From NCBI GenBank assembly GCA_009996515.1, contig JAACZV010000010.1:62001-126000 (forward strand): a stretch of DNA of 64,000 nt, given 5' to 3'. Below, piece by piece: positions 1 through 64,000 of this stretch. Position 1 is the stretch's first letter; each line of letters opens with the position of its first letter. Source of the DNA: Comamonadaceae bacterium (GTDB taxonomy: Bacteria > Pseudomonadota > Gammaproteobacteria > Burkholderiales > Burkholderiaceae_C). Below the pieces are notes generated by a model, which was not told the origin of the DNA, did not search any database, and saw nothing but the letters and a program-made list of their open reading frames with translations. The translations under genes were made by a program, and so were the position numbers.

Positions 1-2
1 CC

Positions 3-779
3 GGCGGCCCGCTGGTCAACCTGCGCGGCGAAGTCATCGGCATCAACTCGCAGATCTACAGCCAGAACGGCGGCTACATGGGCATCTCGTTCGCGATCCC
101 CATCGCCGATGCCATCCGCGTGGCCGACGAGCTGCGCGCCGGCGGCCGCGTCGTGCGCGGCTACCTGGGCGTGCTGCCCGATGACATCACCAAGGAGGTC
201 GCTGAGGCCATAGGCCTGGGCAAGGCCCAGGGCGCGGTGATCCGCCGCGTCATCGAAGGCAGTCCGGCCGAGAAGGCCGGCATCGAGGGCGGCGACGTCG
301 TCACCAAGGTCGACGGCAAGCTCGTCGACAAGGCGGCCGACCTGCGCCGCCTGGTGGCCGCCGTGAAGCCCGGCGCCAAGACCACGCTGACGGTGTTCCG
401 CCGCGGCGTGACCAAGGATATCGTCGTCACTCTCGGCGAGGACGAGCGCAGCAAGAAGCCGGGTGATGGCGCGGGCAGCGAGTCCTCGGCGGCCGCGGTG
501 CCCAGCGCGGCGCTGGGCCTGAAGGTGTCCGAGCTGACCGAGGCCCAGCGCAAGGAGATGAAGCTCAGGTCCGGCGTCAAGGTGGACAGCGCCACCGGCG
601 CGGCCGCGCGCGCCGGGCTGCGCGAGGGCGACCTCATCCTGTCGGTGGACAACGTCGAGGTGGCCACGGTCAAGGCCTTCCAGGCCCAGATCGCCAAGGC
701 CGACAAGGCCAAGGTCATCAACCTGGTGGTGCGTCGCGACGACGTGGTCAGCTTCGTGCTGCTCAAGCCGGCGCGCTGA
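3..779 (+). CDS. DegP/HtrA-type periplasmic serine endoprotease, 3' part only
   Basis: C-terminal 258 residues of an HtrA-family serine protease; the 5' end is cut by the window edge. The open frame begins with GGPLVN, the tail of the GNSGGP motif, so the nucleophilic serine lies just outside. After the last strands of the trypsin-like domain come two PDZ domains, about visible residues 53-145 (from GYLGV, with GSPAEKAGIEGGD) and 170-255 (with AARAGLREGDLILSVD). They are joined by a polar linker rich in Gly, Ser and Ala. Two PDZ domains are typical of DegP/MucD rather than DegS. The family degrades or refolds misfolded envelope proteins in the periplasm. Its position upstream of lepA recalls the mucD-lepA-lepB order of other proteobacteria. 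Family certain; paralogue (DegP, DegQ or MucD) not decidable from this part. Confidence 0.93.
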   Translation, partial: GGPLVNLRGEVIGINSQIYSQNGGYMGISFAIPIADAIRVADELRAGGRVVRGYLGVLPDDITKEVAEAIGLGKAQGAVIRRVIEGSPAEKAGIEGGDVVTKVDGKLVDKAADLRRLVAAVKPGAKTTLTVFRRGVTKDIVVTLGEDERSKKPGDGAGSESSAAAVPSAALGLKVSELTEAQRKEMKLRSGVKVDSATGAAARAGLREGDLILSVDNVEVATVKAFQAQIAKADKAKVINLVVRRDDVVSFVLLKPAR

Positions 780-1060
780 GTGAGTGCCGAGGACGGGCCT
801 TGCGGCCTGTCCGCTGGCGCTCGCGAAGGCCGGCGTCAGGCCTGGGCCGCCAAACCCGGGCTGGCCGCTAGGGCTTTTCGCGATGTGGCAACACAACGCG
901 GGGCGCCGGACCGGGTTGTCCACCGCTTCTGAAAGTTGGCGCCGGCTAACTTTCTGCGGCCAAGCCGGATTGTTCGCGCTGACGGCTAAAATCAGGGCAA
1001 GACGTGGCGAGGAATGAGTGTCTGACGGTGGAATCCATGCCCGCCGACAGCGCACGGATT
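780..1060. other. Intergenic stretch without convincing gene
   Basis: Non-coding space between the protease and the DnaA-box-like cluster. Short open frames exist (784-1017 and 1004-1333, plus strand), but their translations are compositionally random, match no family I recognise, and the second runs through a hairpin terminator. A TAAAAT hexamer at 987-992 resembles the -10 context seen before other genes here (compare 15632-15637) but has no good -35 element. I see no tRNA, repeat or mobile element. Confidence 0.5.
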
Positions 1061-1106
1061 CGATCCACAGGCGATCCACAGGATCTTGTGGATAAGCTGT
1101 GGTTAA
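1061..1106. promoter_or_regulatory. Cluster of DnaA-box-like sites
   Basis: Four close matches to the DnaA box TTATCCACA lie within 46 bp. TGTGGATAA at 1087-1095 is a perfect box read on the minus strand. TGTGGTTAA at 1098-1106 has one mismatch. CGATCCACA at 1061-1069 and 1072-1080 are plus-strand copies with two mismatches each. The pairs point toward each other and border an AT-rich patch near 1103-1110. Such a cluster could bind DnaA as a titration or regulatory site for the lepA leader. It is not an origin: there is no dnaA, dnaN or extended AT-rich unwinding region nearby. Confidence 0.4.
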
Positions 1107-1154
1107 AAATCCTTGTTGGCAGCCTGCAACGGCCGGAAAACCAATGCTGGTGCG

Positions 1155-1183
1155 GTTTCCCGGCCGGGCCTTTTGGCTACAAT
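1155..1183 (+). promoter_or_regulatory. Possible promoter of the pre-lepA small transcript
   Basis: TACAAT at 1178-1183 is one base from the sigma-70 -10 consensus. The sequence 16 to 17 bases upstream (around 1155-1161, TTTCCC) is only a weak -35. A start about seven bases downstream would begin transcription near 1190, at the foot of the first hairpin of the predicted RNA. The call rests on the -10 match together with the terminator that follows within 65 bases. Confidence 0.35.
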
Positions 1184-1189
1184 GAAAGC

Positions 1190-1253
1190 CCAACAAGCAG
1201 TTGCCATACCTTTTGTTGGAAGGCACGTCGCCTCTTCGACGTGCCTTTTTTTT
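1190..1253 (+). ncRNA. Candidate small RNA or lepA leader attenuator
   Basis: Two adjacent stem-loops follow the TACAAT box. The first pairs CCAACAAG (1190-1197) with the T-rich partner ending GTTGG (1212-1219) around a 14-base loop, with one G-U pair at the loop end. The second is an intrinsic terminator: an 11 bp stem (1220-1230 with 1237-1247), a six-base loop, and eight T residues (1246-1253). The unit would give an RNA of about 64 nt ending 107 bp before the lepA ATG. It could be a free-standing small RNA or a premature terminator in the lepA mRNA. No alternative antiterminator pairing is obvious, which slightly favours a small RNA. I cannot assign it to a known RNA family. Confidence 0.42.
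1220..1253 (+). terminator. Intrinsic terminator upstream of lepA
   Basis: Perfect stem with arms AAGGCACGTCG (1220-1230) and its complement (1237-1247), loop CCTCTT, followed by a run of eight T. It is the strongest factor-independent terminator in the first 10 kb. It ends the candidate small RNA, and any read-through from the protease gene. Confidence 0.8.
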
Positions 1254-1360
1254 GCCTGCCGCCGCGCGGCTTCACCGCGCTTCACTTCGCCGGGCGAAGC
1301 TGGCGTGCGGCGCAGCGGCCGAGGCCGTTGTGACCCACAGCACTGCGCTGCCGAGATCAG

Positions 1361-3169
1361 ATGAATCACATCCGCAACTTCTCCATCATTGCCCACATCG
1401 ACCACGGCAAGAGCACGCTGGCCGACCGCATCATCCAGCGCTGCGGAGGCCTGAGCGACCGGGAGATGGAGGCGCAGGTGCTGGACTCCATGGACCTGGA
1501 GCGCGAGCGCGGCATCACGATCAAGGCGCAGACCGCGGCGCTGCAATACAAGGCCAAGGACGGCCAGGTCTACAACCTCAACCTGATCGACACGCCGGGG
1601 CACGTGGACTTCTCGTATGAAGTCAGCCGCTCGCTGTCGGCCTGCGAGGGTGCGCTGCTGGTGGTGGACGCGTCGCAGGGCGTGGAGGCGCAGACCGTGG
1701 CCAACTGCTACACGGCGCTGGACCTGGGCGTTGAGGTGGTGCCGGTGCTGAACAAGATGGACCTGCCGTCCGCCGACCCCGACAACGCCAAGGCCGAGAT
1801 CGAGGACGTCATCGGCATCGACGCCGGCGACGCCATTCCCTGCTCGGCCAAGACCGGCATGGGCATAGACGAGATCCTGGAAGCCGTCATCACCCGCATG
1901 CCGCCGCCCAAGGGCAACCCCGAGGGCGCGCCGCGCGCGATGATCATCGACGCCTGGTTCGACAACTACGTCGGCGTCGTCATGCTGGTGCGCGTGGTGG
2001 ACGGCGAACTGCGCAAGGGCGAGCGCATCCGCATGATGGCCACCAACTCGGTCTACCCCATCGAGCACCTGGGCGTGTTCACGCCCAAGAGCGAGAACCG
2101 CGACGGGCTCAAGGCCGGCGAGGTGGGCTTCATCATCTGCGGCATCAAGGAGCTGGCCGCGGCCAAGGTGGGCGACACCATCACGCTGGAAAAGAAGCTG
2201 CCCAACAACGCAGGGCCGGCCACCGAGGCGCTGCCGGGCTTCAAGGAGATCCAGCCCCAGGTGTTCGCGGGCCTGTATCCCACCGAGGCCAGCGAGTACG
2301 ACCAGCTGCGCGACGCGCTGGAGAAGCTCAGCCTCAACGACGCCTCGCTGCGTTTCGAGCCCGAGGTCAGCCAGGCGCTGGGCTTCGGCTTCCGCTGCGG
2401 CTTCCTGGGCCTGCTGCACATGGAGATCGTGCAGGAGCGCCTGGAGCGCGAGTTCGACCAGGACCTCGTCACGACGGCGCCCAGCGTCATCTACGAGGTG
2501 GAGCTCAACGACGGCGAGGTGCTGCAGGTCGAGAACCCGTCGAGGATGCCCGACCAGGGCCGCATCCGCGAGATCCGCGAGCCCATCGTCACGGTGCACC
2601 TCTACATGCCGCAGGACTATGTCGGCGTCGTCATGACGCTGGCCAACCAGAAGCGCGGCATCCAGCTCAACATGGCCTACCACGGCAAGCAGGTCATGCT
2701 GACCTACGAGATCCCGCTGGCCGAGATCGTGCTGGACTTCTTCGACAAGCTGAAGAGCGCCTCGCGCGGCTACGCGTCCATGGACTACGAGTTCAAGGAA
2801 TACCGCGCCGCCGACGTCGTCAAGGTCGACATCATGATCAACGGCGACCGCGTCGACCCGCTGGCCATGATCGTGCACCGCAGCCAGAGCCAGTACCGCG
2901 GCCGCGCCGTGGCGGCCAAGATGCGCGAGCAGATCCCGCGCCAGATGTACGACGTGGCCATCCAGGCCGCCATCGGCGCCAACATCATCGCCCGCGAGAA
3001 CATCAAGGCGCTGCGCAAGAACGTGCTGGCAAAATGCTACGGCGGTGACATCACCCGCAAGCGCAAGCTGCTGGAAAAGCAAAAGGCCGGCAAGAAGCGC
3101 ATGAAGCAGATCGGCTCCGTGGAAGTGCCGCAAGAAGCCTTCCTCGCCATCCTGCAAGTCGACGACTGA
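1361..3169 (+). CDS. lepA: Elongation factor 4 (LepA), translational GTPase
   Basis: Ribosome-associated GTPase that acts on stalled or mistranslocated elongating ribosomes. Its 602 residues match the family length (about 600). The G domain begins at once with the P-loop AHIDHGKST, then the switch-II motif DTPGHVDF and the specificity motif NKMDLP. The EF-G-like domains II, III and V follow, then the LepA-specific C-terminal domain, which keeps the basic tract near [16 protein letters not shown] and ends in [10 protein letters not shown]. The ATG at 1361 starts directly at the conserved [15 protein letters not shown]; no strong Shine-Dalgarno sequence is seen. It is the first gene of the lepA-to-acpS run, 31 bp ahead of lepB. 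A candidate small RNA or attenuator lies in the leader. Confidence 0.98.
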
Positions 3170-3200
3170 ACTCCCCCACCCAGCCTTGAAAACCTCCCTG

Positions 3201-4178
3201 ATGAGCGCTCTGACCGGTGTTTTGTACGCGGCCCTGGTGGCCTACCTGGGCGGCTGGTACATCGGTCGCTGGAATGGCAACTTCGCGCTGCTGCTCTTCA
3301 TCCTGACGGCCGTGACCATGCTGTACTGGCTGGCCGAGCGCTTCCATTTCGCGCCGGCCCGCCGTGCCGCCGCCGATGCGCTGGCCGCCAACGATGCCAA
3401 GCGCCGCGAGACGCTGGCCGCGCAAGGCATCGCGCGGGTGGATGGTGACATCGAGCCGGCCCGCCAGCAGATCCTGCAGCAGCCCTGGTGGCTGGACTGG
3501 ACCGCGGGCCTGTTCCCGGTGATCCTCGTCGTCTTCCTGCTGCGCAGCTTCCTGTTCGAGCCGTTCAAGATCCCGTCGGGCTCCATGGTGCCCACGCTGC
3601 TGGTGGGTGACCTCATCCTGGTCAACAAGTTCCACTACGGCGTGCGCCTGCCGGTGTTGAACAAGAAGATCATCGCCAACAACGACGTCAAGCGCGGCGA
3701 CGTGATGGTGTTCCGCTACCCCGAGGATCCCAGCACCGACTTCATCAAGCGCGTCGCCGGCATCCCCGGCGACGAGGTGGCCTACATCAACCAGAAGCTC
3801 TACATCAACGGCCAGGCCGCACCGGTCCAGCCCCAGGGCAACTTCTACGACGAGGACGGCCGCGTCTACCGCCAGCGCTTCCTGGAGAAGCTGGGCGACC
3901 GGGAGCACCAGATCCTCGTGCAGCCCGACGCGCAGCGCTTCTTCCGAGCCGACCGCGCCGACGGCCCCTTCCCGTTCCAGGACAACTGCCGCTACACCAT
4001 CGAGGGCGTGACCTGCAAGGTACCGGCCGGCCATTACTTCATGCTGGGCGACAACCGTGACAACTCGCGCGATTCCCGCTTCTGGGGTTTCGTGCCCGAC
4101 GAGAACATCGTCGGCAAGGCCTTCTTGGTCTGGATGAATTTCGGTAACCTCAAGCGCATCGGAACCTTCTTCGATTGA
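3201..4178 (+). CDS. lepB: Signal peptidase I
   Basis: Membrane serine protease that removes Sec and Tat signal peptides on the periplasmic side of the inner membrane. It has 325 residues from the ATG at 3201 (MSALTG); an upstream in-frame TTG at 3186 would add five residues. N-terminal hydrophobic segments lie at about 5-20, 28-44 and 102-118. The Ser/Lys dyad is visible: Ser128 in PSGSMVPTL and Lys183 in FIKRVAGIPGDEV. The box E motif GDNRDNSRDSRFWG is near the C-terminus. A long insert between boxes D and E (roughly residues 200-255) is usual for proteobacterial enzymes. It lies 31 bp after lepA and overlaps the region of possible starts of the next gene, so the two are probably cotranscribed. 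Confidence 0.97.
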   Translation: MSALTGVLYAALVAYLGGWYIGRWNGNFALLLFILTAVTMLYWLAERFHFAPARRAAADALAANDAKRRETLAAQGIARVDGDIEPARQQILQQPWWLDWTAGLFPVILVVFLLRSFLFEPFKIPSGSMVPTLLVGDLILVNKFHYGVRLPVLNKKIIANNDVKRGDVMVFRYPEDPSTDFIKRVAGIPGDEVAYINQKLYINGQAAPVQPQGNFYDEDGRVYRQRFLEKLGDREHQILVQPDAQRFFRADRADGPFPFQDNCRYTIEGVTCKVPAGHYFMLGDNRDNSRDSRFWGFVPDENIVGKAFLVWMNFGNLKRIGTFFD

Positions 4179-4186
4179 TTCGACTG

Positions 4187-4585
4187 ATGCAGATGAGCCA
4201 CCGTCGCCCCGCCCGCGCCCCGTCGCACGCCTCGCCGCGCCGCCAGCGCGGCCTCACGCTGATCGGCCTGCTGTTCTGGGGCGGCGTCATCGCCGTGGCG
4301 GCCGTCGTGGGCATGAAGGTCTTCCCCACCGTGCTGGAGTACTACACGGTGCAGCGCGTCGTCGACCGCATCGCGGCGGGCAACCCGGCCACCGTGCCGC
4401 AGGTGCGCCAGGAGTTCGACAAGGCCAGGCAGGTCGAGTACTCCATCCAGAGCATCACGGGCGGCGATCTGGTCGTCACCAAGGACGGCGGCGACAAGGT
4501 CGTCATCGAGTTCGCCTGGAACAAGGAGATCGACCTGTTCGGGCCGGTCTACCTGCTGATCAAGTACCAGGGCAAATCACGTTGA
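4187..4585 (+). CDS. DUF4845 membrane-anchored protein
   Basis: Small protein of the DUF4845 family, regularly found between lepB and rnc in beta- and gammaproteobacteria; its function is unknown. From the ATG at 4187 it has 132 residues. A second ATG lies at 4193, and a TTG at 4175 would overlap the lepB stop. A basic N-terminus is followed by one hydrophobic segment (GLTLIGLLFWGGVIAVAAVV). The start of that segment resembles a type IV pilin-like motif (RQRGLTLIGLL) but lacks the canonical glutamate at position 5. The rest (about 90 residues) is soluble, presumably periplasmic, and ends at the conserved DLFGPVYLLIKY. Identification is by position and sequence pattern. Confidence 0.85.
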   Translation: MQMSHRRPARAPSHASPRRQRGLTLIGLLFWGGVIAVAAVVGMKVFPTVLEYYTVQRVVDRIAAGNPATVPQVRQEFDKARQVEYSIQSITGGDLVVTKDGGDKVVIEFAWNKEIDLFGPVYLLIKYQGKSR

Positions 4586-4610
4586 CCGCGTTGACGCCTG
4601 CCTCGCGTCA

Positions 4611-5299
4611 ATGAACGCTGCACTTGAAGACCTGCAACGCCGCCTCGGCCATCGCTTCCAGCGGCCCGAGCTGCTGGCGCGCGCGCTGACGCACCGCAGT
4701 TTTGGTGCCGACCACAACGAGCGCCTGGAATTCCTCGGCGACGCCGTGCTGAGCCTGGCCGTCTCCAGCCTGCTCTACGAGCGCTACGCCGGTTCCGACG
4801 AGGGCGACCTGACTCGCGTGCGCGCCCATCTCGTGCGCGAGGGCAGCCTGCACAAGCTGGCCCTGACGCTGGGCCTGCCGGCCGTGCTGAGGATGTCCGA
4901 CGGCGAGGCCCGCGGCGGCGGGGCGCAGCGCCCCTCCATCCTGGCCGATGCCGTCGAGGCCTTGCTGGGTGCCGCCTACATGGACGCCGGCTACGACGCC
5001 GCGCTGGCCATCGTGCGCCGCCTGCTGGGCGACACCATCGCCACCTCCACCAGCGCGGGCGACTTCGCCAAGGATGCCAAGACCGCGCTGCAGGAATGGC
5101 TGCAGGCCCGCCGCATCGCCGTGCCCAGCTACCGTATCGTCGCGACGCGCGGCCAGGCGCATGCGCAGACCTTCGAGGTCGAATGCGCCGTGCCGGCGCT
5201 GGACGTGGCCGAACTGGGCGTGGGCCGTTCCCGCCGTACCGCCGAGCAGGAGGCCGCCCGCCGCCTGCTGGATAGACTGACCGCCGAACGAGGCAAACC

Positions 5300-5303
<4 letters not shown>
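4611..5303 (+). CDS. rnc: Ribonuclease III
   Basis: Double-strand-specific endoribonuclease that processes rRNA precursors and structured mRNAs. It has 230 residues, the usual length. The signature [12 protein letters not shown] is at residues 37-48 and carries metal-binding acidic residues; the second acidic cluster is in [16 protein letters not shown] near 110-125. The C-terminal double-stranded RNA-binding domain runs from about 155 ([11 protein letters not shown]) to the end. The stop overlaps the era start by four bases (ATGA), indicating translational coupling, as in many proteobacterial rnc-era operons. No clear Shine-Dalgarno sequence precedes the ATG. Confidence 0.98.
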
Positions 5304-6208
<905 letters not shown>

Positions 6209-6225
6209 TCCAGGCAGGATCAAAG

Positions 6226-6299
6226 GCAACCACAGAGGCACGGAGACACAGAGGAACAGCCCTTTGAATTGCTCTGTGCCTCAGTGCCTCTGTGGTTGC
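6226..6299. repeat. 29 bp-arm inverted repeat between era and recO
   Basis: Left arm 6226-6254 and right arm 6271-6299 are complementary at 26 of 29 positions around a 16-base spacer. The arms contain CCACAGAGGCAC and its complement. The unit reads as alternating CTCTGTG/GCCTCTGTGG words and is less GC-rich than its surroundings. Similar CACAGAGGCACAGAG-type palindromes are, from general experience, scattered between genes in many environmental bacterial genomes. The folded RNA would be a very stable hairpin between two cotranscribed genes. There is no T-run, so it is not a standard terminator. The open frame that extends recO upstream through this repeat is an artefact. Confidence 0.8.
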
Positions 6300-6316
6300 A
6301 TTTCCTCGGGCCTTCG

Positions 6317-7066
6317 ATGAGTGCCCGTACCCCGTCCGTTCAGGCAGCCTACGTGCTGCACCAGCACGACTGGAGCGAGTCCAGCCTGATCCTGGACCTG
6401 TTCACGCGCGAGTCCGGCCGCGTGGCCGTCGCGGCCAAGGGCGCCAAGAGGCCTTATTCGCAGCTGCGCGCCGTGCTGCTGCCGCTGCAGCGCATCACGG
6501 TCTCGCTGAGCAAGCCGGCCAAGGCCGACGGCGGCGAGGTGCAGACGCTGCGCAGCGCCGAATGGGGCGGCGGCGCCACGCTGCCGGCCGGGGCCGCGCT
6601 GTTCTCCGGCTACTACCTGAACGAGCTGCTGCTCAAGCTGCTGGCCCGCCACGACCCGCACCCCCAGCTGTTCGATGCCTATGCCGACACACTGGCCCAT
6701 CTGACCGAAGGCGACGAGGTGCTGCGCGCCTTCGAGCTCAAGCTGCTGGCCGAGCTGGGCCTGCTGCCCGATCTCAGCGTCGTCACGCCCACGCAGGCGG
6801 CGATCGAGCCGGCGCGCCGCTACCAGCTGTCGCCCGAGTCCGGCCTCATCCCGCCCAACGGCGACGCCGGCCTGCCCGGCGCGCTGCTGATCCAGCTGCA
6901 GGCCGCGCTGCTGCACGGCAGCATGGCGGCGCTGCGCCAGGCCTGCGCCGCCACGCCGCAGGCCCTGAAGACCGTGCTGCGTGGCCTGCTCCACTACCAT
7001 CTCGGGCACCAGCCGCTGCGCACCCGTGCGTTGATGGTCGACGTGCAACAACTGCTCGATTCATGA
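6317..7066 (+). CDS. recO: DNA repair protein RecO
   Basis: Recombination mediator of the RecFOR pathway; loads RecA onto SSB-coated single-stranded DNA and anneals strands. From the ATG at 6317 (MSARTPSVQ) it has 249 residues, the normal size. The frame stays open to 6269, but that extension translates the inverted repeat. The N-terminal OB-fold carries the typical AYVLHQHDWSESSLILDLFTRESGRV. The rest is helical, with GYYLNELLLKLLARHDPHPQLFD cut here as GYYLNELLLKLL followed by ARHDPHPQLFD. No CxxC zinc cluster is present, as in many proteobacterial RecO. Its stop overlaps the pdxJ start (ATGA). Confidence 0.95.
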   Translation: MSARTPSVQAAYVLHQHDWSESSLILDLFTRESGRVAVAAKGAKRPYSQLRAVLLPLQRITVSLSKPAKADGGEVQTLRSAEWGGGATLPAGAALFSGYYLNELLLKLLARHDPHPQLFDAYADTLAHLTEGDEVLRAFELKLLAELGLLPDLSVVTPTQAAIEPARRYQLSPESGLIPPNGDAGLPGALLIQLQAALLHGSMAALRQACAATPQALKTVLRGLLHYHLGHQPLRTRALMVDVQQLLDS

Positions 7067-7830
7067 ATCCCTTTGCCCACGCCGGCACGCGCTGCGCGCT
7101 GTCGGTCAACGTCAACAAGGTCGCGCTGCTGCGCAACACCCGCCATCTCGGCATCCCCAGCGTGCTGCGCGCGGCCGAGCAATGCCTGCTGGCGGGCGCG
7201 CAAGGCATCACCGTGCATCCGCGGCCCGATGCCCGCCACATCCGCGCCGGCGACGTCGACGATCTGGCCGCGCTGCTGAAGGACTGGCCCCAGGCCGAGT
7301 TCAACATCGAGGGCAACCCGACGCAGAACCTGATGGATTTCGTGCGCCGGCACCGCCCGCACCAGGTCACCTTCGTGCCCGACGCGGAAGACCAGTTCAC
7401 CTCCGACCATGGCTGGACGCTGCCAGCCGATGCCGAGCGGCTGCGCCCGCTGATCCAGGAAGCGCAGGGCCTGGGCGTGCGTGTCAGCCTCTTCATGGAC
7501 CCCAACCCCGAGGCCATGGCCGCCGTGGCCGAGCTGGGCGCGGACCGCATCGAGCTCTACACCGAGACCTTCGCCAGCGCCTTCGGCACGGCGCGCCAGG
7601 CCGAGGTGCTGGGCGGCTTCACAGCCACCGCCGAGGCGGCCCTGAAGGTCGGGCTGGGCATCAATGCCGGCCATGACCTGAACCGCGACAACCTCAGCGT
7701 CTTCCTGCGCCATGTGCCCGGCGTGCAGGAGGTGTCCATAGGCCATGCGCTGATCGCCGACGCGCTGGAGCTGGGCTATGCCGAGACGGTGCGCGCCTAC
7801 CAGCGCGTCATCGCGACGGCCTACGCATGA
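7063..7830 (+). CDS. pdxJ: Pyridoxine 5'-phosphate synthase
   Basis: Last step of the DXP-dependent vitamin B6 pathway: condenses 3-amino-2-oxopropyl phosphate with 1-deoxy-D-xylulose 5-phosphate to give pyridoxine 5'-phosphate in the cytoplasm. 255 residues from the ATG at 7063. Family features are LSVNVNKVALLRNTR near the N-terminus, GITVHPRPDARHI, EFNIEGNPT, FMDPNPE, and GINAGHDLNRDNL with the phosphate-binding region. It is slightly longer than the E. coli enzyme because of the N-terminus and the segment around QFTSDHGWTLP. It is coupled on both sides by ATGA overlaps (recO upstream, the acetyltransferase downstream). Confidence 0.97.
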   Translation: MNPFAHAGTRCALSVNVNKVALLRNTRHLGIPSVLRAAEQCLLAGAQGITVHPRPDARHIRAGDVDDLAALLKDWPQAEFNIEGNPTQNLMDFVRRHRPHQVTFVPDAEDQFTSDHGWTLPADAERLRPLIQEAQGLGVRVSLFMDPNPEAMAAVAELGADRIELYTETFASAFGTARQAEVLGGFTATAEAALKVGLGINAGHDLNRDNLSVFLRHVPGVQEVSIGHALIADALELGYAETVRAYQRVIATAYA

Positions 7831-8357
7831 GCCCCGTCCGGCCGGACGCGGGGGGCGCGGCGGTCCTGCGCCGCGCGGGCGCGGATGACGCGCCCCGCCT
7901 CGCGGCACTGGCGCACTGGGTGTGGCTGGACAGCTATGCCACGGCCGGCGTGGAGTCGCGCTTCCTGCCCTATCTGGCCGCGGCCTTCACGCCGGCCGCG
8001 TTCGAGCGGCTGATCGCCGATCCGCGCCAGGCCCTGTGGCTGGCGGAGGGCGAGAGCGGGGCCCTGCAAGGCTTCGCCCAGCTCCGCCGGGGCGTGCCGG
8101 CACCGACTGCAGAGCCGCCGCAGGTCGAACTGGAGCGGCTCTACGTCGCACCGCCCTGCACCGGGCATGGCCTGGGCGCGCGGCTGCTGGCCGCCGCACG
8201 GGGCAACTGGCCCGGCGAGGCCCTGTGGCTCAGCGTCTGGGTGGGCAACGAGCGCGCCCAGCGCTTTTATCACCGCGAGGGCGGGCGCGTCGTCGGCGAG
8301 ACCGACTTCATGCTCGACGGCCAGCCCATCCGCAACCTGGTGTTGGCCTTCCCATGA
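7827..8357 (+). CDS. GNAT-family N-acetyltransferase
   Basis: 176-residue GNAT acyltransferase of unknown substrate. The acetyl-CoA region is at about residues 100-135: [19 protein letters not shown] is the motif-A strand and loop, where the usual QxxGxG/A pattern appears as CTGHGLGA. It is followed by [20 protein letters not shown], the classic NxxAxxFYxxxGF helix, and then GETDFMLDG. It is inserted between pdxJ and acpS with ATGA overlaps at both ends, so it is cotranslated with them. That position does not by itself reveal a function. A protein or small-amine acetyltransferase is possible. Confidence 0.88.
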
Positions 8358-8752
8358 TCTACGGCATCGGTACCGACATCTGCGACATCCGCCGCATCGC
8401 GGCCACGCTGGAGCGGCGTGGCGAGCGCTTTGCCGAGAAGGTGCTGGGGCCGGACGAGCTGCGCGTGTTCCGCGCCCGCCGCGCCCGTTCCGACACGCGC
8501 GGCGTCCGCTATCTGGCGACGCGCTTCTCGGCCAAGGAGGCCTTCAGCAAGGCCATAGGCCTGGGCCTGCACCTGCCCATGCGCCTGCCCGACTGCCAGA
8601 TCCTCAACGAGGCCAGCGGCCGGCCGGTGCTGAGGCTGTCGGGCGCGCTGGCGGACTGGTTCGCCGAGCGGGCCTTGAGCGGGCAGGTGACGCTCAGCGA
8701 CGAGAGCGACTATGCGGTCAGCTTCGTCGTTGTCGAGAAAGCCACGGCCTAG
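8354..8752 (+). CDS. acpS: Holo-[acyl-carrier-protein] synthase
   Basis: Transfers the 4'-phosphopantetheine arm of coenzyme A to the serine of acyl carrier protein. 132 residues from the ATG at 8354. Motifs are [12 protein letters not shown] at the N-terminus, with the magnesium-binding Asp, and [16 protein letters not shown], with the second metal ligand Glu and the CoA-binding Lys. A short insertion near [14 protein letters not shown] is common in betaproteobacteria. It closes the plus-strand run that began at lepA. In many relatives nagZ follows; here the next gene is on the opposite strand. Confidence 0.97.
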
Positions 8753-8767
8753 CAGCCCGTCCGGCCT

Positions 8768-10438
8768 TCAGCGGGCGTGGAACAGCAGCCGCTCGGCCAG
8801 CTCGCGCCGGGCCGGCGGCTGGGCCGGCAGCCGCTCGAGCAGGGCGATGACGGGCTCGCAGGCGGCGCCGCTGCCGGCGGCTTCGGGCGTGTCGGCCCAC
8901 AGCCGGGCCAGCATGCCCTGAGCGGCCGCACCCACCGAGCGGCTCAGCACCTCCATCTCGATGCCGCTGGGCGGCCTGGGCTGGCGGCGCGGCGGCGTGC
9001 CGCCGGCCGCGTCCAGCAGCCACTGGGTTTCGCGCACCTGCAGCTCCAGCGGCAGTTGCCGGCGTGCGCTCAGGCGGCCGTCCAGCAGGTCGCGGCAGGC
9101 CGGCCGGGCGCCGGGCTGGGGCGGCGTGCGCAGCGTCTTGAGCTGGTCGGCGACGAGCTGCACATAGCGCCGGCGCAGCGGCGCGTCGGCGCCCTGGACC
9201 AGGCCGGGCATCTGGTCCGCCAGCGGCCCCAGCGCCGTGGCCTGCACGTCCTCGTCGTCGGCGCCGGCCGCGCGGGCCGCCCACATGCGCTGGGCCACGG
9301 CGTCGACGGTGCCGGGGGCGCGCCGCTCCAGGGCCTCCCAGGCCGGGTGCATGCGCAGCGCGTCTTCGTAGTCGGCCGGCGGTGCGCTGGCGGCGGGCAG
9401 CGCGATGGCCAGCGTGCGCGGCGAAGGCGCGATCAATCCATGGGCCTGCAAGTCCTCGCGCGGCACGATCCACAGGCTGTCCGATGCGGTGCGCAGCGTC
9501 CTGTCGATCATGGGCTGCGGCAGGCCCAGCTCGCGGTAGGTCCTGGCCAGCTGCTGGTTGGCCAGCTCCTCGAAGACCGGGTTGTAGGTGCCCGTGGAGG
9601 CGCGGTGGAAGCCCAGTTGTCCTTCCGGCGCCAGCTGGCGCGGGCTGCCGGCGAGGAAGACCAGCGTGCAGGCGCTGGCACAGGTGCCGACGGCGCGCGC
9701 CTCGTGGCGGTGTTCCTGCAGCGCCGCGGCCATGCGTTCGGCTTCGTGCAGGCGGCCGCCGGGCGAGGCCAGCTCCACGCGCCTGACGCCGCGCGCGGCC
9801 TCGCTGGCCAGCAGGGTGCGCAGCCGCGCGCCGTCGCCCATGCCGATGACGCCGTCCAGGCGCAGGCTGCGGCCGTCGGCCGAGAGGCTGAGCCTGGCCT
9901 GGCCTATGGGGTCGATGCCGCGCGCCATCTGCCAGAACTCGCCCAGCTCGGGCAGGAAGCCGAACAGCACCGAGGCCGCCAGCTGCAGGCTGCCCACCAC
10001 CAGGCTGATGCGGGCCAGCCAGCCCCACAGCAGCGAGCCGTGGTGGCGCAGATAGGCCGTGGCCGCGCGCCAGGTGCCCACCAGGCACCAGACGTCCAGC
10101 GCCACCAGCAGCGGGAAGCCCAGCAGCAGGATGATGGCGTTGAGCTGCAGCGAGTCGCCCTTGACGCTGATCCAGCTCATCAGGCCGGTCAGCAGCAGCG
10201 CCAGCGGCACGGCGACGAGGAAGTTGTTCAGCCAGTAGCTGCGCGGCAGGCTGTGCTCGCCGCGCCAGTGGCGGGCGAAATAGCCCGTCCGGGCGGCCGC
10301 GGCCGGCCGCGGTGCGCGACCCGGGCGCGGGCGGTGCGAGGCCTGCTGCCAGCTCTCCGGTGCTTCCGCCTGCTGCGGTGGCCTGCTCGCGGCGTCTGCC
10401 GCCGCCGACGTCGGGTCGATGTAGGGACGCTGGGTCAT
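8768..10438 (-). CDS. Membrane protein with ClpP-like serine-peptidase domain (COG3904 type)
   Basis: 556 residues. A disordered Pro/Gln/Ala-rich N-terminus (about 1-55) is followed by membrane segments near 70-95, 100-125 and 140-170. A soluble domain with the ClpP/crotonase-like pattern of COG3904 follows: RRVELASPGGRLHEAERMA, then GTCASACTLVFLAGS, with the candidate nucleophile in CASAC, then QLGFHRAS with a histidine. The last 220 residues are helical and unassigned. The substrate is unknown. The start at 10438 (MTQRPYIDP) lacks a clear Shine-Dalgarno sequence and lies only 15 bp after the T-run of the transporter's terminator. Either a promoter lies inside or upstream of the hairpin or the true start is internal. 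Domain assignment is by motif recognition only. Confidence 0.72.
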   Translation of the reverse strand: MTQRPYIDPTSAAADAASRPPQQAEAPESWQQASHRPRPGRAPRPAAAARTGYFARHWRGEHSLPRSYWLNNFLVAVPLALLLTGLMSWISVKGDSLQLNAIILLLGFPLLVALDVWCLVGTWRAATAYLRHHGSLLWGWLARISLVVGSLQLAASVLFGFLPELGEFWQMARGIDPIGQARLSLSADGRSLRLDGVIGMGDGARLRTLLASEAARGVRRVELASPGGRLHEAERMAAALQEHRHEARAVGTCASACTLVFLAGSPRQLAPEGQLGFHRASTGTYNPVFEELANQQLARTYRELGLPQPMIDRTLRTASDSLWIVPREDLQAHGLIAPSPRTLAIALPAASAPPADYEDALRMHPAWEALERRAPGTVDAVAQRMWAARAAGADDEDVQATALGPLADQMPGLVQGADAPLRRRYVQLVADQLKTLRTPPQPGARPACRDLLDGRLSARRQLPLELQVRETQWLLDAAGGTPPRRQPRPPSGIEMEVLSRSVGAAAQGMLARLWADTPEAAGSGAACEPVIALLERLPAQPPARRELAERLLFHAR

Positions 10439-10452
10439 GCGCGAGGGGGCTG

Positions 10453-10484
10453 AAAAAAAGCCGCCCGGCGGGCAGCCGGGCGGC
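10453..10484 (-). terminator. Intrinsic terminator of the POT transporter gene
   Basis: On the minus strand a perfect 10 bp GC stem (10475-10484 with 10460-10469, five-base loop) is followed by seven T residues (10459-10453). It lies 74 bp beyond the transporter stop and almost touches the next minus-strand gene. Confidence 0.82.
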
Positions 10485-10557
10485 ATCGTAGGGCGCGACG
10501 GGCGCGCGGCATGACGGGCGGCACGGGTAATTTCACCCATGCCGCGGCCGTCGGGCG

Positions 10558-12108
10558 TCAGCCGCGGTAATTGTTCTGCATCGGGTAGCGCCGTGCGACC
10601 AGCGCGAACAGCAGCGCCGCCACCAGCGCGAAGCCGGCGAAGAAGAACATCAGGCAGGCCGTCTCGCTGTAGCCGGTGGAGTGGATGGCCGCCAGCGCGC
10701 CGGGGCTCTTGATGCTGACGTTGGACAGCAGCACCCACAGATTGCCCACCGTCACCGACAGGCTCCAGAAGCTCATGATGGTGCCCTTCATGGACAGCGG
10801 CGCCTGGCTGTACGCGAACTCCAGGCCGGTGGCCGACACCAGCACCTCGCCCAGCGTCAGCAGCGCATAGGGCAGGATCTGCCAGGTGATGCTGACGACC
10901 GAGCCCTCGTCCAGCCACAGCTGCAGCATGCCGGCCGCGATCCACGCGAAGCCCGACAGCGCGATGCCCGCGCCCATGCGGCGCAGCGGCGTCACGCGCA
11001 GGCCCGTGCGTTCCAGCAGCGGGTACAGCACCAGGTTGTTGAAGGGGATGAGGATCATCACCAGCAAGGGGTTCAGCGCCTGCATCATGGACGACTGGAA
11101 CCACTCGGGCTTGGCCATCTGGTCGGCTTGCAGCACCCAGGTCGAGGCCTTCTGGTCGAACAGCGACCAGAACGGCGTGACCAGTGCGAACAGCACCAGC
11201 ACGCGCAGCACCGAGCGCACGCCGTCCACGGCCTCGTCGGGGTGGGCGCCGCGGGCGCGGTCCAGCTGCAGCGACGCACCCACGCCGCCGAAGCCCATCA
11301 CCAGCACCAGGGCTAGGCAGACGGCCGCGACGAAGCCCAGGCTGGCCATCTGGCTCAGCGCGTAGGCGGCCAGCAGCAGGCCCAGGCCCGCCACCGCCAT
11401 GCCGGCGCCACCGGCCTTCAGCGCCGTCCACACGACCCACATGAAGCTGTGCGGATTGGCGCCGCGCGGCGGCTGGTGCACGTACTTCTTGCGGCCGCTC
11501 CACAGGATCAGCGTGGCCAGGCCCATCAGGATGCCGGGCAGGCCGAAGGCCACGCTGGCGCCATAGGCCTTGAGGATGACCGGCATCAGCAGCGACGCGA
11601 AGAAGCTGCCGAAGTTGATGATCCAGTAGAAGGCGTCATAGACCTTCTGCGCCAGCGAGCGGTTGCTCTTGTCGAACTGGTCGCCGACGAAGCTGCTCAC
11701 CAGCGGCTTGATGCCGCCCGACCCCAGCGAGATCAGGAACAGGCCGAAGTAGAAGCCCTTGATGTTGTCCTCGAAGATCGCCAGGCAGGCGTGGCCCGCG
11801 CAGTAGACGAGGCTGAGCCAAAAGATGGTCGGGTATTTGCCGAAGAAGCGGTCGGCCAGCCAGCCGCCCAGCAGCGGGAAGAAATAGACGCCGATGACGA
11901 AGGTGTGGAACACCTCCTTGGCCTCGGCCTTGCGCAAGTCCTCGGGAATGGCCAGCAGCAGGCTGGTCATCATGAAGACCGTCAGGATGTTGCGCATGCC
12001 GTAGAAGCTGAAGCGCTCGCATCCTTCGTTGCCGATGATGTAGGGGATCTGTGGCGGCATCTTGGCCGCCGGCGTGGGCGCAATGGGGTTGGCAGTGGTC
12101 GTGGTCAT
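10558..12108 (-). CDS. POT-family proton-coupled peptide transporter
   Basis: Inner-membrane symporter of the POT/PTR family (MFS fold), taking up di- and tripeptides with protons. 516 residues from the ATG at 12108, preceded by GAGG; an upstream ATG at 12135 lies inside the rne terminator and is unlikely. The N-terminal helix carries NEGCERFSFYGMRNIL, the POT form of the ExxER motif. FEDNIKGFYFGLFLISLGSGG (given as FEDNIKGFYFGLF then LISLGSGGIKP) and DQFDKSN match the PTR2 signatures. FYWIINFGSFFASLLMP and TPFWSLFDQKASTW follow in the expected order. About 12 to 14 membrane helices. It is closely related to DtpA/YdgR-like carriers; substrate range cannot be read from sequence. Confidence 0.93.
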   Translation of the reverse strand: MTTTTANPIAPTPAAKMPPQIPYIIGNEGCERFSFYGMRNILTVFMMTSLLLAIPEDLRKAEAKEVFHTFVIGVYFFPLLGGWLADRFFGKYPTIFWLSLVYCAGHACLAIFEDNIKGFYFGLFLISLGSGGIKPLVSSFVGDQFDKSNRSLAQKVYDAFYWIINFGSFFASLLMPVILKAYGASVAFGLPGILMGLATLILWSGRKKYVHQPPRGANPHSFMWVVWTALKAGGAGMAVAGLGLLLAAYALSQMASLGFVAAVCLALVLVMGFGGVGASLQLDRARGAHPDEAVDGVRSVLRVLVLFALVTPFWSLFDQKASTWVLQADQMAKPEWFQSSMMQALNPLLVMILIPFNNLVLYPLLERTGLRVTPLRRMGAGIALSGFAWIAAGMLQLWLDEGSVVSITWQILPYALLTLGEVLVSATGLEFAYSQAPLSMKGTIMSFWSLSVTVGNLWVLLSNVSIKSPGALAAIHSTGYSETACLMFFFAGFALVAALLFALVARRYPMQNNYRG

Positions 12109-12124
12109 GGCGGCCTCGATGAAG

Positions 12125-12163
12125 CTCAAAAGCAAACGCCGCCCGGCTTGTGGCCGAGCGGCG
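12125..12163 (-). terminator. Terminator of rne
   Basis: On the minus strand an 11-pair stem with one mismatch (12153-12163 with 12137-12147) is followed by GTTTGCTTTTG. The T-run is interrupted, so strength is moderate. It sits 23 bp past the rne stop and 17 bp before the transporter ATG. Confidence 0.65.
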
Positions 12164-12185
12164 CTCTAGGGATCAACCCTGAAGG

Positions 12186-15059
12186 TCACGCCTCGAAAGG
12201 CAGCTTGACCTGGCTCAGGTCCTTGCGGGTTTCGACGAGCACCAGCGGGCCTTCGTCGACCACCACCACCGGTGCCGGCTCGCGGCCCAGCGGGGCCGGC
12301 GCGGGCTCGGCGGCGATGGCGGCCTGGGCGGCGGCAATCTTGTCGGCGTCGGAGTTGACCCATTGCAGGCCGGCGCCCTCGGCGATGGCCTGCAGCTCGC
12401 CCATCGGCAGCTTGAAGGCCTCGGTGGCGGGGGCTGGTGCCGGTGCGGCAGGCGCCGGCGAGGGCGCGGCAGCCACGGGGGCCGGCACGGGCGCCGGTGC
12501 CGGCGCGGCGGCCATCGCCTCCTCGATCAGCGAGCTCTGCACCGGGGCGACGGGCGCGGCCGCTTCGGCGGCAGCGGCTGCGTCGACGGTGTGCTGACCT
12601 TCCTCGGCGGCAGCGTCCTCGCGGCGGTTGCGATTGCGGTTGCGGCCACCACGGCGGCGGCTTTCGCGGCCATGGCCTTCCCCGGCGTCGTCGCTTTCCA
12701 CCGGCGGTGCGGCGTCGGCGGCCGCTTCGCCGGGCGCCGGCTGGCCGGCCTCGGCGGCTGCTACGGCGTCGGCGGCGTTCTCGGCGCCGGCAACGCTGGC
12801 CTGCTCCTCACGGTCGCGGCCACCGCGGCGGCGGCGGCGGCCACGGCCCTGGCGCTCCTCGCCCACCGGCGTGTCACCGGTGGGGGGCAGTGCGGCCTCG
12901 GCCTGGCTGTCGACGAAGGCGGGCGGCGCGTCGTGGACGGCGGCCAGTTCCTCGCTCAGCGGTGCGGTCACGGTCTCGACCGGCGGGCGCTCCTGGCGTT
13001 CCTGGCGCTCGCCACGCGGACGGCGCTCGCCGCGTTCGGCGCGCTCGCCACGCTCGGGGCGCTGCTGCTGCTCGGGCTTGTCGCCGCCTTCGGCGCGCTT
13101 GTTGTTGCGCTCACCGCGCTCACCGCGTTCGGCGCGTTCGGCGCGTTCGCCGCGGGCTTCCTGCGGCTTGCCGTCGCGGCGGCCACCACGCTCGCCGCGC
13201 TCACTGCGTTCGCCACGTTCACCGCGGCGCCCGTCGCGACGGCCGTCACGGCCGCCTTCGCGCTTGGGCTTGTCGGTGGCTGCGGGAGCGGGCGCTTCCA
13301 CGGCCGGCGCGGGAGCCGGGGCCGGGTCGCCGCCAGCAAAGAAGCTGATCAGGCGGCTGAAGAAGCCCTTGGCGGCCGGTGCGGGCGCGGCGGCCACGGG
13401 TGCCGGGGCCGGCGCCATGACGGGCGCGGGCGCCGGTGCGGCGATGGGGGCCGGCTGCTCGGGCAGGATGCCCTTGATGACCGGCTCCTGCTTGTTCTTC
13501 TTCTCGACGTCGCCGCGACGGGTGATGCCCACCTCGTCCTGCGGCTCCTCGATCATGGTGTAGCTGGCCTGCAGGTTCTCCAGGCGCGGGTCGTCGTGGC
13601 GCAGGCGCTCCAGCTTGTAGTTGGGCGTCTCCAGGTGCTTGTTGGGCACCAGCAGCACGGTGACGCGCTGCTTGAGCTCGATCTTGGTGATCTCGGTGCG
13701 CTTCTCGTTCAGCAGGAAGGAGGTCACTTCCACCGGCACCTGCACGTGCACGGCGGCGGTGTTGTCCTTCATGGCCTCTTCCTGGACCATGCGCAGGATC
13801 TGCAGCGCGCTCGACTCGGTGTCGCGGATGTGGCCGGTGCCGTTGCAGCGCGGGCAGGTGATGTGGTTGCCTTCGCTGAGCGCCGGGCGCAGGCGCTGGC
13901 GGCTCATTTCCAGCAGGCCGAACTTGCTGATGGAGGCGAACTGCACGCGGGCGCGGTCGTTGCGCAGCGCGTCGCGCAGGCGCTGCTCGACGTCACGGCG
14001 GTTCTTGGACTCCTCCATGTCGATGAAGTCCACGACGATCAGGCCGCCCAGGTCGCGCAGGCGCATCTGGCGGGCGATCTCGTCGGCCGCTTCGAGGTTG
14101 GTGCGCGTGGCGGTTTCCTCGATGTCGCCGCCGCGGGTGGCGCGCGCCGAGTTGACGTCGACCGACACGAGCGCTTCGGTGTGGTCGATGACGATGGCGC
14201 CGCCGGACGGCAGGTTCACCGTGCGGCTGTGGGCCGTCTCGATCTGGTGCTCGATCTGGAAGCGGCTGAACAGCGGCGCGTCATCGCGGTAGCGCTTCAC
14301 GCGATGGCCCTGGTCGGGCATCACGTGGTTCATGAACTGGTGGGCCTGCTCGAACAGGTCGTCCGTGTCGATCAGGATCTCGCCGATGTCGGCGGTGAAG
14401 TAGTCGCGGATGGCGCGGATGACGAGGCTGCTCTCCTGGTAGATCAGGAAGGCGCCCTTGCCGCCCTTGGCCGCGTCGTCGATCGCGGACCAGAGCTTGA
14501 GCATGTAGTTCAGGTCCCACTGCAGCTCGGCGGCGGAGCGGCCGATGCCGGCGGTGCGGGCGATCAGGCTCATGCCCTTGGGGTACTCGAGCTGGTCGAG
14601 GTTTTCCTTCAGCTCCTCGCGGTCCTCGCCCTCGATGCGGCGGCTCACGCCGCCGCCGCGCGGATTGTTGGGCATCAGCACCAGGTAGCGGCCGGCCAGC
14701 GAGATGAAGGTGGTGAGCGCCGCACCCTTGTTGCCGCGCTCTTCCTTCTCGACCTGGACCAGCAGTTCCTGGCCTTCCTTGATCGCGTCCTTGATGGTCG
14801 CGTTCTTGACGTCGGCGCCCTCGCGGAAGAACTGGCGGGAGATTTCCTTGAACGGCAGGAAGCCGTGGCGGTCCTCGCCGTAGTCCACGAAGCAGGCTTC
14901 GAGCGAGGGCTCGACCCGCGTCACGACGGCCTTGTAGATATTGCCCTTGCGCTGTTCCCGGCCTTCGATTTCGGTTTCGAAGTCGAGCAGCTTCTGGCCG
15001 TCGACGATCGCGAGGCGCCGCTCTTCCGGCTGCGTCGCATTGATCAGCATGCGTTTCAT
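12186..15059 (-). CDS. rne: Ribonuclease E
   Basis: Essential endoribonuclease for mRNA decay and rRNA/tRNA processing, and scaffold of the degradosome at the inner membrane. 957 residues from the ATG at 15059, which has a strong GAGGAG eight bases upstream; an ATG at 15074 is in frame but has no such site. The S1 domain is in the first 120 residues. Metal-binding Asp301 ([13 protein letters not shown]) and Asp344 (VVDFIDM) and the Zn-link C402PRC405 align with the E. coli enzyme. After about residue 520 the protein becomes disordered: Ala/Pro repeats, a hydrophobic amphipathic patch ([13 protein letters not shown]) that could be the membrane anchor, then long Arg/Glu/Gly tracts. The tail ends in VKLPFEA. 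The 610 bp leader region fits the feedback control known for rne. Confidence 0.97.
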
Positions 15060-15669
15060 GTCATCACTCCTCACGCGCGCCGGCTGAGCCGGGCACGCGC
15101 CACGTCATGCCACCCGGAGGTGGCGTTCAAGACGCACGAGCGACGGCGAGGAACCGTGGAAGGAGTGCCCTGGACCGCTCGGGTTTCTGACGCAGGTCAG
15201 ACGCCGGGCAGCGTTGGCGCATGCGACCGGGCCGTCATGTCGCGGAGGGGCTCTGCCTCAACCCAGCCGCGCGTGAACAACGCGAGCGTGCCGGGCCGGG
15301 CGACCACCACAGCTTCTGGCTGGGGTCGCGCGGCGGGGCGCAGCGGGTGGGGGAGGAAAGGGCTCATCCGCGAAGGACTGCTGGACGCTGGCGCGAGCTT
15401 TTGCGGCCTGGGGCCGCGCGCTCTCGCGCCGTGAAAACCTTGTTTGGCAGCCGGCGCTCTTCTCGTGGTTAGCTTCTGAAGAGGAGCCGGTGGGTTCCGG
15501 GTGTCATCGCTCTGCCGCACCGTGCCGCCGACCGCCGTTTCACTTGGGGAAACCGCCTGCCGGCCGCAGGATGCGTTGCATCGCCTGGTTGTGCCCGGGG
15601 GCGAGCCCCTCAGGCGCCGCGTTGTCGCCGCTAAAATCAAAAAAATCAAACACTTACGGCAGCAACGTG
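15060..15669. promoter_or_regulatory. Divergent rne/rluC leader region
   Basis: 610 bp between two divergent genes, with no credible coding frame. On the minus strand it should include a long 5' untranslated region for rne; in E. coli that leader folds and is cleaved by RNase E itself. One clean small hairpin is visible: TCTGAC (15186-15191) with GTCAGA (15196-15201) around a four-base loop. On the plus strand TAAAAT at 15632-15637, followed by an A-rich tract, is a candidate -10 for rluC, without a clear -35. The short frames at 15221-15472 (+) and 15197-15649 (-) look like chance ORFs. Confidence 0.45.
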
Positions 15670-16677
15670 GTGAAAAGGATTATAGGGGCAGGCCCTGAGG
15701 CCCCTGCCACGGGGTTGACGACCACTGTGGGTACGGAAAAACCCGCGGTTCGGCCGGTGGTGAGGCATGTGGTCGTGGACGAGGGTTCGGCCGGCCAGCG
15801 CCTGGACAACTTCCTGCTGCGCGAGCTCAAGGGCGTGCCCAAGACCCATGTCTACCGGGTCATCCGGGCCGGCGAGGTGCGCGTCAACAAGGGCCGGGCG
15901 CAGGCCGACACGCGGCTGGAGATCGGCGACGAGGTGCGCATCCCGCCGGTGCGCCTGCCCGAGAAGCCGCTCGCGCCCGAGGCGCCGGCGCGCGAGTTCC
16001 CCATCGTGTTCGAGGACGAACACCTGCTGGTCATCGACAAGCCGGCCGGCGTGGCCGTGCACGGCGGTTCGGGCGTCAGCTACGGCGTCATCGAGGCGCT
16101 GCGCCGCGCCCGGCCCACCGCCAAGTTCCTGGAACTGGTGCACCGGCTGGACAAGGAGACCTCGGGCCTCTTGATGATCGCCAAGAAGCGCAGCGCGCTC
16201 GTCAACCTGCAGGACCAGCTGCGCGACCGCGAGACGGGCAAGACCTATGCCGCCCTGGTCTGGGGCGACTGGCCCGACAAGCTCAAGGTCATCGACGTGC
16301 CGCTGGTCAAGTTCGTCGGCAGCGACGGCGAGCGCTGGGTCAGGCCGGGCAAGCCGGATGAGGACGAGGCCAAGCGCTCCATCAGCCTGGTCAAGGTGAT
16401 GCAGAGGACGCCGCGCTTCAGCCTGCTGGACGTGACCATCAAGACCGGCCGCACCCACCAGATCCGCGTGCACCTGCAGCAGGCCGGCCACCCCATCGTG
16501 GGCGACCCCAAGTACGGCGACTTCGAGCGCAACCGCGAGCTGGCGCGCGGGCCGGCCAAGTTCGACCGCATGTTCCTGCATGCGCGCCGCTTGCGTTTCA
16601 CCCATCCGGCCAGCGGGGCCGAGATGACGCTGGAGGCGCCGCTGCCGCCCGACTGTGAGAAGCTGACGAGTCTATGA
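15670..16677 (+). CDS. rluC: 23S rRNA pseudouridine synthase, RluC type
   Basis: Isomerises specific uridines of 23S rRNA helices (positions 955, 2504 and 2580 in E. coli) to pseudouridine. About 335 residues. The N-terminal S4 RNA-binding domain covers about 35-100 (GQRLDNFLLRELKGVP). The catalytic aspartate is in ELVHRLDKETSGLLMIAKK. TGRTHQIRVHLQQAGHPIVG and GDPKYGD are further RluA-family motifs. The start is uncertain: the frame is open to 15490 but that part looks non-coding. GTG codons at 15667, 15670 and 15727 are all possible and none has a good Shine-Dalgarno sequence; I chose 15670. It is divergent from rne and overlaps the following phosphatase gene by four bases. Confidence 0.92.
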   Translation: MKRIIGAGPEAPATGLTTTVGTEKPAVRPVVRHVVVDEGSAGQRLDNFLLRELKGVPKTHVYRVIRAGEVRVNKGRAQADTRLEIGDEVRIPPVRLPEKPLAPEAPAREFPIVFEDEHLLVIDKPAGVAVHGGSGVSYGVIEALRRARPTAKFLELVHRLDKETSGLLMIAKKRSALVNLQDQLRDRETGKTYAALVWGDWPDKLKVIDVPLVKFVGSDGERWVRPGKPDEDEAKRSISLVKVMQRTPRFSLLDVTIKTGRTHQIRVHLQQAGHPIVGDPKYGDFERNRELARGPAKFDRMFLHARRLRFTHPASGAEMTLEAPLPPDCEKLTSL

Positions 16678-17333
16678 GACCCCAACGCTTCGACCTGATC
16701 GCCTTCGACTGGGATGGCACCCTGTTCGACTCCACCGCGCTGATCGCGCGCTGCATCCAGCGCGCGGCCGTCGACATCGGCGAGCCCGAGCCCGACTTCG
16801 ACCGCGCCCGCTACGTCATCGGCCTTGGCCTGCGCGACGCACTGGAGCAGGTGGTGCCCGGCCTGGCGCCGGAGCGCTACGGCGAGCTGGGCCTGCGCTA
16901 CCGCCACCATTACCTGGGCGCCGAGCATGAGGTGTCGCTGTTCGACGGCACGCTGCAGATGCTGCAGGCCTTGAAGGCCCGCCACCACTGGCTGGCCGTG
17001 GCCACCGGCAAGAACCGCGTGGGCCTGGACCGCGTGCTGGCGTCCAGCGAGCTGACGAAGATGTTCGACGCCAGCCGCACCGCCGACGAGACCCGCTCCA
17101 AGCCGCATCCGCAGATGCTGCTGGAGCTGATGCGCGAGTTCGGCGTGGAGCCCGAGCGCACGCTGATGATCGGCGACACCACGCACGACCTGCTGCTGGC
17201 GCAGAACGCCGGCGTGGCCAGCGTGGGCGTCAGCTTCGGCGCGCACGACCACGAGACCTTTGCCGAGCACCAACCGCTGTTCGTCGCGCATTCGACGCGC
17301 GAGCTGCACGACTGGCTGATCGCCCATGCCTGA
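16674..17333 (+). CDS. HAD-superfamily hydrolase, phosphoglycolate-phosphatase-like
   Basis: 219-residue HAD subfamily IA phosphatase, cytoplasmic. Motif I is FDWDGTLFDS with nucleophile Asp12 and acid/base Asp14. The alpha-helical cap follows (about 18-90). Motif II is AVATGKNRVG, motif III the Lys in ETRSKPHPQML, and motif IV GDTTHDLLLAQNAG. This resembles Gph-like enzymes that often follow rluC in proteobacteria. The true substrate is not determined. It overlaps rluC by ATGA and the Rieske gene by eight bases, so the four genes rluC to sppA probably form one transcript. Confidence 0.92.
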   Translation: MRPQRFDLIAFDWDGTLFDSTALIARCIQRAAVDIGEPEPDFDRARYVIGLGLRDALEQVVPGLAPERYGELGLRYRHHYLGAEHEVSLFDGTLQMLQALKARHHWLAVATGKNRVGLDRVLASSELTKMFDASRTADETRSKPHPQMLLELMREFGVEPERTLMIGDTTHDLLLAQNAGVASVGVSFGAHDHETFAEHQPLFVAHSTRELHDWLIAHA

Positions 17334-17712
17334 GCCAGACCTCAAGCCGCCCCAGCACCTGTGTGCGTCGACCGAGCTGGCGGAGCGCGGCAAGGCCGTC
17401 AGCTTCGACGTCATCCAGTGGCGCGAGCCGGTGCGGGCCTTCGCGCTGCGCTTCGACGGCCAGGCCGTGGCCTATCTGAACCGCTGCGCCCATGTGCCCA
17501 CCGAGATGGACTGGCAGGAGGGCGAGTTCCTGGACGGCGACAAGCGCTTCATCATGTGCAGCATCCATGGCGCCGTCTACGACCCGCTGACCGGCCAATG
17601 CGTGATGGGCCCCTGCAGCCGCGGCCGGCTGACCAAGATCGAGCTGACCGAGCGCGACGGCCAGGTGTACTGGCACCCGACCCGCGACACCCAACCCGCC
17701 TTCGAAGGTTGA
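17326..17712 (+). CDS. Rieske [2Fe-2S] protein
   Basis: 128-residue soluble Rieske-type ferredoxin. Cluster ligands are visible as C54-x-H56 and C78-x-x-H81 (CSIHGAVYDP), with the usual spacing and the GPC turn afterwards. There is no signal peptide, membrane helix or oxygenase catalytic domain, so it is a stand-alone electron carrier or a redox-sensing small protein. The partner is unknown. It sits between a HAD phosphatase (eight-base overlap) and sppA (one base gap); this HAD-Rieske-SppA order is common in Burkholderiales but without established functional meaning. Confidence 0.93.
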   Translation: MPEPDLKPPQHLCASTELAERGKAVSFDVIQWREPVRAFALRFDGQAVAYLNRCAHVPTEMDWQEGEFLDGDKRFIMCSIHGAVYDPLTGQCVMGPCSRGRLTKIELTERDGQVYWHPTRDTQPAFEG

Positions 17713-17713
17713 C

Positions 17714-18712
17714 ATGAGCATTTCCGACGACGACCTGCCGCCCCCCATGCAAGAGCCCGTGGGCGTGCCGCCTCCTCGGGGGGCGACGGTGGCGCCCCAG
17801 CACGAGGTGCTGCTGGCCCAGCTGGCGCGCGACTTCCTGCGCGAGCGGCGCATCGAGCGGCGCTGGCGCACGCTGTTCCGGCTGTTCTGGCTGGGGCTCG
17901 CGGCGCTGCTGGTCTACGGCCTGTGGCAGGGCCGGCACATGACGCCGACGGCCACGCCGCACACGGCTCTGGTCGAGGTGCGCGGCGAGATCGCCGCCGA
18001 CTCCGAGGCCAGCGCCGAGCTGCTGCTGGCCGCGCTGAAGGACGCCTTCAAGGACGACGCGGCCCAGGCCGTCGTGCTGCGCATCAACTCACCCGGCGGC
18101 AGCCCGGTGCAGGCCGGCATCGTCCATGACGAGATCCGGCGGTTGAAGAAGCAGTACGACAAGCCGGTCTATGCCGTCGTCGAGGAGATGTGCGCCTCGG
18201 GCGCCTACTACATCGCCGCGGCGGCCGACGAGATCTACGTCGACAAGGCCTCGGTGGTGGGCTCCATCGGCGTGCTGATGGACGGCTTCGGTTTCACCGG
18301 GCTGATGGACAAGCTGGGCGTGGAGCGCCGCCTGCTGACGGCCGGCGACAACAAGGGCATGCTGGATCCGTTCAGCCCGCTGCAACCCAAGCAGCGGGCC
18401 TATGCCCAGGCCATGCTGGACCAGATCCACCAGCAGTTCATCACCGTCGTGCGCGAGGGCCGCGGCAAGCGGCTGAAGGAGACGCCCGAGACCTTCTCGG
18501 GCTTGTTCTGGAACGGCGAGCAGGCGGTGCAGCAGGGGCTGGCCGACCATTTCGGCAACCTGGACTACGTGGCGCGCGAGGTCGTCAAGGCCGAGGACGT
18601 CATCGACTACACGCCCAAGGACAACGTCGCCGAGCGGCTGGCCAAGCGCTTCGGCGCGGCCATGGGCGCCGGCGCCGTGAAGGCGCTGCGCGACATCGCG
18701 CCCATGCGCTGA
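17714..18712 (+). CDS. sppA: Signal peptide peptidase SppA, short 36 kDa type (S49)
   Basis: Membrane-bound serine protease that degrades cleaved signal peptides. 332 residues with an N-terminal cytoplasmic part, one membrane anchor at about 54-72 (LFRLFWLGLAALLVYGL) and a periplasmic S49 domain. The Ser/Lys dyad is Ser162 (EEMCASGAYYIA) and Lys214 (TAGDNKGMLDPF), 52 residues apart as in the single-domain Bacillus SppA. LRINSPGGSPVQAG is the oxyanion region. It is half the length of E. coli SppA, as usual for this short form. It follows the Rieske gene by a single base. Confidence 0.95.
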   Translation: MSISDDDLPPPMQEPVGVPPPRGATVAPQHEVLLAQLARDFLRERRIERRWRTLFRLFWLGLAALLVYGLWQGRHMTPTATPHTALVEVRGEIAADSEASAELLLAALKDAFKDDAAQAVVLRINSPGGSPVQAGIVHDEIRRLKKQYDKPVYAVVEEMCASGAYYIAAAADEIYVDKASVVGSIGVLMDGFGFTGLMDKLGVERRLLTAGDNKGMLDPFSPLQPKQRAYAQAMLDQIHQQFITVVREGRGKRLKETPETFSGLFWNGEQAVQQGLADHFGNLDYVAREVVKAEDVIDYTPKDNVAERLAKRFGAAMGAGAVKALRDIAPMR

Positions 18713-18730
18713 GGCTGCGCGGCGCCATCG

Positions 18731-18786
18731 TTATTTGCTTATTGCCAATCGTTCGTTCCGCCGAACTAGGGTAAGCACTAGCATGC
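18731..18786 (+). promoter_or_regulatory. AT-rich leader region before the methionine importer
   Basis: The 127 bp before metN contains a stretch that is clearly AT-richer than its surroundings: two TTATT words at 18731 and 18739, TTGCCA at 18742-18747, and TAGGGT (18767-18772) or TAGCAT (18779-18784) as possible -10 boxes. A sigma-70 promoter with a 19-base spacer is possible but poor. No SAM-riboswitch pairing is obvious by eye. The region probably carries the control of the met transport operon, by a regulator I cannot name. Confidence 0.3.
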
Positions 18787-18839
18787 CGGTCTGACTCTCC
18801 TGCGACAGCGCCTTCCGGGGCCGACGCCGCGCCAGACCG

Positions 18840-19847
18840 TTGATAGAACTAGAACAAGTCCAGAAATCCTATGCCGTCGGCCGGCAGCGCATCACGGCGC
18901 TGCGCGGCGTCGACCTGCGCGTCGAGGCCGGCGAGGTGTTCGGCATCATCGGCGCGTCGGGGGCGGGCAAGAGCACGCTGCTGCGCCTGATCAACCTGCT
19001 GGAGCGGCCCGACGGCGGCGCGGTGCGCGTGGCCGGCCAGGACCTGCTGGCGCTGGACGAGGCCGGCCTGCGGGCCGCGCGCCAGCGCATCGGCATGATC
19101 TTCCAGCACTTCAACCTGCTGTCCGGCAAGACCGTGGCCGAGAACGTGGCCTGGCCGCTGCGGATCGCCGGTGGCAGCACGCCGGCCGACATCGCGCAGC
19201 GTGTCGACGCGCTGCTGGCGCGGGTCGGGCTGGCCGATCAGGCGCACAAATACCCGGCCCAGCTGTCGGGCGGGCAGAAGCAGCGCGTCGGCATCGCCCG
19301 CGCGCTGGCCACCGGGCCGCGCGTGCTGCTGTGCGACGAGGCCACCAGCGCGCTGGACCCCGAGACCACGCGCGCCATCCTGACGCTGCTGGGCGAGCTC
19401 AACCGCGAGCTGGGCCTGACCATCGTGCTGATCACGCACGAGATGGAGGTGGTGCGCCGCGTCTGCGACCGCGTCGCGGTGCTGGACGGCGGCGTCATCG
19501 TCGAGCAGGGGCCGGTGGCCGACGTCTTCCTGCATCCGCGCCATGCGGTCACGCGGCGCTTCGTGCAGCAGGCCGAGCATGTGGACGAGAGCCAGCAGCT
19601 GGACGACTTCGCCCATGTGCCCGGGCAGGTGCTGCAGCTGACCTTCCGCGGCGAGCGCACCTACGACCCGCTGCTGGGCGAGGTGGCGCGCCGCACCGGG
19701 CTGGACTTCGGCATCCTGTCGGGCCGCATCGACCGCATCAAGGACCAGCCCTATGGCCAGCTGACGATCTCGGTGGCCGGCGGCGATCTGGCCGCGGCCC
19801 GCGCGCTGCTGGAAGAACGCGGCGTGCATGTGGAGGTGCTGCGCTGA
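18840..19847 (+). CDS. metN: Methionine import ABC transporter, ATP-binding subunit
   Basis: ATPase of the MetNIQ D-/L-methionine importer. 335 residues. Walker A is GASGAGKST, the Q-loop lies near IFQHFNLL, the signature is LSGGQKQR and Walker B is [12 protein letters not shown]. The C-terminal NIL/ACT-like domain (about 260-335) is the methionine-sensing part that mediates trans-inhibition. The only start that keeps the conserved [11 protein letters not shown] is a TTG at 18840, without a strong Shine-Dalgarno sequence, so expression may be kept low. Its stop overlaps the metI start (TGATG). Confidence 0.95.
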
Positions 19848-20509
19848 TGGACGCCCTGCTGAACATCGACTGGGCCGAGATCGGCCTGGCCTCCTGGGAC
19901 ACGCTGCTGATGCTGGGCGGCTCGCTGCTGTTCACCGTGCTGCTGGGTCTGCCGCTGGGCGTGGCGCTGTTCCTGTTCGACCGCGGCCAGCTGCTGGCGG
20001 CGCCGCGCGTCTACGCGCTGCTGTCGCTGGTCGTGAACGTGCTGCGCTCGCTGCCCTTCGTGATCCTGCTCATCGTGCTGATTCCGTTCACGCTGCTGGT
20101 GGCCGGCACCTCGCTGGGCGTGGCCGGCGCCATCCCGCCGCTGGTGGTGGGCGCGACGCCCTTCCTGGCCCGGCTGGTGGAGGGCGCGTTGCGCGGCGTC
20201 GACCGCGGCATCGTCGAGGCGGGCTTGGCGATGGGCGCGTCGACCTGGCAGATCGTCTGGCAGGCGCTGCTGCCCGAGGCGCGGCCGGCGCTGTGGTCGG
20301 CCGTCACGGTCACGGCCATCACGCTGGTCGGCTACACGGCGATGTCCGGCGTGATCGGCGGCGGCGGCCTGGGCGACCTGGCGATCCGCTTCGGCTACCA
20401 GCGCTTCCAGACCGAGGTGATGGTCGTGACCGTCGTGCTGCTGCTGTTGCTGGTGCAGCTGCTGCAGATGCTGGGCGACTGGCTGGTGCGCCGCACGACG
20501 CACCGTTGA
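19847..20509 (+). CDS. metI: Methionine import ABC transporter, permease subunit
   Basis: Inner-membrane permease of MetNIQ. 220 residues from the ATG at 19847, with about five membrane helices starting near residue 18. The BPD-type EAA loop that contacts the ATPase is visible as EAGLAMGASTWQIVWQALLPEA. The helix after it contains GYTAMSGVIGGGGLGDLAIRFGYQRF (here read as GYTAMSGVIGGGGLGD then LAIRFGYQRF), typical of MetI. It is translationally coupled to metN. Confidence 0.96.
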   Translation: MDALLNIDWAEIGLASWDTLLMLGGSLLFTVLLGLPLGVALFLFDRGQLLAAPRVYALLSLVVNVLRSLPFVILLIVLIPFTLLVAGTSLGVAGAIPPLVVGATPFLARLVEGALRGVDRGIVEAGLAMGASTWQIVWQALLPEARPALWSAVTVTAITLVGYTAMSGVIGGGGLGDLAIRFGYQRFQTEVMVVTVVLLLLLVQLLQMLGDWLVRRTTHR

Positions 20510-20546
20510 TTGAATACTTTCGTTGTACCCCGAGGAGTTGTCCCGA

Positions 20547-21326
20547 ATGAAAAGCAAGATCATCCTGGCGCTGGCCGCCTTCGCCGTGGCCGCCGCTGCC
20601 AACGCCGCCGACAAGCTGACGGTGGCCGCCACCGCGGTGCCGCACGCCGAGATCCTGGCGTTCGTGAAGCCGGCGCTGGCCAAGCAGGGCGTGGAGCTGG
20701 AGGTGAAGGTGTTCACCGACTACGTGCAGCCCAATGTGCAGGTCGCCGAAAAGCGCCTGGACGCCAACTTCTTCCAACACAAGCCCTATCTGGCCGAGTT
20801 CAACAAGGGCAAGGGTGCCAACCTGCAGCCGGTGGTGGCCGTGCATGTCGAGCCCTTCGGCGCCTACTCGACCAAGCACAAGACGCTGGCCGACATCCCC
20901 GCCGGCGGCACGGTCGCGATCCCGAACGACCCCAGCAACGCCGGCCGCGCACTGCTGCTGCTGGACCGTGCCGGCGTCATCAAGCTCAAGAGCACGGACA
21001 ACATCCTGGCCACGCCGCGCGACATCGCCGACAACCCCAGGAAGCTGAAGTTCCGCGAGATCGAGGCCGCCACGCTGCCGCGCATCCTGCCGCAGGTGGA
21101 CCTGGCGCTGATCAACACCAACTACGCGCTGGAAGCCAAGCTCAACCCGGTCAAGGACGCGCTGGCCATCGAGGACGCCCGCTCGCCCTACGCCAACTGG
21201 CTGGTGGCCCGCGCCGACAACAAGGACGCGCCGGCGCTGAAGAAGCTGGCCGCCGCGCTGAACAGCGCCGAGGTGAAGCAGTTCATCCAGACCCAGTACA
21301 ACGGCGCGGTGGTGCCGGCGTTCTGA
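20547..21326 (+). CDS. metQ: Methionine-binding protein of the ABC importer (NlpA family)
   Basis: Periplasmic substrate-binding protein of MetNIQ. 259 residues from the ATG at 20547, with GAGGAG nine bases upstream. The signal peptide MKSKIILALAAFAVAAAANA ends at a signal-peptidase-I-like AxA site. There is no lipobox cysteine, although many MetQ proteins are lipoproteins. The NlpA domain follows, with AVPHAEIL, FTDYVQPNVQVAEKRLDANF (binding-site region), AIPNDPSNAGRALLLLDRAG and LINTNYALEAKL. It lies 37 bp after metI and is followed by a strong terminator. Confidence 0.95.
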   Translation: MKSKIILALAAFAVAAAANAADKLTVAATAVPHAEILAFVKPALAKQGVELEVKVFTDYVQPNVQVAEKRLDANFFQHKPYLAEFNKGKGANLQPVVAVHVEPFGAYSTKHKTLADIPAGGTVAIPNDPSNAGRALLLLDRAGVIKLKSTDNILATPRDIADNPRKLKFREIEAATLPRILPQVDLALINTNYALEAKLNPVKDALAIEDARSPYANWLVARADNKDAPALKKLAAALNSAEVKQFIQTQYNGAVVPAF

Positions 21327-21350
21327 GCGCCACGGCCGACGCGACGCAAC

Positions 21351-21374
21351 AGCCCGGCCTTGGCCGGGCTTTTT
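21351..21374 (+). terminator. Intrinsic terminator after metQ
   Basis: Nine-base-pair stem of AGCCCGGCC (21351-21359) with its complement (21362-21370) and a tight loop, followed by five T. It ends the metNIQ operon 25 bp after the metQ stop. Confidence 0.85.
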
Positions 21375-21381
21375 CGTTGTC

Positions 21382-21418
21382 CAAGAAGAAAGGCCGCAGC
21401 CCCTGAGAGCTGCGGCCT
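21382..21418 (-). terminator. Intrinsic terminator of the small Lys/His-rich exported protein
   Basis: Read on the minus strand, a perfect 10 bp stem (21409-21418 with 21391-21400) and eight-base loop are followed by TTTCTTCTT. It lies back to back with the metQ terminator and serves the convergent gene at 21439-21711. Confidence 0.72.
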
Positions 21419-21438
21419 TGCGCGGAGCGCTGTCGCGC

Positions 21439-21711
21439 TTACTGCGCCTTGGTCTCGGTCTTCGCGTCGGTCTTGGCGGCATCGCCGGCCTCGGCCTTGG
21501 CGTGCTTCTTCTTCGCGTGATGCTTGTGGCCATGCTTGGCACCGCTGGCGGCCGAGGCCGGGGCGGCGGCCGCGGCAGGCATGGCCGTCGTCGTGGCCGC
21601 CGGCTTGGCGGCCGGTGCCGGCGTGGCCGCGGGGGCCGGGGTCTGTGCCAGGGCCACGCCCGAGGCGAGCGTGATGAGGGCGGTGGCGAATGCGGTCTTC
21701 AGCGTGTTCAT
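21439..21711 (-). CDS. Small exported Ala/Pro/Lys/His-rich protein, unknown function
   Basis: 90-residue protein with a good signal peptide (MNTLKTAFATALITLASGVALAQ, cut here after GVALAQ). The mature part is low-complexity: Ala/Pro repeats, a KHGHKHHAKKKHAKAE basic His/Lys patch, and an Asp/Thr/Lys tail. The patch might bind metal or acidic polymers, but that is inference from composition. A GGAG lies about 11 bases upstream of the ATG at 21711. The frame continues upstream to 21849 without support. It has its own terminator. Many Burkholderiales encode such proteins as hypothetical. Confidence 0.68.
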   Translation of the reverse strand: MNTLKTAFATALITLASGVALAQTPAPAATPAPAAKPAATTTAMPAAAAAPASAASGAKHGHKHHAKKKHAKAEAGDAAKTDAKTETKAQ

Positions 21712-21847
21712 CTTCAAGGCTCCAGGGTGGTGAGGTTGGGGATCCGGGCTTCGCGAAAGCTTGCGATGACAACGAGACCCCGGAGCCGCCGGTTGACCCT
21801 GCGGGCCTGCGTTGCAAAACATTACAAGCGGCCCAGAATCGGGCCTC

Positions 21848-23452
21848 ATGAAGACCTTCGACTGGAAGGCCGGCTACCCGAGCCGGCGCAGCCCGCTGTT
21901 CGCGCGCAACATCGTGTCGACCTCGCATCCGCTCGCGGCCCAGGCCGGGCTGCGGGTGCTGCAGGCGGGCGGCAATGCGGTGGACGCAGCCATCGCCACG
22001 GCGGCCTGCATGACGCTGGTGGAGCCCTGCAGCAACGGCCTGGGCTCGGACGCCTTCTGCATCCTGTGGGACGGCCGGCAGCTGCATGGGCTGAACGCCT
22101 CCGGCCCGGCGCCGGCGGCATGGACGCCCGGCTTCTTCCGGGGCCAGGCCATGCCCCGGCGCGGCTGGGGCTCGGTCACCGTGCCCGGCGCGGTGGGCGG
22201 CTGGGCCGCCTTGAGCGAGCGCTTCGGCCGGCTGCCGTTCGGGGATCTGATGCAGCCGGCGATCGAAATCGCCGAGCGCGGCTATGCCGTGCCGCCCATC
22301 GTGCAGGGCAAATGGACGCAGGCGGCGGCGCTGGGCGAGCTGACGTCGCAGCCCGGCTTTGCGCAGGCCTTCCTGCCCCGGGGACGCGTGCCGGAGGTGG
22401 GCGAGCTGTTCCGCTTCCCCGACGCCGCGCGCAGCCTGAGGCTGATCGCCGAGTCCAAGGGCGAGGCCCTCTACCGCGGCGAGATCGCCGCGGCGCTGGC
22501 CCGCTTCGCGCGCGACACCGGCGGCGCGCTGACCGAGGCCGACCTGGCCGGCTACCGGCCCGAATGGGTCACGCCGCTGGCCAAGGATTTCGCCGGCCAC
22601 ACGCTGCACGAGATTCCGCCCAACGGCCAGGGCATCGCCGCGCAGATGGCGCTGGGGCTGCTGGAGCATTGGGACATCGCCTCCCATGCGGTGGACGGCC
22701 CCGAGGCCCAGCACCTGATGATCGAGGCCATGAAGCTGGCCTTCGCCGACGTCTACCGCTACGTGGCCGAGCCGTCCGCGATGCCGGTCGGCGCGGCGCA
22801 GCTGCTGGACCCCGGCTATCTCGCCGAACGTGCCCGGCTCATCGACCCGAAGCGGGCCCAGGTCTTCGGCGCCGGCAATCCCGTCAAGGGCGGCACCATC
22901 TACCTGACCGCCGCCGACGAGAGCGGCATGATGGTCAGCTTCATCCAGAGCAACTACCTGGGCTTCGGCTCCGGCCTGGTGCTGCCGGGCTACGGCGTCA
23001 GCCTGCAGAACCGCGGCCACTGCTTCTCGCTGGAGGCGGGCCACCCGAATCAGGTCGCGCCGGGCAAGCGGCCCTTCCACACCATCATCCCGGCGTTCCT
23101 GACACGGGACGGCGCGCCCGTCATGAGCTTCGGCGTCATGGGCGGCAGCATGCAGCCGCAAGGCCATCTGCAGACGCTGGTGCGCATGCTGAGCTACGGC
23201 CAGAACCCGCAGGCCGCCTGCGACGCGCCGCGCTGGCGCTTCAACGAAGGCCTGTCCATCAACGTCGAGCCGCACATGCCGGCCGCCACCCTTGCGGCTC
23301 TGCAGGCCCTGGGCCACCAGGTCGGCGACATCCACGACAGCTACCTGGACTTTGGCGCCGGCCAGTTCATCTGGCGGCTGGGCGATCCGGGTGTGGACGG
23401 CTATGTGGCCGCCAGCGACCCGCGGCGCGACGGCGCGGCGGTGGGCTGGTGA
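21848..23452 (+). CDS. Gamma-glutamyltransferase family protein, cytosolic YwrD-like
   Basis: Ntn-hydrolase of the gamma-glutamyltranspeptidase family, 534 residues from the ATG at 21848. It lacks a signal peptide, unlike the periplasmic Ggt. The self-cleaving nucleophile is expected at Thr350 in KGGTIYLTAADESGMM; the large subunit is before it and the small subunit after it. NGLGSDAF, GSVTVPGAVGGW and MGGSMQPQGHLQ are family motifs. Similar cytosolic enzymes are annotated as YwrD-type acylases or glutathione hydrolases, and the acceptor is unknown. The stop overlaps the next gene's start (TGATG), so the two are coupled. Confidence 0.9.
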   Translation: MKTFDWKAGYPSRRSPLFARNIVSTSHPLAAQAGLRVLQAGGNAVDAAIATAACMTLVEPCSNGLGSDAFCILWDGRQLHGLNASGPAPAAWTPGFFRGQAMPRRGWGSVTVPGAVGGWAALSERFGRLPFGDLMQPAIEIAERGYAVPPIVQGKWTQAAALGELTSQPGFAQAFLPRGRVPEVGELFRFPDAARSLRLIAESKGEALYRGEIAAALARFARDTGGALTEADLAGYRPEWVTPLAKDFAGHTLHEIPPNGQGIAAQMALGLLEHWDIASHAVDGPEAQHLMIEAMKLAFADVYRYVAEPSAMPVGAAQLLDPGYLAERARLIDPKRAQVFGAGNPVKGGTIYLTAADESGMMVSFIQSNYLGFGSGLVLPGYGVSLQNRGHCFSLEAGHPNQVAPGKRPFHTIIPAFLTRDGAPVMSFGVMGGSMQPQGHLQTLVRMLSYGQNPQAACDAPRWRFNEGLSINVEPHMPAATLAALQALGHQVGDIHDSYLDFGAGQFIWRLGDPGVDGYVAASDPRRDGAAVGW

Positions 23453-23835
23453 TGGCGATGTTCGAGGCGCTGCGGCTGACCCCGGGCGACGACCTGCGCG
23501 TCACGCTGGAGGCCGGCGCGCGCACGGGCTTCGTCGTCGCCGGCATCGGCAGCCTGGCCCATGCGCAGCTGCGTTTGGCCGGCGACCCCGGCCCGACGCG
23601 CTTCGACGGCCCGCTGGAGATCCTGACGCTGAGCGGCAGCCTGACGCCGGACGGCGCGCATCTGCACGTCAGCGTGTCCGACGCGGCCGGGCGGGTGTTC
23701 GGCGGCCATGTCTGCGCCGGTTGCGAGGTGCTCACGACGGCCGAGCTGCTGGTCGCGCCGCTGCCGGCCGGTTCACTGGCGCGCGGCTTCGATGCGGCGA
23801 CGGGCTATGCGGAGCTGCGCATCCTCAATCCATGA
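23452..23835 (+). CDS. PPC/DUF296-domain protein
   Basis: 127-residue protein consisting of a single PPC (plants and prokaryotes conserved, DUF296) domain. Typical elements are the N-terminal LTPGDDLRVTLEA, GSLAHAQLRL, the EILTLSGSLTPDG strand pair, and GGHVCAGCEVLTTAELLVAPL near the end. In plants the domain is fused to AT-hooks; the bacterial stand-alone form is a small trimeric protein of unknown role. It overlaps the gamma-glutamyltransferase gene by one base, a pairing that suggests shared regulation but no proven link. Confidence 0.88.
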   Translation: MAMFEALRLTPGDDLRVTLEAGARTGFVVAGIGSLAHAQLRLAGDPGPTRFDGPLEILTLSGSLTPDGAHLHVSVSDAAGRVFGGHVCAGCEVLTTAELLVAPLPAGSLARGFDAATGYAELRILNP

Positions 23836-23881
23836 CGGCCGGCACGCGACGCCAGTGCGCCGCGCTGCTAGCATGCCGCCC

Positions 23882-23908
23882 ATGACCAAGTTGCTCGACC
23901 TCGACTGA
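23882..23908 (+). CDS. Possible eight-codon upstream ORF before the MFS gene
   Basis: ATG ACC to TGA encodes MTKLLDLD, 67 bases before the transporter ATG. It is preceded by TAGCAT (about 23869-23874), a candidate -10 box. The segment CAAGTTGCTCGACCTCGAC within the ORF is partly complementary to the stretch 23952-23973 just before the transporter start, which contains GTCGAG and GCAAC. Translation of the ORF could therefore affect access to the transporter's start. This is inference; there is no independent evidence of translation. Confidence 0.25.
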   Translation: MTKLLDLD

Positions 23909-23975
23909 CGCGCCTCACGCGCCGTCCACCCCGGCGGGGCCGCCCCTGCCTGTCGAGTCTCGAAAGCAACAAGTC

Positions 23976-25256
23976 ATGTTCACCCGTCTGATCCAGTTCT
24001 TCACCCTCGCGCCCGGCGACCTGCTGCGCGACGTGGTCTACCGGCGGCTGTGGTCGTCCATCCTGATCTCCTCGCTGGGCGGCCAGATCACCATGCTGGC
24101 CCTGCCGCTGACGGCCGCCGTGCTGCTGGACGCCAGCCCCACGCAGATGGGTCTGCTGCAGGCGATGGAGATCCTGCCCTTCGTGCTGTTCTCGCTGCCG
24201 GCCGGCGTGCTGCTGGACCGTGTGCGCAAACTGCCCGTCTACGTCTGGGGCGAGAGCCTGCTGGCCGTGGCCGTGGCCACCGTGCCGCTGGCGGCCTGGC
24301 TGGGCCTGCTGAGCATGGGCTGGCTGTACGTCGTCGGCTTCGTGCTGGGCTGCGTCTACACGGTGGCCGGCAGCGCGGCGCAGATCGTGCTGACCCAGGT
24401 GGTGCCGCGCGAGCGGCTGGTGGAGGCGCATGCCAAGAACGCGCTGGCCTCGTCGGGCGCCGAGGTCGCGGGCCCGGGCCTGGCCGGCGCGCTGATCAAG
24501 CTGGTCGGCGCGCCGCTGGCGCTGGCCGTGGATGCGCTGCTGTTGCTGGCCTCGGCCGCCATCCTGCGCGGCATCCAGGTCAAGGAGGCGCTGGTGGAGC
24601 GCCGCGGTCAGGCCTTCTGGCCCGAGCTGAAGGCGGGCCTGCGCTTCGTGCGCGAGCGCCGGCTGCTGGTCAGCCTGGCCGCGGCCACCGGCGGCTGGCA
24701 GCTGTTCCACAACGCGGCGCTGGTGGTGCAGATCCTGTACGCGACGCGCGAGCTGAAGCTGTCGCCGCAGACGGTGGGCCTGTCCTATGTCGCTTTGGGC
24801 GCCGGCACGGTGCTGGCCAGCATCTTCGGCCACCGCATCAGCCGCCGCATCGGCCCCGGGCCCTGCCTGGTGCTGGGCTATGCGGCCTGCGGCGTCGGCT
24901 GGCTGCAGCTGGCGCTGACGCCGGCCGGCGCGGCGGGCGTCGTCAGCTTCGGGCTGATGCTGTTCGCCTTCGGCGTGGGCGCCGTGCTGATCTTCATCAA
25001 CTTCCTGTCGCTGCGCCAGGCCGTCACGCCCGCGCCCATGCTGGGTCGCATGACCAGCACCATGCGCTGGCTGATCCTGCTGCCGGCGGGGCCCGGCGCG
25101 CTGATCGGCGGCTGGCTGGGCGAACACCTGGGCCTGCGCTCGGCGCTGGCCTTCTCGGGCCTGGGCGCCTGCCTGCTGGCCGTGCTGGCCTGGCGGCATC
25201 CGGTCATACGCGGCGTGCGCGAGCTGCCCAAGCCGGTGGAGGTGGCGACGGCATGA
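23976..25256 (+). CDS. MFS transporter
   Basis: 426-residue major facilitator superfamily carrier of the group related to MFS_3/enterobactin exporter-like proteins. It has 11 to 12 predicted helices. The loop 2-3 motif is visible as FSLPAGVLLDRVRKLPV. LTQVVPRERLVEAHAKNALASSGAEVAGPGLAG (here LTQVVPRERLVEAHAKNAL then ASSGAEVAGPGLAG) and FINFLSLRQAVTPAPMLGRM are typical of putative drug or siderophore exporters of this subgroup. Substrate unknown. The start at 23976 has no strong Shine-Dalgarno sequence; the leader contains a possible small upstream ORF. Its stop overlaps the next GNAT gene (ATGA). Confidence 0.9.
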   Translation: MFTRLIQFFTLAPGDLLRDVVYRRLWSSILISSLGGQITMLALPLTAAVLLDASPTQMGLLQAMEILPFVLFSLPAGVLLDRVRKLPVYVWGESLLAVAVATVPLAAWLGLLSMGWLYVVGFVLGCVYTVAGSAAQIVLTQVVPRERLVEAHAKNALASSGAEVAGPGLAGALIKLVGAPLALAVDALLLLASAAILRGIQVKEALVERRGQAFWPELKAGLRFVRERRLLVSLAAATGGWQLFHNAALVVQILYATRELKLSPQTVGLSYVALGAGTVLASIFGHRISRRIGPGPCLVLGYAACGVGWLQLALTPAGAAGVVSFGLMLFAFGVGAVLIFINFLSLRQAVTPAPMLGRMTSTMRWLILLPAGPGALIGGWLGEHLGLRSALAFSGLGACLLAVLAWRHPVIRGVRELPKPVEVATA

Positions 25257-25885
25257 GCACCGAGCCCCCGCTGATCGACGTGCCCGAGCGGCTGGCCGGC
25301 GAGCGCACCGTGCTGCTGGCGCCACGCGCCGGCACCGGGGCCGAGATGGCCGTCGTTATCACGCAGTCGCTGTCGCAGCTGCGGCCCTGGATGCCCTGGG
25401 CCCAGGAGGCGCCCACCGCCGAGAGCTCGGAGCTGGTGGTGCGCCGCATGCAGGCCGACTTCATCGCCCGCCGCGACCTGTGTTTCCACATCCATGCCCG
25501 CCGTGCCGACGGCAGTGCCGGCCGGCTGCTGGGCGGTACGGGCCTGCACCGCATCGACTGGGCCATGCGCAAGTTCGAGATCGGCTACTGGATACGCCCG
25601 GACGCCACCGGCCAGGGCCATGTCAGCGAGGCCGTGCGGCTGCTGACCGCACTGGCCTTCGATCGCCTGGGTGCGCGGCGCGTGGAGATCCGCAGCGATG
25701 CACGCAACCTGAGGAGCCGCGCGGTCGCCGAGCGCTGCGGCTTCGAGCTGGAGGGCATCCTGCGCCGCGACGCGCTGGGGGTGGACGGCGCGCCGCGGGA
25801 TACCTGCGTGTATGCGCGGATCTCCTGGCCCGAGCCGCCCGGGGCCGTCGGGGCCGACGCCTCAGGCCCCATGCGGCAGGGCTAG
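25253..25885 (+). CDS. GNAT acetyltransferase, RimJ/RimL-like
   Basis: 210-residue N-acetyltransferase of the RimJ/RimL (Acetyltransf_3) type. LGGTGLHRIDWAMRKFEIGYWI is the beta-strand region (split here as LGGTGLHRIDWA and MRKFEIGYWI), RPDATGQGHVSEAVRLL the acetyl-CoA pyrophosphate loop, and RSDARNLRSRAVAERCGFELEG the C-terminal helix with the NxxSxxxxxxxGF pattern. Candidates are N-terminal acetylation of ribosomal protein or modification of a small molecule. It is coupled to the MFS gene by ATGA. Its stop codon shares the palindrome CTAG with the stop of the convergent ugpQ gene. Confidence 0.9.
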   Translation: MSTEPPLIDVPERLAGERTVLLAPRAGTGAEMAVVITQSLSQLRPWMPWAQEAPTAESSELVVRRMQADFIARRDLCFHIHARRADGSAGRLLGGTGLHRIDWAMRKFEIGYWIRPDATGQGHVSEAVRLLTALAFDRLGARRVEIRSDARNLRSRAVAERCGFELEGILRRDALGVDGAPRDTCVYARISWPEPPGAVGADASGPMRQG

Positions 25886-26628
25886 GCGCGCCCGTCGCCG
25901 CCGGGGCCCAGCCGGTCCACGGCATCCGTGATGATGCCGTCTATGCCCTCGGCGATCAGCCGTTCGGCCACATCCGCGTCATTGACGGTGTAGACCAGCG
26001 CCCGCCAGCCGCCGGCGTGCAGGCGCTCGATGAGGCCGCGGTCCATCAGCCGCCAGTCCGTGATGACGGCGACGACGTCCAGCGCCGCGGCGGCTTCGGG
26101 CCAGCCGTCCCAGAGCTCGTCCAGCAGCAGCGCGCGGGGCAGGGCGGGCTCGGCCTCGCGCGCGGCGGCCAGGGCCTCGGGCTTGAAGCTGCTGAGCAGC
26201 GGCGGCAGCGCGCCCGCCCACAGCCGCGCCGCCGCGCGGGCCACGGCCGCGCCGGTGCGGGCCTCCTCGCCGGGGCAGGGCTTGATCTCGACGTTGAGCA
26301 TGCAGGCATTGGCCTGACAGAAGGCGGCGATCTGCGCGAAGCGGGGCAGGGGCTCGCCGGCGTAGGCCGGGCCGTGCCAGGCGCCCGCATCGAGCCGGGC
26401 GAGATCGGCCCAGTCCTGCCCCGCGGGCGAGCCCTGGCCGCTGCTGGTGCGCTCCAGCGTGTCGTCATGCAGCAAAAAGGCTTCGCCGTCCCGGCTGAGC
26501 TTGACGTCACATTCGAAGGCTCGAAAGCCGAAATCCCTGCCCAGCCTGAACGCGGCCAGCGTGTTCTCCGGGGCGAGCCGGCCGGCGCCGCGGTGGGCCA
26601 GCCAAAGGGGATAGAGCCAGGGCTTCAT
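25882..26628 (-). CDS. ugpQ: Glycerophosphodiester phosphodiesterase
   Basis: Cytosolic enzyme hydrolysing glycerophosphodiesters to glycerol 3-phosphate and an alcohol. 248 residues from the ATG at 26628 (MKPWLYPLWLAHRG); an upstream extension to 26760 would overlap the divergent gene and is unlikely. Catalytic features are AHRGAGRLAPENTLAAF with the first His and Glu, FECDVKLSRDGEAFLLHDDTLERT (given as FECDVKLSRDG and FLLHDDTLERT) with the second His, then LNVEIKPCPG and VYTVND. No signal peptide, hence UgpQ-like rather than GlpQ-like. Stop codons of this gene and the convergent GNAT overlap by four bases. A 49 bp gap separates it from the divergent oxidoreductase. Confidence 0.94.
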   Translation of the reverse strand: MKPWLYPLWLAHRGAGRLAPENTLAAFRLGRDFGFRAFECDVKLSRDGEAFLLHDDTLERTSSGQGSPAGQDWADLARLDAGAWHGPAYAGEPLPRFAQIAAFCQANACMLNVEIKPCPGEEARTGAAVARAAARLWAGALPPLLSSFKPEALAAAREAEPALPRALLLDELWDGWPEAAAALDVVAVITDWRLMDRGLIERLHAGGWRALVYTVNDADVAERLIAEGIDGIITDAVDRLGPGGDGRA

Positions 26629-26660
26629 CCCGATGATTCTCGGGTGAAACCCCCCTGCGA

Positions 26661-26666
26661 TACGAT
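26661..26666 (+). promoter_or_regulatory. Candidate -10 box of the large oxidoreductase gene
   Basis: TACGAT at 26661-26666 stands 11 bases before the ATG at 26678, in the 49 bp divergent gap with ugpQ. A start of transcription near 26672 would leave only about six untranslated bases, close to a leaderless mRNA. No convincing -35 hexamer is seen. Confidence 0.3.
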
Positions 26667-26677
26667 GCTTTCCCTCT

Positions 26678-29600
26678 ATGAACGCCCCGCACCCCCTGCT
26701 GCCGGAGGCCGCTGCAGCAGCCGATTCCGAAGCGCCGCGCCTGCGCGAGATTCCGTACAACTACACCTCGTTCTCCGACCGCGAGATCGTCATCCGGCTG
26801 CTGGGCTCCCGGGCCTGGGAGCTGCTCGACCAGCTGCGGCTGGAGCGCCGCACCGGCCGCTCCGCCCGCATGCTGTACGAGGTGCTGGGCGACATCTGGG
26901 TGGTGCAGCGCAATCCGTACCTGCAGGACGACCTGCTGGACAACCCCAAGCGCCGCGCGCTGCTCATCGAGGCCTTGCACCACCGCCTGGCCGAGGTGCA
27001 GAAGCGCCGTGATCCGGCCAGCGATGCGCAGCGCGACGCGGCCGTGGGCGAGCTGCTGCAGGCCGCGCAGGCCGCGGTGGCCGAGTTCGCCCGGTTCTTC
27101 GACACCGTCACCACGCTGCGCAAGCGCGCCGCCAAGACGCTGGCCCGCCACACCGCCAAGGACAACATCAAGTTCGACGGCCTGTCGCGCGTCTCGCACG
27201 TGACCGACGCGACGGACTGGCGCGTGGAATACCCCTTCGTCGTGCTGACGCCCGACACCGAGGCCGAGATGGCCGGCCTGGTGGGGGCCTGCTTCGAGCT
27301 GGGGCTGACCGTCATCCCGCGCGGCGGCGGCACCGGCTACACGGGTGGCGCGGTGCCGCTGGTGTGGAACAGCGCCGTCATCAACACCGAGAAGCTGGAG
27401 GCGCTGCGCGGCGTCGAGATGCTGAAGCTGCCTGGTCTGGACCGGGAGGTGCCGACCATCTTCAGCGAGGCCGGCGTCGTCACGCAGCGCGTGGCGGACC
27501 TGGCCGAGCAGCACGGCTTCGTGTTCGCGGTGGACCCGACCTCGGCCGAGGCCAGCTGCATCGGTGGCAACGTCGCCATGAACGCAGGCGGCAAGAAGGC
27601 CGTGCTGTGGGGCACGGCGCTGGACAACCTCGCCAGCTGGAAGATGGTGACGCCCGAGGCCAAGTGGCTGGAGGTCCATCGCCTGAACCACAACCTCGGC
27701 AAGATCCACGACGTGGACGTGGCGAGCTTCGAGCTGCGCTATTTCGACGCTGCGGGCAAGACACTGGAGCGTACCGAGCGCCTGGACATCCCCGGCCGCG
27801 TGTTCCGCAAGGAAGGCCTGGGCAAGGACGTGACGGACAAGTTCCTCGCCGGTCTGCCGGGCATCCAGAAGGAAGGTTGCGACGGCCTCATCACCAGCGC
27901 GCGCTGGATCGTGCACCGCATGCCGGCGCACACGCGCACGGTCTGCCTGGAGTTCTTCGGCAATCCCAAGGACTGCGTGCCCAGCATCGTCGACATCAAG
28001 GACTACATGTTCTCGATTTCGCCCAGCGGCGTGCTGCTGGCGGGCCTGGAGCACCTGGATGATCGCTACCTGAAGGCCGTGGGCTACGCGACCAAGAGCA
28101 AGCGCGGCGGCCTGCCCAAGATGGTGCTGGTGGGCGACATCGTCGGCGACGACGCCGATGCGGTGGCGCGCGCGACGAGCGAGGTCGTGCGCCTGGCCAA
28201 CGGCCGCTCGGGCGAGGGCTTCGTCGCCGTCAGCGCCGATGCGCGCAAGAAGTTCTGGCTGGACCGCAAGCGCACGGCGGCCATCAGCAAGCACACCAAC
28301 GCGTTCAAGGTGAACGAGGACGTGGTGATCCCGCTGCACCGCATGGGCGAGTACACGCTGGGCATAGAGCGCATCAACATCGAGCTGAGCCTGCGCAACA
28401 AGCTGGAGCTGGTGGACGCGCTGCAGGCCTTGTTCACGACCGGCAGGCTGCCGCTGGGCAAGAGCGACGATGCCGGCGAGATCCCCAGCGCCGAGCTGCT
28501 GGAGGATCGCGTGCAGCAGGCGCTGGCGCTGCTGCGCGAGGTGGGCGGGCTGTGGCGGCAATGGCTGGAGGGCCTGGACAGCGAAGGCTTCTTCGAGCGG
28601 CTGCAGACGCATGAGCTGCGTGCCTCGTGGCGCACGCAGGTGCTCAAGCCGCTGCAGTCCATCTTCAGCGGCGCGGCCTTCGAGCCGCTGCTGGCCGAGT
28701 GCAAGCGCATCCACAAGGAGGTGCTGCGCGGCCGCGTCTGGGTGGCCCTGCACATGCATGCCGGCGACGGCAATGTGCACACCAACATCCCCGTCAACAG
28801 CGACAACTACCAGATGCTGCAGACGGCCCACGAGGCCGTGGCGCGCATCATGAAGCTGGCGCGCTCGCTGGACGGCGTGATCTCCGGCGAGCACGGCATC
28901 GGCATCACGAAGATCGAGTTCCTCAGCGACGCCGAGCTGGCCAATTTCACCGACTACAAGAAGCGCGTCGACCCCGAAGGCCGCTTCAACAAGGGCAAGC
29001 TGCTCAAGGACGAGTCGCTGCCGGCGGACCTGCGCAATGCCTACACGCCGTCCTTCGGCCTGATGGGGCATGAGTCGCTGATCATGCAGCAGAGCGACAT
29101 CGGCGCCATCGCCAACTCGGTGAAGGACTGCCTGCGCTGCGGCAAGTGCAAGCCGGTCTGCGCCACGCACGTGCCGCGCGCCAACCTGCTCTACAGCCCG
29201 CGCAACAAGATCCTCGCCACCTCGCTGCTGGTGGAGGCCTTCCTGTACGAGGAGCAGACGCGCCGCGGCGTGTCCATCAAGCACTGGCAGGAGTTCGAGG
29301 ACGTGGCCGACCACTGCACGGTCTGCCACAAGTGCCTGACCCCCTGCCCGGTCAAGATCGACTTCGGCGACGTGACGATGAACATGCGCAACCTGTTGCG
29401 CAAGATGGGCCAGAAGACCTGGCGCCCCGGCAACGCGGCGGCCATGTTCATGCTGAACGCGACCAACCCCGAGACCATCAAGCTGGCGCGCACCGCCATG
29501 GTGGGCCTGGGCTTCAAGGCCCAGCGCCTGGCCGTGGACCTGTTCAAGCCCGCCGGCCGCAGGCAGACCAGCGCGCCGCCGGCGACGGTGGGCGCGGCGC

Positions 29601-30538
29601 CCATCAAGGAACAGGTCATCCACTTCATCAACAAGAAGCTGCCCGGCGGCCTGCCCAAGAAGACGGCGCGGGCGCTCTTGGACATCGAGGACAAGAACTA
29701 CGTGCCCATCATCCGTCCGCCGCAGCTGGCGAGCGAGACCGAGGCCGTGTTCTATTTCCCCGGCTGCGGTTCCGAGCGCCTGTTCAGCCAGGTGGGCCTG
29801 GCCACGCAGGCCATGCTGTGGCACGCCGGCGTGCAGACGGTGCTGCCGCCGGGCTATCTGTGCTGCGGCTACCCGCAGCGCGGCTCGGGCCAGTTCGATA
29901 AGGCCGAGAAGATGATCACCGACAACCGGGTGCTCTTCCACCGCGTCGCCAACACGCTGAACTACCTGGACATCAAGACGGTGGTGGTGTCCTGCGGCAC
30001 CTGCTACGACCAGCTGCAGGGCTACAAGTTCGAGGACATCTTCCCCGGCTGCCGCATCATCGACATCCACGAATACCTGCTGGAGAAGGGCATCACGCTG
30101 GGCTCCAAGAGCAGCTACCTGTATCACGACCCCTGCCATTCGCCGATGAAGCAGCAGGAGCCGATGAAGACGGTGAAGGCGCTGGTGGGCGAGGGCGTCG
30201 TGAAGAGCGAGCGCTGCTGCGGCGAGAGCGGCACGCTGGGCGTGACCCGGCCCGACATCTCCACGCAGGTGCGCTTCCGCAAGGAAGAGGAGCTGCGTAA
30301 GGTCGAGGCCCAGCTGCGCGACAGCGGCCAGGTCGGCGCCCAGGACAACCTGAAGATCCTGACCTCCTGCCCCAGCTGCCTACAGGGCCTCTCTCGATAC
30401 GGCAACGACCTGCAGAACGGCCTGCTGGAAGCCGACTACATCGTCGTCGAGATGGCGCGCCAGATCCTGGGCGAGAACTGGATGCCGGACTACGTGGCCA
30501 AGGCCAACAACGGCGGCATCGAGCGGGTGCTGGTGTGA
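26678..30538 (+). CDS. Giant FAD-linked oxidase with Fe-S and CCG domains (DUF3683 type), D-lactate-dehydrogenase-like
   Basis: 1286-residue fusion of a GlcD-like flavoprotein and a GlcF-like iron-sulfur part. In order: a DUF3683 N-terminal region (1-190); an FAD-binding domain with [17 protein letters not shown] (about 210-420); an FAD-oxidase C-terminal domain (to about 790) with [14 protein letters not shown] and [10 protein letters not shown]; two [4Fe-4S] binding motifs, [16 protein letters not shown] and [14 protein letters not shown]; then CCG-domain motifs [29 protein letters not shown] and CCGESGTLG. The chemistry is probably oxidation of a 2-hydroxyacid such as D-lactate or glycolate with electron transfer to the quinone pool. 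The substrate is not proven. It overlaps the HIT gene downstream (GTGA). Confidence 0.9.
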
Positions 30539-30978
30539 GCGGCACGCCCTGTCCGCTGTGCGAGGGTGAGGGCGGCCTCGTCGTCGCGCGCACGCCGAAG
30601 TTCCGCGTCGTGCGAGTCGTCGAGGGCGACGAGGCGCGGCGCTTCCCGGCCTTCTACCGGCTGATCTGGAACGAGCATGTCGCCGAGTTCAGCGACCTGG
30701 CCGCGGCGGACCGGCATGCCTGCATGGATGCCGTCACCGCGATCGAGCGGGTGCTGCGGGCCGAGCTGGCGCCGACCAAGGTCAACCTCGCCAGCCTGGG
30801 CAATGTGGTGCCGCATCTGCACTGGCATGTCATCGCGCGCTTCGAGGGCGATAGCCATTTCCCGGCGCCCATCTGGGCGGCTGCGCTGCGCGAGCCGCCC
30901 GCCGACGCGGCGGCCCGGCTGCCGCTGCAGCGGGTGGACGCGGCCATTGCGCGCGCATTGAGCGGCGCCGGCCTTTAG
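30535..30978 (+). CDS. HIT-domain nucleotide hydrolase or transferase
   Basis: 147-residue HIT-superfamily protein with a GTG start at 30535 that overlaps the preceding stop by four bases. The histidine triad is H94-L-H96-W-H98 in [14 protein letters not shown]; its middle part is typical of bacterial HIT proteins acting on dinucleoside polyphosphates or AMP-linked compounds. An N-terminal CPLCEGEGG could be half of a zinc site. Coupling to the large FAD/Fe-S oxidase is common in Burkholderiales but unexplained. Its TAG stop overlaps the stop of the convergent small gene. Confidence 0.92.
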
Positions 30979-31190
30979 CCCGCGTCGCCGGCCGGGCGCT
31001 CGCAAGGGCCTAAGGGCTGATGCAGCGTCTGGGCCTTGGCGACCTGCCCGCCGAGCTGCGCAGGCTGCCGGTCTATGGGCCGGGCCAGCGCGGGGCCCAC
31101 GGTCAGCGTCAGCGCGACGGCGCAGGCGATGCCGGCGAACAAGCCGTTCTGCAGCGGTGTGCGCTGGGCGATGGAGTAGCGGATGGACAT
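30975..31190 (-). CDS. Small exported or membrane protein, unknown
   Basis: 71 residues. Start ATG at 31190 has AGGAG six bases upstream, which supports reality. The N-terminal 37 residues form a signal peptide or membrane anchor (LQNGLFAGIACAVALTLTV) ending near ALARP. The short mature part is Gln/Pro-rich with no recognised domain. Its signal region resembles that of the neighbouring 31238-31729 protein, suggesting an old duplication or a shared export context. Its stop overlaps that of the HIT gene. Confidence 0.55.
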   Translation of the reverse strand: MSIRYSIAQRTPLQNGLFAGIACAVALTLTVGPALARPIDRQPAQLGGQVAKAQTLHQPLGPCERPAGDAG

Positions 31191-31237
31191 GATGGACTCC
31201 TGTGGGGCGGGCCGTGCGGGGCACGGCCCAACGCAGT

Positions 31238-31729
31238 TCAGCGCATCTCGACGAGCGCGACGCGGGCCTGCCTGTCGGCGCCCGCCACCCGGGTCGGCAT
31301 GTCATCCGGGTCGATGAAGACGATCTGCATCCGGTAGAGGCTGGTGCCGCCCTTTGCGCCGGGGCAATCGAGCTGGCCGACGGCGCGGCGCACGTCGCGC
31401 GCCGTCCGGAACGACAGGCCGCTGCGCGTCGTGACGGCCACGACCTTGCCGTCGGTGACGGCGAAGCGAACGTCCATCAGGCCGGGGCGCTGTTCCCGCC
31501 ACCAGGCGGACTCCAGATCCTGTTGCAGCCGCGCTTCGACCTGCGTGCAACTGGCGAGCACGTCGTAGCGCGTGGGCGCCTCGAAGACACGGCCGCTGAT
31601 CTCGACGCGGCCGAGGTCGGCGGACTGTGCCAGCGCGGTGCCGGCGGTCAGGGCCAGCGCGGCGGCACAGGCCAGGCCGAGGCGGCCCGGCGTCGGCGTG
31701 CGCCGGGCGGGGAGGGTGGGAATGGGCAT
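31238..31729 (-). CDS. Exported protein of unknown function
   Basis: 163 residues from the ATG at 31729, with AGGAG eight bases upstream. Signal peptide about 1-36, ending ALTAGTALAQS. The mature domain has one pair of cysteines (SCTQVEARL and QLDCPGAKG) that could form a disulfide, and alternating strands such as VRFAVTDGKVVAVTT. The fold might be TonB-C-like or another small periplasmic domain, but I do not recognise it. It lies 47 bp before the 71-residue gene on the same strand; the two may be cotranscribed. Confidence 0.65.
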   Translation of the reverse strand: MPIPTLPARRTPTPGRLGLACAAALALTAGTALAQSADLGRVEISGRVFEAPTRYDVLASCTQVEARLQQDLESAWWREQRPGLMDVRFAVTDGKVVAVTTRSGLSFRTARDVRRAVGQLDCPGAKGGTSLYRMQIVFIDPDDMPTRVAGADRQARVALVEMR

Positions 31730-31912
31730 GGTGAGCTCCTGCGGAGGCTGCCGGGCGGGCGACGCGACTTGCAGCACCCTGTTCCCAAGCTAGGCGCCCG
31801 CAGGGGCGACCCCAAGCCGCAAGCGATGAGTTGCCGGCGGCATGCGACGACCTGCTGGAAACCGTGACCGAACCGCACACCGCCGCAGGCGTGCATCGGC
31901 GCGGCCGGCAAG

Positions 31913-31936
31913 AAAAAACGGGGCCCAGGGCCCCGT
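31913..31936 (-). terminator. Intrinsic terminator of the M13 peptidase gene
   Basis: Minus-strand stem ACGGGGC with complement (31930-31936 with 31918-31924) and a five-base loop, followed by six T residues (31918-31913). It lies 27 bp beyond the peptidase stop. Confidence 0.8.
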
Positions 31937-31963
31937 TTGCGGATCAATGGGCGTCGCGGCCCA

Positions 31964-34000
31964 TCACCAGACCGTGAGCGGGTCCTTCTCCACCATCGCG
32001 CTGCCCGGCTTGCAGCTGAAGGCCTGCGCGAAATAGGCCGAGTTGCTCATGGGCGTCAGCACGCGGTACTTGGCCGGCGAGTGCGAGTCGGTGCGGAGCT
32101 GGTTGATCAGGAACTCGGTGCGCACCTTGTTGCGCCAGACCAGCGCGTTGCTGATGAAGAAGCGCTGCGCCGGCGTGTAGCCGTCGATCTTCTTGTCCGC
32201 GCCGCCGCTGCGCTGGAGCGCGCGCTGCAGGCCCTCGAAGGCGATGGGCAGGCCCGACATGTCGGAGATGTTCTCGCCCAGCGTCAGCCGGCCGTTGATC
32301 TGGTAGCCCGGCAGCGGCGAGATCGCGCTGTAGCGCTCGGCCACCTTGTCGGCGCGGGCCTTGTAGCCCGCGGCGTCGGCCGGCGTCCACCAGTCGGTCA
32401 GCGAGCCGCCCGCGTCGAAATTGCGGCCGCTGTCGTCGAAGTGGTGCGTGATCTCGTGGCCGATGACCATGCCGATGCCGCCGTAGTTGACGGCGTCGTC
32501 GGCCTTGGCATCGAAGAAGGGCGGCTGCAGGATGCCGGCCGGGAAGATGATCTGGTTCAGGCCGCCGGCGAAGGCGTTGACGATGTGCGGGCTGGTGCGC
32601 CAGCGGCCCCGGTCCACGGGCGCATCCAGGTCCTTGACCTGCTGGCCGCTGTGCCACAGCGCGGCCCTGAGCCAGTTGCCGGCGTAGTCGTTGGCGCTGA
32701 GCTGCAGGCCGTCGAAGCGCGGCCACTTCTCCGGTGCACCCATCATGGGCTGCATCGCGGCCAGCTTCTCCAGCGCGCGGGCCTTGGTGTCGGGCGTCAT
32801 CCACTCCAGCTTCTCGATGCGGGCCTTCATGCTGGCGCGCACGTCCTCCAGCAGCTGCGTGGCGCGCTTCTGCGCCTCGGGCGAGAAGGCGCGCGCGACG
32901 AACAGCTCGCCCAGCGCCAGGCCCACGGGCTCGCCGCCGGTGCGGCCGCCGATCTGCAGGATCACGTCCTCGCTGCGCGGCGCCGGTGCCTGCAGGCCGG
33001 TGATGGCCTTGCCGCGGTATTCGAAGGAGGCATTGGCAAAGGCCTTGGGCAGGCGCGGCGACGCGACGTCCAGCACGCGCAGGGTCAGGTAGCGGCGCCA
33101 CAGGTCCAGCGGCGTGTCGGCGGCCAGCTTGGCGACGCGGGCGGCGAACTCGGGCTGGCCGACGATGAGGCGCTGCGGCGGCTTGGCGCCGGTCGTCAGC
33201 ACGGCCAGATAGCCTGCCCAGTCGAAGCCGGGCGCGGCCGCGGCCAGCTCGGCGGGGCTCATGGGGTTGTAGTTCGCGTTGGGGTCGCGCATCTTGGCGC
33301 GCTCGCGGGTGGCCTCGGCCAGCTGCGTCTCGAAGGCCCGCAGCGCGTCCAGCTCGGCGTCGCTGGCCGGGCGGCCGGCGGCGGCCAGCACGCTGCGGGC
33401 AAAGTCGCGGTAGGCCGTGCTGATCTTGGCGGTGCGCTCGTCGGTGCGGAAGTAGTCGTCGCGGTCCGGCAGGCCCAGGCCCGACTGGCCCAGCATCAGC
33501 ACGTTGCGGCGGGTGTCCTTGCGGTCCGGCGCCACGCCCCAGCCCAGCGGCGCGGCGATGCCGCTGCGGTTGAGCAGCGCCAGCAGGGCCGGCAGGTCCT
33601 CGCGGCGCTGCAGGCCGTCGATGCGGCTGAGCAGCGGCGTGATGGAGCTGAGGCCGCGCGCCTCGATGGCGGCCTCGTCCATGCCGCTGGCGTAATAGGC
33701 GGCGATCAGCTTCAGGCCCGGCGTGGTCTGCTGGGCCGGCTGCTCGGCCAGCTCCTTCAGCGCCTTCTCCAGCAGCGCGTCGTTGGCCTGGCGCAGCTGC
33801 TCGAAGCTGCCGATGCGGGCGCGGCTGGCGGGCAGCTCGGTGGCGGCCTCCCAGTTGCCGTTGACGAAGGCGTAGAAGTCGTCGCAGGGCTTGACGTCCT
33901 TGGACAGGCCGCTCAGGTCGAGGGCGTGGGCGGCGGCGGTCAGGCCCAGCAGGGCGGCTGCGGCGGCAGCGGCCAGGCGGTGGCGATGGAATCGGGACAT
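31964..34000 (-). CDS. M13-family zinc metallopeptidase, exported
   Basis: 678-residue neprilysin/PepO-type endopeptidase. A signal peptide covers about 1-26 (ending AAAHA), so the enzyme is periplasmic. An N-terminal M13 domain begins CDDFYAFVNGNW. The C-terminal catalytic domain has H515-E-I-T-H519 and third ligand Glu576 in ENISDMSG, plus NAFAGGLNQIIFPAG upstream and CKPGSAM near the end, as in the family. It probably cleaves small peptides. ATG at 34000; the open frame continues upstream to 34534 but loses family similarity. It is monocistronic, with a strong terminator, and divergent from the DUF971-ubiE pair. Confidence 0.94.
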   Translation of the reverse strand: MSRFHRHRLAAAAAAALLGLTAAAHALDLSGLSKDVKPCDDFYAFVNGNWEAATELPASRARIGSFEQLRQANDALLEKALKELAEQPAQQTTPGLKLIAAYYASGMDEAAIEARGLSSITPLLSRIDGLQRREDLPALLALLNRSGIAAPLGWGVAPDRKDTRRNVLMLGQSGLGLPDRDDYFRTDERTAKISTAYRDFARSVLAAAGRPASDAELDALRAFETQLAEATRERAKMRDPNANYNPMSPAELAAAAPGFDWAGYLAVLTTGAKPPQRLIVGQPEFAARVAKLAADTPLDLWRRYLTLRVLDVASPRLPKAFANASFEYRGKAITGLQAPAPRSEDVILQIGGRTGGEPVGLALGELFVARAFSPEAQKRATQLLEDVRASMKARIEKLEWMTPDTKARALEKLAAMQPMMGAPEKWPRFDGLQLSANDYAGNWLRAALWHSGQQVKDLDAPVDRGRWRTSPHIVNAFAGGLNQIIFPAGILQPPFFDAKADDAVNYGGIGMVIGHEITHHFDDSGRNFDAGGSLTDWWTPADAAGYKARADKVAERYSAISPLPGYQINGRLTLGENISDMSGLPIAFEGLQRALQRSGGADKKIDGYTPAQRFFISNALVWRNKVRTEFLINQLRTDSHSPAKYRVLTPMSNSAYFAQAFSCKPGSAMVEKDPLTVW

Positions 34001-34144
34001 GGCGATGTCGTCAGGAGCGGTGAAACCTCGAATTAGACCGCGCCACCGCGGCGCTGGCCGCAAGGCACGGGGTGTGGTCGCGGGTTTGCCCCAGGTTTGG
34101 CGGCCCCGCGCAGGGGTGATGGGCGGGCCGCCTACACTGACGGC

Positions 34145-34537
34145 ATGGCCACGCCCACCGAGATCACCGTCCACCAGCAGTCCCGGGTGCTGGAGATCGC
34201 CTTCGACGACGGCGCACGCTTTCGCATCCCGTTCGAGCTGATGCGCGTCTACAGCCCCTCGGCCGAGGTCATGGGCCATGGCCCGGGCCAGGAGGTGCTG
34301 CAGACCGGCAAGCGCGACGTCCTCATCACCGGCCTGGAGCCGGTGGGCCATTACGCCGTGCGGCCCGAGTTCTCGGACGGCCACGCCAGCGGCCTGTTCG
34401 CCTGGGACTACCTCTACAAGCTCGGCAGCCAGCAGGACGCGCTGTGGCGCGACTACGAGGCCCGCCTGGCCGCCGCCGGCAAGGGCCGCGACGACCCCAT
34501 GCCGGTCAAGGGCGGCGGGTCCTGCCATTCGCATTGA
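34145..34537 (+). CDS. DUF971 protein (gamma-butyrobetaine-hydroxylase-like N-terminal domain)
   Basis: 130 residues from the ATG at 34145 ([13 protein letters not shown]). A single DUF971 domain: [28 protein letters not shown] (split as [20 protein letters not shown] and VYSPSAEV), [21 protein letters not shown] and [12 protein letters not shown]. The domain is found at the N-terminus of gamma-butyrobetaine hydroxylases and in proteins linked to Fe-S assembly; stand-alone copies are often beside ubiE in beta- and gammaproteobacteria, as here (five-base gap). The function is unproven. The C-terminus ends in a CHSH motif that could bind metal. Confidence 0.9.
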
Positions 34538-34542
34538 TTTCC

Positions 34543-35274
34543 ATGACTCAGACCCATTTCGGTTTCCAGCAGGTCGACGAGAACGAGAAGGCCCGCAAGG
34601 TGCGCGGCGTCTTCGACTCGGTCGCGTCCAAGTACGACCTCATGAACGACCTGATGTCGGCCGGCCTGCACCGGGCCTGGAAGGCCTACACCGTGCAGGT
34701 GGCCAACCTGAAGCCGGGCGAGCGCGCGCTGGACATCGCCGGCGGCACCGGCGACCTGTCGCGGGCCTTCGCGCGCAAGGTGGGCGAGACCGGCCTGGTC
34801 GTGCACACCGACATCAACGAGGCCATGCTGCGCCAGGGCCGCGACCGGCTGCTGGACGAAGGGCTGATCCTGCCCACCAGCCTGGCCGACGCCGAGAAGC
34901 TGCCCTTCAAGAGCGAGAGCTTCGACCTCGTCAGCGTGGCCTTCGGCCTGCGCAACATGACGCACAAGGACCAGGCGCTGGCCGAGATGTGCCGCGTGCT
35001 CAAGCCGGGCGGCCGGCTGCTGGTGCTGGAGTTCTCGCGCATCGCCGAGCCGCTGCGCAAGCCCTACGACTGGTACTCCTTCAACATCCTGCCCAAGCTG
35101 GGCTCGCTGTTCGCGGGCGACGCCGAGAGCTACCGCTACCTGGCCGAATCCATCCGCATGCACCCCGACCAGGCCACGCTGAAGGCCATGATGAAGACGG
35201 CCGGTTTCGGCCATGTGGACGTGCACAACCTCAGCGCCGGCATCGTCGCGCTGCACGCCGGCATCAAGTGCTGA
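34543..35274 (+). CDS. ubiE: Ubiquinone/menaquinone biosynthesis C-methyltransferase
   Basis: SAM-dependent C-methylation of 2-polyprenyl-6-methoxy-1,4-benzoquinol (and demethylmenaquinol if present). 243 residues from the ATG at 34543. N-terminal signature [25 protein letters not shown] (read as [14 protein letters not shown] then [11 protein letters not shown]), SAM motif [12 protein letters not shown], acidic HTDINEAML, and [24 protein letters not shown], here [13 protein letters not shown] followed by RVLKPGG. The terminal [14 protein letters not shown] is typical. Frame is open to 34444 but the conserved N-terminus begins at 34543. After it comes a GC hairpin (35336-35360) without a T-run. 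Confidence 0.97.
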
Positions 35275-35335
35275 ACCCCGCCGCCTGACACGGCGGCGCG
35301 CGCCGCCCGGCGCTGTCCCGGGCCGCCCTGGCCCA

Positions 35336-35360
35336 GCGCCCCCCGTGAACGCGGGGGCGC
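35336..35360. other. GC hairpin between ubiE and the EPS operon
   Basis: Eight-base-pair stem (35336-35343 with 35353-35360) with a nine-base loop and no T-run on either strand. It could reduce read-through from ubiE or be structural only. Confidence 0.35.
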
Positions 35361-35453
35361 GGGAACTCCTGCCCAACAATCGCTTTGACCGTGGTCCGTC
35401 CGCGCCCCCAGCCATGGGGTGAAACGGCCCACGGAGGCGACATATCGCGCCGC

Positions 35454-35459
35454 TACACT
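35454..35459 (+). promoter_or_regulatory. Candidate -10 box of the exopolysaccharide operon
   Basis: TACACT at 35454-35459 lies 38 bases before the epsD ATG, and the strong ribosome-binding site GCAGGAGG is at 35477-35484. No consensus -35 lies at the right distance, so an activator may be required. No clear sigma-54 (-24/-12) site is seen. The whole 17.7 kb operon downstream has no other visible promoter. Confidence 0.35.
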
Positions 35460-35491
35460 CGGCCGCTTACTTGGGGCAGGAGGCCCTTCCC

Positions 35492-36481
35492 ATGCATCAC
35501 AAGGACTCGCATCAGATGGCTCACCGGCTGATTCATAACCGTGTCTTTCCACTGCTGGCCAGCGTTGCCGCCGCGGCGCTGCTGGTGGCCTGCGGGGGAG
35601 GCAAGGGCGATACGGCGTCCCAGACGGCCGCCAAGGTCAACAAGGAAGAGATCACCGTCCACCAGATCAACTTCGTGCTGCAGCGCCAGCCGGGCCTCAA
35701 GCCCGAGCAGGCCGAGGCCGCCAGCCGCCAGGTGCTGGAGCGCCTGATCGACCAGGAGCTCGCGGTGCAGAAGGGCCAGGAGCTCAAGCTGGATCGCGAT
35801 CCGCGCGTCGTGCAGCAGATCGAGGCCGCCAAGCGCGAGATCATCGCCCGTGCCTATGCCGAGCGCATCGGCGAGAGCGTCGCCAAGCCCAGCGCGGAGG
35901 AGATCGCCAAGTACTACAACGACAAGCCGGCCCTCTTCAAGGAGCGCCGCATCTACAGCCTGCAGGAGCTGCAGATCGAGGCCAAGCCCGAGCAGTTCGA
36001 GGCCATTCGTGCCAAGCTGGCGGCGGCCAAGAGCGTCGGCGAGTTCGCCGACTACCTGAAGTCCGCCGACCTGCGCTTCAACGGCAACCAGGCCGTGCGT
36101 GCCGCCGAGCAACTGCCGCTGGCCAGCGTGGACGCCATCTCGCGCATGAAGGACGGCGACTCCATGGTCAGCCCCAACCCCGCCGGGCTGAGCGTGCTGT
36201 TCCTGGTCGGCTCGCGCAGCCAGCCCGTGGACGAGGCGCGCGCGCGCCCCGCCATCGAGGCCTTCCTGCTGAACCAGCGCCGCGCCGAGGCCGTGCAGAA
36301 GGACATCAAGGCGCTGCGCGACAGCTCCAAGATCGAGTACGTCGGCAAGTTCGCGCAGCCCGCGCCCGCCGGTGCGGCGTCGGCGCCCGTGCTGCCGGCC
36401 GCCGAGGCCCCGTCCGTCGCTGCGCCCGCGGCCAGCGGCCTGGACCATGCCACTATCACCAAGGGCCTGGGCCTGAAATGA
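35492..36481 (+). CDS. epsD: EpsD-family lipoprotein, peptidyl-prolyl isomerase-like (EPS assembly)
   Basis: First gene of the exopolysaccharide operon. 329 residues from the ATG at 35492, with GCAGGAGG in ideal position. A lipobox is visible, LLVAC followed by GGG, so it is a lipoprotein. The SurA/PpiC-like N-domain (VNKEEITVHQINFVLQ, then a helical part to about 130) and a parvulin-like middle (RRIYSLQELQIE to about 230) match the EpsD family of exosortase-linked EPS loci. The C-terminus is an Ala/Pro-rich tail. Proposed role is periplasmic chaperoning of export or secreted components; isomerase activity is unproven. Overlaps epsE by four bases. Confidence 0.85.
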   Translation: MHHKDSHQMAHRLIHNRVFPLLASVAAAALLVACGGGKGDTASQTAAKVNKEEITVHQINFVLQRQPGLKPEQAEAASRQVLERLIDQELAVQKGQELKLDRDPRVVQQIEAAKREIIARAYAERIGESVAKPSAEEIAKYYNDKPALFKERRIYSLQELQIEAKPEQFEAIRAKLAAAKSVGEFADYLKSADLRFNGNQAVRAAEQLPLASVDAISRMKDGDSMVSPNPAGLSVLFLVGSRSQPVDEARARPAIEAFLLNQRRAEAVQKDIKALRDSSKIEYVGKFAQPAPAGAASAPVLPAAEAPSVAAPAASGLDHATITKGLGLK

Positions 36482-37302
36482 TGCGTTGGCATGCACTGCT
36501 GCTGGCCGCGGCACTGGGGCTGGGTGCGGCCCAGGCCCGGGCCCAGGCCGGCGCACCGGCCGCTGCGGCGGCCGAGTACCGGCTGGGCGCTGGCGACGTC
36601 ATCCGCATCGTCGTCTACCAGAACCCCGACCTGACGCTGGAGACCCGGGTCTCCGAGACCGGCGTCATCAGCTATCCGCTGCTGGGCAGCGTGCGCATCG
36701 GCGGCCTGGGTGTCGGCGCGGCCGAGCAGCTCATCGCCGACGGCCTGAGGAACGGCAACTTCGTGAAGGCGCCGCAGGTCACGCTGATCCTGCTGCAGGT
36801 CAAGGGCAACCAAGCCAGCGTGCTGGGCCAGGTGAACCGCCCGGGCCGCTACCCGATCGAGACGGCCGACATGCGCGTGACCGACCTGCTGGCCAATGCC
36901 GGCGGCGTCGCGACCAGCGGCGCCGACCTGCTCGTGCTCAGCGGCACGCGGGGCGGCAAGCCCTACCGCCTGGAGATCGACCTGCCCGGCGTCTTCGCCG
37001 CCGGCGAGCGGGCGCGCCTGGACGACGTGCTGATCCAGAACGGCGACGTGCTGTGGGTGGACCGCGCGCCGCTGGTCTACATCTACGGCGAGGTGCAGCG
37101 CCCCGGCCCCATGCGGCTGGAGCGCGGCATGACGCTGATGCAGGCCCTGGCCGCCGGCGGCGGCCTGAACCAGCGCGGCACCGAGCGCGGCATCCGCGTG
37201 CACCGCAAGTCGGCCGACGGCAAGGTGCAGGTGGTGCAGCCGGGCATGGACGACGCGCTCAAGGATGGCGACGTGGTGTACGTCAAGGAAAGCCTGTTCT
37301 GA
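36478..37302 (+). CDS. epsE: Polysaccharide export protein EpsE (Wza/OMA family)
   Basis: 274-residue periplasmic/outer-membrane export component of the Wza family. Signal peptide about 1-24 (ending ARAQA), not a lipoprotein. The Poly_export domain has LGAGDVIRIVVYQNPDLTLETRVS. SLBB repeats follow (KGNQASVLGQVNRPGRYPI and VYIYGEVQRPGPMRLERGMTL). It has no C-terminal alpha-helical barrel like that of E. coli Wza, as usual for short EpsE forms. It is coupled to epsD and 15 bp ahead of epsF. It likely forms the outer channel of the transporter with EpsF and EpsG. Confidence 0.92.
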   Translation: MMRWHALLLAAALGLGAAQARAQAGAPAAAAAEYRLGAGDVIRIVVYQNPDLTLETRVSETGVISYPLLGSVRIGGLGVGAAEQLIADGLRNGNFVKAPQVTLILLQVKGNQASVLGQVNRPGRYPIETADMRVTDLLANAGGVATSGADLLVLSGTRGGKPYRLEIDLPGVFAAGERARLDDVLIQNGDVLWVDRAPLVYIYGEVQRPGPMRLERGMTLMQALAAGGGLNQRGTERGIRVHRKSADGKVQVVQPGMDDALKDGDVVYVKESLF

Positions 37303-37317
37303 TTTCGGGGCCCAGCG

Positions 37318-38748
37318 ATGAACTTTGTGCAATTCCTGGCCATTCTGCGAGCGCGCTACAAGCTGGCGCTGGCGGTGCTGGTGGCGACCCTGGTTCCGGC
37401 GCTGCTGCTCAGCCTGCTGATGCCCAAGAGCTATACGGCCTCGGCCTCCGTCGTGGTCGATTCCAGCAAGCCTGACCCGCTGGCGGCCGTGCTCTATGCC
37501 GGCGGCATGAACCCCAGCCTGGTGGCGACCCAGATCGACGTGATCCAGAGCGATCGCGTCGCCTTCAAGGTGGCGCGCAACCTGCGCCTGACCGAGAGCC
37601 CGCAGATCCGCGAGCAGTGGCGCAACGCCACCGGCGGCGAGGGCTCCATCGAGCTGTGGCTCAGCACCGTGTTCCAGAAGAGCCTGGAGGTGAAGCCCTC
37701 GCGCGAGTCCAACGTCATCGCGATCAGCTACAAGGCGCCCGACCCCAAGTTCGCGGCGGCCCTGGCCAATGCCTTCGTGCAGGCCTATCTCGAGACCAAC
37801 ATCGAGATGCGCGTCGAGCCGGCGCGCCTGTACTCGTCCTTCTTCGAGCAGCGCGCCAAGGAAGCCCGCGACAACCTGGAGAGCGCGCAGAGCAAGCTGT
37901 CCGAGTTCCAGCGCGACAAGGGCATCGTCGCCACCGAGGAGCGGCTGGACGTCGAGAACGCGCGCCTGAACGAGCTCTCGTCGCAATACGTGGGCCTGCA
38001 GTCGCTGGCCTCCGACTCGGTCAGCCGGCAGGCGGCCGCGCGTGGCGCGACCGCCGATCGCATGCAGGAAGTGCTCAACAACCCGCTGATCGCCGGCCTC
38101 AAGGCCGACCAGGCGCGGCTGGAGGCCAGGCTGCAGGAGCTGACCTCCAAGCTGGGTGACCGCAACCCCCAGGTCATCGAGGCGCGGGCCAACCTGGCCG
38201 AGCTCAAGACCAAGATCGAGGCCGAGACCGCCAAGGTCGCCAGTTCGCTGGGCATCGCCAACAACATCAACCAGCAGCGCGCCGGCGAGATCAAGGCCCA
38301 GCTGGAGGCCCAGCGCAACAAGGTGCTGCAGATGAAGGCCGCGCGTGACGACGGCGCCGTGCTGGTGCGCGACGTCGAGAACGCCCAGCGCACCTATGAC
38401 CAGATCATGGCCCGCCTGAACCAGGCCACCATGGAAAGCCTGGCCACGCAGAGCAATGTGGCGGTGCTGTCCCAGGCCGTGCCGCCGGTCGACCCGACCT
38501 CGCCCAAGCCGCTGCTGAACATGGTTATCGCGCTGTTCTCGGGCACGCTGCTGGCGGTCGTCGTGGTGGTGGCCTTCGAGATGATGGATCGCCGCGTGCG
38601 CAGTGCCGACGACATCGCGCAGGCCGTGGCGCTGCCCATCATCGGCGTGCTGCCGTCGCCGCAGGCGCGCCGCCTGTTCGGCAAGGCCACGACGGCCAAC
38701 CTGATGCAGCAGCGCCTGCTCGGCCAGGCGCCCGGCAAGAGCGCCTGA
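37318..38748 (+). CDS. epsF: Chain-length determinant protein EpsF (Wzz/PCP family)
   Basis: 476-residue polysaccharide co-polymerase. An N-terminal membrane helix (about 16-36, LALAVLVATLVPALLLSLL) and a C-terminal one (about 400-420, ALFSGTLLAVVVVVAF) flank a large periplasmic part. The Wzz domain is at 1-90. Long heptad-rich helices lie about 170-270 and 300-365. The cytoplasmic tail is short (EMMDRRVRSADDIAQAVALPIIGVLP, seen as EMMDRRVRSADDIAQA then LPIIGVLP), a motif shared with PCP-2a proteins that contact a tyrosine kinase. The kinase partner is the next gene, EpsG, four bases downstream. Confidence 0.92.
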   Translation: MNFVQFLAILRARYKLALAVLVATLVPALLLSLLMPKSYTASASVVVDSSKPDPLAAVLYAGGMNPSLVATQIDVIQSDRVAFKVARNLRLTESPQIREQWRNATGGEGSIELWLSTVFQKSLEVKPSRESNVIAISYKAPDPKFAAALANAFVQAYLETNIEMRVEPARLYSSFFEQRAKEARDNLESAQSKLSEFQRDKGIVATEERLDVENARLNELSSQYVGLQSLASDSVSRQAAARGATADRMQEVLNNPLIAGLKADQARLEARLQELTSKLGDRNPQVIEARANLAELKTKIEAETAKVASSLGIANNINQQRAGEIKAQLEAQRNKVLQMKAARDDGAVLVRDVENAQRTYDQIMARLNQATMESLATQSNVAVLSQAVPPVDPTSPKPLLNMVIALFSGTLLAVVVVVAFEMMDRRVRSADDIAQAVALPIIGVLPSPQARRLFGKATTANLMQQRLLGQAPGKSA

Positions 38749-38752
38749 GCCG

Positions 38753-39634
38753 ATGAACGCCGCAACCCCTGGAGCCTTCGTGAACGCCCCCGCAGACCTG
38801 CATGACCGCCCCATCGGCGACCTGATCCGCGATGCGCGCAACCTGAGCGCGGCCGAAGTCGAGCAGGTGTTGCGCTATCAGCGCGAGCATGGCGTGCGCT
38901 TCGGCGAAGCCGCCATCACCCTCGGGCTGGCCAGCCCCGATGACGTGCTCCATGCGCTGGCCCAGCAGTTCCACTATCCGCTGGGCGATGCCGAGCGGCG
39001 TCTGTCCAGCCCCGAGCTGGTGGCGCTGTCGCAGCCGTTTTCGCTGCAGGCCGAAGCCATACGCGCCGTGCGCAGCCAGGTGACGATGCGCCTGGGCCGG
39101 CCCGACGCGCAGCGCCAGGCCCTGGCCGTCATCAGCCCCGCCAGCGGCGACGGCAAGACCTACCTCGCCGCCAACCTCGCGGTCTCGCTGGCCCAGCTGG
39201 GCGGCCGCACGCTGCTCATCGACGCCGACCTGCGCAACCCGCGCCAGCACGAGGTGTTCAAGGTCAGCAACGCGGCGGGCCTGTCCTCGCTGCTGTCCGG
39301 CCGCTCGGAGAGCCAGGTCATCCAGGCCGTCGAGGGCGTGCCGGGCCTGTTCGTGCTGCCCTGCGGTCCCATGCCGCCCAATCCGCTGGAGCTCGTCGAG
39401 CGCCCGGCCTTCGGGCTGCTCCTGCGCGAGCTGAGCGGCAAGTTCGACCACGTGGTCATCGACACGGCCGCGGCCGCATTGGGCGCCGATGCCTGCGTGG
39501 TGGCGAGCACTTGCGGCGCGGCGCTGGTGTTGACGCGCAAGCATGAGAACAAGGTGGCGGCGCTGCAGGACCTGGTCGCCAGCCTGACGGGCAGTTCCGT
39601 GCAGCTGCTGGGCGCCATCCTCAACGAGTTCTGA
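38753..39634 (+). CDS. epsG: EpsG, BY-kinase-like ATPase with N-terminal MshEN-like motif pair
   Basis: 293 residues, with the CpsD/CapB-type P-loop NTPase of polysaccharide chain-length control. Walker A is SPASGDGKTYLAANLA, Walker A' LLIDADLRNPRQHE, Walker B HVVIDTAAA. The usual C-terminal tyrosine cluster is absent (the protein ends GAILNEF), so autophosphorylation by the classical route is doubtful. Residues 20-43 and 49-72 form two 24-residue repeats. The second, RFGEAAITLGLASPDDVLHA followed by LAQQ, fits the MshEN cyclic-di-GMP motif well; the first lacks the leading Arg and the Gly. Partner of EpsF. Nucleotide binding is seen; cyclic-di-GMP binding is inference. Confidence 0.88.
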   Translation: MNAATPGAFVNAPADLHDRPIGDLIRDARNLSAAEVEQVLRYQREHGVRFGEAAITLGLASPDDVLHALAQQFHYPLGDAERRLSSPELVALSQPFSLQAEAIRAVRSQVTMRLGRPDAQRQALAVISPASGDGKTYLAANLAVSLAQLGGRTLLIDADLRNPRQHEVFKVSNAAGLSSLLSGRSESQVIQAVEGVPGLFVLPCGPMPPNPLELVERPAFGLLLRELSGKFDHVVIDTAAAALGADACVVASTCGAALVLTRKHENKVAALQDLVASLTGSSVQLLGAILNEF

Positions 39635-39651
39635 GCGCGGGCGGTTGCGTG

Positions 39652-40539
39652 ATGCCTGCGACTGTTCCCCAGGCCGGCCGCCAGGCCCTGCTGCCCGCCA
39701 ACGTCGACGTGCCGGCGCTGCTGCTGGTGCTGGCCGGCCTGCTGGTTGTCTACCTGCCTGAATACATCGAGCTCTCGCAGACTCTCTGGCGCACCGACGA
39801 GCAGGGCCATGGCCCCATCATCTTCGCGGTCAGCCTGTGGCTGCTGTTCGCCCAGCGCCACCGCCTGGCCGAGCTGCCGCCGCGGCCGGGGACGGCCAGC
39901 GGCCTGCTGGTGCTGGGGCTCGGCGCGCTGCTCTACGCCTTCGGGCGCTCGCAGGACATCATCATCTTCGCGGTCGGATCCCAGGTCTGGGTGCTGGCCG
40001 GCCTGGCCCTGCTCTTCAAGGGCTGGCGGGCCTTGCGGCTGATCTGGTTCCCGCTGTTCTTCCTGCTCTTCATGGTGCCGTTGCCCGAGGCCCTGGTCTC
40101 GGCCGTCACGGCGCCGCTGAAGTCGGCCGTGTCCCTGGTGGCCAGCAATCTGCTGTACGCCGCGGGCTACCCGGTCGGGCGGTCCGGCGTCATGCTGACC
40201 GTGGGCCAGTACCAGCTCATGGTGGCCGATGCCTGCGCCGGCCTGAACTCCATGTTCACGCTGGAGGCGCTGGGCATGCTGTACATGAACCTGATGCGCT
40301 ACACCTCCGTGGCGCGCAACCTGACGCTGGCCGTCATGCTGGTGCCCATCGCCTTCTGCGCCAACATCGGTCGCGTGATGATCCTCGTGCTCGTCACCTA
40401 CTACTACGGCGACGCGGCCGGCCAGGGCTTTGTGCATGGCTTCGCGGGCATGGTGCTGTTCATGATCGCGCTGATGCTGATGCTGGTCGTCGACAAGGGG
40501 CTCAACCTCTTCTTCAGGACCGAGCGGGGGGCGGCATGA
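39652..40539 (+). CDS. xrtB: Exosortase B (XrtB)
   Basis: Membrane transpeptidase-like protease of the exosortase/archaeosortase family, thought to cleave the PEP-CTERM tail of exported proteins and attach them to the cell surface or EPS. 295 residues from the ATG at 39652 (a GTG at 39649 is directly in front). About eight membrane helices. The catalytic triad is visible: Cys195 in VADACAGLNSMF, Arg241 in CANIGRVMIL and His262 in GFVHGFAGMV. B-type exosortases sit in this epsE-F-G-xrtB-epsI order. No PEP-CTERM substrate is present in the window. Confidence 0.95.
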   Translation: MPATVPQAGRQALLPANVDVPALLLVLAGLLVVYLPEYIELSQTLWRTDEQGHGPIIFAVSLWLLFAQRHRLAELPPRPGTASGLLVLGLGALLYAFGRSQDIIIFAVGSQVWVLAGLALLFKGWRALRLIWFPLFFLLFMVPLPEALVSAVTAPLKSAVSLVASNLLYAAGYPVGRSGVMLTVGQYQLMVADACAGLNSMFTLEALGMLYMNLMRYTSVARNLTLAVMLVPIAFCANIGRVMILVLVTYYYGDAAGQGFVHGFAGMVLFMIALMLMLVVDKGLNLFFRTERGAA

Positions 40540-41240
40540 GCCGACGGCCGATGTCCGTGCGCTGGCGGGCCGCATGCGTGGCGCTGCTGCTGGTCTCGGC
40601 CTCGGGCTTCGGCCATGTGATGCGCCCGACCGTGCATCTGGCCGATCAGCGTGCCAAGGTCGACCTGGAGACGCTGTTCCCCGCCAGCTTCGGCGCCTGG
40701 CGCATCGACACCCAGGTGCCGGTGACCATCATCTCGCCCGACGTCGAGGCCAAGCTGAAGTCCATCTATGCGCAGACGCTGACCCGCACCTACATCGGGC
40801 CCGCCGGCGAGCGCATCATGCTGTCGGTGGCCTATGGCGGCGACCAGTCCGACGCGACGCGCGCGCACCGGCCCGACGTCTGCTACCCCGCGCAGGGCTT
40901 CGAGATCCTGTCCAACCAGAACGCCGTCGTCGACCTCGGCGGCGAGCTGCGGCTGCCGGTGCGGCACATGGCGTCCAAGCTGGCCCAGCGCCATGAGCCG
41001 GTGACGTTCTGGTTCGTCGTCGGCGAGCATGTCGCCGTCAGCGGGCAGCAGCAGAAGATCGCCCAGCTGCGCTACGGCGTGCAGGGGCTGATCCCGGACG
41101 GCATGCTGGTGCGCGTCTCGAGCATAGACCGCGACACCGAGGCCGCCTACCGCGTGCAGGCCCGCTTCGTCGGCGACCTGCATGCCGCCATGTCCCGGCC
41201 CGCCAGGGCCCGGGTCTTCGGCAGCGCACTCGCGGGGTAG
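40536..41240 (+). CDS. epsI: EpsI, exosortase-associated protein (B type)
   Basis: 234-residue protein with one N-terminal membrane anchor or uncleaved signal (about 8-25) and a periplasmic EpsI domain. Diagnostic parts are FPASFGAWRID near 50, the tyrosine and the cysteine in THRPDVCYPAQGFEI-type context (here RAHRPDVCYPAQGFEI), and VTFWFVVGEHVAVSG. In other organisms EpsI is fused to exosortase A; here it is separate and coupled to xrtB by ATGA. Its biochemical role is unknown but it is required with the exosortase for EPS production in related systems. Confidence 0.92.
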   Translation: MSRRPMSVRWRAACVALLLVSASGFGHVMRPTVHLADQRAKVDLETLFPASFGAWRIDTQVPVTIISPDVEAKLKSIYAQTLTRTYIGPAGERIMLSVAYGGDQSDATRAHRPDVCYPAQGFEILSNQNAVVDLGGELRLPVRHMASKLAQRHEPVTFWFVVGEHVAVSGQQQKIAQLRYGVQGLIPDGMLVRVSSIDRDTEAAYRVQARFVGDLHAAMSRPARARVFGSALAG

Positions 41241-41255
41241 ACCTTGCCGGCCGCC

Positions 41256-42818
41256 ATGCTCAACTCCGCCGCCCGCGCCATGGCCGGCCGGCCTCCGTTC
41301 TCCTGGCGGCAGGCCCTGCTGGTGCTGATGGTGCTGGCGATGGGCGTGCTGACGGGCCTGGCCGCCGGCCTGGGTTCGACACTGCTGGTCATCCTGGTGG
41401 GCAGCCTGATGGTGGCGCCCTGGGTGCTGCTGATGCCGACGACCTGGATGATCGGCCTGCTGGCCTTCATGGCCACGGTGGGCTTCGGCTGCCTGCAGTA
41501 TTTCGGCCGGGTCAACCAGGCGCACTGGATCCCGACGCTGCTGCTGGCGGCCCTGCTGATCCGCGCGACCTTCGACGGCCTGCGCATCCAGCCCCGCAGC
41601 CAGGCGGCCCCCTTCGTCAATCCGCTGGCGGCCTGCCTGCTGGCCTTCGTCGCGGTGGTGCTGGTCTCTGCGCTGACCAATGCCAGCGACCCCATGCAGG
41701 TGCTGGTGGGCTTCAGGCACTACCTGTTCCCGCTGGCGCTGGTGATGGCCGTTCTGAACTGCGGGGCGCCCGAGCGCTTCTGGCTGCAGATCTTTCGCGG
41801 CATCCCCTGGCTGATGCTGCTGCAGCTGCCGCTTTGCTTCTACCAGTACTTCTTTGTCGAGAAGGCGCGCGGCGCCAAGGTGTTCGGCGCGGTGGGCATC
41901 GCCTGGGATGCCGTGGTGGGCAGCTTTGGCGGCAACCCCGACGGCGGCGGCGCCAGCGGCGCGCTGGCCGTGTTCCTGAGCTTCGGCATCGCGGCCACGC
42001 TGATACTGCGCCGGCAGGGATTGATAGGTCCCCGCATGGCCTGGGCGTCGATCGCGGCGGCGCTGCTCTGCTCGGTGCTGGCCGAGATCAAGGTGCTCGT
42101 CATCTTCCTGCCTCTCGCGTTGCTGCTGGTCCAGCGTCGGCAGATCCTGGGCTCGCCGATCCGGCTCGCGGGATGGGCCTTGGGCGCGGTGCTGCTGGCC
42201 GTGGCACTGCAGCTGGCCTATCAGTCGCTGCATTACGGCGCCAGCCAGAAGCGCGTGGAGGAATCCTGGACCGAGAAGCTGGATCGCCTGTCGCGCTTCG
42301 AGCAGGACACGCGTTTCTTCAATCGGCTGACCGGCGAGGTCAGCCGTGTTGGCGGGCTGCTGCTCTGGAGCGACGAGCATCTGGCCCGCACGCCCGGGCC
42401 GCGCACCTGGGTCGGCTGGGGGCCGGCCGCGAGCAAGTCCAGCACGCTGTTCGGCGTCGGACCGGCCGCGCGCAGCCACGAGTTCAGCCTGACCACCAGC
42501 TCGGCCACGCAGCTGTTGTGGGACCTGGGCCTGGTGGGCCTGCTGCTGTTCGGCGGGGCCTGCGCGCTGGGCGTTGGCCAAGGGCTGCGCCAAGCCCGGC
42601 GCCTGGGCGCGGGATCCGGCGGGCGGGTCGCGCTGGCGGAGCTGTCCGCCCTGGGCTGCCTGCTGGTCCTGGCCGGGCTGCTGTACAACGGCGACGCGGT
42701 CAACAGCCCCTCCGTCCAAACCCTTCTGGCGCTCTGCCTCGGCCTGGTTTTGTGGCTGCGCCGTCAGCCTGCCGAGCCCGGCGGGCGAGTGGGATCGCCA
42801 AGTGTCGCTGCGGGATAG
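41256..42818 (+). CDS. Wzy/O-antigen-ligase-like membrane protein (polymerase candidate)
   Basis: About 520 residues and 10 to 12 membrane helices, with a large soluble loop near residues 320-405, the topology of Wzy polymerases and WaaL ligases. The ATG at 41256 is used; a TTG at 41244 is possible and would add four residues. The loop contains RFFNRLTGEVSRVGG and GVGPAARSHEFSL, where WaaL/Wzy proteins keep catalytic Arg and His residues. Placed between epsI and the flippase, it most likely polymerises repeat units in the periplasm. Polymerase versus ligase cannot be told from sequence alone. It overlaps the flippase gene by 17 bases. Confidence 0.75.
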   Translation: MLNSAARAMAGRPPFSWRQALLVLMVLAMGVLTGLAAGLGSTLLVILVGSLMVAPWVLLMPTTWMIGLLAFMATVGFGCLQYFGRVNQAHWIPTLLLAALLIRATFDGLRIQPRSQAAPFVNPLAACLLAFVAVVLVSALTNASDPMQVLVGFRHYLFPLALVMAVLNCGAPERFWLQIFRGIPWLMLLQLPLCFYQYFFVEKARGAKVFGAVGIAWDAVVGSFGGNPDGGGASGALAVFLSFGIAATLILRRQGLIGPRMAWASIAAALLCSVLAEIKVLVIFLPLALLLVQRRQILGSPIRLAGWALGAVLLAVALQLAYQSLHYGASQKRVEESWTEKLDRLSRFEQDTRFFNRLTGEVSRVGGLLLWSDEHLARTPGPRTWVGWGPAASKSSTLFGVGPAARSHEFSLTTSSATQLLWDLGLVGLLLFGGACALGVGQGLRQARRLGAGSGGRVALAELSALGCLLVLAGLLYNGDAVNSPSVQTLLALCLGLVLWLRRQPAEPGGRVGSPSVAAG

Positions 42819-44319
42819 GTTCTCGCGGCGCGCGACCCTCTCCAATGCGCGCTGGTTTCTGGCCGGCAAGCTGGTTTCGGCGCTGGCCACGGTGTTGTGG
42901 CTGGCGCTGGTCACCCGCAGCCTGCTGGCGCAAGAGGGGCTGGCCGGCTATCTGGCGGCCATCGCCTATCTCGAAACCGCGCTGGCGCTGAGCCTGTTCG
43001 GGCTGGACTGGCTGCTCATCCGCCACCTGCCCGCGGCCGCCGCCGCCGGCGATGCCGCGGGGCTGCGCCGGCTGCTCCGTGGCGCGCTGCTGGCGCGGGC
43101 CGGGCTGCTGCTGGGCTTGGGGCTGTTGCTGGGCCTGGCCGCGGCCCTGTGGCCCAGGCCCGCCGCGCTCGCGGGCCTGAACCTGCCGCTGCTGGGGCTG
43201 TTGATGCTGTCCGAGGGGCTGCTGCGCCTGCTGCGCGACAACACGCTGGAGAGCCTGGCGGCGCAGCGCTACACGCAGTTGGGCGTGCTGGGCCGCACGC
43301 TGCTGGCGCTGGCCGGCCTGGGGGCGGCAGGCGCACTCGGGTGGCCGGTGGATGCCAACGCGCTGCTGGCCATGGAGGCGCTGGCGTCGCTGACCCTGCT
43401 GGGCGTCGTGGGGTATTGGGTGCGCGGCCTGCTGCCGCCCGCCGGCCCCGTGGCGCGGCCGCCTGCCGGGCCGGCCACGCCGCGCTTCCTGGACGCCTGG
43501 CGCAGCTGCTGGCCCAACTACGCCGCGGCCCTCATCAGCCTGCCGCTGGCGCCCCAGTCCCTGCTGCTGGCCCTGAGCTATCTGGTGTCGGCCGCAACGC
43601 TGGCGCCGCTGGGCCTGGCGCTGCGGGTGTTCGAGATCCTGCGCAGCTATGTGCCGGGGCTGCTGCTGATGAACGTGCTGCGTCCGCGGCTGATCGGGGG
43701 CCACGCCGTGCATGGCGACTATGGGCGCACGGCCGCCGAGGCCGGCCTGATCAGCCGCTGGAGCGCGATCAGCGTCGCGCCGCTGGTGGGCTGGCTGGGC
43801 TTGTACGGCGATGCGGCGCTGGCGGCATTTGCCGGCCATGCGCTGCCGGCCGGGCTGGGGCTGATGCTGGCCAGCATGGCCGCGACGCTGCTGCCGCGCG
43901 TGCACCGCCAGATCGGCCAGGTGCTGGTCAACATCGTGTCCGCGCAAGGCCTGCTGGCCCGGCTGGCGCTGCTGGGCCTGCTGGGGTGGCCGCTGGCCGT
44001 CTGGCTGGCTCGCCAAGGGCATGCCCATTGGGCGCTGCCCGTGGCGCTGGCATGGGACGAATGCGCCTGGATCTGGGGGCTGTCCGTGGGCATGCGCCGG
44101 CGCGGTTCGGGCTGGAGCAGCCAGCTGGGCTTTATGTTGGGCCTGCTGTTGCTCGCCGTGGCGGCCGCGCTTTGCGTCGGCATGCTGCCGCTGCCTGCCA
44201 CGCCTTGGGGGGGGCTGGCCGGTACGGTGCTGCTGCTGGCCTTGATGGGCGGCGTGCTGGCGATCTGCGGGCAACTGGACTGGCGCCGCGCGGCGAGGTC
44301 GCTGCGCTGGGGGGACTGA
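42802..44319 (+). CDS. Wzx-like polysaccharide flippase (MATE/MOP superfamily)
   Basis: 505 residues with 12 to 14 predicted helices and very high Leu/Ala content. It starts at the GTG at 42802 (VSLRDRFSRRATL), inside the end of the preceding gene. The N-terminal amphipathic stretch LSNARWFLAGKLVSALATVL and the short loop ARQGH-type regions fit Polysacc_synt/MOP exporters, which flip lipid-linked oligosaccharide repeats across the inner membrane. The assignment rests on topology, position next to the Wzy-like gene and weak motif similarity. It is separated from the next glycosyltransferase by two bases. Confidence 0.72.
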   Translation: MSLRDRFSRRATLSNARWFLAGKLVSALATVLWLALVTRSLLAQEGLAGYLAAIAYLETALALSLFGLDWLLIRHLPAAAAAGDAAGLRRLLRGALLARAGLLLGLGLLLGLAAALWPRPAALAGLNLPLLGLLMLSEGLLRLLRDNTLESLAAQRYTQLGVLGRTLLALAGLGAAGALGWPVDANALLAMEALASLTLLGVVGYWVRGLLPPAGPVARPPAGPATPRFLDAWRSCWPNYAAALISLPLAPQSLLLALSYLVSAATLAPLGLALRVFEILRSYVPGLLLMNVLRPRLIGGHAVHGDYGRTAAEAGLISRWSAISVAPLVGWLGLYGDAALAAFAGHALPAGLGLMLASMAATLLPRVHRQIGQVLVNIVSAQGLLARLALLGLLGWPLAVWLARQGHAHWALPVALAWDECAWIWGLSVGMRRRGSGWSSQLGFMLGLLLLAVAAALCVGMLPLPATPWGGLAGTVLLLALMGGVLAICGQLDWRRAARSLRWGD

Positions 44320-44321
44320 AG

Positions 44322-45545
44322 TTGCGACTGCTGTTCCTGATGCGCGACACGCTGCCGCCGTTCCGCCCCGACGTGGCGGTGCTCTTCGGCCGGGAGTTGC
44401 CGTCCTGCGGCGTGCAAAGCGATCTGCTGGGCCAGGGCGACGGCGGGGCGATGGCGCCCTGGGCTGCCGGCCGGGCCTGGGTGCATGGCCGGCCTCGCCC
44501 CGGGCTGGTCGGCGAGATGCTGCGCCCGTTGCGCGATCTGGCGATGCTGCGGCGTCTGGGCCCTGAGCATGCGCTGGTGCAGGTGCGCGACAAGATCCGC
44601 ACCGGCTGGCTGGCCAGCGTGATCTGCCGGCTGCGCGGCAAGCCTTTCGTCTATTGGATGTCCTTCCCCATGGCCGAGGGCTTCGCCGTGCGTGCCGAGC
44701 AATTGCGCGGCAGCGCGCCGCCGTTGTGGCTGCTGCTGCATCGCCTGAAGGCGCGGGTGGCCTTGTGGCTGTTCTACCGCCATGTCACGCCGCATGCCCG
44801 GCACATCTTCGTGCAGAGCGAGGCCATGCTGGAGCACATGGTCGCCCGTGGCGTGCCCAGGCAGCGCATGAGCGCCGTGCCCATGGGCGTGGATGCGGCG
44901 CAGCTGGCCGCCGTGCGGCCGCTGGACGAGCGACCAGCGCGCTGGGCCGGCCGGCGCATCGTGGCCTATCTGGGCGCCCTGGCGCGCGCACGCGATCCCG
45001 AGTTCCTGTTGCACAGCCTGCGTCGGCTGCGCGAGCAGGAGCCCGCCGCGCTGCTGCTGCTGATTGGCGATGCACCCAGCGAGGACGAGCGCCGCTGGGT
45101 GCGCGCCCGCATCGCCGCCAGCGGCCTGGCCGAGCATGTGCATCTGACGGGCTGGCTGCCGCAGGCCGAAGCGCTGCGCTGGCTGGCCTGCGCCGAACTG
45201 GCCTGGTCGCCGGTGCCGCGCGGGCCGCTGTACGACGTGTCCTCGCCGACCAAGGTCGTGGAGTACCTGGCCCTGGGCCTGCCCTGCGTCGCCAACGACA
45301 TCCCCGACCAGCAGCTGGTGCTGGCGCAGAGCGGGGGCGGGTTTTGCGTGGCCATGGAGGTCGAGGCCTTCGCGCATGCGAGCATGCGGCTGCTGAGCGA
45401 CCCCGCCGCCGCCCGCAAGATGGGGAGTGCCGGGCAGGCCTGGGTTGGTCGGCACCGGGACTACAGCGTGCTGGCCCGGGAGGTCGCGGCGGTGTACCAA
45501 CGCCTGTGCCCTTCCGCGAGCCCGCAGCAGGAGCAGATGAAATGA
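44322..45545 (+). CDS. Glycosyltransferase, GT4-like (GT-B fold)
   Basis: 407 residues. TTG start at 44322 gives KLRLL-type first strand (MRLLFLMRD); the alternative ATG at 44340 would remove it. N-terminal Rossmann-like domain, then the donor-binding domain from about 205, with RIVAYLGALARARDPEFLLHSL (shown as RIVAYLGALA and RDPEFLLHSL), LLIGDAPSEDE, VHLTGWLPQAEALRWL and SPTKVVEYLALGLPCVAND. The last motif replaces the usual EX7E with PTKVVEYLALG, common in GT4. It transfers a sugar from a nucleotide donor to the lipid-linked repeat on the cytoplasmic side; the specificity is unknown. Overlaps the next gene by four bases. Confidence 0.88.
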   Translation: MRLLFLMRDTLPPFRPDVAVLFGRELPSCGVQSDLLGQGDGGAMAPWAAGRAWVHGRPRPGLVGEMLRPLRDLAMLRRLGPEHALVQVRDKIRTGWLASVICRLRGKPFVYWMSFPMAEGFAVRAEQLRGSAPPLWLLLHRLKARVALWLFYRHVTPHARHIFVQSEAMLEHMVARGVPRQRMSAVPMGVDAAQLAAVRPLDERPARWAGRRIVAYLGALARARDPEFLLHSLRRLREQEPAALLLLIGDAPSEDERRWVRARIAASGLAEHVHLTGWLPQAEALRWLACAELAWSPVPRGPLYDVSSPTKVVEYLALGLPCVANDIPDQQLVLAQSGGGFCVAMEVEAFAHASMRLLSDPAAARKMGSAGQAWVGRHRDYSVLAREVAAVYQRLCPSASPQQEQMK

Positions 45546-46636
45546 GGGTGTTGATCGTGGGCGCCGGCAATGCGGGCTGCGCGCATGCGGCGGTCTTCTC
45601 GGCCCGTGGGCACGAGGTGGCGCTGCTGAAGACCTCGCGGGCCTTGCACGACGAGAACTTCGAACTCGTGCTGGCCCGCCAGGGCATGGACTGGATGGAC
45701 GGGCCGGGCAAGGCCCTGGCGCCGCGCTTCCAGCCGCTGGCGCTGGCGACCCGCGACTTGGACGCCGCGCTGGCCTTCGAGCCGCAGATCGTGTTCGTGA
45801 CCGTGCGCTCCACGCAGCAGCAGGCCGTGGCCCAGCGCATCGCGCCGCGGCTGCGTGCCGGCCAGCTGCTCATCACCAGCCCCGGCTACATGGGCAGCGC
45901 CTATTTCCGCAAGCATCTGCGCGACCCTGGCGTGCTGCTGGCCGAGGGCGAGAGCCTGCCGTTCGACGCCCGCATCATCGAGCCGGGCTGCGTGCAGCTG
46001 CTGTGGGAGAACACGCGCAACGCGCTGGCCTTCCTGCCGCGCTCGCGCTCGCAGGAGGGCCTGGCGCTGGCCCGTCAGCTGACGCCGCGTTACGTGGCCA
46101 CGCGCAGCAACGTCGTGGAGTCGGCGCTGCACAACCCCAACCTCATCGTGCACACGGTGGGCACGCTGCTGTCGGCCAGCCGCATCGAGCATGCGGGCGG
46201 CGAGTTCTGGATGTACCGCGAGGCCTTCACGCCCGGCACGCTGCGCCTGCTGGACAAGCTGGACGCCGAGAAGATGGCCATCCTGCAGGCCTGCGGGGCC
46301 AGGCCCGAGCCCTGCCTGGAGTCCTTCAAGTTCCGCAACGAGGCGGACCTGTCCATGCCCGCCATCGAGGTGTTGCGCAAGTACGCCCGCGAGGGCGGGC
46401 CCAAGGGGCCGGCGGACCTGCAGACCCGCTACATCACCGAGGACGTGCCCATGGGCCTGGGCCTGATGGCCAGCCTGGGCGAACGCCTGGGGCTGGCCAC
46501 GCCGATGACGCACGCGCTGATCGAGATCGCGTCCGGCCTGCTGGGCCGCGACTTCGCGGCCGAGAGCCGCACGCTGGACGACCTCGGCTTTGCGGGCCTG
46601 GACGGCCCCGGCTTCGTTGCCGCGGTGAACGCCTGA
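45542..46636 (+). CDS. NAD(P)-dependent opine/octopine dehydrogenase family protein
   Basis: 364 residues. The Rossmann motif VGAGNAGCAHA is at residues 6-16. The C-terminal octopine-dehydrogenase domain has HNPNLIVHTVGTLL with a conserved His204, then FWMYREAFTP and LDAEKMAILQACG. Family members reductively condense an amino acid with a 2-oxoacid such as pyruvate to give N-(1-carboxyalkyl) amino acids. In a polysaccharide operon the product could be an opine-type decoration of the sugar chain. This is inference; a related sugar- or ketopantoate-like reduction cannot be excluded. It is coupled to the preceding glycosyltransferase and to the CapK-like gene that follows (TGATG). Confidence 0.85.
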   Translation: MRVLIVGAGNAGCAHAAVFSARGHEVALLKTSRALHDENFELVLARQGMDWMDGPGKALAPRFQPLALATRDLDAALAFEPQIVFVTVRSTQQQAVAQRIAPRLRAGQLLITSPGYMGSAYFRKHLRDPGVLLAEGESLPFDARIIEPGCVQLLWENTRNALAFLPRSRSQEGLALARQLTPRYVATRSNVVESALHNPNLIVHTVGTLLSASRIEHAGGEFWMYREAFTPGTLRLLDKLDAEKMAILQACGARPEPCLESFKFRNEADLSMPAIEVLRKYAREGGPKGPADLQTRYITEDVPMGLGLMASLGERLGLATPMTHALIEIASGLLGRDFAAESRTLDDLGFAGLDGPGFVAAVNA

Positions 46637-47964
46637 TGGCCTGGCCCGAAGCCTTCGAGAAGGCCTATCTGCGCTGGCGCCGCTTCGTCCCGGGGCGGCT
46701 GCTTTACCACCCCCGGCATTTCGAGATCCTGGCCCTGCAGCGGCGCTTCGCCGCGCAGCCGCAGCAGCGCGCGGCCTGGGTGGATGCTCAGTTGCGCGGA
46801 CTGCTGAGCAGCGCGCTGCGCCATGTTCCGCACTACCGCGACACGGTCAGCATCGCCGCCGCCGAGCTGGCGCGGGCGCCGGCGCTGGAGCTGCTGCAGC
46901 GCTTCCCGGTGCTGGAGAAGGCCGAGGTGATGGCGGCGCAGCACCGCTTCCTGGATGAACGCTTCAAGAGCCCGCTGATGCACTACGCCACCAGCGGCGG
47001 CTCCAGCGGCGAGGGCATAGGCCTGTGGCGCAACAAGCGCCTGGCCGACATCGAGCGCGCCTTCTTCACCCATCACTGGGCGCCGGCGGGCTTCAGCTTC
47101 GACAAGGCCAGGCTGCTGCGCATCGGTGCCGACGCCCGCGCGCAGGCGCATGAGCCGCCCTGCCGCGTGGTGGGCAACCGGCTGATGCTGTCGCCCTATC
47201 ACGTCAATGAGCGGCACCGCGATGCCATCGTGGCGGCGCTGCGCGCGTTCCGGCCGCAATGCATCCACGCCTATCCCAGCCTGGCCGCGGCGCTGGCCGA
47301 GCTGCTGCAGGGCCAGCGGCGCGAGGACTGCGGGCTGGACGCGCTGCGCGGCGTGGCGCTGGCGTCGGAGCCGGCCACCGCGGCCCAGCTGGCCACCACG
47401 CATGCGGTGTTCGGCGTGCCCATCATCGTCAACTACGGCCTGACAGAGCGCACCAACATCGCCTTCGCGCGCTACGAGCCGGGGCAGCCGCTGCGCTACC
47501 GCTTCGATGCCTTGTACGGCATCAGCGAGAACCGCGACTGGCAGGGCCAGCCCGAGATCGTCGGCACCTCGCTGTGGAACGACGTGATGCCGCTGATCCG
47601 CTACGCCACGCGGGACTTCGGCCGCATCGACGCGCAAGGCGTCTGCGAGCGGCTGGAGGGGCGGGCCCAGGAGTTCCTGGTGGACCGCCAGGGCGCGAAG
47701 CTGCCGGGCCTGGCCATCGTCATCGACGAGCTGACCTGGGACTTCGTGCGCCTGTACCAGGTGCAGCAGGAGCGGCCGGGTGCCATCCGCATCGCCGTGG
47801 TGCCGCGCGAGGCGCCGCTCAGCGAGGCGCAGCGCGCCTTCGTGCTGGACGCCCAGCTCAGGCGCTGGGGCAGCTTCTTCGACGTGGAACTCGTGGAGGT
47901 GGACGACATCCCGCCGGCCCCCAACGGCAAGCGCCAGCTGGTCGTGAGCCGGGTGCCCGCATGA
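46636..47964 (+). CDS. PaaK/CapK-like adenylate-forming protein 1
   Basis: 442-residue member of the phenylacetate-CoA-ligase/CapK group. An AMP-binding phosphate loop is visible, HYATSGGSSGEGIGLWRN. VNYGLTERTNIAF occupies the place of the A5 motif, and YATRDFGRIDAQG is A7-like. The C-terminal lobe is short (NGKRQLVVSR). Proteins of this kind occur in many capsule and EPS loci (CapK) with undefined roles. They could activate a carboxylic acid as acyl-AMP for transfer to a sugar amine or to a carrier. Direct coupling to the opine-dehydrogenase-like gene suggests that its product is the acid activated; this is inference. Confidence 0.82.
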   Translation: MAWPEAFEKAYLRWRRFVPGRLLYHPRHFEILALQRRFAAQPQQRAAWVDAQLRGLLSSALRHVPHYRDTVSIAAAELARAPALELLQRFPVLEKAEVMAAQHRFLDERFKSPLMHYATSGGSSGEGIGLWRNKRLADIERAFFTHHWAPAGFSFDKARLLRIGADARAQAHEPPCRVVGNRLMLSPYHVNERHRDAIVAALRAFRPQCIHAYPSLAAALAELLQGQRREDCGLDALRGVALASEPATAAQLATTHAVFGVPIIVNYGLTERTNIAFARYEPGQPLRYRFDALYGISENRDWQGQPEIVGTSLWNDVMPLIRYATRDFGRIDAQGVCERLEGRAQEFLVDRQGAKLPGLAIVIDELTWDFVRLYQVQQERPGAIRIAVVPREAPLSEAQRAFVLDAQLRRWGSFFDVELVEVDDIPPAPNGKRQLVVSRVPA

Positions 47965-49022
47965 GCGGTCGGCGTCCCTGGATGGTGGGCACCGACCCGG
48001 CCGGCCAGGGCGGCATCGCCGCCGTGGTCGGCGTCTATGCGCAGCAGGGCTGGCTGGCCCGCCAGCGCGTGCGCTACCTGGTCAGCCACCGGGCCGGCTC
48101 GGTGCTGGGCCGGGTGCTGCTGTTCCCCTGGGCGCTGGCGCAGCTGCTGGCGGCCCTGCTCGCCGGCCGCGTCAGCCTGCTGCACGCCCATGTGGCCAGT
48201 TATGGCAGCTTCGCGCGCAAGTCGCTGTTGCTGGCGCTGGCGCGGGGTTTCGGCGTGCCCACCGTCTTCCATCTGCACGGCGGCCACTTCCAGAAGTTCT
48301 ACGCCGCCTCGCCGGCCTGGCGCCAGCGCTGGATACGGCACACGCTGCGCCGCAGCAACCGGGTGCTGGCCTTGTCCGAGGCCTGGCGCGAGGCCCTGCT
48401 GTCCATCGTGCCCGAGGCACGCGTGTCGGTGCTGGCCAACCCGGTGGCCTTTCCGCCGCCGGCGCCCGAGCGGCCGGCGGTGCCGGGGCGTGTGCTGTTC
48501 CTGGGCCGGGCCGACCGAAGCAAGGGCGTGTTTGATCTGCTGACCGCGCTGGGCCAGGCGCGGGCGCAGCTGCCGCGGCTGCATCTGCATGTGGGCGGCG
48601 ATGGCGACCTGGAGGCCGTGCGGGCGGCCGTCGCCCGCGAGGGCCTGGATGCTGCCGTCACGCTGCTGGGCTGGGTGCGCGGCGCGGCCAAGGAGCGCGA
48701 GCTGGCCGAGGCCGAGATCTTCGTGCTGCCCTCCTACGACGAGGGTCTGCCCATGGCCATGCTGGAGGCCATGGCCCGCGGCAAGGCGGTGCTGGCCACG
48801 CCGGTGGGCGGCATCCCGCAGGCCTTGCGCGACGGCGTGGACGGCTTGCTGGTGGCGCCGGGCCAGCCGCCGCGGCTGGCCGAGGCGCTGCTGCGCCTGG
48901 GCGGTGATGCGCCCCTGCGCGCCGCGCTGGGCGCCAGCGCCATCGAACGCGTGCGCGCCGGCTACGCCACCGACACGGTGCTGGCCGAGCTGGACCGCAT
49001 CTACAGCGAGGTGTTGCGATGA
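47961..49022 (+). CDS. Glycosyltransferase family 4
   Basis: 353-residue GT-B enzyme. N-terminal part has LLHAHVASYGSFARKSLLLALARGFGVPTVFHLHGG (shown here as LLHAHVASYGSF and VPTVFHLHGG), a usual GT4 acceptor region. The donor-binding domain begins about residue 175, with LFLGRADRSKGVFDLLTAL, LHVGGDGDLEAV, VTLLGWV and the EX7E motif in LPSYDEGLPMAMLEAMARGK. This is a retaining glycosyltransferase (for example mannosyl or galactosyl), acting on the lipid-linked repeat. Donor not predictable. ATGA overlaps at both ends. Confidence 0.92.
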   Translation: MSGRRPWMVGTDPAGQGGIAAVVGVYAQQGWLARQRVRYLVSHRAGSVLGRVLLFPWALAQLLAALLAGRVSLLHAHVASYGSFARKSLLLALARGFGVPTVFHLHGGHFQKFYAASPAWRQRWIRHTLRRSNRVLALSEAWREALLSIVPEARVSVLANPVAFPPPAPERPAVPGRVLFLGRADRSKGVFDLLTALGQARAQLPRLHLHVGGDGDLEAVRAAVAREGLDAAVTLLGWVRGAAKERELAEAEIFVLPSYDEGLPMAMLEAMARGKAVLATPVGGIPQALRDGVDGLLVAPGQPPRLAEALLRLGGDAPLRAALGASAIERVRAGYATDTVLAELDRIYSEVLR

Positions 49023-50965
49023 GCAGCAGCCAGGAGGCCCGGGGCCGCTGGCGCTGGCTGTGGAACCGGCTGCGCTGCATGACGCCGGCGGAGGTGTTGC
49101 ACCGCGCCGCACGCGCCGCAACGGCGGCCCGGCGCCAGCGCTTGATGGCCCAGCCGGTGCCGGCGCCCGTGCTGGCCGAGGCGCCACGCTGGGTGCAGTT
49201 GCCGACGCCCGCGCAACTGCTGGCGGGCACGGCACCCTACCTGGAGGAGGCGAGGGCGCTGCACGCCGGCCGGGTGCGGCTGTTCGAGCGCGAGCGCTTC
49301 GACGTGGGCGCCGAGCCCGACTGGCTGCGCTGCCCGCTCACCGGCGTGACGGCACCGCTGAAGCCCGCGCGGCGCATCGCCATCACCGACCGCGCCCAGG
49401 TCGGCGACATCAAATACCTGTGGGAGCTGAACCGCCATCTGCACTGGGTGACGCTGGCCCAGGCCTGGGCGCTGGACGGCGACGCCGCCCACCTGGACCT
49501 GCTGCGCCGCCAGCTGGCCGGCTGGCTGAAGCAGAACCCGCCCGGGCAGGGGCCCAACTACACCAGCAGCCTGGAGGCGGCCATCCGCCTCGTCAACTGG
49601 TCGGTCAGCTGGCAGCTGCTGGGCGGGGCGAACGGCCCGATCTGGCGCGGCCATGAGGCGCTGCGCGGCGCCTGGCTGGACGCCGTCTACCGCCACGCCG
49701 GGCAGGTGGCGCGCGCCTACTCCCGCCATTCCTCGGCCAACAACCACCTGATCGGCGAGCTCTGCGGCGTCTATGTCGCCAGCCGCACCTGGCCGGCCTG
49801 GCCGCAGCTGGCCCGGCTGGGCGATGCTGCGCGGGCCGAGCTGATCCAGCAGATCGAGCGCCAGGTGCATGCCGACGGCGTGCCGGCCGAGCAGGCCTTC
49901 GAGTACGCCGGCTTCATCTTCGACTTCCTGTGGTTGGCCGAGCGCTGCGCCGCGGCCAACGCCGAGCCCATGCCCGAGGCCTACCTGGCCCGGCTGCGCG
50001 CGATGGCCGACTTCGCGCATGCGCTGGGCGGCGCGACCGGCGCCATGCCCGCCGTGGGCGACGCCGACGGCGCCGAGGCCTTGCGGCTGGACCCGCGGCC
50101 GGGCCGCGAGCCGCTGGCCGCGCTGCTGGAGAAGGAGGCGGCGCTGGGCGGCCGCGCCGTGCCGCCCTGGCTGCGGCCGCGCGACGACATCGCCTGGCTG
50201 GGGCTGGCCCGGCCGCCGGTGGCGGCGCGCGCGCCGGCCACGCTGGACTTCGACGCCGGCGGCTATCTGCTGTTCGAGGGCGGGCCGCTGCAGGGCGGCA
50301 TGGACGTGGGACCGCTGGGCTATCTGGGCATCGCCGCGCATGGCCACGCGGACGCGCTGCAGCTGTGGCTCAGCGTGCAGGGCCAGCCGCTGCTCATCGA
50401 CCCCGGCACCTATGCCTACTGGGCCGACAAGGCCTGGCGCGACTACTTCCGCGGCACCTCGGCGCACAACACGCTGGAGCTGCTGGGGCGCGACCAGAGC
50501 GACAGCGGCGGGCGCTTCATGTGGACCCGCCATGCCCGGGCCAGGCTGCTGCGGCGCGAGCGCACCGGCCCGGGGCGGCTGAGCGTGGCGGCCGAGCACG
50601 ACGGCTATGGTGCGGCGCTGCGCCACCGGCGCGAGCTGCTGGCGGACTGTGAGGCGGGCCGGCTGGAGGTGCTGGACACGCTGCCGCGGCCGGCCCCGGC
50701 GGCGCTGCACTGGCACCTGGCCCCGGGCTGGCGGTGCGAGCTGCTGGGCGACGGCTTGCTGGCCCGCCGCGGCCGCTGGCAGGCCCGGCTGCGCGTGCAG
50801 GCCGACGCCCCGGGCGAGCTCGCGCTGCTGCAGGGCCAGCTCGAGCCACCGCTGGGCTGGGCCTCCGGTGCCTATGGCGACAAGCAGCCCAGCCCCGTGC
50901 TGCGCTGGCGCGGCCAGGCCAGCCGCTGGCGCACCGTCATCGACATCGAATCCATTGCCACATGA
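49019..50965 (+). CDS. Heparinase II/III family protein, no signal peptide
   Basis: 648 residues: an alpha-helical toroid domain (about 80-330, with NRHLHWVTLAQAWALDG and SSANNHLIGELCGVYVA) and the C-terminal beta-sandwich heparinase II/III domain (from about 405), with GYLGIAAHGHADALQLWLS, IDPGTYAYW and RGTSAHNTLEL. These histidines and tyrosines match polysaccharide-lyase family PL12/15-like sites. No export signal is seen, which is usual for this class in EPS operons. It might cleave or epimerise uronate-containing precursors, or be exported by an unknown route. Substrate unknown. Coupled to both neighbours by ATGA overlaps. Confidence 0.88.
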   Translation: MSSSQEARGRWRWLWNRLRCMTPAEVLHRAARAATAARRQRLMAQPVPAPVLAEAPRWVQLPTPAQLLAGTAPYLEEARALHAGRVRLFERERFDVGAEPDWLRCPLTGVTAPLKPARRIAITDRAQVGDIKYLWELNRHLHWVTLAQAWALDGDAAHLDLLRRQLAGWLKQNPPGQGPNYTSSLEAAIRLVNWSVSWQLLGGANGPIWRGHEALRGAWLDAVYRHAGQVARAYSRHSSANNHLIGELCGVYVASRTWPAWPQLARLGDAARAELIQQIERQVHADGVPAEQAFEYAGFIFDFLWLAERCAAANAEPMPEAYLARLRAMADFAHALGGATGAMPAVGDADGAEALRLDPRPGREPLAALLEKEAALGGRAVPPWLRPRDDIAWLGLARPPVAARAPATLDFDAGGYLLFEGGPLQGGMDVGPLGYLGIAAHGHADALQLWLSVQGQPLLIDPGTYAYWADKAWRDYFRGTSAHNTLELLGRDQSDSGGRFMWTRHARARLLRRERTGPGRLSVAAEHDGYGAALRHRRELLADCEAGRLEVLDTLPRPAPAALHWHLAPGWRCELLGDGLLARRGRWQARLRVQADAPGELALLQGQLEPPLGWASGAYGDKQPSPVLRWRGQASRWRTVIDIESIAT

Positions 50966-51714
50966 CCGCCAACCGCATCCAGCTCATGGGCTGCCACGTC
51001 GACAACCTCAGCATGGAGGAGACGCTGCAGGTCATCGACGGCTTCATCCGCAGCGGCCGGCCGCATCAGCATGTGGTCGTCAACGTCGACAAGATCGTCA
51101 AGGCCCAGCACGACGAGGAGCTGCGCCGCATCATCAACGACTGCGCCCTGATCAACGCCGACGGCATGCCGGTGGTGTGGGCCTCGCGCTGGCTGGGCAA
51201 GCCGCTGAAGGAGCGGGTGGCCGGCGTGGACTTGTTCGAGGCCTTGATGGGGCGCGCGGCGCAGACCGGCTGGCGCGTCTACCTGCTGGGCGCGCGCGAC
51301 GAGGTGGTGCAGGGCGTCAAACGCCTGTACGAGCGCAAATACCCGGGCCTGACGGTGGCCGGCGCGCGCGACGGCTACTGGCCGGCCGGCGAGGACGAGG
51401 CCGTCGCCCAGCAGATCGCGGCGGCGCGGCCCGACATCCTGTTCGTCGCCATCAGTTCGCCCAGGAAGGAACAGTTCCTGGGCCGCTACCAGGCCATGAT
51501 GAAAGTGCCGTTCGCGATGGGCGTGGGCGGCACGTTCGACGTGGCGGTGGGCCGCGTGAAGCGCGCGCCGGTCTGGATGCAGCGCAGCGGCCTGGAGTGG
51601 TTCTACCGCTTTCTGCAGGAGCCGCGGCGCATGTTCCGGCGCTACTTCATCGAGGACATGGCCTTTCTGGGGCTGTTGTGGCGCGAGTGGCGCGGGACAG
51701 CGCGCCGCAAGTAA
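50962..51714 (+). CDS. WecG/TagA/CpsF-family glycosyltransferase
   Basis: 250-residue GT26 enzyme. NVDKIVKAQHDEELRRII and LINADGMPVVWASRWLG carry the conserved Asp and the donor-binding loop; GVDLFEALM, FVAISSPRKEQFL and MGVGGTFDVAVGRVKRAP follow in the usual order. The C-terminal WFYRFLQEPRRMFRRY is the membrane-association appendage. Family members add ManNAc or ManNAcA to a lipid-linked GlcNAc, which fits wecB at 55836-56942 that would supply UDP-ManNAc. ATGA overlap with the heparinase gene; a 48 bp gap precedes the last operon gene. Confidence 0.94.
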   Translation: MTANRIQLMGCHVDNLSMEETLQVIDGFIRSGRPHQHVVVNVDKIVKAQHDEELRRIINDCALINADGMPVVWASRWLGKPLKERVAGVDLFEALMGRAAQTGWRVYLLGARDEVVQGVKRLYERKYPGLTVAGARDGYWPAGEDEAVAQQIAAARPDILFVAISSPRKEQFLGRYQAMMKVPFAMGVGGTFDVAVGRVKRAPVWMQRSGLEWFYRFLQEPRRMFRRYFIEDMAFLGLLWREWRGTARRK

Positions 51715-51762
51715 ATGGTCATGTGAACCAACAAGAATCGCGGCTCAACAGCGGGAGGAGCG

Positions 51763-53145
51763 TTGTATACCAGTCGCATCTACGGGGCCAGCCCGCCATG
51801 GGCGCAGTCCTGGCTGCTGAGCGGGCGGGCCTGGATCAGGGGCATGCTGCGCGAAGGCCGGGGCCTGCGCGACGAGTTGCAAGACCTGGCGCGCACGGAG
51901 CGGCTGGATGCAGGGCAACTGCAGGCCTTGCAGCTGGCCCGCCTGCGCGAGCGGCTGGTGCAGGCCGGTCGCGAAGTGCCTTTCTATCGGGCGCTGTTTG
52001 CCCGCCTGGGCTTCGATCCGCGTGATTTCAACTCGCTGGACCAACTGGCCTGCCTGCCCATCCTGGAGAAGGCGCAGGTGCAGGCCGCCGGCGCGGCCTT
52101 GTGCTCCGACGCCCGCATCGGCCCGCGCTTTCGCAGCACCAGCAGCGGCACCACCGGCAGCCATCTGCAAGGCTGGCGCGACCTGCGCTCCATCGTGCGC
52201 GAGAACGCCTTCATCTGGCGCCAGCTGCAATGGGCGGGCGTGCGCCCCGGCGACCGGCGGGCCTGGCTGCGCGGGGACAAGATCGTGCCGGCCGCGCAGC
52301 AGCAGGGCGAGTTCTGGCGCCTGAACCGGGCCGACCGGCTGCTGATGCTGTCCAGCTACCACCTGACGCCGGCGCGCGTGGGCGCCTATGTCGAGGCGCT
52401 GGAGCGCTTCGACCCGGTGGCCATCCAGGCCTATCCGTCGGCGCTGGTCTTCATTGCGGCGGTGCTGGATGCGCACGGCCGCCGCTTCGGCCAGGGCAGC
52501 GCCAGCCCGCGGCGGCTGCGGGCCATCGTGACCTCGTCGGAGACCCTGCTGCCGGCCCAGCGCCAGCTGCTGGAGCGCGTGTTCGGCTGCCGCGTGTTCG
52601 ACTGGTACGGAGCCTTCGAGCGCGTGGCGGCCATAGGCACCTGCGAAGAGGGCAACTACCACCTGCTCAGCGACTACGGCTACGCGGAATGGCAGGGGGC
52701 CGAGGGCGGGCAGGACTTGATAGGCACCGGCTTCGACAACCGGGCCATGCCGCTGCTGCGCTACCGCCTCAACGACCGGGTGCTGATGGAGCCCGGCGGC
52801 GTGGGCTGCCCCTGCGGCCGCGCCTTCCCGCGCGTGCGCGCGGTGCTGGGCCGCGGCCAGGACGTGCTGTACGGCGTGGACGGCCATCGCGTCTTCATGC
52901 CCGCCAATGTGTTTGACGACCTGCCGGGCCTGGTGGCCGGCCAGTGGCGCCAGCACAGGCCCGGCCATGCCGAGCTGCTGCTGCAGTTCCAGCAGGGCCG
53001 GGGCATGGCGGAGGCCGATGTGGAGGCGGTGGCGCGGCGCTACACGGGGGAGGCCATAGACCTCGAGATCCGCAGAGTGGACCGCATCGAACGCACGGCG
53101 GCCGGCAAGCTGCCGGCGGTCGTGCACGAGTTCGCCGCTGCCTGA
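51763..53145 (+). CDS. PaaK/CapK-like adenylate-forming protein 2
   Basis: 460 residues. TTG start at 51763, with GGGAGGAG ending only two bases before it; no in-frame ATG keeps the N-terminus (YTSRIYGASPPW). AMP-binding loop FRSTSSGTTGSHLQGW. IVTSSETLLPAQRQLLE and FDWYGAFERVAAIGTCEEG are typical of PaaK/CapK; LRYRLNDRVLMEPGG and CPCGRAFPRV follow, the latter with a Cys-x-Cys as in PaaK-like folds. It is clearly related to but diverged from the copy at 46636-47964. Last gene of the operon, ending 21 bp before the convergent lipoprotein gene. Its acid substrate is unknown. Confidence 0.82.
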   Translation: MYTSRIYGASPPWAQSWLLSGRAWIRGMLREGRGLRDELQDLARTERLDAGQLQALQLARLRERLVQAGREVPFYRALFARLGFDPRDFNSLDQLACLPILEKAQVQAAGAALCSDARIGPRFRSTSSGTTGSHLQGWRDLRSIVRENAFIWRQLQWAGVRPGDRRAWLRGDKIVPAAQQQGEFWRLNRADRLLMLSSYHLTPARVGAYVEALERFDPVAIQAYPSALVFIAAVLDAHGRRFGQGSASPRRLRAIVTSSETLLPAQRQLLERVFGCRVFDWYGAFERVAAIGTCEEGNYHLLSDYGYAEWQGAEGGQDLIGTGFDNRAMPLLRYRLNDRVLMEPGGVGCPCGRAFPRVRAVLGRGQDVLYGVDGHRVFMPANVFDDLPGLVAGQWRQHRPGHAELLLQFQQGRGMAEADVEAVARRYTGEAIDLEIRRVDRIERTAAGKLPAVVHEFAAA

Positions 53146-53166
53146 GCGGGCTGTGGCGCCGCTGCC

Positions 53167-55650
53167 TTACTGCGGCAGCGTGACCAGCCGCTTGTCGAAC
53201 TGGATGGCCTTGCCGCCGGACACGCTGACGACCACCTGCGTGCCCACGCGCTGGACCTGCACCGGCACGTTGCGGCAGCCGTCGCGCAGCACGGTGAGGT
53301 GTGCGAACTCCGTGCTGCGCGCCAGCGCCGTGAAGCGGCCATGGGCTTGCGCCGGCTGCGCGGTCTCGGGTGCGACGTCCCAGGCCATGGTCTGGGCGAA
53401 GGAGGTTGCGGGGCCGTAGCGGTCCAGGCACACCGAGGCCGCGCCGTTGACGGCGCGCACATTGGCGGCGTCGGCCACAAAGGCATTGGGCGAGTGGAAG
53501 TTCAGCTCCCACTGGCGTGCCGTGGCGCTGCTGGCCCAGTCGTAGACCAGCGTGACGCCGTTGGCCTTGTCCATGACGACGCTGCGCACGGCGTTGGTCA
53601 GCGCGGCCGTCGAGACGCCGCGGTTCGGATCCACGCCACGATAGGCCGGCGTGGCATCGCCCGTCACGGCCGACAGCAGGCCCTGCGAGGTGGCGCGGAT
53701 CAGCGCGCCGGTCGTGTCCATGCTGTGGAAGGCATTGGTGGGCCTGCCGTTGGCGATGGACAGGTCCTCGCTCTGGCCGAAGCCGCCGTCGAAGGTCAGG
53801 GCGTTCTGGTAGCGCGTGGAGCGGATGCTCTTGTGGTGCGGGCTGTTGTAGTAGGGGTAGTAGCCGGCGTTGATCAGCAGCGGCTGCCCCTGCGACACGT
53901 AGACCAGGGAGTTCTGGTCGGCGTGCGAATGGTTGAAGGCGCCGAAGCGGCTGGAGCGGAAGAACACCGAGGTGCGGTCGCCGCGCCTGATGTCCAGGTG
54001 CATGGCGGCCAGGCCGGCGTCGGTCGAGAACCAGTCATGGCTGGCCGGTGCGACGCCCCGGGGCAGCGGGCTGCTGTCCACGCCCAGCAGCAGCAGTTGC
54101 AGGATGTTCGCGTCGTTGGGCGCCGTGACGTTGGCGGCCTTGGCCTGCCAGTACCAGACGTCGCTCGGGTCGCGCGTCATCTGGGCATGCATGCGGTAGA
54201 AGGCCGCGCTGTAGCCGTCGTACAGGTTCTTGGTCTCCATCTCGTCGCCATAGGCGCTGGGCTGCTGCCAGCCGGGCGGCGTGAAGGCGATGAGCTGTTC
54301 GCCGGCGCGGGCGTAGGCGGGCAGCTTGTACAGGTCCACGCCGGAGATGATGCGCACCGCGGCGGCATAGGGCACGGTGCCGGTGAGGTTGTACCAGCCG
54401 TAGGCGATGCCGTTGCCGAAGCTGCCGTCCGCACCCCAGACGTCGTTGAAGAAGAAGCCCAGCTCCCAGTAGCGGGCCAGCAGCGCCTGGGCCTCGGGGA
54501 ACTCCGGTGCGCCGACGGCCAGCATCAGCGCCTGGGTGATGAAGCGCAGATTGGTCTGGCTGTGGGAGTCGTAGGGCTCGCGGTCCAGCAGCGTCAGCGA
54601 GGCCGACGCCTGCAGCACGCGGGCGCGCAGCGAGCCGATGATCCGGCTGCGCTCGGCGGGCGTGAAGTCGTTCCAGAACAGGTCCAGCCCTTCGGCCAGC
54701 GCGAGGTAGATCTCGCGGTTGGACTGATCGGACTTGGCCTCGCTGCTCAACCCGGTGGGTGACCAGGCGGCCAGCGACAGCGTGCGTGCCCGGGCCTGCG
54801 CCAGCATCGCCGCGTTGTTGTCCAGGCGGCCGATGATGGCCAGGTATTCGATGTTGAAGCGCTCGCCGCGCGCCGTCTGCACCAGGTTCTGCGTGGCCTG
54901 CACCTGGGCCAGGTTGGCGCTGCCCACGACGGTGCCGGCGGCGTCCGGCGGGGCGGGCAGGGCTTGCGTGACGTACCAGGCGGCGCGGTTGCGCAACACC
55001 TTGAGCACCGGCAGGTTCTCGGCCGTCTGGGACGCCGCGCGCACCGCGGCGAAGCTGCTGTTGGCCGCCAGCAGCCGCGGGTGGGCGCGGCCGGCCACTT
55101 GCGCGGCCAGGTTGGCGCCGTCGGGCAGCTCGCTCAACTTGAGCGCTGTCGTCTCGGCAGTGGCCAGGGGGCGCGCCGCAGCGGCCGCTTCTATCGTGAA
55201 ACGGCGCCAGCTGCTCGCCACCGTGGCACCGCCGGTGTTCAGATAACTCACCATCCACTCGTAGTCACCCGCCGCCAGCGGCTGCGTGATGCGCAGGCGC
55301 GGCTCGGCGACGCCGCCGCGGCCCAGCACCATGCCGCCGCCGGCACGGCGCACGCTGACGCTGTAGCTGGTGCCGGCGAGGCGGTCCCGGGCTTCGCCCC
55401 AGGACAGCAGCGGTGTCACGGGGACGGTGCTGCAGTCGGCCGGTGCGATGAGCCGCTGGTACGCCGGCATGCGCTGCAGCCAGTCGGACGCCAGGGCGGC
55501 GCAGCTGGCGGGGCCGGCCGAGGGCGGCTCCAGCCGCAGCTGCGCGTCGATGTCGGGCGTGGCTTGCCGCCTGGGCTGCTGGCAAGCCGCCAGCAGCAGC
55601 GCGACGGCCAGCGCGGCGCAGGACAGGGTGATTGGGCGAACGACCGACAT
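53167..55650 (-). CDS. DUF4962/heparinase II/III-like lipoprotein
   Basis: 827-residue exported enzyme. Signal with lipobox LLLAAC followed by QQ, so a lipoprotein. Residues about 75-150 form a small Ig-like DUF4962 part (PVTPLLSWGEARDRLAG to GDYEWMVSY). Then an alpha-toroid (about 200-510) with EIYLALAEGLDLFWNDFTPAE, seen here as LALAEGLDLFWND, and WGADGSFGNGIAYGWYNLTG, seen as WGADGSFGNGIAYGW. A heparinase-like beta-sandwich follows from about 560 (FGAFNHSHADQNSLVY, INAGYYPYYNS). Probably a polysaccharide lyase acting in the periplasm or outer membrane on the EPS of the neighbouring operon. It is convergent with that operon and so separately controlled. ATG at 55650 has GGAG nearby. Confidence 0.86.
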   Translation of the reverse strand: MSVVRPITLSCAALAVALLLAACQQPRRQATPDIDAQLRLEPPSAGPASCAALASDWLQRMPAYQRLIAPADCSTVPVTPLLSWGEARDRLAGTSYSVSVRRAGGGMVLGRGGVAEPRLRITQPLAAGDYEWMVSYLNTGGATVASSWRRFTIEAAAAARPLATAETTALKLSELPDGANLAAQVAGRAHPRLLAANSSFAAVRAASQTAENLPVLKVLRNRAAWYVTQALPAPPDAAGTVVGSANLAQVQATQNLVQTARGERFNIEYLAIIGRLDNNAAMLAQARARTLSLAAWSPTGLSSEAKSDQSNREIYLALAEGLDLFWNDFTPAERSRIIGSLRARVLQASASLTLLDREPYDSHSQTNLRFITQALMLAVGAPEFPEAQALLARYWELGFFFNDVWGADGSFGNGIAYGWYNLTGTVPYAAAVRIISGVDLYKLPAYARAGEQLIAFTPPGWQQPSAYGDEMETKNLYDGYSAAFYRMHAQMTRDPSDVWYWQAKAANVTAPNDANILQLLLLGVDSSPLPRGVAPASHDWFSTDAGLAAMHLDIRRGDRTSVFFRSSRFGAFNHSHADQNSLVYVSQGQPLLINAGYYPYYNSPHHKSIRSTRYQNALTFDGGFGQSEDLSIANGRPTNAFHSMDTTGALIRATSQGLLSAVTGDATPAYRGVDPNRGVSTAALTNAVRSVVMDKANGVTLVYDWASSATARQWELNFHSPNAFVADAANVRAVNGAASVCLDRYGPATSFAQTMAWDVAPETAQPAQAHGRFTALARSTEFAHLTVLRDGCRNVPVQVQRVGTQVVVSVSGGKAIQFDKRLVTLPQ

Positions 55651-55835
55651 CTCTTGACTCCATGGCGATCCGCGCGCTGCGGCGGGCGCGGATCGAGGCC
55701 GCCATTCTTGTTCAACTCCGCCGGACTGGAGCGGCAGGCAAGCGCGGCCGGTGGTAAACGGGTGATCGAATCCACGCCAGCGGCCCGATGGTGACGGGCG
55801 GCTTCGTCATGAGGGCGCCGCGCCGGCCCCCGCCG

Positions 55836-56942
55836 TCAGGCGCCGAGCTGCTGCGCCAGCACGGCCACGATGCGCTCGGCCGACCTGCCGTCCCACAGCG
55901 CCGGGCGGCGGCCCTTCTTGCCGTTGCCGGCGATGGCCTGCAGTGCATGGTGGATGACGTGGGCGGGGTCGGTGCCGGCCAGCACGTTGCTGCCCTCGTC
56001 CACGGTGATGGGGCGCTCGGTGTTCTCGCGGATGGTGACGCAGGGCACGCCCAGCGCGGTGGTCTCCTCCTGCAGGCCACCGCTGTCGGTCAGCACGACG
56101 ACGGCGTCCTTCCACAGGTGCAGGAAGCTCATATAGGCCTGCGGCCCCATCAGCGTGACGTTGGGCCCCAGGTCGATACCGAACTTCTCGATGTTGGCGC
56201 GGGTGCGCGGATGCACCGGGAAGACCAGCGGCAGTTCCTCCCCGACGCGGCGCAGCACGGTGGCCACCTTCTCCAGCGCCTCGGCGCTGTCGACATTGCT
56301 GGGGCGGTGCAGCGTGACGACCGCGTAACGGGCATGCCGGCGCTTGAAGGCGTCGCTCTCCAGGCCCGAGCTGTCCTGTGTCGCGAGCTTGTCGGCCTGG
56401 TAGAGCACGTTGTCCACCATCACATGGCCCACGTCCCAGACCTTGCTCATGTCCTTGCCCTCGCGCTGCAGATGGGCGTAGCCGCTGGGCTCGGTGACGA
56501 AGAACCAGTCGGTGATGGCGTCGGTCACGAGGCGGTTGATCTCCTCGGGCATGGCCATGTCGCCGCTGCGCAGGCCGGCTTCCACGTGCACGACGGGCAC
56601 GCCGGCCTTCTTCGCGACGATGGAGCAGGCCAGCGTGGAGTTGACGTCGCCGACGACCAGGCAGGCCTGCGGCTTCGCGGCGGCGATCAGCTGCTCATAG
56701 GCCTGCATGATCTTGCCGGTCTGCTCCGCATGGCTGCCGCCGCCGCAGCCCAGCCGCACGTCCGGCGCGGGAATGCCCAGTTCCTCGAAGAAGACGTCGT
56801 TCATGTCCCGGTCGTAGTGCTGGCCGGTATGCACGATCTGCCAGTCCAGGCGGCCATCGCTGCGCAGCGCGCGCACGATGGGTGCGATCTTCATGAAGTT
56901 GGGACGGGCGCCGGCGATCAGATGGATGCAGGGTTTGGGCAT
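55836..56942 (-). CDS. wecB: UDP-N-acetylglucosamine 2-epimerase (non-hydrolysing)
   Basis: Interconverts UDP-GlcNAc and UDP-ManNAc in the cytoplasm. 368 residues from the ATG at 56942. Typical motifs: GARPNFMKIAPIVRAL, VHTGQHYDRDMNDVFF, VVGDVNSTLACSIVA, VHVEAGLRSGDMAMPEEINR, TLHRPSNVD, DSGGLQEE and RENTERPITVDEGSN. All catalytic acidic and His positions look intact. No wecC (UDP-ManNAc dehydrogenase) is adjacent, so the product may be used as ManNAc by the WecG-like transferase. It has its own leader, divergent from the epimerase gene at 57087. Confidence 0.97.
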   Translation of the reverse strand: MPKPCIHLIAGARPNFMKIAPIVRALRSDGRLDWQIVHTGQHYDRDMNDVFFEELGIPAPDVRLGCGGGSHAEQTGKIMQAYEQLIAAAKPQACLVVGDVNSTLACSIVAKKAGVPVVHVEAGLRSGDMAMPEEINRLVTDAITDWFFVTEPSGYAHLQREGKDMSKVWDVGHVMVDNVLYQADKLATQDSSGLESDAFKRRHARYAVVTLHRPSNVDSAEALEKVATVLRRVGEELPLVFPVHPRTRANIEKFGIDLGPNVTLMGPQAYMSFLHLWKDAVVVLTDSGGLQEETTALGVPCVTIRENTERPITVDEGSNVLAGTDPAHVIHHALQAIAGNGKKGRRPALWDGRSAERIVAVLAQQLGA

Positions 56943-57086
56943 GAGCAGGGACCGACTCGGAGGTGCGCGGGATTCTAGGACCGGGGGTCGCGGCGTCCCC
57001 GCCCCGCCGGGCCGGGGCGGGTTGGAAGCTGAGCCAAAATACCGGCCGCCACAGCCTTGTCTCTCTTATCTCCCCGGGTGGATCGC

Positions 57087-58094
57087 GTGAAAATTCTTGT
57101 TACCGGCGCCGCCGGCTTCATCGGCATGCATGTCAGTCAGATCCTGCTGGCGCGCGGCGACCAGGTGGTGGGTCTGGACAACCTGAACGACTACTACAGC
57201 GTCCAGCTCAAGCACGACCGCCTGGCACGCCTGACGGACAAGCCCGGCTTCAGCTTCGTGAAGATGGACGTGGCCGACCGCGAGGGCATGGCCAGGCTGT
57301 TCGCCGAACAGCGCTTCGACCGCGTCGTGCACCTGGCCGCCCAGGCCGGCGTGCGTTATTCCATCGAGAACCCGCACGCCTACATCGACAGCAACATCGT
57401 CGGCTTCACCAACATCCTGGAGGGCTGCCGCCACCACGGCGTGCAGCACCTGGCCTATGCGTCCAGTTCCAGCGTCTACGGCGGCAACACGCTGATGCCG
57501 TTCTCCGAGCATCACAGCGTCGACCACCCCATCAGCCTCTACGCCGCGACCAAGAAGGCCAACGAGCTGATGGCCCACACCTATTCGCACCTGTTCGGCC
57601 TGCCGACCACGGGCCTGCGCTTCTTCACGGTCTACGGCCCCTGGGGCCGGCCGGACATGGCGCTGTTCCTGTTCACCAAGGCCATCATCGAAGGGCGACC
57701 CATCAACGTGTTCAACCACGGCAAGATGATCCGCGACTTCACCTACATCGACGACATCGCCGAGGGTGTCGTGCGCGTGCTGGACCGCACCGCCACGGCC
57801 GACCCCGCCTACGACCCGGCCCGGGCCGACCCCGCCCGCTCGAGCGCGCCCTACCGGGTCTTCAACATCGGCAACCACGACCCCATCGAGCTGATGAGCT
57901 TCATCGAGGCCATCGAGCAGGCGGTGGGCCGCGAGGCGGTGAAGAACTTCATGCCCATGCAGGACGGCGACGTGCCGGCCACCCATGCCGACGTGGAGGA
58001 GCTGGCCGCCTGGACGGATTTCCGCCCCGCCATGCCGGTGCCCGAAGGCATCGGGCGCTTCGTGGCCTGGTACCGCGACTACTACAAGGTCTGA
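57087..58094 (+). CDS. NAD-dependent sugar epimerase, UDP-glucuronate 4-epimerase type
   Basis: 335 residues from the GTG at 57087 ([15 protein letters not shown]); a TTG at 57057 is in frame but adds an unlikely leader. SDR fold with GAAGFIG, then [10 protein letters not shown] and the Y152-x-x-x-K156 catalytic pair. [21 protein letters not shown] is characteristic of UDP-glucuronate 4-epimerases (WbnF/Cap1J/GAE), which make UDP-galacturonate. Ugd, 137 bp downstream, makes the substrate UDP-GlcA, which supports the call. A GDP-mannose or UDP-glucose epimerase function is less likely. Followed by a terminator. Confidence 0.9.
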
Positions 58095-58113
58095 ACGGCC
58101 CTGATCCCGCACC

Positions 58114-58136
58114 AGCCGCCCGGGGGCGGCTTTTTT
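58114..58136 (+). terminator. Intrinsic terminator after the sugar epimerase gene
   Basis: AGCCGCC (58114-58120) pairs with GGCGGCT (58125-58131) around a four-base loop, followed by six T. It separates the epimerase from ugd, which must have its own promoter in 58137-58231. Confidence 0.85.
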
Positions 58137-58231
58137 GCGTCGTTGCCGTGAAGCTGCCGGCGGTGCGGCCTCAATGCGGCTGTCATGTGCGGTCATTAAA
58201 AAGCCGTGATCGCACTTGAACGAGACACGGC

Positions 58232-59557
58232 ATGAAAGTCACCGCCATCGGCACCGGATACGTCGGCCTGGTCACCGGCGCCTGCCTGGCCGAGATGGGC
58301 AACCACGTCGTCTGCCTGGACGTGGATGCCGGGAAGATCCGCATGCTGAACGAGGGCGAGATCCCCATCCACGAGCCCGGCCTGGAGGCGGTGGTGCGCC
58401 GCAACGCCGCGGCCGGCCGGCTGCAGTTCACGACGGACGCGGACCAGGCCGTGCAGCACGGCACGCTGCTGTTCGTCGGCGTGGGCACGCCGCCCGACGA
58501 GGACGGCTCGGCGGACCTGAAATACGTCATCGCGGCGGCCCGCGCCATCGGCCGGCGCATGACGGACTACAAGGTCATCGTCGACAAGAGCACGGTGCCC
58601 GTGGGCACGGCCGATCGGGTGCGCGCGGCGATCCGGCAGGAGCTGGATGCGCGCGGCCGCGGCGACATGCCGTTCGCGGTGGTGTCCAACCCGGAATTCC
58701 TGAAGGAGGGCGCCGCGGTCGAGGACTTCATGAAGCCGGACCGCATCATCGTCGGCTCCGACGACGAGCAGGCCACGCTGCTGATGCGCGCCCTCTACGC
58801 GCCGTTCAACCGCACGCAGGACCGCATGCTGGTCATGGACCTGCGCAGCGCCGAGTTCACGAAATACGCCGCCAACGCGATGCTGGCCACCCGCATCAGT
58901 TTCATGAACGAGCTGGCCCTGCTGGCGGAGAAGGTGGGCGCGGACATCGAGCTGGTGCGCCGCGGCATCGGCTCCGACCCGCGCATCGGCTACCAGTTCC
59001 TGTACGCCGGCGCGGGCTATGGCGGCTCCTGCTTCCCCAAGGACGTCAAGGCGCTGGTGAAGACGGCCGCGGACCTGGGGCTGCCGCTGCAGCTGCTGAC
59101 GGCCGTGGAAGCCGCCAACGAGCGTCAGAAGCGCGTGCTGGTGGACAAGGTGGTGGCGCGCTTCGGCGAGGACTTGAGGGGGCGTCGCTTCGCCCTCTGG
59201 GGCCTGGCCTTCAAGCCCGACACCGACGACATGCGCGAGGCGCCGTCCCTGGTCGTGCTGGAGGAACTGACCCGGCGCGGCGCGACGGTGCTGGCCTACG
59301 ACCCCGTGGCCATGCCGGAGGCGGCGCGCGTGCTGGGGCCGCGCGACGACGTGCGGCTGGTCCGGCGCGCCGTGGACGCGCTGGAGGGGGCCGACGCGCT
59401 GCTGGTCGTGACGGAGTGGAAGGAGTTCCGCACGCCGGACTTCGATGCGATCAAGGCGGCCATGCCGCGGCCCCTCATCCTGGACGGCCGCAACCTCTAC
59501 GACCCCGAGCTGATGCGGGCGCTGGGCATCGCCTACAGCGGCATAGGCCGCGGCTGA
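58232..59557 (+). CDS. ugd: UDP-glucose 6-dehydrogenase
   Basis: Two-step NAD-dependent oxidation of UDP-glucose to UDP-glucuronate. 441 residues. N-terminal Rossmann motif [17 protein letters not shown], then [12 protein letters not shown] and [14 protein letters not shown]; the catalytic nucleophile is Cys267 in [33 protein letters not shown] lies in the C-terminal domain. It supplies UDP-GlcA for the neighbouring 4-epimerase and the EPS. It starts from the ATG at 58232 after a terminator, so it is a separate transcript, convergent with the rfb operon (15 bp apart). Confidence 0.97.
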
Positions 59558-59572
59558 GGGCCGCCTCCAGAC

Positions 59573-60124
59573 TCAGTCGAAGGTCCTGGCGTCGGCCAGC
59601 AGCGGCGCGGCCTCGTCCTTGGCGGACAGCTGCGGCGTGATGCCCTGCAGCGGCCAGGCGACGGCCACGGTCGGGTCGTCCCAGCGCACCGCGCCTTCGC
59701 ATTCGGGCGCATAGCGGCCGCTGGTCTTGTAGAGGAAGTCCGCCGTGTCGCTCAGCACCAGGAAGCCATGCGCGAAGCCGGGCGGTATCCACAGCTGGCG
59801 CTGGTTGTCGGCCGACAGCTCATAGCCCACCCAGCGGCCGAAGTTGGGGCTGGAGCGGCGCATGTCCACGGCGACGTCAAACACCGCGCCCGCGACGCAG
59901 CGCACCAGCTTGCCCTGGGCGTGCGGGGCCAGCTGGTAATGCAGGCCGCGCAGCACGCCGCGCGAGGAGCGGGAATGGTTGTCCTGCACGAAATGCACGT
60001 CCTGGCCCACGGCGGCGTTGAAGCGCGCCTCGTTCCAGCTCTCCATGAAGAAGCCGCGGGCGTCGCCGAAGACCTTGGGTTCTATCAGCAGGACTTCGGG
60101 CAGCGGGGTCGGGGTGGCGTGCAT
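59573..60124 (-). CDS. rfbC: dTDP-4-dehydrorhamnose 3,5-epimerase
   Basis: 183-residue cupin-fold epimerase, third step in dTDP-L-rhamnose synthesis. Motifs: EPKVFGDARGFFMESW, HFVQDNHSRSSRGVLRGLHYQ (shown in part as VQDNHSRSSRGVLRGLHYQ), with the catalytic His, KLVRCVAGAVFDVAVDMRR and GFAHGFLVLSDTADFLYKT. Last gene of the minus-strand manC-rfbB-rfbD-rfbA-rfbC operon; four bases separate it from rfbA. Confidence 0.97.
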   Translation of the reverse strand: MHATPTPLPEVLLIEPKVFGDARGFFMESWNEARFNAAVGQDVHFVQDNHSRSSRGVLRGLHYQLAPHAQGKLVRCVAGAVFDVAVDMRRSSPNFGRWVGYELSADNQRQLWIPPGFAHGFLVLSDTADFLYKTSGRYAPECEGAVRWDDPTVAVAWPLQGITPQLSAKDEAAPLLADARTFD

Positions 60125-60128
60125 GGCT

Positions 60129-61022
60129 TCAGAAGGCGCGCTCGGTCAGCAGCTTGAGCAGGTATTGGCCGTAGCCGTTCTTGGCCAGCGGATGGGCCAG
60201 CGCCTCCAGCTGGGCGGCGTCTATCCAGCCGGAGCGGAAGGCGATCTCTTCCGGGCAGGCGACCTTCAGGCCCTGGCGCTTCTCCAGCGTGGCGATGAAC
60301 TGGCCGGCCTCCATCAGGCTGTCATGGGTGCCGGTGTCCAGCCAGGCATAGCCGCGGCCCATGATCTCGACGTTGAGCTGGCCCTGGCGCAGGTATTGGG
60401 CGTTGACGTCGGTGATCTCCAGCTCGCCGCGGGCGCTGGGCTTGATGGACGCCGCGATATCACAGACCTGCTGGTCGTAGAAGTACAGGCCCGTGACGGC
60501 GTAGTTGCTCTTGGGGGCCCGGGGCTTCTCCTCGATGGACAGTGCGCGCCGGGCGGCGTCGAACTCGACGACGCCATAGCGCTCGGGGTCGGTCACGTGA
60601 TAGGCGAACACGCTGGCGCCGGTGTCATGCTGCGTCGCATGGTCCAGCAGGCCGGCGAAGTCGTGGCCGTAGAAGATGTTGTCGCCCAGCACCAGCGCGC
60701 TGGGGTGGCCGCCGACGAAGTCGCGGCCCAGGATGAAGGCCTGGGCCAGGCCGTCGGGGCTGGGCTGCACGCAGTAGCTGATGTTCAGCCCCCAGCGCGA
60801 GCCGTCGCCCAGCAAGGCCTCGAAGCGCGGCGTGTCCTGCGGCGTGCTGATCAGCAGGATGTCGCGTATGCCCGCCAGCATCAGCGTGCTCAGCGGGTAA
60901 TAGACCATGGGCTTGTCGTAGACCGGCAGCAGCTGCTTGCTGACGGCCAGCGTGGCCGGGTGCAGCCGCGTGCCCGAGCCGCCGGCCAGGATGATGCCCT
61001 TGCGGGGCTTGTTCGCGTTCAT
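60129..61022 (-). CDS. rfbA: Glucose-1-phosphate thymidylyltransferase
   Basis: Makes dTDP-glucose from dTTP and glucose 1-phosphate, the first step toward dTDP-L-rhamnose. 297 residues. Nucleotide motif [21 protein letters not shown], here [16 protein letters not shown], then [21 protein letters not shown], here [25 protein letters not shown] binds metal and [20 protein letters not shown] is the sugar-binding stretch. Full length. In the operon with rfbD (25 bp upstream) and rfbC. Confidence 0.98.
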
Positions 61023-61047
61023 GCTCGCGTCTCCGGCAGGATTTCGT

Positions 61048-61929
61048 TCAAAGGATCTCGTTCAACATGCGCTCCACCCCCTGCTGCCAGGGCGGCAGGT
61101 GCAGGCCGAAGCGCTGCTGCAGCTTGTCCGTGGCCAGGCGCGAGTTCAGCGGGCGCCGGGCGGGCGTCGGGTAGTCGCTGGTCGGGATGGCGAGGATCTG
61201 CTCCGGCGCGACCCGGATGGCGACGCCGCGGGCGCGGGCGAACTCGATGACGAAGCGGGCGTAGTCGTGCCAGCTCGTCGCGCCGCCGGCCACCGCGTGA
61301 TAGGTGCCGACCAGGGCCGGGTTCACGCGCGTGGCGCGCAGCATGGGCACGGTCAAGTCGGCCAGCAGCTCGGCGCCGGTGGGCGCGCCGATCTGGTCGG
61401 CAATGACCTTGAGCTGGTCGCGTTCCTGGGCCAGGCGCAGCATGGTCTTGGCGAAGTTGCCGCCGCGGGCCGCGTAGACCCAGCTGGTGCGCAGGATGAG
61501 GTGCTGGCAGCCGCTGGCGCGGATGGCGTCCTCGCCCTCGGCCTTGGTGGCGCCATAGACGCTCAGCGGCGCGATGGCGGCCTCCTCGTCGCGGGCATGG
61601 CTGCCGCTGCCGTCGAAGACATAGTCCGTCGAGTAATGCACCAGCAGCGCACCCAGGCGCCTGGCCTCGATGGCCAGCAGGGCCGGCGTCTTCGCGTTGA
61701 TCTGGCGCGCCAGCTCGGGCTCGCTCTCGGCCTTGTCGACGGCCGTGTGCGCGGCGGCATTGACGATGACCTGCGGCGCGATGTCCCGCACCCTGGCCAG
61801 CAGCGCGTCGGGCTGCGTGAAATCGGCGCCGTCGTCGAAGTCCAGCGCGACGACCTCGCCGGCCACGGCCAGCGAGCGCTGCAGTTCCCAGCCGACCTGG
61901 CCGCCCTTGCCCAGCAGAAGAATCTTCAT
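61048..61929 (-). CDS. rfbD: dTDP-4-dehydrorhamnose reductase
   Basis: Last step of dTDP-L-rhamnose synthesis (NADPH-dependent reduction of the 4-keto sugar). 293 residues from the ATG at 61929. [13 protein letters not shown] is the dinucleotide motif; [33 protein letters not shown], and [12 protein letters not shown] with the catalytic Tyr and Lys. Frame is open upstream to 62010, but that part lies inside rfbB and loses similarity. ATGA overlap with rfbB. Confidence 0.97.
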
Positions 61930-62984
61930 GCGCTGTACTGCCTGGCGACCCAGTCTTTGTAGGCGCCGCTCTGCACGCGGGCGACCCAGTCCGGGTGGTC
62001 GAGGTACCACTGCACGGTCTTGCGTATGCCGGTCTCGAAGGTCTCGGCCGGCCGCCAGCCCAGTTCGCGTTCGATCTTGCGGGCGTCGATGGCGTAGCGG
62101 CGGTCGTGGCCGGGGCGGTCCTTCACATGGGTGATGAGGCGGGCGTAAGGGCCGGCGGGGTCGGGGCGCAATTCGTCCAGCAGCGCGCAGACCGCCTTGA
62201 CGATGTCGATGTTGGCCTGCTCGTTCCAGCCGCCGATGTTGTAGGTCTCGCCCAGCCGGCCGCCGGCCAGCACGGCGCGGATGCCGCTGCAGTGGTCGGT
62301 CACGAACAGCCAGTCGCGCACTTGCCGGCCGTCGCCGTAGACGGGCAGCGGCTTGCCCGCCAGCGCGTTGACGATCATCAGCGGGATCAGCTTCTCGGGG
62401 AAGTGATAGGGGCCGTAGTTGTTGGAGCAGTTGGTCGTGACGACCGGCAGCCCATAGGTGTGGTGCCAGGCGCGCACCAGGTGGTCGCTGGCGGCCTTGC
62501 TGGCCGAGTAGGGGCTGTTGGGCTCGTAGGGGTGGGTCTCGGCAAACGGCGGGTCTTCGGGCTTCAGCGTGCCGTAGACCTCGTCGGTGGACACATGGTG
62601 GAAACGGAAGGCCTGCTTGGCCTCGCCCTCCAGCGCCCCCCAGTAGGCGCGCGCCGCCTCCAGCAGCGTGAACGTGCCCTCGATATTGGTCTTCACGAAG
62701 GCGGCGGGGCCATGGATGGAGCGGTCCACATGGCTCTCGGCCGCGAAATGGACGATGGCGCGCGGCCGGTGCGTGGCCAGCAGCCGGTCCAGCAGCGCGC
62801 GGTCGCAGATGTCGCCCTTGACGAACACATGGCGGGCGTCGCCGTCCAGCGCCGCCAGGTTCTCCAGATTGCCGGCATAGGTCAGCGCATCGAGGTTGAC
62901 GAGGGTCTCGTCGCTCTGGCCCAGCCAGTCGAGCACGAAGTTGCTGCCGATGAAGCCGGCGCCGCCGGTCACAAGAATGGTCAT
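61926..62984 (-). CDS. rfbB: dTDP-glucose 4,6-dehydratase
   Basis: Second step of the dTDP-L-rhamnose route: NAD-dependent dehydration of dTDP-glucose to the 4-keto-6-deoxy sugar. 352 residues. [17 protein letters not shown] is the cofactor motif; [19 protein letters not shown]159-S-A-S-K163 ([12 protein letters not shown]) and [18 protein letters not shown], in part [15 protein letters not shown], are hallmarks. It overlaps manC upstream and rfbD downstream by four bases each. Confidence 0.98.
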
Positions 62985-64000
62985 GTTCTTCCGTAGGTGT
63001 CCTCGAAGCGGACGATGTCGTCCTCGCCGAGATAGGAGCCGGACTGCACCTCGATGATTTCCAGCGGCACCTTGCCCGGGTTGGCCAGGCGGTGGGTCTG
63101 GCCCAGCGGGATGTAGGTGGACTGATTCTCGGTCAGCAGGATGGTCTTGTCGCCGTTGACGATCTCGGCCGTGCCGCTGACGACGACCCAGTGCTCCGCG
63201 CGGTGGTGGTGCATCTGCAGGCTCAGGGACGCGCCCGGCTTGACCATGATGTGCTTGACCTGGAAGCGCTCGCCCGAGTCGATGCTGTCGTACCAGCCCC
63301 AGGGGCGGTGCACCTTGCGGTGCAGGGCCTGCTCGCCGCGCTGCTCGGCGCCCAGGCGGCTGACGATCTGCTTGACCTCCTGGCTGCGCGCGCGGTCGCT
63401 GACGAGCACGGCATCGGCCGTCTCGACGACCACCACGTCGTGCAGGCCCACGACGCCCACCAGGCGGCTGGTGGCATGCACCAGCGTGTTGCGGCTGTCG
63501 GCGATCAGCGCGTCGCCGACGCAGGCATTGCCGTCGTCGTCCTTGGTCGCAACCTGCCAGACGGCTTCCCAGGCGCCCAGGTCGCTCCAGCCGGCATCCA
63601 GCGCCACCATGCGCAGCGGGATGTCGGTGCCCGGGCAGCGCTCCATGACGGCATAGTCCACCGACTCGGCGGGCACGGCGGCGAACTCGGCCTTGCCGGG
63701 CCGGACGAACTTGGCATCGCTGCGGCGCTGCGCCCAGGCGGCGCGCGTGGCGGCGGCGATGTCGGGGCGGAAACGCTCCAGCGCCTGCATCCAGACGCTG
63801 GCGCGCAGCACGAACATGCCGCTGTTCCAGTAATAGCCGCCCTCGGCCAGATAGCGCTGCGCCGTCTCCAGGTCGGGCTTCTCGACGAACTGCGCGACCG
63901 CCAGGCCGGCGGCATCGTCCGTCGTGCGGATGTAGCCATAGCCGGTCTCGGGGCGGTCCGGGGCGATGCCCAGAATGGCGATGGCGCCCTCGGCCGCGAT
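62981..64000 (-). CDS. manC: Mannose-1-phosphate guanylyltransferase/mannose-6-phosphate isomerase, C-terminal part
   Basis: The 5' end lies beyond the window edge (64000 is the first visible base on the minus strand). 339 codons are visible. The end of the guanylyltransferase domain is seen with [24 protein letters not shown] and [10 protein letters not shown]. The bifunctional type II PMI/cupin domain follows: [31 protein letters not shown], seen as [20 protein letters not shown], then [16 protein letters not shown] and [14 protein letters not shown]. The product GDP-mannose (and its precursor mannose 1-phosphate) feeds mannose or further 6-deoxy sugars. First visible gene of the operon with rfbBDAC. 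Confidence 0.95.

Follow-up and report, generated by a model that had tools for sequence, protein, structure and literature searches.

The gene for an opine-dehydrogenase-type NAD(P) oxidoreductase (ODH) and that for a PaaK/CapK-type adenylate-forming ligase (CapK1) form a conserved pair, a new observation made here. In the window (the whole stretch of 64,000 nucleotides that was analysed) this pair stands between two glycosyltransferase genes, gtA and gtB, of an exosortase B (XrtB) exopolysaccharide (EPS) operon. We lean, by a modest margin, towards a reading in which ODH would produce an N-(1-carboxyalkyl) amino acid for attachment, driven by CapK1, to the XrtB-linked EPS.

The operon and the two enzymes

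The genes concerned are:

35492..39634, + strand: EpsD, EpsE-like export protein, Wzz-like chain-length protein and EpsG-like tyrosine kinase
39649..40539, + strand: XrtB, exosortase B (TIGR03113, 362.3 bits, cut-off 275)
40536..41240, + strand: EpsI, B-type (NF045609, 273.8 bits, cut-off 220; ATG at 40536)
44316..45545, + strand: gtA, GT4 glycosyltransferase, left border of the slot (Pfam Glycos_transf_1; start codon uncertain)
45542..46636, + strand: ODH (Pfam PF02317, PDB phmmer, fold model, invariant residues)
46636..47964, + strand: CapK1 (PF00501, motifs, fold model, pairing with ODH)
47961..49022, + strand: gtB, GT4 glycosyltransferase, right border of the slot (Pfam; Massilia-group orthologues)
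49019..50965, + strand: heparinase II/III-type protein of the EPS operon (PF07940, 150 bits)
50962..51714, + strand: WecG/TagA/CpsF glycosyltransferase, gt26 (PF03808, 212.7 bits)
51763..53145, + strand: CapK2, the CapK usually found in EPS operons of this type (sub-threshold PaaK-like matches; Massilia-group orthologues)
57078..58094, + strand: NAD-dependent nucleotide-sugar epimerase (PF01370, 192 bits)
58232..59557, + strand: nucleotide-sugar (UDP-glucose) dehydrogenase (TIGR03026, 447.7 bits, cut-off 189.8)

The exosortase-linked EPS context that the preliminary description had proposed is real: exosortase B, a B-type EpsI and EPS genes lie together, and XrtB, EpsI and EpsD (TIGR02925, 229 bits, cut-off 108.9) all score over their cut-offs. 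The EpsG-like kinase (TIGR03029, 271.8 bits) stays below its cut-off of 313.8, and the EpsE-like export and Wzz-like chain-length proteins were named from sequence, without a family search. Adjacent genes from gtA through gt26 overlap by 1-4 bases, and CapK2 starts 48 bases further on. As the gtA stop overlaps the ODH start (ATGA) and the ODH stop overlaps the CapK1 start by one base (TGATG), translational coupling of ODH with its neighbours is plausible; of the earlier claim that ODH and CapK1 are so coupled, the overlap stands and the coupling itself keeps this weaker grade. A promoter and terminator scan of positions 45000-54000 gave nothing above chance.

ODH is encoded by a complete, open reading frame of 364 amino acids and is the sole match of its kind in a search of the window genome. 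It was described as an octopine-dehydrogenase-family protein with an intact His204 and Rossmann motif, and so we find it: it matches Pfam Octopine_DH (PF02317) at 126.6 bits against a cut-off of 30, its GAGNAG motif is intact, and G7, G9, H204, R296 and D301 are invariant in 79/79 aligned homologues. Presumably His204 is catalytic and Arg296 and Asp301 bind substrate. In a phmmer search of the PDB the best match was 1bg6, N-(1-D-carboxyethyl)-L-norvaline dehydrogenase (CENDH; E 1.3e-40, near full-length alignment), with which H204, R296 and D301 all align, the latter two aligning with octopine dehydrogenase as well. Structure prediction, which had been suggested as a check, gave a model (pLDDT 93.3) with a Rossmann domain and an Octopine_DH helical domain, again best matched by 1bg6 (TM 0.83/0.87). 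ODH is thus an opine-dehydrogenase-fold protein whose best match is CENDH.

Both ligases had been assigned to the PaaK/CapK adenylate-forming proteins, and both are indeed PaaK-like with intact adenylation motifs. CapK1 (442 amino acids) barely passes Pfam AMP-binding PF00501 (30.5 vs 29.9), its predicted model (pLDDT 88.9) matches the fold of PaaK1 and PaaK2, and it carries TSGGSSG, YGLTER, RYATRD and NGK, which we take to be the P-loop, YG-TE, RY-T-D and C-terminal Lys motifs of PaaK-type ligases. CapK2 (460 amino acids, TTG start) passes no Pfam model, its PaaK-like matches lying below threshold. In searches for a named PaaK or CoA-ligase equivalog every NCBIfam match lay far under its cut-off (for example 42.2 vs 300), and on these scores we do not assign the protein as a phenylacetate-CoA ligase.

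CapK2 had been regarded as a second, diverged copy of CapK1 at the end of the operon. Its PaaK-like character and its end position hold, but a recent copy it is not: the two proteins share 29% identity, and CapK2-type orthologues occur in 37/51 XrtB-bearing Massilia-group genomes, which makes CapK2 the usual CapK. Its inclusion in the dehydrogenase-ligase unit was likewise rejected, since a CapK2 match is absent from the 10-kb flanks of the ODH loci L013 and L014 and the gene is common in genomes lacking ODH; CapK2 is probably not part of the unit.

The pair and the CapK slot in other genomes

CapK1 adjoins ODH in all 20 loci of the Roseateles/Massilia type. Among 62 Massilia-group genomes, CapK1 lies directly beside ODH in each of the 20 that carry ODH, and XrtB is found in 20/20 of these vs 31/42 without ODH (Fisher p 0.012; n=62); the co-occurrence of the dehydrogenase and CapK families, for which a search had been proposed, is found in these genomes. 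Three Massilia-group genomes have CapK1-like genes without ODH. When 100 relatives including the window genome were compared, the same three carried a close ODH (at least 67% identity) and a close CapK1 (at least 63%), and the other 97 had neither at these identities. We considered and rejected a constant linkage of the pair to an XrtB locus: in the Massilia-type loci L015-L031 it is unlinked, and when their flanks were compared with nine other EPS proteins of the window, 0/17 gave a match.

The two genes bordering the pair in the window also frame a CapK gene in Massilia-group operons. Massilia-group loci have a gtA 46-50% identical to that of the window, and in 11/11 loci read that have CapK2 the gap between gtA and gtB is 1390-1475 bp, with CapK2 between them. 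Where a Massilia-group genome has the unlinked ODH-CapK1 pair and no CapK2, the slot is empty, a further new observation: the gap is 122-387 bp in 13 of 14 such genomes, that is in 13/13 readable operons. Across the 51 XrtB-bearing genomes of the group a CapK2-type gene is present in 31/31 without ODH vs 6/20 with ODH (p 3e-8, kinship ignored). On the operon tree the empty slot corresponds to two changes, and every empty row is an ODH genome; this is a small number of events, one of which may be a regain. In Roseateles the slot is occupied by ODH-CapK1 itself, and 12 ODH-less Roseateles XrtB loci have other middle genes (a 13th stretch was just 3.9 kb long).

Over all ODH loci compared, a ligase from one of four types is directly adjacent in 34/77, and in the other 43/77 there is no directly adjacent ligase, some contigs being too short to tell. 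In some other genomes, again a new observation, ODH homologues adjoin other amide-type ligases, of the ATP-grasp kind; for the Nitrosomonas and Phycisphaerae ODH/ATP-grasp pairs the scanned neighbours are not polysaccharide genes. Shewanella has stand-alone ODH homologues, without a ligase in 10/10 loci read (of 16), and these nest within the ODH family tree. The notion of a polysaccharide-specific ODH family is weakened by them, by a planctomycete locus with ODH beside a DNA ligase gene (L045) and by two Lachnospiraceae loci with ODH beside MoxR-type and uracil-DNA-glycosylase genes (L050 and L052).

Proposed decoration of the EPS and competing explanations

We infer the reaction, the amino acid, the carboxylate that is activated and the product on the polymer as follows. 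ODH would join an amino acid, through its amino group, to a 2-oxo acid, by default perhaps pyruvate, in a reductive condensation that gives an N-(1-carboxyalkyl) amino acid (an opine); CapK1 would form the acyl adenylate of this opine and drive its linkage to a repeat-unit sugar by an amide bond, or less probably an ester; and ODH-CapK1 would take the place held in relatives by the operon's usual CapK. The conserved pair, the opine-dehydrogenase fold, the empty slot, the ATP-grasp neighbours and the Shewanella fidelis locus described below lend support to the earlier suggestion of an EPS-decorating dehydrogenase-ligase unit. Speaking against decoration are the unlinked Massilia pair, the stand-alone Shewanella relatives and the non-polysaccharide neighbours in Nitrosomonas and Phycisphaerae, and further the six Massilia-group genomes that carry both ODH and CapK2, the three with CapK1-like genes without ODH, and the 43 ODH loci without an adjacent ligase.

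Several of these facts would suit a pair whose product is a small opine conjugate that stays free (metallophore-like, a signal or an osmolyte); the pair would then lie in an EPS operon for convenience of regulation, with no connection to the slot loss in the Massilia group. The ODH fold search also lists pseudopaline, yersinopine and staphylopine dehydrogenases, and both the unlinked pair in Massilia-type genomes and the stand-alone Shewanella homologues are what such a product would lead one to expect. However, the Roseateles pair fills the operon's CapK slot with overlapping genes, all 31 ODH-less XrtB genomes have CapK2, and in the window the scanned neighbours of the pair are EPS genes, so that we regard a free product as unlikely. 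Still more improbable is that ODH reduces a 2-oxo acid in the manner of a ketopantoate reductase, with CapK1 activating the hydroxy acid so formed, which would then acylate a sugar: ketopantoate reductases do appear as weak Rossmann-domain matches, below every cut-off, and further down the fold list, but the C-terminal domain is Octopine_DH, well above its cut-off, CENDH is the best match in both fold and sequence, and H204, R296 and D301 are invariant.

A variant of attachment to the EPS, whose probability overlaps with that of the favoured reading and which we hold to be possible but somewhat doubtful, has CapK1 activating a uronic acid such as GalA at its carboxylate, the free amine of the opine being the nucleophile. 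Such activation by ligases is implied by the structures reported for S. fidelis and Providencia rustigianii, which contain N-epsilon-(1-carboxyethyl)-N-alpha-(D-galacturonoyl)-lysine. It would also suit the genes for a nucleotide-sugar dehydrogenase and an epimerase that lie near the window pair, and the window itself, where no DegT-type aminotransferase was matched, the nearest on the contig lying about 91 kb from ODH. The epimerase is probably a UDP-glucuronate 4-epimerase. Yet these uronate genes are also present in 8/12 ODH-less Roseateles loci read, with an epimerase copy 93-97% identical, and are weakened as a pointer to a galacturonate acceptor; the Massilia-group stretches read hold distant epimerase matches alone (28% or less); a free primary amine on the opine requires a diamine donor such as lysine; and the reported P. 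alcalifaciens O35 structure runs in the other direction, with the opine carboxyl on an amino sugar.

Should attachment of an opine to the EPS be right, sequence data would allow opine-type substituents, through which a polymer gains carboxylates and in some cases an amine, to be predicted, and a testable role would emerge for the CapK gene of XrtB loci. It is possible, and we put this forward tentatively, that the trait is modular and spread over several phyla, one dehydrogenase family supplying the opine and exchangeable, unrelated ligases (CapK/PaaK, RimK/LysX-like ATP-grasp, PylC-like ATP-grasp, perhaps ATPgrasp_ST) attaching it; in XrtB systems the unit could either sit inside the operon or work from another locus, and would displace the resident CapK.

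Relation to known systems

CENDH, an Octopine_DH family member, shares with ODH the fold and the catalytic His/Arg/Asp positions, but the two are 31% identical in the structural alignment, segments common among ODH homologues, such as EGES-PYDARI and GEFWMYREAFTP, differ in CENDH, and ODH, unlike CENDH, sits with a ligase inside an EPS operon. The PaaK-like AMP ligases PaaK1, PaaK2, NatL2, ClxA and AjiA1 share fold and adenylation motifs, at identities of about 20% or less and TM 0.45-0.58. With the XrtB/EpsH exopolysaccharide loci with CapK reported by Haft et al. (2006, PMC1569441) the window has XrtB, B-type EpsI, EpsD and CapK in common, whereas its gtA/gtB slot holds ODH-CapK1 and CapK2 lies at the operon end.

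Chemical reports of bacterial polysaccharides that bear carboxyethyl amino acids go back two decades (2003, 2004, 2013), in line with the earlier statement that such amino acids are substituents of some O-antigens. N-epsilon-(1-carboxyethyl)-lysine is reported on galacturonate in the O-antigens of S. fidelis KMM 3582T, where it is amide-linked, and of P. rustigianii O14, and alanopine on Qui4N in that of P. alcalifaciens O35; the chemistry class is the one proposed for the window. The preliminary description did not recognise a dedicated dehydrogenase-ligase pair in an exosortase-linked EPS operon as described. The chemistry on O-antigens is known; the gene pair, for its part, was not found in the literature searched, nor did a gene for these substituents turn up there, and among the papers listed on opine or octopine dehydrogenase and polysaccharide or O-antigen, titles and abstract openings name no such gene in a polysaccharide cluster.

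Also new is a parallel in S. fidelis ATCC BAA-318, in whose genome the sole ODH-family match falls within an O-antigen-type locus with ODH, ATP-grasp, wzx, glycosyltransferase and nucleotide-sugar genes (mostly named from sequence). This locus provides a candidate gene with a reported chemical product, and because a distant ODH relative lies in a surface-sugar locus of a species whose surface sugar reportedly bears an opine, the idea is directly testable; the Roseateles/Massilia pair would predict decoration of the S. fidelis class on their EPS. The deep branching of the ODH family differs between two trees, so we do not claim the S. fidelis and window proteins as sisters. An ODH homologue (46-49% identical) in S. 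fidelis, and ODH itself in the window, stands beside a putatively amide-forming ligase in a polysaccharide locus, but the ligase is an ATP-grasp protein in S. fidelis and a CapK in the window, and the polymer is an O-antigen in the former and an XrtB EPS in the latter.

The dehydrogenase-ligase pair and its predicted fold

The preliminary description had placed an intact opine-dehydrogenase-type gene, overlapping a PaaK/CapK-type ligase gene, in the exosortase B (XrtB) EPS operon, and this was confirmed. The genes concerned are:

45542-46636, opine-dehydrogenase-type gene (ODH), intact
46636-47964, CapK-type ligase gene (CapK1), intact, overlapping ODH by 1 base
51763-53145, second CapK-type gene (CapK2), start codon TTG at 51763, 48 bases after the WecG/TagA-type gene
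53167-55650, minus strand, another heparinase II/III-type protein, whose start is lipoprotein-like, convergent with the operon end and possibly a depolymerase of the same polymer

ODH and CapK1 lie within a tightly packed run, from the GT4 glycosyltransferase gene gtA through the WecG/TagA-type gene, in which neighbours overlap by 1-4 bases, and their GC content and GC3 are similar to those of the adjoining genes. Exosortase B, B-type EpsI and EpsD of the operon passed their curated models. ODH, the single match of its kind in the genome, passed Pfam Octopine_DH (126.6 bits, cut-off 30) and CapK1 narrowly passed AMP-binding (30.5 against 29.9); no Pfam model exceeded its cut-off in CapK2.

When ODH was compared with the PDB by phmmer, the top match, near full length, was N-(1-D-carboxyethyl)-L-norvaline dehydrogenase (1bg6, E 1.3e-40), followed by octopine dehydrogenase. 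Predicting its structure, a check proposed in the preliminary description, pointed the same way: the AlphaFold2 model (mean pLDDT 93.3) retrieved 1bg6 first in Foldseek (TM 0.83/0.87), then the octopine, pseudopaline, yersinopine and staphylopine dehydrogenases, the first ketopantoate reductase appearing only at rank 11. H204, R296 and D301, which presumably have the same catalytic roles as in octopine dehydrogenase, are invariant throughout the alignment of 79 sequences, which takes in distant outgroup rows. The CapK1 model (pLDDT 88.9) matched PaaK-type ligases at a TM of about 0.5, and its adenylation motifs are conserved.

Ligases beside the dehydrogenase

A single scan of genome contigs identified 77 ODH loci. 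A CapK1 orthologue lies directly downstream of ODH in all 20 Roseateles/Paucibacter and Massilia-type loci (L012-L031, where the record titles give Telluria for L022, Herbaspirillum for L029 and Burkholderiaceae for L031), but these pairs are not independent cases, since together with the window they fall into a single clade of the ODH tree. Among 100 relatives, the window genome counted, close ODH and close CapK1 occurred in the same 3 genomes and neither in any other. ODH was found in 20 members of the 62-genome group of Massilia yuzhufengensis (G106), with an adjoining CapK1 (56-62% identity) in 20/20. Three further genomes of this group, lacking ODH, carry five CapK1-like genes between them (L121-L125; 51-54% identical).

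A ligase stood directly beside ODH (<400 bp, same strand) in 34/77 loci, and in 14/57 once the 20 Roseateles/Massilia-type loci were excluded.

Ligase types adjoining ODH, in loci out of 34
CapK: 21
RimK/LysX-like ATP-grasp: 6
ATPgrasp_ST: 5
PylC-like ATP-grasp: 2

By distance bin from ODH, ligases per side with room numbered 34/141 (adjacent), then 13/133, 17/126, 20/119 and 9/114; as the profiles were built from ODH neighbours, these counts bear on adjacency and say nothing about enrichment relative to other polysaccharide loci. Since several contigs are short, the lack of a ligase often tells little. ATPgrasp_ST genes are present in many Bacteroidales ODH loci, often several in each, and their position next to ODH is weak evidence of pairing. 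The RimK-like group is, by profile similarity, an ATP-grasp group: in the PDB its 7-member profile matched RimK (3vpd, E 2.6e-11) as well as an enzyme of lysine biosynthesis (1uc8, E 3.5e-9), while its Shewanella fidelis member, searched singly, reached no Pfam cut-off. Two ATP-grasp genes precede the Fibrobacter ODH genes (L048, L051; 6400-10000); in L048 one is PylC-like and the other has a sub-threshold L-amino-acid-ligase C-terminal match.

The CapK slot of the EPS operon

The co-occurrence of dehydrogenase and CapK with XrtB, suggested earlier as a check, was seen at genome level in the 62-genome group: XrtB was found in 20/20 ODH genomes, partly the same as those behind L012-L031, versus 31/42 genomes lacking ODH (Fisher p 0.012). 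XrtB was likewise found in all 20 genomes behind L012-L031, and in the 17 Massilia-type loci (L015-L031) the flanks matched none of nine other window EPS proteins, leaving the pair unlinked to the operon.

Of the 51 genomes with XrtB, all 31 that lack ODH have a CapK2-type gene (E < 1e-50), as against 6 of the 20 that carry ODH (p 3e-8, with no correction for kinship); in one of the 31 (G123) its identity is only 34%, and in five (G134, G152, G153, G162, G163) it and XrtB lie on different contigs. The operon was read in 24 genomes, namely 19/20 with ODH (G118 left out) and 5/31 without. CapK2 sits between gtA and gtB, a second GT4 glycosyltransferase gene, in all 11 CapK2-bearing genomes read, 6 with ODH and 5 without (1390-1475 bp), whereas in 13 of the 14 CapK2-less ODH genomes, G118 being the 14th, the tblastn gap is 122-387 bp, with no space for a CapK. 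ODH-CapK1 itself fills this slot in the window, L012, L013 and L014.

Read most simply, the pattern would mean that ODH-CapK1 does the resident CapK's job in its stead, from within the operon or from elsewhere. On a joined protein tree of gtA, gtB and the heparinase-type protein, the empty slot is confined to ODH genomes and requires two changes: CapK may have been lost twice, or lost once and regained once. That is a small number of events, and ODH-CapK1 coexists with CapK2 in six genomes.

Twelve ODH-less Roseateles XrtB loci (read among L133-L145) retain XrtB and EpsI. They showed no match to gtA, heparinase or CapK and only weak ones (<=33%) to gtB and the WecG/TagA-type gene, and their EPS type was probably replaced in one block. 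The uronate genes near the window operon (epimerase and UDP-glucose dehydrogenase, 57078-59557) were found again in 8/12.

The dehydrogenase family and reported opine-bearing polysaccharides

ODH homologues sharing 42-46% identity with the S. fidelis one occur in 16 further Shewanella genomes of 129. Ten were read in 17.5-kb stretches (L147-L156), where this conserved, stand-alone gene has varied contexts, with no match to a ligase profile or another window EPS protein; the stand-alone genes nest within a family tree of unstable deep branching. Where ODH is paired with an ATP-grasp in Nitrosomonas (L044) and Phycisphaerae (L043, L046), eight neighbours were scanned: a PEP-CTERM protein, an FMN reductase, a DUF1611 protein, an alanine-racemase-like protein, a CAAX protease and three without matches. 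Because of these neighbours and the stand-alone genes, the ODH family alone is no polysaccharide marker. In the Nitrosomonas MAG (L044, 7499-14273) the pair adjoins the FMN reductase, DUF1611 and alanine-racemase-like genes, which suggests a D-amino-acid or small-molecule setting; the PEP-CTERM protein (21.8 bits, cut-off 20.7) lies at 7296-7976 in a Phycisphaerae MAG (L043).

In S. fidelis ATCC BAA-318, which we take to be the same type strain as KMM 3582T (the taxonomy listing gives ATCC BAA-318 only), the single ODH match of the genome lies in an O-antigen-type locus (L041). Its genes, named from their translations with family searches covering ODH and ATP-grasp alone, encode an export protein, Wzz, an initial transferase, a GT2, the ODH homologue, an ATP-grasp, Wzx and GTs, and further a Wzy-like protein, RmlB, a nucleotide-sugar dehydrogenase and an epimerase. 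The window and S. fidelis ODH are identical at 65/92 positions in motif segments, a figure biased by hand-picking around conserved motifs, and at 101/268 elsewhere. The proposal of an opine-decoration unit, in which ODH would make an N-(1-carboxyalkyl) amino acid and CapK1 would drive its attachment to the EPS, is strengthened.

The preliminary description did not recognise a dedicated pair of this kind as already described. The ODH-ligase arrangement was not found in the literature searched; the class of chemistry is already known. According to a title cited in PMC11087588, the S. fidelis KMM 3582T O-specific polysaccharide is reported to contain N-epsilon-[(S)-1-carboxyethyl]-N-alpha-(D-galacturonoyl)-L-lysine. 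PMC10609480 gives the same residue for Providencia rustigianii O14 and, for P. alcalifaciens O35, alanopine. As far as the literature searched extends, it is the gene arrangement that is new beside these reported structures.
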